Below, in pieces: positions 1 through 31,303 of a stretch of DNA of 31,303 nucleotides; positions within the stretch are counted from its first letter, which is position 1, and every line of letters starts with the position of its first letter. Below the pieces are notes generated by a model. The model was given only the letters and a program-made list of their open reading frames with translations. It did no database searches and was not told where the DNA came from. The stretch comes from a virus: the IMG/VR virus record IMGVR_UViG_3300025110_000073, positions 1-31,303 of that record; one strand, written 5' to 3'. The position numbers were made by a program, and so were the translations under genes.

Positions 1-78
1 TGGAAAATCAAAAATTGTTTTAGGTGGATTGAGTATATAGTTTGTATCTGGTAGGTTTGGTAAGTATATTTCGTCCAT
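1..78 (-). CDS. Partial hypothetical protein cut by the left edge
   Basis: An open frame of 26 codons starts at an ATG at 78 and runs off the left end without a stop. The visible N-terminus begins MDEIYLPNLP and is rich in proline and aromatic residues. A weak AAAGG lies about 13 nt upstream. It is in the same direction as the fibre genes and would be the next gene after them. In T7-like phages this is where lysis and terminase genes start, but nothing in the visible residues allows a family call. It could still be a chance frame. Confidence 0.45.
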   Translation of the reverse strand, partial: MDEIYLPNLPDTNYILNPPKTIFDFP

Positions 79-81
79 AGT

Positions 82-207
82 ATGAGAGAAGCCTTTGCTA
101 AAGCATTAGTGCCTGTAACCATAATAACCTTCGTAGGAATTATGGCACTAGCACCTTTGTACGTCACCATGTCTATGATGACCAGACAAATGGAAAAGAC
201 TAATTAA
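82..207 (+). CDS. Possible small single-pass membrane protein on the opposite strand
   Basis: A 41-codon frame reads on the plus strand against all other genes. It starts MREAFAKALVPV, has one hydrophobic stretch at about residues 9-31, and ends with a charged tail (RQMEKTN). This basic end, membrane segment, charged end pattern is what a small phage membrane protein looks like. Against it: there is no Shine-Dalgarno sequence, its ATG lies only 3 nt from the divergent ATG at 78, and no promoter is visible. It fills an otherwise unexplained gap of 125 nt between minus-strand genes. Role unknown. Confidence 0.35.
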   Translation: MREAFAKALVPVTIITFVGIMALAPLYVTMSMMTRQMEKTN

Positions 208-368
208 TCAGCAGCTTCGGGTGTATTTCCCTCTGCTACCCATGCTTTAAAATCTTCATTATCTTCGCTACATGAGATAGATTGTGAACCATCATCTTCT
301 ATTCTTAAATAAATTTTTGTGGATTCTGGAGTGATTGTATCAGGATCTTTAAATTCTTTGTATTTCAT
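204..368 (-). CDS. Small fibre-region protein, 54 aa
   Basis: A 54-residue acidic protein beginning MKYKEFKDPD and ending with the motif WVAEGNTPEAAD. Its ATG at 368 has a GGAG sequence 8 nt upstream, and it follows the 383-aa fibre-like gene after a 2-nt gap. Short proteins with a C-terminal W(V/L)AEGNTPE motif are common next to tail fibre genes in many phages and are thought to be remnants or relatives of fibre-assembly proteins. That family role is recalled knowledge, and its role here is inference. No membrane segment or cysteine pair. Confidence 0.7.
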   Translation of the reverse strand: MKYKEFKDPDTITPESTKIYLRIEDDGSQSISCSEDNEDFKAWVAEGNTPEAAD

Positions 369-370
369 AG

Positions 371-1522
371 TTATAACTCCGCAGAAAAACCTAAAAAGAA
401 ATTTGTTGTGTTTGCTCTTAACATAACACCTTGACCAGTATTTAAACTTGCAGAAGTTTGGTTTGTACCTATATTACAATTAAAAATCGAAGCAACTTCA
501 AAAACTGGCACGACATTACAAACTTCATAAGTACTTGTTCTTGCTACAGTATAGTCACTTGCTGTACCCGAAGTTTCTAAAGCCGTAGGTCTTGTTCTCA
601 TAGTAGTAGGAAATGGAATCATAACAAAAGCTGCTGAACCAGATTTTTGAAAACCAGATCCAAACCTTTGCCCTGCTTGGTCACAGGTCAATCTATAATA
701 ATACCTCTCACATAAAGCAAGCTCTTGACCGAATGACCTATGCTCAAAATCTGTTGCCACGCTGCCTACTTCTAATTGTATTCCTGTAATCAACCATTCA
801 TTTGAAGTATTGTCTGCAATATTTACGTTTAATCCATTAACTCTATTTGCTTTTGTATTTGATGCCCAAGATGTTTGCTGAGTTCCACTTGTAAAATTAG
901 TGCCAGCAGCTAACCAAAAATGAACATACAAACCAGCAGCATTACTATCTGCTATTGCACCAGAAGTATCAGCAGGGAAAGTCACAGTATATCTGTTCCA
1001 ATTTGTATTTGAAACTGTATAAGATTTTGAAACTTGTCTTGAATTTGTATCATCTAATAATTCACATACATAATTTCCAGTTTTATTTGTTTTTACATAA
1101 AAAGAAACAGTAAATTGTTTTGCAGATGATGTACCTTTTGCAAAATCTTGTAAATTATGACCTTCAATAATTTGTCGAAATAATACAAGATCATCTCCAC
1201 CTAATGAAGCATCAGCCGTTGTGCAATCAAGTTTATAACTGGCAGCAAAGCCATCTGGTGTATCTGTTGAAATTGTATTTGTCCAAGTACCGCCATTAGC
1301 TAAGACTAACTGCATTCTATCTGCTGTGTAATAATCACTCCCAGTAATTCCTGTTGAGGAAGTTCCTCTTTGATGAACTGACATTGCTCCGTTTATTATC
1401 TTATTTCTATTACTTAGGTTATTAGTAATATTGGCAGTACACGTTCCATCAGTATTGTTGACAGTAATAGCAGCAGCACTAGCTCCTACCCCTTTTATCG
1501 AATTTACCTTGATCTCTGACAT
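371..1522 (-). CDS. Tail fibre-like / carbohydrate-binding virion protein, 383 aa
   Basis: Begins MSEIKVNSIKGVG and contains the phrase NRNKIINGAMSVHQRG (about residues 38-53), then YYTADRM. Much of the rest reads like a carbohydrate-binding beta-sandwich module (FTVSFYVKTNKTGNY, WNRYTVTFP, ITGIQLEVGSVATDFEHRSF). The phrase LALCERYYYRL near residue 270 is characteristic of receptor-binding fibre proteins in many marine phages. It probably sits at the tip of a fibre or spike and contacts the host surface. It starts 2 nt after the 107-aa chaperone-like gene. Residues about 285-383 form a variable C-terminal part. Specific ligand unknown. Confidence 0.75.
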   Translation of the reverse strand: MSEIKVNSIKGVGASAAAITVNNTDGTCTANITNNLSNRNKIINGAMSVHQRGTSSTGITGSDYYTADRMQLVLANGGTWTNTISTDTPDGFAASYKLDCTTADASLGGDDLVLFRQIIEGHNLQDFAKGTSSAKQFTVSFYVKTNKTGNYVCELLDDTNSRQVSKSYTVSNTNWNRYTVTFPADTSGAIADSNAAGLYVHFWLAAGTNFTSGTQQTSWASNTKANRVNGLNVNIADNTSNEWLITGIQLEVGSVATDFEHRSFGQELALCERYYYRLTCDQAGQRFGSGFQKSGSAAFVMIPFPTTMRTRPTALETSGTASDYTVARTSTYEVCNVVPVFEVASIFNCNIGTNQTSASLNTGQGVMLRANTTNFFLGFSAEL

Positions 1523-1524
1523 GA

Positions 1525-1848
1525 TTAACTAGGTTTTGGGTTAGCGTCTTTAACCGCTTTGATGTGGGTAGCCCACGTTCCAGTTGTATCTAGTTTACCT
1601 GCAAGCATATCTGCATACAACATATCAAGTTGATTTCCGATTGTATCGTAAGTTGTAGAACCATCAGTTGTTCTATCGGTTTTGTACTTAACAGCAGCAG
1701 CTTCAGCATCTAGTTTGGTTCTTGCAACATCTATCTTGCTTTGCTCAAGAGTTACTGACTTACCATCTTTATCAAACGCACCAGCAGAGTCATCTATTGT
1801 TACTACGTTTGAATAAGCAGAACGTATTGCATCATGATCTAAACTCAT
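1525..1848 (-). CDS. Fibre-assembly chaperone-like protein, 107 aa
   Basis: The start is the ATG at 1848 (MSLDHDAIRSAY) because it has a textbook GGAGG 7 nt upstream and forms an ATGA overlap with the stop of the preceding gene; a longer reading from 1884 would overlap that gene needlessly. The C-terminal half (IGNQLDMLYADM, then HIKAVKDANPKPS) matches the pattern QLDxxY...IKxxKxxxPKP. The same pattern is in the 104-aa protein at 2444-2758, so the two look like paralogues. Proteins with this pattern (XkdW-like) commonly follow fibre genes and are presumed to help fold or attach fibres. Function is inferred from position and motif. Confidence 0.7.
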   Translation of the reverse strand: MSLDHDAIRSAYSNVVTIDDSAGAFDKDGKSVTLEQSKIDVARTKLDAEAAAVKYKTDRTTDGSTTYDTIGNQLDMLYADMLAGKLDTTGTWATHIKAVKDANPKPS

Positions 1849-2447
1849 CCTGATACCTCCATAACTGTAATTGACGAGGCACATTCTTTAGTATATTGAT
1901 TGTCAGCCTGATTTCCACTTCTATTTAAATACATTGTCTCTGAACCATGTGATTGTGCAGATACTTGAATATGATATGTTAATGCAGATGTGCTTGATGG
2001 ACTATCAAGATATTGGAAAGCAACATTATATACACTATTGTCTTCAGCGGTTGGAGTACCTGTTGTAACTCCTTGACGATTGGAAGAATCAGCACCTTGA
2101 AATATATCTGTTGTACCTCGTTGTAATGCAATACCTGTTCTATTGTCAGCAGTACCGCCAACTGTCATATTAACTAAAACTAAAATTTTTGAGCTTGTTG
2201 CAGATGGGGTAATATCTACAGTCATCGGAGTACAGTCAGTCAAGGTAGAACTCGATGTTGAGAATTGGTTTGTAGTAGCCGTACTAACAACTTGAAGAAT
2301 TTTACCTAAAGATGCTGTGCTTGTTAAAAGTGTTGCATCTGCTGAATCTGGTAATGTAAAGACTCTGTTATTACTAGATGATGAGGGTGCTTGTACACTT
2401 ACTGACCCACCACCTGATGCTGCGTTTAGTTTAATCTTTGCTGTCAT
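1845..2447 (-). CDS. Fibre-like structural protein, 200 aa
   Basis: Begins MTAKIKLNAASGGGSVSV and includes FTLPDSADATLLT and LGKILQVVST at about residues 29-51, a linker that recurs in marine phage fibre and baseplate-type proteins. The remainder (SSKILVLVNMTVGG, residues about 83-97, then a run of small and polar residues ending SSITVMEVSG) looks like a beta-rich jelly roll with a strand at the very C-terminus. Start overlaps the previous stop (ATGA). Likely a virion surface component exported with the neighbouring chaperone-like proteins. No enzymatic motif seen. Confidence 0.65.
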   Translation of the reverse strand: MTAKIKLNAASGGGSVSVQAPSSSSNNRVFTLPDSADATLLTSTASLGKILQVVSTATTNQFSTSSSTLTDCTPMTVDITPSATSSKILVLVNMTVGGTADNRTGIALQRGTTDIFQGADSSNRQGVTTGTPTAEDNSVYNVAFQYLDSPSSTSALTYHIQVSAQSHGSETMYLNRSGNQADNQYTKECASSITVMEVSG

Positions 2448-2758
2448 GGTTTAGGATATTTGTCTTTGGTTACTTTGATAGTAGCTTTCCAAGCATCTAT
2501 ACCATTATTATAGATGTCGTCTAACTGGTCAACAATAGAGGGATATTCTGCTCTTCTTTTAGATTTATAACTATCGTTTTCTAAATCCCAAGCTGCTTGT
2601 AATGCTGTTAATCCATCTGTGCATTGTTTTTCTGTAGGCTTAGAACCACCATCTAAAACAACTAAATTTGCATAGATTTTATTTGAAGAATCACTCCAAC
2701 CAAACCATTGACCTGATCTAACAGTTACTAAATAATTTTCAAGAGTTGTTGGCCTCAT
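2444..2758 (-). CDS. Fibre-assembly chaperone-like protein, 104 aa
   Basis: Contains YPSIVDQLDDIYNNGIDAWK (residues about 71-90) followed by KVTKDKYPKP at the C-terminus, the recurrent XkdW-like pattern of small proteins encoded after tail fibre genes. The N-terminal half (RSGQWFGWSDSSNKIYANLV) may contact the fibre. An AGGAG lies 7 nt upstream of the ATG, and the ATG overlaps the preceding stop (TAATG), so translation is probably coupled to the 215-aa fibre-like gene. The paralogue at 1525-1848 follows the next fibre-like gene. Function as chaperone is family-based inference. Confidence 0.78.
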   Translation of the reverse strand: MRPTTLENYLVTVRSGQWFGWSDSSNKIYANLVVLDGGSKPTEKQCTDGLTALQAAWDLENDSYKSKRRAEYPSIVDQLDDIYNNGIDAWKATIKVTKDKYPKP

Positions 2759-3405
2759 TATGTGTCTCCTAAACGTATAAAGTAAGCACCTGTATCAACC
2801 CTAGTTGCATCGCCTTGCCAATTTACATCTTGTCCCGCCTGTACATTAAATCTAACTTTATAATTAGTTGTATTTTGCACATCTAAAATTGCTTGAGCTA
2901 TCATTTCTGATTCCCAGTTCATTGATGGTGGGTTTTGATGACCATTAGATGTTCTAGCTAAAGCTATATTATGATAATTACTTCCATTGTCAGGAGTTGC
3001 TTCTATATATGCTCTCATATAAGCATTAGCACTATTATCCCAATAAACAGCTTTAAATTGAATTAAATAATAACCTGTACTTGGAAATGAAAACACACCT
3101 GATGATTCACTCATTCCTGTGCCTAATTGATGAGACATAGATCCACCATAAGAAGGTCTTGCCCAATTACTTGTTATTGGTTGAACATTATCATCGCTAA
3201 AATCAGTATTTACAACCCATGTATCAGCTTCAGTTATACCTGCAACTATACCTGTTAAAGATGCTCCTGATATAGCTGGTAAAGCTCCTGACAACTTAGA
3301 AGCTGCCATTCCATTTATATCTGCATCTAATATGCAGCCATCTGGTAAACCGCCATTTGCTAAACCTCCGATTGTATTGTTGCTGCCGTTAAATGTTAGA
3401 GCCAT
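2758..3405 (-). CDS. Fibre-like protein with C1q-type jelly roll, 215 aa
   Basis: The N-terminal 60 residues (MALTFNGSNNTIGGL, SKLSGALPAISGASLTGI) resemble the low-complexity shaft or attachment segment of phage fibres. Residues about 75-215 include GVFSFPSTGYYLIQFKAVYW, the strand pattern of C1q/TNF-like trimeric jelly rolls often used as fibre heads. The gene starts on the last base of the stop of the large tail fibre gene (TAATG). It probably forms or decorates the distal end of the tail fibre. Sugar or protein ligand cannot be read from the sequence. Confidence 0.72.
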   Translation of the reverse strand: MALTFNGSNNTIGGLANGGLPDGCILDADINGMAASKLSGALPAISGASLTGIVAGITEADTWVVNTDFSDDNVQPITSNWARPSYGGSMSHQLGTGMSESSGVFSFPSTGYYLIQFKAVYWDNSANAYMRAYIEATPDNGSNYHNIALARTSNGHQNPPSMNWESEMIAQAILDVQNTTNYKVRFNVQAGQDVNWQGDATRVDTGAYFIRLGDT

Positions 3406-5498
3406 TATGGAATCGTTACAACTGAAGGACTATTTATTGTTAGTGTAGCATTAATTGTTAAGGGGCCAGCAACCAAAGCGTTATGATTTGCAGTTATTGT
3501 GTAATCATTATCCATCGTATTTTCTGACTCATGAAATATAGATTCACCACCCCCACCTTGAGCACCTGCTGTTATACCAGTAAGGTTTGATCCGTCACCA
3601 TATAATGTGTCGGCATAAATATTTTGCCAACGTACAGCATTATCTCCAAGATCATGTGTGCTGTCAGCAGCAGGGATTAAAGTAGTACCTAATACTGATT
3701 GCGTTTGACCTAAAGCAAATTTTTCAGTACCAGCAATATAATGTTTTAGAGATTGTAAATTACCCCAATATTTAATACTAGCGTGTCTTGACCCATCATT
3801 TGTAGTGAAGTCTAAGTCTGAAGTACCGTTTCCGTTATAAACGTGTTTAATACTTAAAGTAGCATTATTTGCTGTATTCTCTTCAAACAACTCAAGTTTA
3901 TTTAATCCATCACTAGGTTGATACATCCTAAGTGCAGTTTTATTTGCACCAGTATATGTAAAATCCTGTAATCCAACTTTAAATTCTCCATTAGCTGTAC
4001 CACTACCAATAACTTCTGCTTTACTATTGCCTTCTTCAATTTTATCTGAATCAGGTAAAGAAACAGTATCAAAGCTTAATCCACCACTACCATCAGTCTT
4101 TAAAAACTGACCTGCATCACCATCATTATTGGGAAGAGTTAATGTATAGCTTGCACCTGCACTATGAGGTGGTGACTTGATTTTTACACCATGACTATTT
4201 TGACTACAGTTAAGTTGTACTGTTCCATCAACACTACTGCCATCACCTTTTACTTCAACAACACCTGTACCATTAGGATTTAATTTTATATTGCCATTAG
4301 TTGTACTTGTATTAATCTCACTAGCTTGAACATCTAAGTTACCACCTAATTGTGGGGTAGTATCTTCAACAAGATTACTCATACCACTACCTGCTGGAAC
4401 TGTTGCCCACTTCACACCTGTAGCTTCATTACTGTCAGCAACTAACACATAGTTATTAGTCCCAACAGGAAGTGCTGAAGGATCTCCAGAACCGTCACCA
4501 ATTAAGATTTCACCTTTAGTATCAAGATCGCTGTTCATTACTGCACCAGCAGCATTTACGTTAGTGGCATCTGTCACATCAGCACTAGCTTCTATACCTG
4601 ATAACTTAGTTTTTTCTGCATCTGTAAAAGCGTTTGTATCGCTGTTTGCTTCGTAAGCTGTTTTTATTTCTGCATTAGTCTGGTCTGCGGTAGCAGAAGC
4701 TTCTATACCATTTAATTTAGTATGATCTGCATCTGTAAATACGTTACTGTCAGAAGCCGATTCAACTAATCCTCTTATTTCACTAGCAGTCTGATCTGCG
4801 GTTGCATTAGCTTCTATAGCATTTAGTTTGCTGTGGTCAGCATCAGTAAAAACATTAGAATCTGTAGCTGCTTCTACTGCTGCTCTTATCTCAGCATTAG
4901 TTTGATCAGCAGTTGCACTAGCTTCAATATTATTTAACTTAGTATGGTCAGCATCAGTAAACACGTTGCTATCACTAGCACTTTCTACAAGTGTTCTTAT
5001 TTCACTAGCAGTCTGATCTGCTGTAGCAGAAGCTTCTATTGCATTTAATTTAGAATGATCTGCGTCTGTAAAGACATTACTATCAGTTGCAGCTTCTACT
5101 GCTGCTCTAATTTCTGCGTCTGTCTGATCTGCGGTAGCTCCTTCTTCAATTCCATTTACTTTAGTTGTAATTTCTTGTTGAGCAAATAATATCTGGTCAC
5201 TATTATTATCTAAATCTGTTTCTGTTAAAACACTACCATCAGCAAAATCTACTTTTTTTACACTTATATTTGTATCTCTAACAAATTTAATATTGCCTGT
5301 ACCAGAAGGAGGTATGTTGCCAGAAGTAAAAGTAACTGACGAACCACTAATTGTATAGTGAGTACCTAGTGTTTTAAGAACACCACCAACTGTTACATCA
5401 ACTTCAGTATTCTCTAAGAAAGAAAAAGATATAGCAAAGTTGGCTGTACTGCCATTTCCGTTATGAGTTTGTGAGGTAGCAGTTGTGTTGGTAGCCAT
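3405..5498 (-). CDS. Tail fibre protein with T7 gp17-like N-terminus, 697 aa
   Basis: The first about 110 residues (THNGNGSTANFAISFSFLEN, then IKFVRDTNIS and LTETDLDNNSDQILFAQQEI) match the conserved N-terminal domain of T7 gp17-type fibres, which docks the fibre to the tail tube. Residues 123-307 are five tandem 37-residue repeats, predicted here to form an elongated shaft. Later parts include PQLGGNLDVQASEI and TSTTNGNIKLNPNGTGVVE, typical of marine phage fibres. The C-terminal end (GGGGESIFHESENTMDNDYTI) is a common fibre terminus. No intramolecular chaperone (peptidase S74) motif is visible. It follows the gp16-like gene by 2 nt, the same position as T7 gene 17. GGAA lies 8-9 nt before the ATG. 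Confidence 0.92.
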   Translation of the reverse strand: MATNTTATSQTHNGNGSTANFAISFSFLENTEVDVTVGGVLKTLGTHYTISGSSVTFTSGNIPPSGTGNIKFVRDTNISVKKVDFADGSVLTETDLDNNSDQILFAQQEITTKVNGIEEGATADQTDAEIRAAVEAATDSNVFTDADHSKLNAIEASATADQTASEIRTLVESASDSNVFTDADHTKLNNIEASATADQTNAEIRAAVEAATDSNVFTDADHSKLNAIEANATADQTASEIRGLVESASDSNVFTDADHTKLNGIEASATADQTNAEIKTAYEANSDTNAFTDAEKTKLSGIEASADVTDATNVNAAGAVMNSDLDTKGEILIGDGSGDPSALPVGTNNYVLVADSNEATGVKWATVPAGSGMSNLVEDTTPQLGGNLDVQASEINTSTTNGNIKLNPNGTGVVEVKGDGSSVDGTVQLNCSQNSHGVKIKSPPHSAGASYTLTLPNNDGDAGQFLKTDGSGGLSFDTVSLPDSDKIEEGNSKAEVIGSGTANGEFKVGLQDFTYTGANKTALRMYQPSDGLNKLELFEENTANNATLSIKHVYNGNGTSDLDFTTNDGSRHASIKYWGNLQSLKHYIAGTEKFALGQTQSVLGTTLIPAADSTHDLGDNAVRWQNIYADTLYGDGSNLTGITAGAQGGGGESIFHESENTMDNDYTITANHNALVAGPLTINATLTINSPSVVTIP
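4578..5132 (-). repeat. Five tandem 111-bp (37-codon) repeats in the tail fibre gene
   Basis: Each unit begins ADQT, continues with an EI(R/K) helix-like segment, then D(S/T)N(V/A)FTDA and KL(N/S)xIEA, and is 37 residues long. Units cover residues 123-159, 160-196, 197-233, 234-270 and 271-307 of the fibre. Units 1 and 3 share RAAVEAATD, while units 2 and 4 share LVESASD, so the array seems built from a two-unit (222-bp) block. Unit 5 has diverged. The DNA of the units differs at many third positions, so this is an old duplication or one under selection for protein shape. Confidence 0.93.
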
Positions 5499-5500
5499 AG

Positions 5501-8500
5501 TTAGTTTCCAGAGAAGTTCTCTAATATTGGTATTATATCTTCATAAGCTCTTCTGTTCTCGTTTTCAGCCATTGATTTTATTTTTTTATCCATAATATAT
5601 TCTTTATAATACTCTACAGCAACTTTTTTGTAATCCTTCCAAAAAGTTCTTACTGGAAGTTGTAGTTCTTTTCTTATAATTTCTTTTCTTGTTAACATTC
5701 CTTGTGCGTCAATACCACCAGAACGATCAGCTTCTAATTCTTTTAAAGCTTTGATATTATTTTTATTTCTAGAAAGTTCTAAAATTATTTCTGGAAAACG
5801 TTTACCATTTTGCGGATCAAAGAAAGGTCTGCCTTTTTCGTCATAGCTTATTTTTATAAAAGGTATTAGACTTGTTAGCTTGTTATATTGTTGTGTTGTT
5901 AAATTTACTTCATTACCATATTTATTAAATCTAATAGTATCAAGCGGTGGTACAAGCTTTAGATCTAATCTTCTTATATATTCATCAACAGGATTGTCTT
6001 TTTCTTTTTTATATTTAAAAGGATTGAAATAATTACCAAAGAAAGCACCCTCTGGGTATTCTGCAATTCTGCCTGTTGTCATGCTTCTTATTGGTTCAAT
6101 ATCTGCACTAAAACCTGCTGTATAGTCTTGCAAACTTCTTGTTATCATTGTGCCAAAAATATCTAAATCTTGGAAAGGATTATTAGATAGTTTTAAACTA
6201 CCAAAATCATTACCTTCATATTCACCATAATCTTCTGTATAGTTTCCTCTGTCTTCAATTCTTTCTGTTTGAGGTTTTGTATCTCCTTTTCTAAATTTAG
6301 TTTTTCTTTTTGGAAATCTACCTTCGTATGTTTTAGTTCCTAATAATTTACCTTCATTATCACGAAGTTCGTATGTCCATTTTTCACCTCTTGCTCTTGT
6401 AATGCTTCTCCATAAAGAAGAAAAAGGTACAAGATTTGCAGCGTAATTTGCTCCTACTCTATAAAACCTTTTTAAAGCACCAACATCACTTGTTAAATCA
6501 ATAAAATCTGCAACTTGTTTAAGCATATATTTATTACCTATATTTCTTGATACCAAACCTGTGTAAGCAAAAGCAGCATTATCATAATCTTCATCACTTA
6601 CAAAATCCCTAATATATGCTAAATCACCTGAGATCATAAACATAGAACCTATTGGTTCCATTCGAGATAAGAGATCTAAATATTCATAATTTGGTAAACC
6701 ATTATCTCCTCTAATTACTTTGCCATCTTTGTCTTTCTGTAAAACTCTCCAACTATAAGGTAATTCATCAGTTCTTTTCTCTCCTTCTCTTAAATATTTA
6801 TTATGATGACCTCCACCAATAAGTGCTAATTCTGCTTCTGGGTCATCTTTGGCTGCTGCTAAAGATATGAAATAAGCCCATAAAAGACCGCCCATAGTAG
6901 CTTCTCCGTTAGCTCTATATGCAGTAGCTAAGTCATCACTTAATAAATTATCATTATGTTCTTTTAAAATTCTTCCTATAGTTGCATTATATTTTGGTGG
7001 CATACCTTTAAATAAAGTTCTAAAGTCTGGCACACCTGTTCTTCTAATTACTTGTTTACCTATATTTACAGGTGTAGTAACAAAAGGAACTATTGGCCTT
7101 AAAGGAGAAGATTTTAATATTTCTGCAAGTTTTTTTGTTTGGGCTGAACCTGCACCATTTAGACCAAATCCTTTGCCTAGTTCAGTTGTAAATGTTCTAT
7201 CTGCTGCATAATCTAAATTTCTTGTATATGCGTCTAAAATGTTTTCATTTGGTACAAAATCAGGAAAGGCAGTATCTTGTCCTCTAGTAAAACTTTTGGT
7301 ATTAACAATATCTATAATTTCATCAAAATTACTTTTTACATAAATCTGAAAAGATTTACCTGTTAATCCTCTTTCTGTTGCTTGTTGCGTAAGATCACCC
7401 ATAAGACCTGATCTAAATGCAATTTGTTTTGTAAACTCGTCACCTGCCATCATAAATCGAGAAGGTACTCTAACTCCATGACCAAATAAATTTATACTCT
7501 TTGCAAAAGCACTATCACCCATCATTCTTATTGCATATCTTTCATAAGCATCTTGTGTACCAAACATTCTTCTTTCATCAAGAATATTCTTATCAAGCCA
7601 TAACGCTTTACCTGCTGCTTTAAGACTATCTATAGAAGAAGTAAAAATAGTAGCAAGCTCTCTAGCTGCCCTTATTTTCATTTGTTTGTCCATAATTGGA
7701 CTACCTGCTGCTAGGTCTAAAGGACCAAGAGCAACATTAAATAAAGAACCAATAATATTGATAATTTGTGTTTCTGGTGCTGACAATAAATTATTTATAA
7801 ACAACTCATTACTAATTCTAAAAAGCTTACCTGCCCTATCAGTTAAAGTCATACCTTGTACAAGCTTGCTTATTTTTTTACTATCACCCTGCATAGCTAA
7901 TACTTTTCTTGTAATACCTAATAAACCTTCAATATCATTGTTTTTTATATAGGTTTGCATACCTTCATATAGCTCTTCTTTTGTTGGTATTAGTTTTTGT
8001 TCAGCTATTTGTTTTTTAGTCTTTTCAACTAAATCTCTTGTTGTTGTTTGAAATCTTTCTTTTCTTGCACGTTCAGCAGTTTTTTCTCCACCACCAATAC
8101 CTGCTGCTACTTCTTCGTCAACTGATTTACGAATAACATCTTTAGGTTCTGCATCTATAAGTTGATTTACTCTTACTGTACCTGCTGTTTCGTTACTTAT
8201 TTTTTTAGTTGGACCTGCAAGATTTATCATTCTTGATACATCTTCTGACCAATTCTGTAATAATTCATCTGGTATCTCTTCTCCAAGCATAAAAGCTTGT
8301 TCTATGTCAGTCATGTATTGGCTTACGTTTGTGGCTAATCTTTTTTGTTCTTTTATTGCACCAAGATAAATAACCCTCATGTGTTTTTCTGGGTCATTAG
8401 GACTAATTTTTTTTGCTATTTGTATTACTTTAGGCAACAATTCATCATAGCCCATAGCACTCGCAGCTTCTACTGAAAACTCATCAGGTATAACGATTCT

Positions 8501-10303
8501 ATTTAAGACTTTACCTGTAGCTTTCCATGTATCATCAGTAATACTTTCTACATCTCCCCAAATCTTAGGATTAGGTTTTGATTGCTGTAAAGGCAAGTCA
8601 GTAGCTTTAATTTTAGTTTTTACACTACCACCTATATCTACTTTATTTATATTTAAAGAGTTTGCTGGATCAAAATATATTCTTACTTGATGTAGTCTTT
8701 TACCTTTACCTGCCTTCTTTCCTCCTTGATGTGTTAAACCACCAAAACCTTCTCTTTGTAATTCTTCAGTAAAAGAAGAAAATAAGTCTGCTGTCGTATT
8801 AGCACTAAGATCATTAGCATTAGAAATTAATTTTATTTCATCATAAATTTGAGCAATACTAGCATTTGAACCAACATTATCTAAAGCTCTATCAATAATA
8901 TCAACTTCATCATAAGCATCAACATCAAAAATTTTACGCAGTTGATCTATTCGTTCTGGTGTTGCAGGTGCATCTAAATCAAAAAACTTTACAGGTTGTT
9001 TTTCAGTAACTTCATAAACAACACCACTAGGTTTTTTACCTTTTACTCTGTTTTTTTTCTGATATTTAGCAGCAGTTACTAAATCTTCTGTGACATAAAA
9101 CCCATCTCCATATAAATTTTCTACAGCTTTACCAAATTCACCACCTTCTACAAGATTAATTTCACTAGCAGCACCATGATAAAATTTTCCTTGACCTCTA
9201 GTGTCTGGTATATCTATTACTGGTTTTGTTTTAGGTGCTACTTCATCAAACTTAGGTAGGTCATCTAATACTTTTGTAAATTCATTTGAAAATTCTTCAC
9301 TACCTACAAGAGTTGCTTTATTTAACCTTTTAATTTGTTTTAGAGCATTAGCTAATCTAGTTGGGTTGTTTTTTATATCTTTCAATAGCTGAATAGTTCT
9401 ATTAGCCATCTGTTCTGGATTTAATATATTAGGACCACCTGTAATATCATCAATAAGTCTTACAGCGTATGGTTCTAATACATTTTTTAATTTAGGTAAT
9501 TTTGTTGCTGCTGTACCTGTCAGCCCAATAGTTTCTCCAAAAACTGTACCTGTTAAAAACTGCTTAAGTTTTGCTTCACCAAAATTACTTTCATCTCCTT
9601 CTTCTGGTCTTTCTGGTGCAGATAAATATTCAACAATAGGTTTTACAAATCTATTAGTAAGTACTGGATTTTCTATATCAGCTAAAAAATTAAATAAGTT
9701 TTCGTCATAAGCATCTACACCAACAAAATCCGCTGCTCCACCTGCTGTAAACCATCTAGCACCAGTAGCAATCTTGTCATAATTTTTTATACCTTGTAAT
9801 GCTTTTATACCTTTTATGCCTTTCAAAGTCTTATTAAAACCAGCATAAGGTATCAAAAACCCAGAACCAAATTTAAAAACTTGATATGCTGCATCATCTA
9901 AATCACCTTCTTTTTCAAGACCTAAAGCTTTTAAATCAATTAGTTCATTTGGATCATAAGGATTACCTTGAATCCAATCAGCTATATGTTTTATTTCGTT
10001 TGGTATGTCAACAAGACCTGCTGCGGTAGCTCTTAAAGCAGTAGCTTCTTCTTCTGATCTTGGTTTTAAAAATTCATCTTGAGTTTTAGCAGCTTTTTCT
10101 ATAACTTCTTCTGTAATTTGACTTGGTAAAACAACTGTTCCTCCTTTTCTAAGTTGTTCATATAAAGCTTTAGGTATATCTTTAATACCAAAATTTTTTA
10201 GTTTTTCATTTTCTGTGAAGTCATCAGTTTTTTTAGACCCAATACCAAAAGCTCCTTCTGGTACTGTATTTTCGTCTTGTGGAATTAAGTTTGAGTCTGT
10301 CAT
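5501..10303 (-). CDS. Giant internal virion / DNA-ejection protein, T7 gp16 position, 1600 aa
   Basis: This is the last gene before the tail fibre and follows the gp15-like gene by 3 nt, the position of T7 gene 16, whose product is ejected and helps thread DNA through the envelope. It is longer than T7 gp16 (about 1318 aa). Residues about 373-550 look like an ADP-ribosyltransferase of the polyvalent-protein type (see separate entry). Around residues 838-860, NNLLSAPETQIINIIGSLFN is a phrase typical of large polyvalent phage proteins, followed by long helical stretches. LLWAYFISLAAA (about 1140-1151) is hydrophobic and could touch membrane. I do not see the lytic transglycosylase motif found at the N-terminus of T7 gp16. 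Role is by position and size. Confidence 0.85.
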   Translation of the reverse strand: MTDSNLIPQDENTVPEGAFGIGSKKTDDFTENEKLKNFGIKDIPKALYEQLRKGGTVVLPSQITEEVIEKAAKTQDEFLKPRSEEEATALRATAAGLVDIPNEIKHIADWIQGNPYDPNELIDLKALGLEKEGDLDDAAYQVFKFGSGFLIPYAGFNKTLKGIKGIKALQGIKNYDKIATGARWFTAGGAADFVGVDAYDENLFNFLADIENPVLTNRFVKPIVEYLSAPERPEEGDESNFGEAKLKQFLTGTVFGETIGLTGTAATKLPKLKNVLEPYAVRLIDDITGGPNILNPEQMANRTIQLLKDIKNNPTRLANALKQIKRLNKATLVGSEEFSNEFTKVLDDLPKFDEVAPKTKPVIDIPDTRGQGKFYHGAASEINLVEGGEFGKAVENLYGDGFYVTEDLVTAAKYQKKNRVKGKKPSGVVYEVTEKQPVKFFDLDAPATPERIDQLRKIFDVDAYDEVDIIDRALDNVGSNASIAQIYDEIKLISNANDLSANTTADLFSSFTEELQREGFGGLTHQGGKKAGKGKRLHQVRIYFDPANSLNINKVDIGGSVKTKIKATDLPLQQSKPNPKIWGDVESITDDTWKATGKVLNRIVIPDEFSVEAASAMGYDELLPKVIQIAKKISPNDPEKHMRVIYLGAIKEQKRLATNVSQYMTDIEQAFMLGEEIPDELLQNWSEDVSRMINLAGPTKKISNETAGTVRVNQLIDAEPKDVIRKSVDEEVAAGIGGGEKTAERARKERFQTTTRDLVEKTKKQIAEQKLIPTKEELYEGMQTYIKNNDIEGLLGITRKVLAMQGDSKKISKLVQGMTLTDRAGKLFRISNELFINNLLSAPETQIINIIGSLFNVALGPLDLAAGSPIMDKQMKIRAARELATIFTSSIDSLKAAGKALWLDKNILDERRMFGTQDAYERYAIRMMGDSAFAKSINLFGHGVRVPSRFMMAGDEFTKQIAFRSGLMGDLTQQATERGLTGKSFQIYVKSNFDEIIDIVNTKSFTRGQDTAFPDFVPNENILDAYTRNLDYAADRTFTTELGKGFGLNGAGSAQTKKLAEILKSSPLRPIVPFVTTPVNIGKQVIRRTGVPDFRTLFKGMPPKYNATIGRILKEHNDNLLSDDLATAYRANGEATMGGLLWAYFISLAAAKDDPEAELALIGGGHHNKYLREGEKRTDELPYSWRVLQKDKDGKVIRGDNGLPNYEYLDLLSRMEPIGSMFMISGDLAYIRDFVSDEDYDNAAFAYTGLVSRNIGNKYMLKQVADFIDLTSDVGALKRFYRVGANYAANLVPFSSLWRSITRARGEKWTYELRDNEGKLLGTKTYEGRFPKRKTKFRKGDTKPQTERIEDRGNYTEDYGEYEGNDFGSLKLSNNPFQDLDIFGTMITRSLQDYTAGFSADIEPIRSMTTGRIAEYPEGAFFGNYFNPFKYKKEKDNPVDEYIRRLDLKLVPPLDTIRFNKYGNEVNLTTQQYNKLTSLIPFIKISYDEKGRPFFDPQNGKRFPEIILELSRNKNNIKALKELEADRSGGIDAQGMLTRKEIIRKELQLPVRTFWKDYKKVAVEYYKEYIMDKKIKSMAENENRRAYEDIIPILENFSGN
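8654..9187 (-). other. ADP-ribosyltransferase-like domain inside the ejection protein
   Basis: Covers about residues 373-550 of the 1600-aa protein. Order of motifs: KFYHGA (His376), then a Gly-rich GDGFYVTEDLVTAAKYQ (Tyr403), then a strand GVVYEVTE, and a closing EGFGGLTHQGG...HQVRIYFDP. This His ... GxGFYxT..xxAxxY ... G(F/Y)xGL ... V.FDP layout is the pattern recalled for ADP-ribosyltransferases in phage polyvalent proteins (ART-PolyVal). The third catalytic residue is uncertain; Glu518 is a candidate. If active it would enter the cell with the ejected proteins and could modify a host target using NAD+. Activity is inference. Confidence 0.62.
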
Positions 10304-10306
10304 TTT

Positions 10307-12829
10307 TTAAAATAATGCTGGATTTCTACGAGCATCATTAAGAACATCTGTTACTAATTTAACGTAGTCTGAATCTGTTGCATAACCATTTTCTTTTAAT
10401 CTTATTATTGCTTCTTCAGCAGTATCTACATTAATAGTACCTTTTCTAGTAGTAAAACCATTAAACCAATCATCATTATGATGTGTCTTGTAATCTAATA
10501 AACTCTCTTTTACAGATTTAAAGTTTTTAAACTTAGCTTTAACTTTAACCATTTTGCCATCTATTTCTTCATAAGTATCAACTTCAGTAAAGTTACCTGA
10601 TTTTATGTCTTCTGGTCTTGCTTTTATCCCTAAGTAGTTATTTGTACCAGTAATTTTTAATCCATGATCTGACTCAACACCAAATTGTGCTGCAACTACT
10701 TCTGGAAATTTAATACCAACTTCTTTAGCTAAATTGTAAATTGTTTTAAAATTAGTTTCCATACGTTGTATTGCATTTGTGTTTTTGCTAATTATTTCTT
10801 TAGTGCTTTTTTGAGTTGTAGGAGCCATAGCAAGTAAACTGCCATCTACACCACCTAATGAAGTAATAATATCACTAAAAATTTTCTGATTTTGTGGTGT
10901 ATTTAAAGAACTTAAATCTAATTCTGATTCGTAAAAATTATTATTTGTCTTTGTGGTGTTTGTGTTATTTGTGGGGTCTTCTTTATTTTCTTCTGAAAAT
11001 CTACCAGTAAATTCTGATCCTCTATTCAAAATTCTATTAGGATCATCAGAATCTAAATCCGTTTGTTTAAATACTGCTTTTTTAAAAGGATTTTCTGCGT
11101 TTGGATATAATTGATTTCTTAACTTTACAAATTCTGGTCTTCCATCAGCAGCTAAAGCTTGTACAGCATATTGTTGTTCTATTGCTTGTACTTCTAAACT
11201 TGTAGGTCGTTTGCCATTTGTTTCTATATAATCTATGTAATATTTTTTTATCTTATCTCGAACATCAAAACTAATCTTAGTTGCTTTTACCATATTGCTT
11301 CTAGTTTGATCGTTAAAAGGACCAAGTATTTGAAACTTATTTCCTACACCTAAGTTATCGTTAACTATATTCATTATGTTAGTTGTAGAAGTTTGTATAT
11401 CTTCTCCTAAACCATCACTTTCTGCTGCAAAGATTTTAAGTTTACCTATTAAGTCGATTGCTTCATTGTCCATTGTTGCATGATTATTTTCTATATCTGA
11501 AATAGCTTTTTCTAAATCAGTATCTAAACCATCAAATACACCTAATGTAATTTTCTTTTTTAAATCTGGAATAATTTTACTTTTAAGATCAAAGTTATCT
11601 GATTTACCTAATTGATCTATATAATCTTGTTCTTCTTTTGTTGTAAATCTAGTATCATTTTTTAACGCTTCATACGCATTTCGTTTAGTTTTTATTGCTG
11701 TAGTTTTTTCTGCATCTGTCATATCTACAGTAAGAGGTATTTTATTAATATTTTGAAACTTATTTTTAATTTCTAATTTGTTAAGTAAAGGTTGTACTTG
11801 ATTTTTGTATTTAATTTTTTGCAATACTAATCTTTCAAACTTTTCATCAAAAGCTGCTGATTTTGTTAGATAGTCTTTATGACTTCTAAGATCTTTTTCT
11901 CCATATTTAACTAAACTTAAAAGCCTATCTGGGAAACTTTCAGCTAAAGCTAATTTTTGTGCAGCATCAGGTTTGCTTACATCTATATCTAATAGTTTTT
12001 CACCTTGAGCATAAATATTTTCTATAAGAGTTGTATATGTTTTAGTAGCATCTGTACCAGTAATACCACCTTTATACATATTTTCTAGGTAGTTATTTAA
12101 AATTTCACCAGCTTGATCTTCTTTTCCTTTGCTTAGATGTAAAGATGCTTCTGTTAAAATCTCAGGCATCAATCCTAGAAATTTATTATATTCAAAAGCT
12201 TGATTTTGTTTAGTTCCATAATTAGCATTCTTAAACATCTCCTTACTCATTTCGGGAATATAAAAATCATCTACTACAGTTGAATCAATATTTAATTTTT
12301 TAAAATTATCTAAATCTTCATCAAGATAACTTTTTCTCCAAGTTTTATATTCATTGCTATCAGTTTTAAATTCTTTTAAAAACTTTAATATAGGTTTTCC
12401 GTCCTCATCTTTTTGACCTGTATCAATTCTAGTGACATCATAATCACTCTCCATTCTGTTACTTCTTTTTAAAGCTTGTAATGTTACTAAAGATTTTTCA
12501 TATTGTCTTCTATAAGCTCTTGTACCACCTATTATTTCTCTAGCTGTTTGTCTGCCTTCGGCTTTTTCAAGTTTGTTTGACAAATCAGCAATAGCACCAT
12601 TATTTATTTCAGCATCTAAAACATCAGCAACAGCACGTTTTCTATCTTTTTTTGCTTTCGTATCGCTTTTACTTACAAGAAATTTTGTTATTGCTGGATT
12701 AACTGTTTGTAAGATTTCAGCTACATCCATAATGCTAGTTTTTCGTATAGCAGTAACAGGCTGTACAAAAGTATTTACAGGACTATCGTAAATCCTTGTA
12801 GCTGCTGTACTTTGAAAACTTGATGACAT
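10307..12829 (-). CDS. Internal virion protein, gp15-like, with C-terminal GH73 muramidase domain, 840 aa
   Basis: The start is taken at the ATG at 12829 (MSSSFQSTAATRIY), which has GGAGT 9 nt upstream; a TTG 15 nt earlier would also be open but overlaps the gp14-like gene. Residues about 30-690 are long, charged and helical without a clear family. Residues about 695-835 form a glucosaminidase-like domain: VVAAQFGVESDHG with Glu719 as the probable catalytic acid, NNYLGIKA at 730-737, then FKNFKSVKESLLDY. GH73 enzymes cut the glycan chain of peptidoglycan. Position between gp14-like and gp16-like genes makes it a member of the ejected core that opens the cell wall for DNA entry. T7 gp15 itself (about 747 aa) has no such domain. 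Confidence 0.85.
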   Translation of the reverse strand: MSSSFQSTAATRIYDSPVNTFVQPVTAIRKTSIMDVAEILQTVNPAITKFLVSKSDTKAKKDRKRAVADVLDAEINNGAIADLSNKLEKAEGRQTAREIIGGTRAYRRQYEKSLVTLQALKRSNRMESDYDVTRIDTGQKDEDGKPILKFLKEFKTDSNEYKTWRKSYLDEDLDNFKKLNIDSTVVDDFYIPEMSKEMFKNANYGTKQNQAFEYNKFLGLMPEILTEASLHLSKGKEDQAGEILNNYLENMYKGGITGTDATKTYTTLIENIYAQGEKLLDIDVSKPDAAQKLALAESFPDRLLSLVKYGEKDLRSHKDYLTKSAAFDEKFERLVLQKIKYKNQVQPLLNKLEIKNKFQNINKIPLTVDMTDAEKTTAIKTKRNAYEALKNDTRFTTKEEQDYIDQLGKSDNFDLKSKIIPDLKKKITLGVFDGLDTDLEKAISDIENNHATMDNEAIDLIGKLKIFAAESDGLGEDIQTSTTNIMNIVNDNLGVGNKFQILGPFNDQTRSNMVKATKISFDVRDKIKKYYIDYIETNGKRPTSLEVQAIEQQYAVQALAADGRPEFVKLRNQLYPNAENPFKKAVFKQTDLDSDDPNRILNRGSEFTGRFSEENKEDPTNNTNTTKTNNNFYESELDLSSLNTPQNQKIFSDIITSLGGVDGSLLAMAPTTQKSTKEIISKNTNAIQRMETNFKTIYNLAKEVGIKFPEVVAAQFGVESDHGLKITGTNNYLGIKARPEDIKSGNFTEVDTYEEIDGKMVKVKAKFKNFKSVKESLLDYKTHHNDDWFNGFTTRKGTINVDTAEEAIIRLKENGYATDSDYVKLVTDVLNDARRNPALF

Positions 12830-12833
12830 AATT

Positions 12834-13370
12834 TTAGACTCCAAAGATGTTGTCTTCTAGAGAAAGTTCAGTTGTCAAGGCACTTGTGGCAGCACCTAAA
12901 ATAATTGATCCTGTTGAAGGTATTTGATTATAAGCAGTTATAGTATTACTTCTCAATCTGTTTCTTATGTTTTGATATTCTGATTCTGTACCTTGTATAT
13001 TTCTATCATACTGCCTACTAAATGATTTTAAGTCTTGTCGTATAGATTCTGTAAAATTACCTCCTTGTCTTCCTAAATCTGCAAACAATAAATTTATATT
13101 GTTACCTGCTTGACCTGATGCTAACAAAGCACTTTGAGCTTTTAATATGTCTATATTTTTAGCAAATATATTTTGTGCTTCTTGATTTTCTTTTGAAGCT
13201 TTTTGTTCTGATAAAGCTAATTGTTGATTTCTTTTACTGTCTTCAGCAGATTTGACACCTGTTCTTTCTTGTTCAGCAGTTTGCTCCGCAGCGTCAGTTG
13301 CAGCACCTTTCATAGCAAGCCCTTCAAAAAGCTTTAGACCTCCACTAATAGCTGTTGGAATTGAACACAT
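12834..13370 (-). CDS. Internal virion protein, T7 gp14-like, 178 aa
   Basis: The N-terminus MCSIPTAISGG strongly resembles T7 gp14 (MC..IPIAISG), the ejected protein that forms a pore in the outer membrane. Residues about 25-80 are rich in Ala, Gln, Glu and Lys and probably helical; residues 80-130 include ASGQAGNNINLLFADLGRQGG and FSRQYDRNIQ. T7 gp14 is 196 aa. The ATG follows directly after the TAA of the gp13-like gene, with GAGG 9 nt upstream. Its neighbours on both sides are the gp13 and gp15 counterparts, which supports the call. Cys2 is shared with two other small virion-type proteins in this window. Confidence 0.86.
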   Translation of the reverse strand: MCSIPTAISGGLKLFEGLAMKGAATDAAEQTAEQERTGVKSAEDSKRNQQLALSEQKASKENQEAQNIFAKNIDILKAQSALLASGQAGNNINLLFADLGRQGGNFTESIRQDLKSFSRQYDRNIQGTESEYQNIRNRLRSNTITAYNQIPSTGSIILGAATSALTTELSLEDNIFGV

Positions 13371-13823
13371 TTAGGCAATCCTCAGAAATTCATAGAATGG
13401 TTTTTCATGTTGTCCATACTTTTCGTGATAATTTATAAAAACAAAACCGAGAGCTTCTAACCACTTTATAGCAGTATGATTCTCTGCATATACAAAATTA
13501 TATAGGAGTTTATAAGATTTCAACAAACTATCTACCCATTCTCGACCTTTTCTTATTAGTTGTATTTTGTATTTTTTATTAGAAAACAATTCATCAGTAC
13601 AAATCATCCATATACAACCATCTTTTATTACTCCGCATAACCCCATAGGTTGATCTTTGTCACCAGCTATTGTAAGTACTCTTTGACCAAACAAATAACA
13701 TAAACGTAAAGCATCTTCGGCATTTTTTCCTGTTTGGTATAAACCTTCTAACCTATCCATTTCTCTCATGTTTTGGCATACATAATTAAGATCTGATAAT
13801 TTTGATTTTCTCAAATATCCCAT
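13371..13823 (-). CDS. T7 gp13-like protein with GNAT-type fold, 150 aa
   Basis: The C-terminal half (YKLLYNFVYAENHTAIKWLEALGFVF, residues about 103-128, then a Tyr/Phe-rich ending) parallels T7 gp13 (LWNYVWVGNTSHIRFLKTIGAVF) and looks like the end of an N-acetyltransferase (GNAT) fold. In T7 gp13 is needed for assembly of the internal core but is not retained in mature particles. The N-terminal part MGYLRKSKLSDLNYVCQNMRE is also GNAT-like. The classic acetyl-CoA loop (Q/RxxGxG/A) is not clear, so enzymatic activity is doubtful. Its start overlaps the end of the tubular B gene by 1 nt. Confidence 0.85.
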   Translation of the reverse strand: MGYLRKSKLSDLNYVCQNMREMDRLEGLYQTGKNAEDALRLCYLFGQRVLTIAGDKDQPMGLCGVIKDGCIWMICTDELFSNKKYKIQLIRKGREWVDSLLKSYKLLYNFVYAENHTAIKWLEALGFVFINYHEKYGQHEKPFYEFLRIA

Positions 13824-16279
13824 TAAGCTCTTCTACTCCTCATGTGAAATACTCCTTCATATTCTGCACTAGCTAACAAGGTAGGCAAGAAGGTATTGTT
13901 CTTGACATCTATATCTACTCTATCTGATTTACTCATAATAGGTACTTTAAATGTTCCTGTATCTAAATTAATCTCACCAATAGCAGCAGAAGCAGCACCA
14001 AGCAAACGACCAGTAAATTTATGTAGAGATGTGTCTCTATTCTCAGGTGTTACTTCTACTTGGAAGAAACCAGAATCTTCATACTTAATATAAAAATGAT
14101 GTATTTGTAATCGACCACTTATAAGTTCAGTAGCACCTCCTCCCCCTTGAGTTAGTCTTTGTTGACTAAACCTATAGTGCATTTCATAAGGTTCGCCAAT
14201 AATAAATTTACTATTTCTAAAATCACCTGTTGCTGTAATGGTAGAAGTAGAACCATTAGTAGTATTAGTAGTCGTAAGTGCTTGCCCTGATGTAAGAGTT
14301 TTTGTATTGCCTTGAGCATCTACAAATGTACTTGTTTCTCCATTTGCCAGATACCTACCAACAATATTCATATTAGCTCTTAGTCTATAAGGAACTGTAA
14401 AAGTAGATAGACCAGTACCAGAGCTATAAGATACTGATACACCAGTAGTTGCTTCAGTTACTTTATGGTCTAGATGATATTCAAAGTCTGCATTAGGTTC
14501 TCTAAAGTTTGTTTCAAATGGTATCTTTTCTAAGGTCACACCATTAGCTTCTTCTACAACCATTATCAAATCAGTACCAATAAAATCAATATTTAAAATA
14601 GACCTATTGCTGTTTAATGTATAAGTAAACCAAGCATTAAGAGCTTTACTAAAGCCCTCTCCATATAACCATCTGTTTACATATAGCTTGTTTGGATTTT
14701 CTGTACCAAGCAAAACAAGAATGTCTTGGTTGTTTGATACTGCCATTTTAAAAATACCACTTGGTATCAGTCTTGGTACATGAATAGTTGTGTTTGCTGC
14801 ATCTTGAATCTGTTGATTACCTGCAATAATATATTCTCTTATACCAGCAAAAGAACCTTTCTTGGTTAAGAAATAAATAGAAGAACCAGAACCTACAGGT
14901 TGTGCTGCTGCATTACTTTCAAATTCAGTCTGTACCAGTACGTTAGCTGTTGAAGGTGTAAGGTTATCTGCTGAACTTGATAATACAAATTGCGTTTGTT
15001 CAGAAAATAATATAAGTTTTTCTCCCATAGTTACTGCGTGTTTTAAGATCGCAACTTTGGTATGAGAAGCAGCTACATCTATGGGTTCAGTATCTAAAAC
15101 TGATATGACTGTTTCAGAAAAGAAGTTAAAAAACTCTGAGACTGTCGAAAGTATTACATTATCTGCTGCTAAAAAACCAAGTCTATTTCTAAAAAAGAAT
15201 ACGTTATTAATTTTATTACCAATAAAAGAAGGGTTAGGTGAAGAAACTAAATCACCAACAACACGTTCACCCCATTTAGGTAATGTAAAAGTAGTACCAG
15301 ATAATGTATAAGTATCACCATCTACTCTTGCAAATCTAAAATTACCATCTGCCTGACGTATTAAAACATGGGGCATGGTTGCATAATCAAATTTAAAAGG
15401 TATGCCAGCTTCTACTGTTTCTTGCCATTGTCCTTCTTCTAAAGCATTACCATTATTAGTTGTAAATTTAACGTAGTAGTTATCAAAGTTTGTACCTTCA
15501 TCACCTGTAATTTCTACTACATATCCATTAGGTGACACATTTGGTAGATCAGTAAATTGCTGTACTGAATTTTTTATTACTGTCATCTTGGTATTACCTT
15601 GAGTATCAGTACCATCTATAGAAAAATCACTACCATCATTTTTCTTTATATGAATTACAGGACCATTTCTAGCAATCGTAAAACCTGTAAGACCAGAGTT
15701 TAAACCACTAGCAAGATCAGAAGCTACAGTATCAGTTGAAAGAGGATCATTACCATCTGTATTATCGGTAACTGTTACCCCATCTACAGTCACAGAGTAA
15801 GTTGTTTTAGCTGTTGCCTGAGTTATAAATACTACTGCTTGAGTTATATTACTAGCACTATTTGACAAAGCAGAATCCATTGCTGTTGTGATACTTGTAT
15901 TAACAACAAAAGTAAAGTCAGCAATAGTTACTGTCTTCATTACACTTCTAGGATTTGATGTGTTTAAGTAAGCAGTTCCATCAGGTTTTGTTACTGTCTT
16001 TTCTGTACCATCTAACTCATAGACTTTGACATTACCATTACTAAATATTGCTACATACTGTTCACTAGCATCTCTATTTATAGTTTGTATATGAACATTA
16101 CCAAGAGTAGAACTACCAACTGAAGCTAAGAACTGAGATCCCGACCTTTTTGTAAGACCAAGAACAGGGTTGCTATCAGCATTATCTTGTATATCAGCGT
16201 GGTCTGCTTGCTTCAAAGCATCAGAAGACTGCGATATACCTCTTAGTAATGTAGGTATAGATCTTGAAATAACACTCAT
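13823..16279 (-). CDS. Tail tubular protein B (T7 gp12-like nozzle), 818 aa
   Basis: Length is close to T7 gp12 (794 aa), and the gene lies between the gp11-like and gp13-like genes. The N-terminus (SRSIPTLLRGISQSSDALKQ) is the usual start of this family, and the stretch INNVFFFRNRLGFLAADNVI at about residues 355-375 is its most conserved signature. The protein forms the tail nozzle below the gp11 adaptor and carries the fibre attachment region. Beta-rich composition fits the propeller-like fold. Two-nt gap to the upstream gp11-like gene suggests one transcript and linked expression. Confidence 0.93.
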   Translation of the reverse strand: MSVISRSIPTLLRGISQSSDALKQADHADIQDNADSNPVLGLTKRSGSQFLASVGSSTLGNVHIQTINRDASEQYVAIFSNGNVKVYELDGTEKTVTKPDGTAYLNTSNPRSVMKTVTIADFTFVVNTSITTAMDSALSNSASNITQAVVFITQATAKTTYSVTVDGVTVTDNTDGNDPLSTDTVASDLASGLNSGLTGFTIARNGPVIHIKKNDGSDFSIDGTDTQGNTKMTVIKNSVQQFTDLPNVSPNGYVVEITGDEGTNFDNYYVKFTTNNGNALEEGQWQETVEAGIPFKFDYATMPHVLIRQADGNFRFARVDGDTYTLSGTTFTLPKWGERVVGDLVSSPNPSFIGNKINNVFFFRNRLGFLAADNVILSTVSEFFNFFSETVISVLDTEPIDVAASHTKVAILKHAVTMGEKLILFSEQTQFVLSSSADNLTPSTANVLVQTEFESNAAAQPVGSGSSIYFLTKKGSFAGIREYIIAGNQQIQDAANTTIHVPRLIPSGIFKMAVSNNQDILVLLGTENPNKLYVNRWLYGEGFSKALNAWFTYTLNSNRSILNIDFIGTDLIMVVEEANGVTLEKIPFETNFREPNADFEYHLDHKVTEATTGVSVSYSSGTGLSTFTVPYRLRANMNIVGRYLANGETSTFVDAQGNTKTLTSGQALTTTNTTNGSTSTITATGDFRNSKFIIGEPYEMHYRFSQQRLTQGGGGATELISGRLQIHHFYIKYEDSGFFQVEVTPENRDTSLHKFTGRLLGAASAAIGEINLDTGTFKVPIMSKSDRVDIDVKNNTFLPTLLASAEYEGVFHMRSRRA

Positions 16280-16281
16280 AG

Positions 16282-16890
16282 TTATCTAATTAAAGCACTA
16301 GAAGGATTGTAGGTGTCAAAGACATTTGTAAGAGAAGGATCTCCTCGTAGCATATTGTGATCTCCATTTGCTAAATCTGTTTCCATTAATATAGCTCTAG
16401 CTCTTACCTCATCTTGCTGTGTATAAGTTCTTAATCCTTGGTCACTTACAAGTCTATCAACAAATATCCTTGCAGCTTTGATATTCATATAGTATCTAGC
16501 TGGTTCTGGTATCTCACTAAAATCTCTAAAATAAACAACAGTACAAATCAAGTCTTCTTCAAATTCAAACTTATTATTTTGTCTGTCATATAATTTTAAA
16601 CCACGTTGTATAGGATCTATGGTCGGGTGTTGATGAATATTAGCATCTACTCTTAATACATCAGCAGGTAAGTTTACATGATTAGATCCATCTCTAGTAA
16701 GAGTTACATCTGTTTCAGTATTAAAAGACCAACCTTCTGACTGTACACTTTTGTTTACTTCAGTAAGAGTTGATTGAGCAATACGAGCATCAACAGGAAG
16801 AGTACCGACAAGACTGTTTATAGGTGCTTCTCCTATAGCAGCCAACATAATGTTGATACATTCAAGTTCTGTGGTTTCAGCTACAGCCAT
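16282..16890 (-). CDS. Tail tubular protein A (T7 gp11-like adaptor), 202 aa
   Basis: Begins MAVAETTELECINIMLAAIG followed by EAPINSL, the hallmark start of T7 gp11-type gatekeeper proteins. Later it has VNLPADVLRVDA and a conserved LICTVVYFRDFSEIPEPARYY, also family features. Length (202 aa) matches T7 gp11 (196 aa). It connects the portal to the nozzle. The ATG overlaps the stop of the 56-aa gene upstream (TAATG), so it is probably translationally coupled to that gene. Confidence 0.93.
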   Translation of the reverse strand: MAVAETTELECINIMLAAIGEAPINSLVGTLPVDARIAQSTLTEVNKSVQSEGWSFNTETDVTLTRDGSNHVNLPADVLRVDANIHQHPTIDPIQRGLKLYDRQNNKFEFEEDLICTVVYFRDFSEIPEPARYYMNIKAARIFVDRLVSDQGLRTYTQQDEVRARAILMETDLANGDHNMLRGDPSLTNVFDTYNPSSALIR

Positions 16891-17060
16891 TAGTTACCAC
16901 CTATAAGTTTATTTCTAATCTTAGCTGTTTCTTTTACAAATCTAGATTTTTCAGCAAGCGTAGTCTTACCTGTATCGTTCATCTTTTGATTGTAGGCATC
17001 AACATAAGCTTGACCTTCTAGACCAAGAATACCTTTTTTCTTTTTATTCTTGCCAAACAT
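16890..17060 (-). CDS. Small hypothetical protein, 56 aa
   Basis: Reads MFGKNKKKKGILGLEGQAY, then a charged helical part (NQKMNDTGKTTLAEKSRF) and ends KLIGGN. The stop overlaps the gp11-like start, and the gene sits just after the capsid terminator. The very basic N-terminus could bind nucleic acid or scaffold. Short proteins of this look lie between capsid and tail genes in marine T7-like phages, but I do not know a function. Codon structure, same-strand packing and the 4-nt class overlaps make it likely to be real despite its size. Confidence 0.65.
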   Translation of the reverse strand: MFGKNKKKKGILGLEGQAYVDAYNQKMNDTGKTTLAEKSRFVKETAKIRNKLIGGN

Positions 17061-17062
17061 AA

Positions 17063-17134
17063 TTAATACCCTTTCTTTTTAATCTTAAGTGAGTCTCTCC
17101 CACCTTTCTTTTTTTTCTTCTTTGATGAATACAT
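17063..17134 (-). CDS. Tiny lysine-rich peptide, 23 aa
   Basis: The frame MYSSKKKKKKGGRDSLKIKK plus KGY is 23 residues, more than 40 percent lysine, and fills the space between the capsid terminator and the 56-aa gene with 2 nt to spare. No Shine-Dalgarno sequence is seen upstream of its ATG at 17134; the upstream bases are the U-tract of the terminator. Its pattern (Lys run, GGRxSLKIKKKGY) is not random-looking and could be a very small DNA-binding virion peptide. It could equally be a non-coding leader. Confidence 0.4.
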   Translation of the reverse strand: MYSSKKKKKKGGRDSLKIKKKGY

Positions 17135-17140
17135 AGCTAT

Positions 17141-17170
17141 AAAAAAAGGGTATCTAATAATAAGATACCC
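17141..17170 (-). terminator. Rho-independent terminator after the capsid gene
   Basis: On the minus strand an 8-bp perfect stem (GGGTATCT / AGATACCC) with a 7-nt loop is followed by seven T residues. It begins 13 nt after the capsid stop codon. The position equals the T-phi terminator of T7, between genes 10 and 11, where partial termination gives high capsid and lower tail gene transcription. Same use here is inference. Confidence 0.93.
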
Positions 17171-17182
17171 TATAAATTGAAA

Positions 17183-18169
17183 TTAAGAAGCAGATAACTT
17201 AATAGTAGCTGCACATTCTGGTCTTAGGATTCCATGACCAAGAGCATACTTAGCAACCATTAATGTACCTTGATACATAATTCCGTAGTCAGAACCAGAG
17301 ATCTCAGTTGTCATGTCCATAAGTTTTACTGTACCAACAGCAGACTTGTGGAAGACAAGACCAATAGTTTTACTATCGTCACCTGAGTAAGTGTTATTAG
17401 CACCACTTGGGTTAGATCCTACGTTTGACTGAGGTACGTTATTAGACATCATTACAGGGATGCCAGCTACTTGTTGTACCTTACCAGAAGCAAATGAACC
17501 ATTACCTTGTGGGTTGAAGTCAACATCTACAGTTCTAGTAGCAGATTCAGCAAGTTTGTAGTACTCAGCAGGTGGTAGTACACAGAAACGATCTGTTGGA
17601 GGAATGTCTCTTTCGTCAAATGTCTGTGCAATATCATAGATAGCTGCTGCTATCTCATCACCAGTTACATCAGAAGATGCTGTATTACCATTAGCAAGTG
17701 TTAATACAAGACCACCATTACCACCTGTAAGAGTAGTAGATGCTCTTGAAGCATTTGCTATTTGCTTGGCTACGTTTTGATCGTAAGTACGAGCAAGTGC
17801 TTTACCAAGTTCATCAGCGTAAGTTGCTCTTACGTCATAATGATTTTTGAGTTCATCTATTGAAGCAATGAAACTCTGTGCAATTAGAAGATCATCTATG
17901 TTGATAATCTTTTCATTCGCTAAGATCTGGTTTGCTCCTACAAGTGGGTTGCCTACTGTATGGTACGCAGCAGTCGCAGTTCCTAGAACAGGAAACTGTG
18001 CTGATTTTCCACTTGTAATAGTACGAACTGAATGAAGCTGTTCATTAAAAATGTTATTTCTGGTGAACGCAGTTAGCACTTCCCCCGAAAAGATTTTTAA
18101 AAACAGGGCATCAAAGCCTGTTCCACTATTGTTAACCAGACCAAGGCGAGAGGTAGTGGCGTTAGCCAT
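17183..18169 (-). CDS. Major capsid protein (T7 gp10-like, HK97 fold), 328 aa
   Basis: Length is close to T7 gp10A (345 aa). N-terminal TSRLGLVNNSGTGFDALFLK, then FSGEVLTAFTRNNIF and GKSAQFPVLGTATAAYHT (residues about 26-75) are the typical start of T7-like capsid proteins, containing the N-arm and E-loop region. The middle has IDDLLIAQSFIASIDELKNH and ARTYDQNVAKQIANASR. A strong AAGGAG lies 7 nt before the ATG at 18169, fitting high expression, and a perfect terminator follows. No frameshift product such as T7 gp10B is evident after the stop. Confidence 0.96.
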   Translation of the reverse strand: MANATTSRLGLVNNSGTGFDALFLKIFSGEVLTAFTRNNIFNEQLHSVRTITSGKSAQFPVLGTATAAYHTVGNPLVGANQILANEKIINIDDLLIAQSFIASIDELKNHYDVRATYADELGKALARTYDQNVAKQIANASRASTTLTGGNGGLVLTLANGNTASSDVTGDEIAAAIYDIAQTFDERDIPPTDRFCVLPPAEYYKLAESATRTVDVDFNPQGNGSFASGKVQQVAGIPVMMSNNVPQSNVGSNPSGANNTYSGDDSKTIGLVFHKSAVGTVKLMDMTTEISGSDYGIMYQGTLMVAKYALGHGILRPECAATIKLSAS

Positions 18170-18282
18170 ACGAAAACTCCTTAGTTAATGTTTAAAAATT
18201 TGAGAAACTAACTTTGCTTCAATCCTTTCTCACAAGTGTTATCTGACGCATCAGGCACTTAGATATTTAGATTTCTACTCTG
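18170..18282 (-). promoter_or_regulatory. Leader region of the capsid gene with a hairpin
   Basis: This 113-nt space has no credible gene. On the transcribed strand it holds an imperfect hairpin at 18234-18260: outer arms AAGTG/CACTT and inner arms CTGA/TCAG around TGCG. It ends with the strong capsid ribosome-binding site. In T7 the equivalent place carries the phi10 promoter and a structured leader, so a phage promoter may lie here, but no consensus could be identified by eye. Confidence 0.35.
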
Positions 18283-18552
18283 TTAAGTTTTTACTGACCC
18301 ACAATTCCACTTCCTTAAAGCAAGGGCTTTGCGAGTTAACTTGCCATCTTTCTTTAACGGTCCTTTTGCAGCAGACATTCTTGCACAAAAAGATTTCCTT
18401 CTTGATTTTTGTCTAGCCGAAAGACCTGTCTTTTTAGTAACAGGTGCTTGCAAGTTTCCACCTGTTGCTTTGTTATATTTCCTACGACCAGAAGCAGTCA
18501 AACCCCCTGTAGGGTCTTTATCCTTCTTGGTAAGAGATACTCCTTTAGACAT
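18283..18552 (-). CDS. Small basic phage protein, DUF6321-like, 89 aa
   Basis: The sequence GLTASGRRKYNKATGGNLQA, then SRRKSFCARMSAAKGP and TRKALALRKWNC at the C-terminus, matches a family that is widespread in marine and cyanobacterial phages (DUF6321 from memory). It is strongly basic, with Cys near residues 56 and 84. Family function is unknown; its abundance near structural genes and its charge suggest binding to DNA or RNA. The gene is the last of five tiny genes placed between scaffold and capsid. No clear Shine-Dalgarno sequence. Confidence 0.82.
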   Translation of the reverse strand: MSKGVSLTKKDKDPTGGLTASGRRKYNKATGGNLQAPVTKKTGLSARQKSRRKSFCARMSAAKGPLKKDGKLTRKALALRKWNCGSVKT

Positions 18553-18584
18553 AAAAGATGTAAGCTATTTAAAATATAGCATTA

Positions 18585-18842
18585 TTACGCAATCTTTAAA
18601 CTATTTCTATTCTTATTTCTTTTGTGACTGTAAGAAATTCTTTTACTACTTGTCTTAGCTTTTTTAAATCTTGCCTTTTCTGTACTGCTTAATTCTTTTG
18701 TAGTCTTTGGAGTCTTACTACTAACTCTTTTAGAAGGTCTGCAAGCAGGGTAAGGTCTGCCTTTTTCATTAGTACCTCGACCACATTTCTTGCCTGTTTT
18801 TACATCTACCCACTTTTCATCAAACCATCTTTTAAGACTCAT
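18585..18842 (-). CDS. Small basic phage protein, DUF5872-like, 85 aa
   Basis: Contains EKWVDVKTGKKCGRG, then YPACRPSKRVSSKTPKT (residues about 9-45), a pattern KWVD...CGR...YPxCRP shared by small proteins of marine phages and giant viruses (DUF5872 from memory). Two cysteines, C19 or so and C34 or so, may bind metal. The C-terminal half is a run of Lys, Ser and Arg. The ATG overlaps the previous stop (ATGA), so it is coupled to the 50-aa gene. Function unknown. Confidence 0.78.
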   Translation of the reverse strand: MSLKRWFDEKWVDVKTGKKCGRGTNEKGRPYPACRPSKRVSSKTPKTTKELSSTEKARFKKAKTSSKRISYSHKRNKNRNSLKIA

Positions 18843-18991
18843 TTGCCTACTTGTTTCTGTGCTTTGTTATGAGCAGCTTTAAATGATGTACCTTCACGCA
18901 TGAGTTTTTTCATCATGTCCATGTGTTTTTTAGAATGATGCTCTGAATGTTTCTTCAGAGTTCTCATTTGACTAAGAGTTAGCTTTGCCAT
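18839..18991 (-). CDS. Small His/Lys-rich protein, 50 aa
   Basis: Reads MAKLTLSQMRTLKKHSEHHS, then KKHMDMMKKLMREGTSF and ends KAQKQVGK. Helical, with six histidines and many lysines. Small proteins with the pattern LxKHSxHHxKKHMxxMxxLMxxGxSFxxAHxxA recur in marine phage genomes. It overlaps the EF-hand-like gene upstream by 20 nt and the 85-aa gene downstream by 4 nt, so it sits in a tightly packed translational unit. Function unknown. The His pairs could bind metal, which is speculation. Confidence 0.72.
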   Translation of the reverse strand: MAKLTLSQMRTLKKHSEHHSKKHMDMMKKLMREGTSFKAAHNKAQKQVGK

Positions 18992-19100
18992 TTTTCTTTT
19001 TGTTTTTTAGTTTACGAACTAATAAAAAATCTTCTTTGGTAAGTTTACCATCACCAGTTTTATCAAGACTTTTTTTTTGTTTGTCTGTTAGTTTTTTCAT
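18972..19100 (-). CDS. Mini-protein with one EF-hand-like loop, 42 aa
   Basis: Starts MKKLTDKQKKSLDKTGDG and continues KLTKEDFLLVRKLKNKK. Residues 13-24, DKTGDGKLTKED, fit the 12-residue EF-hand loop: Asp1, Thr3, Asp5, Gly6, hydrophobic Leu8 and acidic position 12 (Asp instead of the usual Glu). The flanking residues look like short entering and leaving helices. A GGAGG lies 11 nt upstream of the ATG. A single EF-hand of 42 residues would need to dimerise to bind Ca2+ well. The partner is unknown. It lies between scaffold and capsid genes. Confidence 0.7.
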   Translation of the reverse strand: MKKLTDKQKKSLDKTGDGKLTKEDFLLVRKLKNKKKNGKANS

Positions 19101-19101
19101 T

Positions 19102-19239
19102 TTAAGAATAACCTCCACCTGCTGCTTTGTATTGTCTTACAAGTTGTCCACTTGCATAAGCACTAGGCCATTTTTTGACCCTTGCTTTTACTTAGCTTTT
19201 ATTCTTGCGTAAAAGCTTTGGATTTGTAGGTTTAGCCAT
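19102..19239 (-). pseudogene. Small phage protein gene interrupted by an in-frame TAA
   Basis: A single frame reads MAKPTNPKLLRKNKS, then TAA at 19192-19194, then VKARVKKWPSAYASGQLVRQ and YKAAGGGYS before the true stop. Intact proteins of about 45 residues with the pattern MAKxTNPxL ... (W/Y)PSAYAS..LVxxYKxxGG.Y are common in marine phages, and the spacing here matches once the stop is skipped. The start overlaps the scaffold gene by 8 nt. Both halves keep family residues, so it is either a recent nonsense mutation, a sequencing error, or a readthrough or split gene. The downstream half lacks a usual start codon. Confidence 0.65.
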
Positions 19240-20038
19240 TACCGAATACGTTAGAACCAGCTAAACGTGATTTAACATTTTCTGTATAAGCAGAATCTTT
19301 TTCCCAGCGAGGATCAGACATAGCAGTAACAACTTCTGCTGTTGTTCTGAATGGTGTGGCACTATTACCAGCAGCACGACCTGAGTAAAGGTCTGGTTCA
19401 ATTCCCATAGCGTTATTGTATTGTGAGTAGATACCTTGAACAGCCAACTTAATAGCAGGTCCATCCCCGACATCAGTTAACTTATTGAAAGCATCAACTT
19501 CTTCAGCAGGTAAGTTTTCCATAGCCCAAGAAACCATTTGACCATAGCTATCATCACCACCAACTGAATCTCTAATACCTTGTGCATCTACTTCACCTGC
19601 CATACCAGCATTGCGAAGACCATCTAAATAGGTATCAATAATTTGTTTTGAGAAACCTGCTTCACCTAACTTGTTGTAATCATCTTCAGAGATCTCATCA
19701 TTTTCTTGAAAACGATTTGATATGTCTTGAGCATCAATACCAACTTCTTCTAGTACAGAAGCAAGACCATCTCCATAAAATTCTTCAGCATTAAAGTCAG
19801 AGTCATTAGTCTCTGTTTCTGTCTCTGTCTCTTCTGTTTGTTCTTCTGCGTTACCCTCTGGTTCTTCTCTAGTTTGATCTATAGCTCCAAGCTTACCTTC
19901 AAGTTCTTTGTAGCTTCCTACTAAATCTTCTACGCTTTTGAACTTACCAGCATATAAACCATTCTCGTCTTTTAAACCTTCCAAGTCATTAGCAGACATT
20001 GGTGGTGTCTCTGAAACATTTACTTGTGATGAAGTCAT
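19232..20038 (-). CDS. Capsid scaffolding protein (T7 gp9-like), 268 aa
   Basis: Lies between portal and capsid as in T7 (gp9, about 307 aa). It is very acidic, with a long Glu/Thr-rich low-complexity stretch at about residues 57-80 (EEPEGNAEEQTEETETETET). The N-terminal LKDENGLYAGKFKSVEDLVG, followed by SYKELEGKL, is the conserved start of marine T7-like scaffolds. The helical C-terminal part (FRTTAEVVTAMSDPRW) probably binds the capsid shell during assembly. The protein leaves the procapsid on maturation. ATG is preceded by the CCACT motif seen before several starts rather than by a clear Shine-Dalgarno sequence. Confidence 0.92.
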   Translation of the reverse strand: MTSSQVNVSETPPMSANDLEGLKDENGLYAGKFKSVEDLVGSYKELEGKLGAIDQTREEPEGNAEEQTEETETETETNDSDFNAEEFYGDGLASVLEEVGIDAQDISNRFQENDEISEDDYNKLGEAGFSKQIIDTYLDGLRNAGMAGEVDAQGIRDSVGGDDSYGQMVSWAMENLPAEEVDAFNKLTDVGDGPAIKLAVQGIYSQYNNAMGIEPDLYSGRAAGNSATPFRTTAEVVTAMSDPRWEKDSAYTENVKSRLAGSNVFGNG

Positions 20039-20052
20039 AGTGGTTTTTTTAT

Positions 20053-20214
20053 TTAACTATAGTGAATTGTACTGCCATGTCTAGTAGTAACATCACCAGA
20101 CTTCTCAGGTACAGGGTTTTTTTCGTTCTGTCCTATTGGACTGACAATTGCTTTTTCAGATTTAGAGATAAACTTTCCGTCTTCATCTCTTTCTCTAGAC
20201 TTCTTGTTGGGCAT
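20053..20214 (-). CDS. Small hypothetical protein between portal and scaffold, 53 aa
   Basis: The start is the ATG at 20214 (MPNKKSRERDEDGKFISKSE), which has GGAGG about 5 nt upstream; a longer reading from 20271 lies inside the portal gene and is rejected. The protein is hydrophilic, without cysteines, and overlaps the portal 3' end by 20 nt. Short proteins starting with a Lys/Arg/Asp-rich segment and DGKF(I/V) occur at this place in related phages, but a function is not known to me. Confidence 0.7.
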   Translation of the reverse strand: MPNKKSRERDEDGKFISKSEKAIVSPIGQNEKNPVPEKSGDVTTRHGSTIHYS

Positions 20215-21787
20215 TGGGGTCCTCCATTGGTTGTTGTGAAGCTGCTGCATCAGATAACTTCTTAGGATCAACTAAAGGTGAGCCTAAAGCAGCAGGTCCA
20301 AGACTTTGAATAAGCTGTTGTTGTTGTGCAGCTTGTTGTTCTGCTTGGATTTCTTCTTGTGTTTTTACTAGATTAGCAGTATCTATTCCTATACTGGTAG
20401 CAAGACGTTTGACCGCTTCATCCACATTAACGTACTGTCTCATTACATCTGGTCCTAAAGCTTGAGCTACAGTTCCAATAAACTCAATCAGTTTGTTCTT
20501 ATCATTACCTCTACCAAGACCTGACAAACCTGTCACTATCTTAGGTGTTATCAAATCATCAGGCAGCTTTGGTACTTTACCTTGCCTTACTAATATGTGC
20601 ATCCTACGTCTAAGGTATGGTAGTTGAAACTCTTGAGTCAAGATACTGTAGATACCACCAAGACTATTCTCTAGCTCTTGTGCCATAAGATTTATCTCTG
20701 CTGCTGTCACTCTTTCTGCGTCACGTTGTACTGATCTAGCCATAAGGAAAGCAAACTCAAGTCTTGCTTCTATTCTTTGTATTGCACTAAAAGCAATACT
20801 AAAATCTCCACTTTTACCTACTTGCATCACAGAAATATCAGAAGCAAGTCCTTCTCTTACTGCTCCATTCGGTGCTTTGCTTATGGTTGCTGCCCTTGTT
20901 ACTCCATTAGGATTGACTAGAAATAAAGTTTTAGCAGAAGCAGCAGCACCTTCAATGATTGCTTGCATTAAAGACTCAAGACTAATCAAGTCTCCTCTGT
21001 ATTCTTCTACATATCCTCTTCCGTAATCTTCTCCATCAATCCGAATGAACCTGAGAGGTAGCCAAGGTGTTACATCTATTCTTGATCTGCCATCTGTATT
21101 AGGTATCTTTTCTCCTTTACATTCTTGGAACCAGAAGACATCATCATTAACTCTTTTAATGTGTGTATATATATCAAGATCATTCTCCATTGTCTTGGCA
21201 TCATAGTTCTCTTTCTTCTTGATCTGTTCTAAGAAAGCAGCAGGTAAAGCTTGGGGATGTATTGTTTCTTTAGTTAGTATCTCTAATACATTACCGACTT
21301 CATCACGCTTGCAAACAAACTTAGATAGTGGATATACCTTTAGTCCTTTCTCTGTTAGGTAGAGAAGGACATTACCTGATACAACTAAATGTTTGATGGC
21401 TTCAAACATAGCAACCCTATCATTAGATATTTCTATCTGATTCATCAAAGCATTTTCTATAGTGCGTAGTCCTTTATCTATCTCACTCTGCATTTGTTCT
21501 TGGCCTTGCTTTCTTATCTCAAGGTCATCTATTTCTAATTTAAAAAATGCTGTGCTTGGTGGAAGCAAAGTCATTAATAATTTATTCGATAAAGAATTAA
21601 CACCACGACTACCAGTAGCTTGAAAAGGTGTCTTGATTCTCGCTCTTGTACCTGATGTTTGTTCTGGTATCAAGCTAGGTATCGTTAGCTTAGAAGATTC
21701 TTTTGCTTCTCTATCATAGACAGACCTACTACTAACAAGTGCTTCGTACCTACCTGCTGCGGTTGTGCCTTGTGTCGAGTATTCCAT
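20195..21787 (-). CDS. Portal protein (T7 gp8-like head-tail connector), 530 aa
   Basis: Length matches T7 gp8 (536 aa). The N-terminal RYEALVSSRSVYDREAKESS, then SKLTIPSLIP and VNSLSNKLLMTLLPPSTAFF are typical of this family, and RVTAAEINLMAQELENSLGG at about residues 360-380, followed by IYSILTQEFQLPYLRRR, is the conserved stem/wing segment. The dodecameric portal sits at the capsid vertex, nucleates assembly, and is the channel for DNA. The C-terminal end is rich in Gln and Ala (QQAAQQQQ). It follows the MCFG protein gene by a single base between stop and start, without an evident Shine-Dalgarno sequence near the ATG. Confidence 0.95.
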   Translation of the reverse strand: MEYSTQGTTAAGRYEALVSSRSVYDREAKESSKLTIPSLIPEQTSGTRARIKTPFQATGSRGVNSLSNKLLMTLLPPSTAFFKLEIDDLEIRKQGQEQMQSEIDKGLRTIENALMNQIEISNDRVAMFEAIKHLVVSGNVLLYLTEKGLKVYPLSKFVCKRDEVGNVLEILTKETIHPQALPAAFLEQIKKKENYDAKTMENDLDIYTHIKRVNDDVFWFQECKGEKIPNTDGRSRIDVTPWLPLRFIRIDGEDYGRGYVEEYRGDLISLESLMQAIIEGAAASAKTLFLVNPNGVTRAATISKAPNGAVREGLASDISVMQVGKSGDFSIAFSAIQRIEARLEFAFLMARSVQRDAERVTAAEINLMAQELENSLGGIYSILTQEFQLPYLRRRMHILVRQGKVPKLPDDLITPKIVTGLSGLGRGNDKNKLIEFIGTVAQALGPDVMRQYVNVDEAVKRLATSIGIDTANLVKTQEEIQAEQQAAQQQQLIQSLGPAALGSPLVDPKKLSDAAASQQPMEDPNAQQEV

Positions 21788-21788
21788 A

Positions 21789-22004
21789 TTAAGTTGGGTA
21801 GTTTAAATCTCCACCTCTACCACCATCAAGCAATGGTATCTGTAATGACTTAGTTCCCATTCTTCTACCTTGAGCTATTTTGGTTTCTGAAGTTTTTTTC
21901 TTTTGTTGTTTGCCAACAACAACTGCATCAGCAGTTTCTTCTATAGGAGAATCAACTGGTTCGGGTGCAGGTGCAGGTGGGGGTGATGGTCTTCCAAAGC
22001 ACAT
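21789..22004 (-). CDS. Small virion-type protein, T7 gp6.7-like (MCFG copy 2), 71 aa
   Basis: Begins MCFGRPSPPPAPAPEP, then an acidic part, then a basic part (GKQQKKKTSETKIAQGRRMG) and ends GGRGGDLNYPT. T7 gp6.7, a small virion protein encoded at the same place and starting MCF followed by a Pro/Lys-rich segment, has a similar layout. The neighbour at 22043-22270 starts the same way, so the two may be a tandem duplicate. Role by analogy: small protein ejected or placed in the virion head. Evidence is N-terminal motif, composition and position only. Confidence 0.68.
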   Translation of the reverse strand: MCFGRPSPPPAPAPEPVDSPIEETADAVVVGKQQKKKTSETKIAQGRRMGTKSLQIPLLDGGRGGDLNYPT

Positions 22005-22042
22005 AGCAGGTGCATATTATTTTTTTCTTATCTTAGCATGAG

Positions 22043-22270
22043 CTAAATAATTGTCTTCTTTTTTGTTTTGGTTAGCTTTTGTGCTGTCGTAATAGTTGGG
22101 TTAGAAAAGTTTTTAGTTTCTTTTTGTTTTGCAATCTTTAAAGAATCTGCTGCTTCACTTTTTTTCTTTGTATCTTCAAGACCTTCTTGCTCACCTGTAA
22201 TTACAACAGGATCATTTTTACTTTTATATTTTTCAACTCTAGGTTGAGTACTACCACCACCAAAACACAT
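22043..22270 (-). CDS. Small virion-type protein, T7 gp6.7-like (MCFG copy 1), 75 aa
   Basis: Begins MCFGGGSTQPRVEKYKSKND and has a Lys-rich C-terminus (TKTKKKTII). The MCFG start is shared with the next gene and resembles T7 gp6.7 (MCFSPK...). GGAGAA lies 6 nt before the ATG, inside the end of the upstream gene. The middle (EGLEDTKKKSEAADSLKIAK) is helical and charged. Exact role unknown. Confidence 0.68.
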   Translation of the reverse strand: MCFGGGSTQPRVEKYKSKNDPVVITGEQEGLEDTKKKSEAADSLKIAKQKETKNFSNPTITTAQKLTKTKKKTII

Positions 22271-22272
22271 AG

Positions 22273-22467
22273 TTAATTCTCCAAGACTTTGTTATTGAGC
22301 ATGGTTTCTTTTTGTCTTTTCTGTTGCTCAATTAAATAGTTAACAACAGACCTTTCCCCTGCACGATACCATACTTCTCGATCAGTAAGCGATAGGTCTG
22401 GATGTCTATTAGGAAACACTTGATCTAAAGCTTCAATAAGTTCGTCAGTAATTACTGGTAAAGACAC
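22273..22467 (-). CDS. Conserved-looking small protein upstream of portal, 64 aa
   Basis: Reads from a GTG at 22467: MSLPVITDELIEALDQVFPN, then PDLSLTDREVWYRAGERSVV and a Gln/Lys-rich helical end. There is no Shine-Dalgarno sequence before the GTG, and no better start is present. Similar short proteins (LxxITxxLIxxLxxxFP...DREVWxxAGxxxVVxxL) are often found just before the portal gene in marine T7-like phages. Function unknown. It is the first gene after the exonuclease terminator and thus the first gene of the head transcription unit. Confidence 0.7.
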   Translation of the reverse strand: MSLPVITDELIEALDQVFPNRHPDLSLTDREVWYRAGERSVVNYLIEQQKRQKETMLNNKVLEN

Positions 22468-22543
22468 AAAGATTTAAAAGATATATCTATATTATATGTT
22501 ACGCTGTAGATAGCAAGGAGTGGTTACCTTGTTGCAACGCAAT
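22468..22543 (-). promoter_or_regulatory. Probable promoter region of the head gene unit
   Basis: This space follows a terminator and precedes the first head gene, so a promoter is expected. It contains a TATAAT at 22491-22496 (reverse strand), a 10-bp palindrome AGATATATCT and an 8-bp palindrome GTTGCAAC. No good -35 box lies at the right distance from TATAAT (nearest TTGCTA is 14 nt away). It may instead be recognised by the phage RNA polymerase. Not defined further. Confidence 0.35.
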
Positions 22544-22583
22544 AAAAAATCTCTAGGTAAGTGGTTCTATCTAGAGATTTTTT
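22544..22583 (-). terminator. Hairpin terminator after the exonuclease gene
   Basis: A 13-bp perfect inverted repeat (AAAAAATCTCTAG and its complement) with a 14-nt loop. On the minus strand the stem begins at the last base of the stop codon, and the 3' arm ends in a run of six T. The A and T runs at both ends make it usable in both directions. It separates the replication genes from the head genes. Confidence 0.82.
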
Positions 22584-23317
22584 TATGGCTGCCAAAGTTT
22601 AACTTCACCTGTGCTGTAGTTATAATCTCCTTCTCTTAGTATTCTTGTAAGTCTTACATTGAGAATAGCATCAGCAATACTATAACCTTTCTTTGTATAT
22701 GTCTCCTGTACCTTAGACCAAAGTGCATCTCTAGTATCTGGAGTATTGGCTAGTGTCTTGGAAGCAGTAACCATACCCATACCTTTAAGACCTGCGATAC
22801 CATCACCAGAGTCACCAGCTAGTGACATCTCAAACCAATGCCTGTCTGCTTTCTTCTCTGTGATATGTAAGATCTCATCTTCTTGTATTAACTTACAAGG
22901 TATAGTCTTCATGTCTTTATCTACTGAGACTATGATTGGATTTTTATACTGACCGTTTGTGGCTAAAAGACCTAACACATCATCTCCTTCTAGGTTTGGA
23001 TAGGCAGCAGATTCATATTCATTCTTAATTTTTTTAATAATACTTTTTAGTGCTAATGGTTTTCGTTTACCTATCCTATTCATTTTGTACTCAGGAAATA
23101 TCTCATGTCGAAATGTAGGGTAAGAAGTAAAGCACATAACCACATCATGCTTGTCTTCTGCTATCTGTTTATATACTTCTAACCTGCTTTCAATCAGGTT
23201 CATTATATCTCTTTCATCAGAGTGAAGAGTATGTTGCCATTCATTCCATCTTGTATCTATTTCACAAGCACAACAAGAAGAATAAACAAGCCAATCAGCA
23301 TCAATTAATAAAGTCAT
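22583..23317 (-). CDS. 5'-3' exonuclease (FEN family, T7 gp6-like), 244 aa
   Basis: All main metal-binding acidic positions of the FEN family are visible: LLIDADWLVY (Asp6, Asp8), NLEGDDVLG (Glu110, Asp112, Asp113), VSVDKDMK (Asp133, Asp135) and GDSGDGIAGLKGMG (Asp169, Asp172, then the helix-hairpin-helix turn at 176-181). FPEYKMNR at 74-81 fits the arch region. The enzyme degrades 5' ends, removing RNA primers and host DNA. T7 gp6 is 300 aa, so this is shorter. The start overlaps the helicase stop (ATGA); in T7 the DNA polymerase gene lies between these two. Confidence 0.92.
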   Translation of the reverse strand: MTLLIDADWLVYSSCCACEIDTRWNEWQHTLHSDERDIMNLIESRLEVYKQIAEDKHDVVMCFTSYPTFRHEIFPEYKMNRIGKRKPLALKSIIKKIKNEYESAAYPNLEGDDVLGLLATNGQYKNPIIVSVDKDMKTIPCKLIQEDEILHITEKKADRHWFEMSLAGDSGDGIAGLKGMGMVTASKTLANTPDTRDALWSKVQETYTKKGYSIADAILNVRLTRILREGDYNYSTGEVKLWQP

Positions 23318-24927
23318 AGTTCAGCAAAATCATTTTCATATACAATTAATCGACCTGTCTTCTGGTCGTATAATAATTTATCTACTTCTCCTGTCATCCC
23401 TGTATGTCTAGACTTGAGTACCTTTAGCTGTAATCGCTGTCTCTCACTAGCATCCCCTGTCTGGTTTCTGGAAGCACTCAGTACTACATCACTTAGTTGG
23501 AGTAGTGAATGAGATCCTCTCAAGTCTGAGGTATCAACTTCCCTGCCTGACTCATGTGATTGTCCTTGTGGTCTGCGTAAGTGACTGACTAATACAAGAG
23601 CTATACCTGTAGCTTCACATAAACTTCTTAGCTTGGTCATTATAATATCTATTGCTTTACGTTCATTGTCTAACTCAAGACCAGATAAAACTATACTGAT
23701 GTGGTCAAGGATTACTACCTGCACTCCATCTACTGTTGCCAAGTATCTGATCTGTTCAAGCAGTACATCAGGTTCAAGACTACCGAAGTGATTGTATAAA
23801 AACAGATTACGACTTGAAGTAAGTTTATCAAAGGCAGTCTTTAAGCTCGCTTCATCTATACCATCTTCAGTTAGATGTAAAGGAACATTTAAATCAATGC
23901 CTACTAAACCTTGAAGTGTTCTTTGTACTGATTCTTCTAGTCCTATATAACCAACCTTCAATCCTCTCTTCAAGAAGTGATGGCAGAATTCTCTACAGAT
24001 TGTGGACTTACCTGCCCCACTTGCAGAAGCTACTGTAAATAATTGGCTAGGAAATAATCCTTTTGTAAAATCATTTAGTTTAGGAAAAGGAAAATCTGTT
24101 ACAGCTTTACTTGTTTCTTTAGTAAATAAATCCCAAGCATCAGCAGCATTGATTAAACAATCAGGTCTTACTGGTCTAGCTTTCCATAATCTTTCTTGTA
24201 CTAAATCTCCTTCACCTTCTACAAGATGATCGTTAACATCATTACGATCTAGTCTTGCTATTGCAACCTTACCTTTAGGTAAGACTTCCATACATTTATC
24301 TGCTGCTTTATTACCAGCATCATCGTTATCAAAGCAAAGAACTATACGACAATAAGTATCTAACCATTTGTAGTTGGCTGCTAAATACTTAGCTGCTGAC
24401 TGCACTCCTGATGGTATTGATACACAAGGAAACTTGTTGCCTTGTATTTGAGATCCACTCATACAATCAATCTCACCTTCAAAGCAGCTTACAAATACAG
24501 ATCCATTGCTGCCATGCTGTCGCCATAGGTGTTGACCCCATAGTTGGACGTTAGATATATCTCCTATCCAAACAAACTTCTTGTCTTGAAATCGTACGTG
24601 TTGTGCTACATCTCTACCTTGTTGGTCTTTATAAGTAGCAACTTGAACAGGCTGTCCTCTATATTCTGCCTGTCCATAACCAAATAGTTCGCAAGTCTCT
24701 TTGGTGATTCCACGTTTAGCTAAAGGTATAGGTGTTACCTTTAATAGTTTTGGATTTGTTTTCTTTAATGGAATGATGTTACTCACTTTCTTTTCTTTGT
24801 CTTGGTTGGGGTAGTAGGTGTATTCGCAATCCATAGTGAAGCAATGTTCATGCCCATCATCAAAGACTGCACAGTTTTTTTTGCCACACTCAGGGCAAAT
24901 CTTTTTATTCTTGTATTGACTCTTCAT
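23314..24927 (-). CDS. Primase-helicase (T7 gp4-like), 537 aa
   Basis: N-terminal zinc ribbon with Cys11, Cys14, Cys29 and Cys34, TOPRIM-type primase with FEGEIDCMSG (about 149-158) and LCFDNDDAGNKAA (197-209). The C-terminal DnaB-type helicase has Walker A SGAGKST at 303-309, Walker B VVILDHIS near 404-411 (Asp408), LVSHLRRP with His449, and RGSHSLLQLSDVV near 470-482. Length is close to T7 gp4A (566 aa). It unwinds DNA at the fork and makes primers, and in T7 it works with gp5 polymerase and gp2.5. Its ATG overlaps the small gene upstream by 23 nt and has no clear Shine-Dalgarno sequence. Confidence 0.95.
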   Translation of the reverse strand: MKSQYKNKKICPECGKKNCAVFDDGHEHCFTMDCEYTYYPNQDKEKKVSNIIPLKKTNPKLLKVTPIPLAKRGITKETCELFGYGQAEYRGQPVQVATYKDQQGRDVAQHVRFQDKKFVWIGDISNVQLWGQHLWRQHGSNGSVFVSCFEGEIDCMSGSQIQGNKFPCVSIPSGVQSAAKYLAANYKWLDTYCRIVLCFDNDDAGNKAADKCMEVLPKGKVAIARLDRNDVNDHLVEGEGDLVQERLWKARPVRPDCLINAADAWDLFTKETSKAVTDFPFPKLNDFTKGLFPSQLFTVASASGAGKSTICREFCHHFLKRGLKVGYIGLEESVQRTLQGLVGIDLNVPLHLTEDGIDEASLKTAFDKLTSSRNLFLYNHFGSLEPDVLLEQIRYLATVDGVQVVILDHISIVLSGLELDNERKAIDIIMTKLRSLCEATGIALVLVSHLRRPQGQSHESGREVDTSDLRGSHSLLQLSDVVLSASRNQTGDASERQRLQLKVLKSRHTGMTGEVDKLLYDQKTGRLIVYENDFAEL

Positions 24928-25057
24928 CTAAGTTACATTTGTGTTCTTGTAAATTAACTTCAACCCAAGTCATGCCATTGAAAACTCTCCACATATTATT
25001 CATGTGATCAAAAAAAGTATCACCTGCTTTAGGGTTATCAGGTTGTGGGTAAGTCAT
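24905..25057 (-). CDS. Small hypothetical protein between resolvase and helicase, 50 aa
   Basis: The chosen start is the ATG at 25057 (MTYPQPDNPKAGDTFFDHMN), which limits the overlap with the endonuclease gene to 20 nt. Longer readings from 25120 or 25099 are open but lie inside that gene. The pattern PKAGDTFFDHMNNMWRVFNG, then MTWVEV resembles a short phage motif (GDxFxDxxxxMWxxxGxxWV) found both in structural and in replication regions. Tail is acidic. Function unknown, and no Shine-Dalgarno sequence supports either start strongly. Confidence 0.6.
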   Translation of the reverse strand: MTYPQPDNPKAGDTFFDHMNNMWRVFNGMTWVEVNLQEHKCNLDEESIQE

Positions 25058-25463
25058 ACCATTCAGTAGGAATTGTTTTATCGCAGTAGAGAAACCCATG
25101 CCTATCGCACCATGCACCATAGGTAAGGCTTCTCTTTGCTTTGCTTAATCGTGTCTTGCTATTTTGAAAACAAAACCTGATGTCTAGTTCGGGTCTTGTC
25201 TCCTTAATAACAAGATGCTTTCTGCGGTCTTCAGTCGAAAAATATCCTTTCGTTTCAACAATAAAATTGTTGAGGATAAAGTCAGGCTTGTAGCTGTAAC
25301 TAATTGTGTAGTCAATGCTGATAGTTTCATAAGTAAATACTATTTTCTTTTTGTGTAAACTGTCGGCAAAAGCAGCTTCAAACTTGCTTTTGTATTTAGA
25401 AGTCGGCTGCTGTGGCAGTCGCTTTCTCTTCGTAGGTCGTTGGTTCTGCTGTCTCGAAGTCAC
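25038..25463 (-). CDS. Endonuclease I, Holliday junction resolvase (T7 gp3-like), 141 aa
   Basis: The start is a GTG at 25463, preceded by GGAGGTGGAG at 25476-25467. A GTG 15 nt earlier is open but has no such site. The active site of T7 endonuclease I is intact in order: KFEAAF (Glu29), KPDF (Asp61), VETKG (Glu70, Lys72). ELDIRFCFQNS, then YGAWCDRHG and IPTEWYD match the rest of the T7 protein (149 aa). It works as a dimer that cuts branched DNA and helps break down host DNA. The first about 25 residues are basic and unlike T7. It overlaps the SSB gene by 68 nt in another frame, which is unusually long. Confidence 0.93.
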   Translation of the reverse strand: MTSRQQNQRPTKRKRLPQQPTSKYKSKFEAAFADSLHKKKIVFTYETISIDYTISYSYKPDFILNNFIVETKGYFSTEDRRKHLVIKETRPELDIRFCFQNSKTRLSKAKRSLTYGAWCDRHGFLYCDKTIPTEWYDLPTT

Positions 25464-26055
25464 TTGCTCCACCTCCACCTGTAAAGGGAACTATATTTCT
25501 AAAGCAAATACTTAATGGCATACATCTAATACCCACACCATTACCACCTGCGTTATATCCAGAAGCTAAGAAAGATACTTGTCCTTCTGTCTCTGGACTT
25601 ATCTTCTCCATCTGTAATCTTTCATCCTCATTCATAAGAACTACTTGACCACTTTGTTCTTCAGTCTTATAGAAAGCAACAGGTGTATTAATACCCTTCA
25701 TGCCTTTATAATTTTTCTTTAGTCTGATAACTAAATCACTTTCCTCGAATGACCAAGGGAAAGATGGTTGTCCTGTCTTTGAACTCTTAGTTAAACTAAA
25801 AGATCTATCAGGGAAAGCAGCTTTCAGTTGACCCTTCCATATCTCTAGTAATCCTTCTAGTTCTTCAATGATATAAGCAGTAGCTTCTACCATCTTGCCT
25901 TCTTTGTTTTTCATCATTGAACCTACTGGTATCAATGCTTCAGTCTTCCACTTCTGTTCACCCATGTACTCATCAGGTGTTACTAGATAAGAGTAACGAA
26001 AGCGAGTTCCTACTGGGGTGACTAACTTAATAGTCTCCGATTTAATGTTGTCCAT
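25396..26055 (-). CDS. Single-stranded DNA-binding protein (T7 gp2.5-like), 219 aa
   Basis: Order (RNA polymerase, this gene, endonuclease I) and length (T7 gp2.5 is 232 aa) match. The N-terminal part includes LVTPVGTRFRYSYLVTPDEY and KWKTEALIPV, like the OB-fold core of marine gp2.5 relatives. The C-terminus is Gly-rich, then acidic (SDFETAEPTTYEE) and ends in Phe (AADF), as does gp2.5, where the acidic tail and final Phe contact the DNA polymerase and helicase. AAGG lies 6 nt before the ATG. A palindrome is placed just upstream. Confidence 0.9.
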   Translation of the reverse strand: MDNIKSETIKLVTPVGTRFRYSYLVTPDEYMGEQKWKTEALIPVGSMMKNKEGKMVEATAYIIEELEGLLEIWKGQLKAAFPDRSFSLTKSSKTGQPSFPWSFEESDLVIRLKKNYKGMKGINTPVAFYKTEEQSGQVVLMNEDERLQMEKISPETEGQVSFLASGYNAGGNGVGIRCMPLSICFRNIVPFTGGGGASDFETAEPTTYEEKATATAADF

Positions 26056-26084
26056 TTTTTACCTTGGTAATTAACTGGTTAGTT

Positions 26085-26099
26085 CGTCTAAATTAGACG
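26085..26099. promoter_or_regulatory. Perfect 7-bp inverted repeat between RNA polymerase and SSB genes
   Basis: CGTCTAA and TTAGACG flank one central base. It lies 30 nt before the SSB start and 26 nt after the RNA polymerase stop, in a 70-nt space. There is no T-run, so it is not a rho-independent terminator; with a loop of one base it is not a good hairpin either. It looks like a binding site for a dimeric protein or part of a promoter. Confidence 0.45.
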
Positions 26100-26125
26100 T
26101 TCGTTTATTGTACCTTAGTTCTTTA

Positions 26126-28522
26126 TTAAGTAAATATATATGGTGCATTTAACACATCAGTAATATTAAAATCCCCCATGCGTAGTGCCTTGGGTAAATC
26201 CTTTGTCTCACTCAGTTGTTGTACTGCCTGATGGTATAGATTATCTAAATTATTATCACTATAAATATCATAGAAACTTTGCTTAACACATTGGATTAAA
26301 GTTTCTAATTCACTAGCTGGACTACCATAGCAATCGTGGATAATACAGAATTGATTTAGTCCTTTCTTACTGGCAGCAACCAAACTTAAATGGCAATGAG
26401 CAGCGTCAAGACTATGAATATAATTACTAGGAAAACATTGGTGTTGTTTTCTTTTATCTACCTTAGTCTTATCTGTTTCAGCTAGGTTTAAATATATAGT
26501 TGAGTTACTTATCTTACTCTTAACTCTTTTACTTTGATTCACATAATAGTTTTGTTCGATAAGAAAACCTGATGGGCTATGCCAACGTATAGGTTTGTTC
26601 TCTTTATTAAAGCAGCGAGCAATAGTAGCTAAGTGTTTTAAAAGCAAAGGACTCTCAGGGGTTACAGACTTTACAGAATGTTCAATCAAATGTGCCAAGT
26701 AAAAGTTATTACGAAAATTTTTTGCCATTGAAATGTTTTCGTTTACAAAATATCTTTCTATGTAATTAGCTATGCCAAATGTTGTTGAGTTATAAGGAAT
26801 CATAAGCACAGGTTTCTTTATAAATTTTCTAGTTAATTTATCTTTAATTGCAAGCCACTCTTTAGCTTCTGGTTTATCATCTTTCTCTAATTCTTCTAGT
26901 AATACATCAAGGATTTGTTTATATAAATCTTGCGGTTGGTTTACATTCTGCAAGTTAACTTTATTAGCTAGATGTTGGTTGCCTGTAAGACCTGCTATGT
27001 GTTGATAGCCATTGTTAGTACCATCAAGGCAGCAGCAATGATGAGATACATAACCCCACCCATCTCTTTGAAACTCTGCCCACTCTCTACACCACCCAAG
27101 AAACTGCCAAGGTTCTTTTGCTTTACCCCATAAAGCTACATGAGCAATAGGATCATCATATATTTGTAGAGCTAAATCAGTACCAGCAATGTAAGCCCAC
27201 TCCAATCTATCTTCATAGGATTCTTTGTTAAGACCCCAATGATTAGCACCTGCTATGGCTAACCAGTTTAATTGTTTCTTGTTATTGATAGCAGCACCCT
27301 TATGAAATATATGTAGTCCTCTAGCTACGTCATTACCTTGTGGATGAAAGTGTGCAGTAACAGGGTACATCCTACCTGTCCAATCAAATTGATATACATG
27401 AAAGAACTTTTCATCAGAATATTTTTGTGCGGTATCTATCATTGAAAGTATTTGATAGCGTTTGCTTTTATTGTGTGCGTTCATATCATGTATAAGAGAA
27501 GCTAAGTATCTCCATTCCTTTCGAGCTTCCTTATTGGTATCTATATCAAGTGGTTTCGTAGGCAGCTCAGCTAGTTCTCTATCAATCAATGAACCTACTT
27601 CTATTCTTTCTTCCCAACAATACACAAGAATTTCAAGCACAAATTTGTTTACAGTCCAAGCCGTTTGACTCGCCAGAGTTAACGCTTTCAGACTTGTTGA
27701 TAAGTTTTCTTCTTGTAATCTCTTTATCGAATCTCGATCAGTCGTCTTGATTGCTCTAGTCTGTAGTCTCTCGGTGTAGTAACCACCATCATTAATAGAA
27801 GTCCAAGGTCTAGGCATATCGAAACATGGTTGTAGTAGTGGGTAAGCAGCAATACGATTAGATCTTCCTTTCCTTATGTACTCCATAAAGACTTCAGTAA
27901 AAATAATATGTGAGACTGTAGTATTCTTAATCCTTTTATTTATTATCTTGACCATGCCTATTTTTGTCATGGTTAACTCAATAAGTTTTAGCCCAACCCT
28001 AAGTTTATTAGCTCTAGTCCAAGTCTCAAACTCATGGCCCTTCTGGTTCATGTGATAGACCATAAGATTTCTCTTATATCTTTCGTGTCTTGTATCACTT
28101 GTATGTTTAATAATATTTTTAAAGTGTTTCGGATCTACCTCCTCGAACTTAGTAAACCTAAGTTCATCCTCTAGCATTTGCCCTATCTTTAATGCAGTTG
28201 AAGTTGTTGTTTTAGATTGTGAAGTGCTATCTATTATTACTTTAAAAGCAATAAAAGATACTACGTCTAAGTCAGGGAACTGTGATAGGAACAAGGCGGA
28301 TATAGCCTTGACTCCTACCTTGCCAGATAAAGATTCAAAGATATGTTTCTCTAGTTCCTTAGTCAGTTGTTCAAGACCAGCTTCAATCATGTTGCGAGCA
28401 TAGTAATTCTCAGACTCCCTGCCCTTCTCAATGTTTCTGTTTTGTTTACTGATCTTGTTATAGGCTGAGATACTACAGATACTTTGCTCTAGCTCCAGTT
28501 GTTTCTTACTAGGTTCAGACAT
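26126..28522 (-). CDS. Single-subunit phage RNA polymerase (T7 gp1-like), 798 aa
   Basis: All catalytic landmarks of T7 RNA polymerase (883 aa) can be aligned: FDWTGRMYPV (Arg384, like T7 R425), DGTNNGYQH with catalytic Asp500 (T7 D537), LTRKFIKKPVLMIPYN with Arg565, Lys569 and Tyr577 (T7 R627, K631, Y639), PSNYIHSLDAAHC near 698-709, and IIHDCYGS with His729-Asp730 (T7 D812). The residue after the key Tyr is Asn, not Gly as in T7. The N-terminal region is shorter than in T7. It would transcribe the middle and late genes from its own promoters. Start overlaps the 68-aa gene by 8 nt. Confidence 0.97.
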   Translation of the reverse strand: MSEPSKKQLELEQSICSISAYNKISKQNRNIEKGRESENYYARNMIEAGLEQLTKELEKHIFESLSGKVGVKAISALFLSQFPDLDVVSFIAFKVIIDSTSQSKTTTSTALKIGQMLEDELRFTKFEEVDPKHFKNIIKHTSDTRHERYKRNLMVYHMNQKGHEFETWTRANKLRVGLKLIELTMTKIGMVKIINKRIKNTTVSHIIFTEVFMEYIRKGRSNRIAAYPLLQPCFDMPRPWTSINDGGYYTERLQTRAIKTTDRDSIKRLQEENLSTSLKALTLASQTAWTVNKFVLEILVYCWEERIEVGSLIDRELAELPTKPLDIDTNKEARKEWRYLASLIHDMNAHNKSKRYQILSMIDTAQKYSDEKFFHVYQFDWTGRMYPVTAHFHPQGNDVARGLHIFHKGAAINNKKQLNWLAIAGANHWGLNKESYEDRLEWAYIAGTDLALQIYDDPIAHVALWGKAKEPWQFLGWCREWAEFQRDGWGYVSHHCCCLDGTNNGYQHIAGLTGNQHLANKVNLQNVNQPQDLYKQILDVLLEELEKDDKPEAKEWLAIKDKLTRKFIKKPVLMIPYNSTTFGIANYIERYFVNENISMAKNFRNNFYLAHLIEHSVKSVTPESPLLLKHLATIARCFNKENKPIRWHSPSGFLIEQNYYVNQSKRVKSKISNSTIYLNLAETDKTKVDKRKQHQCFPSNYIHSLDAAHCHLSLVAASKKGLNQFCIIHDCYGSPASELETLIQCVKQSFYDIYSDNNLDNLYHQAVQQLSETKDLPKALRMGDFNITDVLNAPYIFT

Positions 28523-28721
28523 TGATCTTATCCCTTAATGCTTCAAGCTCTTCTGTCCTCCTAATACAATATTCTATTGACCTATTGTAATTTCTTTTCT
28601 TACCTATATCATTTTCTTTTTGTGCTAAATCAGTCCAGTATTTTATAAACTTCTCTTCTTCCCTTAATGCTTTTTTAATAGATTGATTAATAAAATAAAT
28701 TTGACTGTCAGTAAATTCCAT
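28515..28721 (-). CDS. Small coiled-coil protein, 68 aa
   Basis: Charged helical protein (SQIYFINQSIKKALREEEKF, then YNRSIEYCIRRTEELEALRD) placed between integrase and RNA polymerase. Its ATG shares one base with the integrase stop (TGATG), so it is probably translated by coupling. The frequent Glu/Lys and evenly spaced Ile/Leu suggest a helical hairpin. It could be an accessory factor of either neighbour. No family recognised. Confidence 0.68.
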   Translation of the reverse strand: MEFTDSQIYFINQSIKKALREEEKFIKYWTDLAQKENDIGKKRNYNRSIEYCIRRTEELEALRDKINV

Positions 28722-29584
28722 CAGTTCAACACCTCCACTACAGAGTGCAAAGCCTTTGGTGCTAGGTGTGCATAGATCATGGTTGTCTGTATGTCCTCAT
28801 GCCCTAGCCAATCCTTTACCAGTAGTAAGGGAACACCACGTTGTACTAATCTTGAGGCACAAGTATGTCGGCATAGGTGCAAGGTATAAAACTTCTTATC
28901 GGCATAGCCTAAGTCCTTCCTAGCTCTTTGCCATATAGTATTTAGTTCTGTATAGTCCAAGCTAAATACCTTATCAAAATCTTTTAGATCATAGGAATGA
29001 TAAGTTAATATATCTTTTACTCTGTAAGTCATAGGTACAGCTACAGCTTTATCATTCTTTCTCTCATTAAAATTTATTTGATTATTTTCAAAATCAATAA
29101 ATCTTTTTTCTAAGTTTAGTAGCTCGTTAACCCTACACCCTAAGTCTATTAGACACTCAATAATATTTTTAGCTTCGTTATACAATGAACTTGCTCTGTA
29201 TCTATGTTCATTGGTAAGTATATAATCAAGTAACTCTGTCTCCATATCCTTAGTTAAATATTCTACCTTTTGTTTCTTTACCCTATGTCTTTTAGGTAGT
29301 CGGATTTCTTTGATATGTCCATCATCAATCATGCTATCAAGTACCACTTTAAGATACCCTCGTTTAGTATTGATGACCGCTTTACTATTCTTCAGTTCGT
29401 CCCTTAAATAATCCATCATCTTATTTACTACTGGTGTAGTTATTTTATTTACAGGCAAGTCTCCAATAGCTTTGATGTTATGTTTCATAGCTATTAAAAA
29501 ATTCTGTGCTGAGTCTGTGCCATTGTAAGTTCTCTTATACACAAGCCTTGCAGCTTCCGATAAGGTTGGTACTTTAGTTTTCAT
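28721..29584 (-). CDS. int: Tyrosine recombinase / integrase, 287 aa
   Basis: N-terminal SAM-like DNA-binding part at about residues 20-95 (NFLIAMKHNIKAIGDLPVNK, then INTKRGYLKVVLDSMI). Catalytic domain: LGCRVNELLNL (Arg151), KNDKAVAVPM (Lys179 probable), LHLCRHTCASRL (His236, Arg239), WLGHEDIQTTMIYAHL (His262, nucleophile Tyr271). So the full R-K-H-R-H-Y set is present and the enzyme is probably active in phage integration. Location right before RNA polymerase matches integrase-bearing T7-like marine phages. No matching attachment site or tRNA fragment was recognised. Its ATG is preceded by the AGAACCACTA motif. Confidence 0.94.
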   Translation of the reverse strand: MKTKVPTLSEAARLVYKRTYNGTDSAQNFLIAMKHNIKAIGDLPVNKITTPVVNKMMDYLRDELKNSKAVINTKRGYLKVVLDSMIDDGHIKEIRLPKRHRVKKQKVEYLTKDMETELLDYILTNEHRYRASSLYNEAKNIIECLIDLGCRVNELLNLEKRFIDFENNQINFNERKNDKAVAVPMTYRVKDILTYHSYDLKDFDKVFSLDYTELNTIWQRARKDLGYADKKFYTLHLCRHTCASRLVQRGVPLLLVKDWLGHEDIQTTMIYAHLAPKALHSVVEVLN

Positions 29585-29602
29585 TAGTGGTTCTCTGTAA
29601 GG

Positions 29603-29836
29603 TTAGTTAGGTGTCAGGTCATCTATCATTTCAAGATAACCTTTCTTGCCAAAGGCAATAAGATCAGGGATTGTATATTCTCTTGTAGAAAACTTATGTC
29701 CACAAGAAAGACACACCCTACGTCTATAGACATAAGGTGTGTCGCTTTTATTTCTAAAGCCTTTTGTCTGTTCAGCTTTTCTATGCTTAGTTTCCCGAAC
29801 TTTAACGTCTAGGCTTTCGCATTTAGTACACTTCAT
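29603..29836 (-). CDS. Zinc-ribbon protein resembling the NrdR N-terminus, 77 aa
   Basis: The start is the ATG at 29836 (MKCTKCESLDVKV), giving an ATGA overlap with the 47-aa gene; an ATG 15 nt earlier is possible but lacks support. Cys3, Cys6, Cys42 and Cys45 form a four-cysteine zinc ribbon, and YRRRVCLSCGHKFSTRE (37-53) closely follows the NrdR signature RRRxxCxxCxxRFTTxE. NrdR is a repressor of ribonucleotide reductase genes. The ATP-cone that follows in NrdR is missing here; only IPDLIAFGKKGYLEMIDDL comes after. It may be a small DNA-binding regulator. It lies 18 nt upstream of the integrase. Confidence 0.82.
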   Translation of the reverse strand: MKCTKCESLDVKVRETKHRKAEQTKGFRNKSDTPYVYRRRVCLSCGHKFSTREYTIPDLIAFGKKGYLEMIDDLTPN

Positions 29837-29976
29837 AAATCTTCTTCCCATAGTTTGATAAGTGTTTTCAATTCTGCTATCCGCTTTTCAGCATTAGCTT
29901 TTTTCTCTAGCTTTCGTATGCTGATTTGTTTCAACATGGCTTGAGTTTCTTTGTTGATCTCTTCCATAAAATTCAT
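29833..29976 (-). CDS. Small coiled-coil protein, 47 aa
   Basis: The frame MNFMEEINKETQAMLKQISI, then KLEKKANAEKRIAELKTLIK and WEEDL fills the gap between the 67-aa and the zinc-ribbon genes exactly, with ATGA overlaps at both ends (29973-29976 and 29833-29836). Heptad-like Ile/Leu spacing and charge pattern indicate one long helix, likely an oligomerising coiled coil. No family recognised. The two tight overlaps are the best evidence that it is translated. Confidence 0.72.
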   Translation of the reverse strand: MNFMEEINKETQAMLKQISIRKLEKKANAEKRIAELKTLIKLWEEDL

Positions 29977-30176
29977 TCGTTGCTCCAATCTCTTTTGTTT
30001 ATTGGTACTCTCATTTTTATTGATGCAATAAAATAAGATTCACCATCTTGATTTTTTCTAATGACACTTTGACATGAAAGTGATTGATCAAAAGGACATT
30101 CAAATTGATACTTAGTAATCTTTTTAAAGTACTCATCTTTTGGAATGTCAATAAATTTTCTTTCGTCCTGTTTCAT
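29973..30176 (-). CDS. Small hypothetical early protein, 67 aa
   Basis: Begins MKQDERKFIDIPKDEYFKKI and has FECPFDQSLSCQSVIRKNQD, with cysteines near residues 27 and 34. The C-terminus is IASIKMRVPINKRDWSNE. AGGAGA with the motif GAACCACA lies directly before the ATG. The alternation of strands and charged residues suggests a small folded domain. Located in the early operon, where T7-like phages keep host-takeover genes, but its role is unknown. Confidence 0.68.
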   Translation of the reverse strand: MKQDERKFIDIPKDEYFKKITKYQFECPFDQSLSCQSVIRKNQDGESYFIASIKMRVPINKRDWSNE

Positions 30177-30192
30177 TGTGGTTCTCCTTTTT

Positions 30193-30363
30193 TTAAATAG
30201 ATGAAATAGTTTTTACAATTAGTCTTTTAAGTATGATGATTGCTTGCTTGTAATCAAGATCTTTATAGGCTTCCGTATCAGGTAGTGAGCCTGTAATCCT
30301 ACAGGCTCTATAGTAGATAGACTCTAATTCCCAATACGTTTGTGAGGTCTTACGTTTAATCAT
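30193..30363 (-). CDS. Small hypothetical early protein, 56 aa
   Basis: The start is the ATG at 30363 (MIKRKTSQTYWELESIYYRA), which shares one base with the previous stop (TGATG). A longer reading to 30408 would overlap the upstream gene by 46 nt. It is basic, with a helical end (YKQAIIILKRLIVKTISSI). The nearest purine-rich site is about 15 nt upstream, so coupled translation is likely. Function unknown. Confidence 0.58.
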   Translation of the reverse strand: MIKRKTSQTYWELESIYYRACRITGSLPDTEAYKDLDYKQAIIILKRLIVKTISSI

Positions 30364-30548
30364 CAGGGACAAATAAACTCCATGCAAACTTCTATACCTT
30401 TTTTGCATAAATCTATTTGCTTCTCAGTTAAGTGAGGTTCAATAGATGCTGCAATCTTTTGGCACTCTAAAGATTTTTGTTTGTTTGGTGCGGTAATTGC
30501 AAGCATTAACGCTTGAAGATAAGCGTGTTCATTATTTGTAATTTTCAT
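30363..30548 (-). CDS. Small hypothetical early protein, 61 aa
   Basis: The start is the ATG at 30548 (MKITNNEHAYLQALMLAITA), with AGGAG 4-5 nt upstream. A longer frame to 30623 is open, but it would run through the promoter and operator described here, so it is not used. The protein is helical (CQKIAASIEPHLTEKQIDLC, then KKGIEVCMEF) with four cysteines but no CxxC pair. It is the first gene after the visible promoter, which is where an immunity or host-takeover factor might be expected. No family recognised. Confidence 0.68.
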   Translation of the reverse strand: MKITNNEHAYLQALMLAITAPNKQKSLECQKIAASIEPHLTEKQIDLCKKGIEVCMEFICP

Positions 30549-30576
30549 GTGGCTCCTGTTGTTTTGGTTAATGGTA

Positions 30577-30604
30577 TTGGCATACCTGTATATAAGTATG
30601 CCAA
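30577..30604. promoter_or_regulatory. Operator-like 9-bp perfect inverted repeat
   Basis: TTGGCATAC and GTATGCCAA are separated by 10 bp with an AT-rich TATATA core. The left arm on the transcribed strand covers the -10 element of the promoter and the right arm lies at the likely start site. A dimeric repressor bound here would block the promoter. The two-arm geometry (centre-to-centre about 19 bp, roughly two helical turns) fits a helix-turn-helix dimer. It could also form an RNA hairpin. Confidence 0.65.
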
Positions 30605-30623
30605 AAGATATAAAGAAAGTCAA
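30595..30623 (-). promoter_or_regulatory. Sigma70-like promoter for the early genes
   Basis: TTGACT at 30618-30623 (5 of 6 to consensus) and CATACT at 30595-30600 (4 of 6) with an ideal 17-nt spacer. It faces left, toward the 61-aa gene and the integrase/RNA polymerase operon, about 45 nt before the first ATG. Host RNA polymerase would use it before the phage polymerase is made. Confidence 0.65.
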
Positions 30624-30670
30624 CCTAATTGTTTTATAAAATAAGCTGACTAACTTTGGGCTACGGAAAT

Positions 30671-30781
30671 CTAGTCGTGAAAGTTAGGTAAGAACTTGCC
30701 TTCCTGTGTTTCAACTTTGGTTTCCTCTACAAATTCTGGGTACTCTGTAGCAAGTCGTTTATCATGGTCTTGTAGTCCATA
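30671..30781 (-). other. Open frame without start continuing past the 129-aa gene in the -1 frame
   Basis: From just after a TAA at 30782-30784 to a TAG at 30671-30673, 36 codons stay open in the -1 frame relative to the 129-aa gene. The translation (LQDHDKRLATEYPEFVEE, then GKFLPNFHD) looks like normal coding sequence but has no usable start codon. It may be the remains of a longer C-terminus of the 129-aa gene after an indel, or chance. The rest of the space from 30624 to 30670 holds nothing recognisable. Confidence 0.3.
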
Positions 30782-31116
30782 TTATTTTCTACAAGATAAT
30801 CTTTTTTCTCTTGTTGTACTCTTTCTTTAGTTGCTTTAAGTTCTTTGATACGACCTTTTAAATATCTAATGTCAGATAAATATTCTTTTATATGATCGTC
30901 AACTCTTGAGAGTCTTGTATCAAAGTTTGCAGCTTCAGTAAAAAGCTCATCTTCTTTTCCCCAATCAAGAGAATCTCTTAAGACTCTTTCATAATGATTC
31001 AAGTCATCATTCCAGAAATCAGATTCTTCTCCTCCTAAATCAAACATTTTAGTGTGGTATTTATGTAAGATTTTGTAAGCTTTTTCAGCTTGATTGTAAT
31101 AATGTCCAGCTTTCAT
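30727..31116 (-). CDS. Hypothetical early protein with C-terminal coiled coil, 129 aa
   Basis: N-terminal half (HYYNQAEKAYKILHKYHTKM, then GGEESDFWNDDLNHYERVLR) is rich in aromatic and acidic residues. Residues about 68-108 (RLSRVDDHIKEYLSDIRYLK, then ELKATKERVQQEKKD) form a likely coiled coil. No Shine-Dalgarno sequence, but AGAACCACTA lies 7 nt before the ATG. Its 3' end may be shortened by a frameshift (see neighbouring entry). It follows a structured leader. No family recognised. Position suggests an early host-interaction gene. Confidence 0.7.
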   Translation of the reverse strand: MKAGHYYNQAEKAYKILHKYHTKMFDLGGEESDFWNDDLNHYERVLRDSLDWGKEDELFTEAANFDTRLSRVDDHIKEYLSDIRYLKGRIKELKATKERVQQEKKDYLVENNMDYKTMINDLLQSTQNL

Positions 31117-31145
31117 AATTTAATAGTGGTTCTAAGGTTTACAAG

Positions 31146-31195
31146 TGAAAGGTTTATGAGCCTTTCAGAGAGGGCTAGAAAGCCCTCTGAGAAAG
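31146..31195 (-). promoter_or_regulatory. Strong hairpin with an overlapping alternative hairpin
   Basis: Arms at 31162-31176 and 31181-31195 pair over 15 positions with two mismatches and a 4-nt loop. A second stem (31146-31152 with 31161-31167, TGAAAGG/CCTTTCA) uses part of the same bases, so the two exclude each other. No T-run follows on the minus strand, so it is probably an RNA-processing (RNase III type) or attenuation structure rather than a simple terminator. It separates the partial gene at the right edge from the 129-aa gene. Confidence 0.55.
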
Positions 31196-31198
31196 ATT

Positions 31199-31303
31199 CT
31201 AATTATCAGGTTCTAAAAATACATAGGTGCAATAATCTCCACCTAGTAAATCAGGAAGGTATGATATACCCCATTTAAAATTGATGTCTTCTAGTACATC
31301 TAC
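31199..31303 (-). CDS. Partial hypothetical protein cut by the right edge (C-terminus)
   Basis: An open frame of 34 codons enters from the right end and stops at TAG (31199-31201). The visible end reads VDVLEDINFKWGISYLPDLL, then GGDYCTYVFLEPDN. It keeps a mixture of hydrophobic and acidic residues typical of coding sequence, and lies just before the strong hairpin. The start and family are outside the window. Confidence 0.55.
   Translation of the reverse strand, partial: VDVLEDINFKWGISYLPDLLGGDYCTYVFLEPDN

What the first reader, a model, noticed from the sequence alone, without database searches (positions are those of the whole stretch)
8654..9187. ADP-ribosyltransferase-like domain inside an ejected core protein
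Residues about 373-550 of the gp16-like protein hold KFYHGA, GDGFYVTED..TAAKY, and a closing GFGGL...VRIYFDP, the layout of polyvalent-protein ART domains. Since gp16-type proteins enter the cell before or with the DNA, this would deliver an NAD-dependent modifying enzyme at the first moment of infection, comparable in logic to the T4 Alt protein. T7 gp16 has nothing similar.
Basis: partly seen in the sequence, partly recalled or inferred. Interest (0 to 1): 0.62.

Follow-up and report, generated by a model that had tools for sequence, protein, structure and literature searches.

The report
Swappable ADP-ribosyltransferase in cyanophage ejection protein
A T7-like marine phage related to Prochlorococcus phages carries, inside the large protein it is predicted to push into the cell with its DNA, an ADP-ribosyltransferase-fold domain that related phages gain, lose or replace as a cassette, which points to a delivered enzyme aimed at the host or its defences.

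Summary
Residues 373-550 of the 1600-aa minus-strand ORF 5501-10303 contain the motifs as stated; the module is residues 369-556 (window 8636-9199, minus). An AlphaFold2 model from 37 diverse homologues (pLDDT 82, pTM 0.80) matches ADP-ribosyltransferases (ARTs); its best PDB match is a protein of the cyanophage A4 pre-ejectosome (VIA Z 13.8). H376 and Y403 are invariant in 37/37 non-redundant homologues. The usual third acid is missing: the GYDG Asp is Gly (35/37) and the PARP-Glu position is variable; H538 (37/37) and D545 (36/37) are conserved instead. The carrier is a gp16-type internal virion protein by gene order and homology; the nearest isolate is Prochlorococcus phage P-SCSP2. New here: the domain is a recombining cassette. 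Close relatives lack exactly this segment, two carry an HExxH segment there, P-SCSP2 carries another, and ART DNA diverges by 1-9% where flanks diverge by 9-55%. Most likely it is an ejected NAD-dependent effector, probably against host defence or control. Activity, target and delivery are not shown. ARTs in injected phage proteins are a known concept; this family, slot and swapping are a new variant.

The parts
5501..10303 (-). gp16-type internal virion (ejection) protein, 1600 aa, carrier of the ART cassette
   Evidence: phrog_6651 internal virion protein over residues 946-1304, E 1.8e-16; tblastn to 'internal virion protein D' of marine phages over residues ~700-1333; T7 gene order
8636..9199 (-). 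ADP-ribosyltransferase-fold module, residues 369-556
   Evidence: AF2 model pLDDT 82.3, pTM 0.80; fold matches are ARTs; Pfam DUF3990 / ART-PolyVal
8621..9223 (-). cassette: residues 361-561, replaced by only VTK in 'empty' relatives such as L006
   Evidence: DNA identity block with sharp edges near residues 361-371 and 550
9176..9178 (-). codon of H376, strand-1 His of H-Y ARTs
   Evidence: invariant 37/37
9095..9097 (-). codon of Y403, strand-2 Tyr of H-Y ARTs
   Evidence: invariant 37/37
8741..8743 (-). codon of G521, where polyvalent ARTs have the Asp of GYDG
   Evidence: Gly in 35/37, Asp in L130, Asn in L098; comparison with RPP1, R7L, DS06 and F116 ARTs
8687..8692 (-). codons of H538 (invariant) and Q539 (by-eye equivalent of PARP Glu988, variable)
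   Evidence: H538 37/37, Q539 27/37
8669..8671 (-). codon of D545 in YFDP
   Evidence: 36/37 Asp, one Glu
6392..7468 (-). conserved gp16-like core, residues 946-1304
   Evidence: phrog_6651
10307..12844 (-). gp15-position internal protein with C-terminal glucosaminidase domain
   Evidence: PF01832 E 7.4e-14 at residues 701-837
12834..13370 (-). gp14-like internal virion protein
   Evidence: phrog_15746 E 3.2e-7, phrog_805
13371..13823 (-). T7 gp13-like protein
   Evidence: PF11090 E 3.8e-10
13823..16279 (-). nozzle protein (gp12)
   Evidence: PF25675 E 3e-250
16282..16890 (-). tail tubular protein (gp11)
   Evidence: PF17212 E 8.5e-45
17183..18169 (-). major capsid protein (gp10-like)
   Evidence: PF21703 E 1.9e-68

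Best explanation
Residues 369-556 are an H-Y-type ADP-ribosyltransferase domain plugged into a variable slot of a gp16-like ejection protein of a T7-like marine phage related to Prochlorococcus phage P-SCSP2. SHOWN by computation: ART fold (predicted), invariant His and Tyr, purifying selection, placement in an internal virion protein, and exchange of the domain as a discrete cassette between phages. INFERRED: like T7 gp16 the protein sits in the capsid core and is ejected into the cell with or ahead of the genome; the ART domain then uses host NAD+ to attach ADP-ribose to a host macromolecule (or otherwise consumes NAD+) before any phage gene is expressed. Presence, absence and replacement of the slot content among close relatives suggests a target that varies between hosts, most likely a defence or host-control protein, and not an indispensable step. 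Catalysis would use H376 and Y403 with a non-canonical third position, as in mono-ADP-ribosylating H-Y-x enzymes (PARP16 type; general knowledge).
For: Fold. Family profiles. His/Tyr 37/37 and in all 64 contexts. Purifying selection. Virion setting and T7 gene order. Best fold match is a protein of a solved cyanophage pre-ejectosome. Same ART family in other gp16 lineages and in portal-containing and other virion proteins. Cassette exchange. Packaged ARTs are an established theme: PMC5512222, PMC9503650.
Against: No activity, substrate or delivery was tested. The third catalytic acid is missing. The ART lies at residues 369-556; in T7 gp16 that numbering is near a membrane segment, so the periplasmic or cytoplasmic side is unresolved. 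Pfam matches of the window domain are below curated cut-offs. No match of the ART in any isolated relative examined, so no phenotype is known.
Confidence: 0.62

Rival explanations
1. T4 Alt-like takeover: the ejected ART modifies host RNA polymerase or another central enzyme to favour early phage transcription.
For: Delivery logic; ARTs fused to N4-like virion RNA polymerases were proposed to act so (PMC5512222); the phage has a T7-type RNA polymerase and needs host RNA polymerase first (general knowledge of T7).
Against: Relatives up to 96% identical outside the cassette do without it, so it is not an essential early step; Alt is of the R-S-E clade, this is H-Y.
Confidence: 0.15
2. Catalytically dead ART fold, kept as a binding or spacer module (for NAD+, ADP-ribose or a protein) in the ejection complex.
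For: Third-position acid lost (GYDG Asp to Gly; PARP Glu position variable).
Against: H376 and Y403 are invariant over 37 diverse homologues, as are H538 and Y430, which a spacer would not need; H-Y-x ARTs without the Glu are active in the PARP family (general knowledge); the protein works without the module in close relatives.
Confidence: 0.15
3. The domain acts inside the producing cell or the virion (on capsid, core or packaging proteins, or against superinfecting phages), and not on the next host.
For: The gene lies among late structural genes; packaging-centred roles have been suggested for some packaged ARTs (PMC9503650).
Against: The family recurs in ejection and portal-containing virion proteins, the class expected to be delivered; nothing seen points to a virion substrate.
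Confidence: 0.07

Closest known systems
Cyanophage A4 (Anabaena phage A-4L) gp27, PDB 9k3a chain B, pre-ejectosome protein; Phormidium phage Pf-WMP3 gp26 likewise
   Same: ART-like domain within a gp16-position ejection-complex protein of a T7-like cyanophage; closest solved fold (Foldseek E 1.7e-5, VIA Z 13.8); YHG or FHG His motif present and GTYFS / AIYLT at the Tyr strand
   Different: The motifs lie near the C terminus (about residue 1425 of 1717 in A-4L, 1200 of 1495 in Pf-WMP3), sequence only about 20% alike, annotated merely as tail protein / unnamed; no sign in the data here of a cassette
Polyvalent-protein ARTs (ART-PolyVal PF18760, Tox-ART-HYD2 clade; prototype Roseovarius Plymouth podovirus 1 vRNAP) and DUF3990 (PF13151)
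   Same: His in strand 1, Tyr in strand 2, virion-associated carrier; weak but consistent profile matches; viral fold matches named ART-PolyVal
   Different: Third-motif Asp (GYDG) is Gly; extra helical insert of about 70 residues before it; carrier is a T7 gp16-type protein and not an N4 RNA polymerase or MuF protein
Phage T4 Alt
   Same: Delivery logic: ART packaged in the head and injected with DNA (PMC5512222)
   Different: Alt is R-S-E clade, a stand-alone head protein; this is an H-Y domain inserted in an ejection-channel protein, and is dispensable in relatives
Prochlorococcus phages P-SCSP2 gene 30 and P-SSP10 internal virion protein
   Same: Homologous carrier proteins that align on both sides of the slot with ART-bearing relatives L089 and L115
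   Different: Neither has the ART: P-SSP10 has nothing at the site, P-SCSP2 another segment of about 190 aa

Membership tests
ADP-ribosyltransferase superfamily | ART fold | tested here: met
   AF2 pLDDT 82.3, pTM 0.80; leading matches are ARTs. A predicted fold.
ADP-ribosyltransferase superfamily | Strand-1 His and strand-2 Tyr of the H-Y group | tested here: met
   H376 and Y403 37/37, located in strands 1 and 2 of the model
ADP-ribosyltransferase superfamily | NAD+-dependent transferase activity | not testable with these tools
   Needs protein and NAD+
ART-PolyVal / Tox-ART-HYD2 clade | Profile match | tested here: inconclusive
   19/37 members match PF18760 (best 1.4e-4), the window domain only at E 0.087, all judged without reaching the curated cut-off for the window
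ART-PolyVal / Tox-ART-HYD2 clade | Active site H-Y-D, with Asp in strand 5 (PMC5512222) | tested here: not met
   If the Asp is that of GYDG, it is Gly in 35/37 including the window. D545 (36/37) in the last strand is a possible substitute, not mapped on coordinates. So it is ART-PolyVal-like, not filed as a member.
DUF3990 (PF13151) | Score above Pfam gathering threshold | tested here: not met
   Window domain 23.3 bits against a cut-off of 32.2, N-terminal half only
T4 Alt/VIP2 clade | R-S-E active site | tested here: not met
   His and Tyr at the first two positions
T7 gp16-type ejection protein | Gene order between gp15-like and tail fibre in a T7-like late cluster | tested here: met
T7 gp16-type ejection protein | Homology of the C-terminal core to internal virion proteins | tested here: met
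   phrog_6651 E 1.8e-16; 33 phage records
T7 gp16-type ejection protein | Presence in virions, ejection, cytoplasmic C-terminal part | not testable with these tools
   Known for T7 (PMC8954989); inferred here
Polyvalent proteins (Iyer et al. 2017) | Several disparate enzymatic or effector domains in one injected protein | tested here: inconclusive
   Only one enzymatic-type domain recognised plus the gp16 core; the peptidoglycan hydrolase is on the separate gp15-position protein

The most novel reading that the evidence does not exclude
The gp16-like ejection proteins of abundant marine T7-like phages have an effector slot in which ARTs, HExxH (putative metallopeptidase) segments and other modules are exchanged by recombination, so that the ejection-channel protein doubles as a delivery vehicle for interchangeable first-strike effectors; this ART family works with a non-canonical third active-site position on an unknown host or defence target.
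Probability: 0.4. Interest if true: 0.8.

Novelty: new variant of a known kind. Interest (0 to 1): 0.6.

Why it matters
MPP-C phages, the clade of the nearest isolate, are very abundant in surface oceans, and their internal virion proteins could not be annotated by those who isolated them (PMC9860041). An ART cassette in the ejection protein gives one a testable activity at the first moment of infection. The natural pairs of near-identical proteins with and without the cassette allow a clean experiment on what a delivered effector is for. It also extends packaged ARTs to T7-like marine phages; a 2022 survey found ARTs in only about 3% of podoviruses (PMC9503650).

Tried and rejected
Plus-strand reading of 8654-9187: stops throughout. 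First AF2 run on 11 near-identical sequences: pLDDT 56, discarded. PDB sequence search with the single domain: only chance hits; with the A4 profile PARP16's H-Y stretch appears at E 0.22, suggestive only. NCBIfam: weak SseL and PIMT matches judged chance. tblastn of the window ART and of the L092, L117 and L132 domains against 50,697 phage records: no match; L130 gave a weak 52-aa match in phage F116. Bacterial genome contigs: none, so no reservoir found at that sensitivity. First impression of a pelagiphage rejected: the nearest isolate is P-SCSP2 on Prochlorococcus. HExxH segment: no Pfam or PHROG family, so 'metallopeptidase' rests on the motif alone. P-SCSP1a's large protein: no ART found. 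Hydropathy for membrane topology: inconclusive. Papers on ARTs in T7-like ejection proteins or on the cyanophage A4 ejectosome: none found in the open library, so whether the A4 structure paper names its domain an ART is unknown to me.

Full report
WHAT WAS CHECKED. The plus strand is not coding there.

WHAT THE DOMAIN IS. Scanning the whole protein against Pfam gives DUF3990 at E 8.7e-4 over residues 374-436; the isolated domain gives 5.7e-5, both below Pfam's cut-off. Iterative searches of viral contigs yielded 61 distinct full-length domain sequences in 64 distinct protein contexts, all with the His and Tyr motifs. A non-redundant alignment of 37 (25-89% identity to the window, A4) has H376, G377, G399, Y403, Y430, G519, H538, V540, I542 and Y543 invariant. 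Of the 37 members 34 match DUF3990, 19 ART-PolyVal and 2 PARP at E 0.1 or better. AlphaFold2 on this alignment gave pLDDT 82.3 and pTM 0.80, after a shallow first run had failed. Foldseek's best PDB match is 9k3a_B (E 1.7e-5), followed by RES toxins and the diphtheria catalytic domain. VIA-align gives 9k3a_B Z 13.8 over 175 residues, then diphtheria toxin, tankyrase, RES, cholix, ParT, MbcT, Arr, Tpt1 and PARP1. Individual Z values of 6-8 are middling, but nearly every listed entry is an ART. Viral model matches include many named ART-PolyVal. I take the ART fold as established at the level of prediction.

ACTIVE SITE. H376 lies in strand 1 and Y403 in strand 2 of the model, the NAD-holding pair of H-Y ARTs. 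The third residue is not canonical. Comparison with the prototype polyvalent ART (Roseovarius Plymouth podovirus 1 vRNAP), its Dinoroseobacter relatives and phage F116 puts the window's GFGG where those have GYDG, RYDG or DYDG; the Asp is Gly in 35/37, with Asp in L130 and Asn in L098. By eye, the position of PARP1 Glu988 falls near Q539 (27/37 Gln, otherwise Lys, Thr, Asn or Ser). Conserved instead are H538 (37/37), H525 and D545 (36/37 each). Which of these, if any, completes the site cannot be decided without coordinates or mutagenesis. Purifying selection (dN/dS 0.08-0.53) argues that the domain is in use.

WHERE IT SITS. The C-terminal part matches PHROG 6651 'internal virion protein' and 33 phage records, mostly Pelagibacter and Roseobacter phages, over residues of about 700-1333. 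The gene order is T7's: capsid, tube, nozzle, gp13, gp14-like, gp15-like (with a C-terminal glucosaminidase), gp16-like, fibre. T7 gp16 is ejected and its C-terminal part is thought to reach the cytoplasm (PMC8954989); for this protein that is inference, and the side of the membrane on which the ART ends up is unresolved. Support comes from cyanophage A4: the best fold match, 9k3a_B, is the 1717-residue gp27 of Anabaena phage A-4L, part of a solved pre-ejectosome. So an ART-like domain in a T7-like ejection-complex protein already exists in the PDB, though nearer the C terminus (YHG at about 1425) and annotated only as 'tail protein'.

WHICH PHAGE. The window is a 31,303-base linear virus record. 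The nearest isolate is Prochlorococcus phage P-SCSP2, with 80% identity in the nozzle protein and 77.6% DNA identity over 69% of 11000-31303. This is the MPP-C clade, whose internal virion proteins its discoverers could not annotate (PMC9860041).

THE CASSETTE. Among the close-family sequences fetched, the slot between residues 350 and 571 is empty in 24, holds the ART in 10 and an HExxH-containing segment in 2 (a few are the same contig fetched twice, and the search was not an unbiased census, since one search word lay in the ART). Empty relatives up to 96% identical outside have VTK in place of residues 361-561. Between the window and L001-L005 the ART DNA differs by 0.7-2% while the flanks differ by 9-21%; against L036, L038 and L040 it is 5.7-9.2% versus 45-55%. 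The low-divergence block has sharp edges at about residues 361-371 and 550. Synonymous sites are affected too, so this is exchange of DNA and not selection on the protein alone. In a second gp16 lineage L115 aligns to cultured P-SSP10 on both sides of a clean ~215-aa ART insertion. In a third, P-SCSP2 gene 30 aligns to ART-bearing L089 on both sides of the slot but holds a different ~190-aa segment there. The same ART family also occurs in portal-containing and other virion proteins.

HOW IT MOST LIKELY WORKS. The protein is packaged in the core and ejected with the genome, and the ART acts on host material using host NAD+ before phage transcription. Because close relatives do without it or carry another segment, the target is more likely a host-specific defence or control factor than a universal step; the T4 Alt comparison holds for delivery logic only. 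Activity, substrate, compartment and ejection remain unshown.

NOVELTY. ARTs in injected phage proteins are a published theme (PMC5512222, PMC9503650). This family, its altered third motif, its setting in T7-like marine phage ejection proteins and its exchange at a fixed slot are, as far as the open literature searched shows, not described. I file it as a new variant of a known kind.

Noticed in passing
L029:2493-3434 and the same slot of L032: At the same slot two relatives carry a ~310-aa segment with the zinc-peptidase-like motif HELWH in place of the ART; no Pfam or PHROG family matches it.
   Followed up: partly
L142:21746-22306 (P-SCSP2 gene 30, residues ~385-571): The cultured Prochlorococcus phage P-SCSP2 has a different, unnamed segment at the slot; part of it is also found in L097 and L105, downstream of their ART domains.
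   Followed up: partly
window 10307-12844: The gp15-position protein ends in a glucosaminidase domain, so the peptidoglycan hydrolase that T7 carries on gp16 seems to be on its neighbour here.
   Followed up: no
window 28721-29584: A tyrosine integrase next to the T7-type RNA polymerase gene (26126-28522), as in P-SCSP2; no tRNA gene in the window that could mark an attachment site.
   Followed up: no
L071-L080, L095: A sub-family of the ART has an extra ~90-aa insert after the KY helix, with the core otherwise kept.
   Followed up: no
L108, L109: About 3030-aa proteins that carry the ART and match phrog_9880 of unknown function; phrog_4700, a family also weakly matched by the window ART, matches a second stretch near residue 703-824, so two ART-like domains are possible.
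   Followed up: no
window 3405-5498: The fibre-position protein holds several near-identical tandem repeats of ~46 residues (ADQTxAEIRxxVExAxDSNVFTDADHxKLNxIEAxAT), seen in the translation.
   Followed up: no
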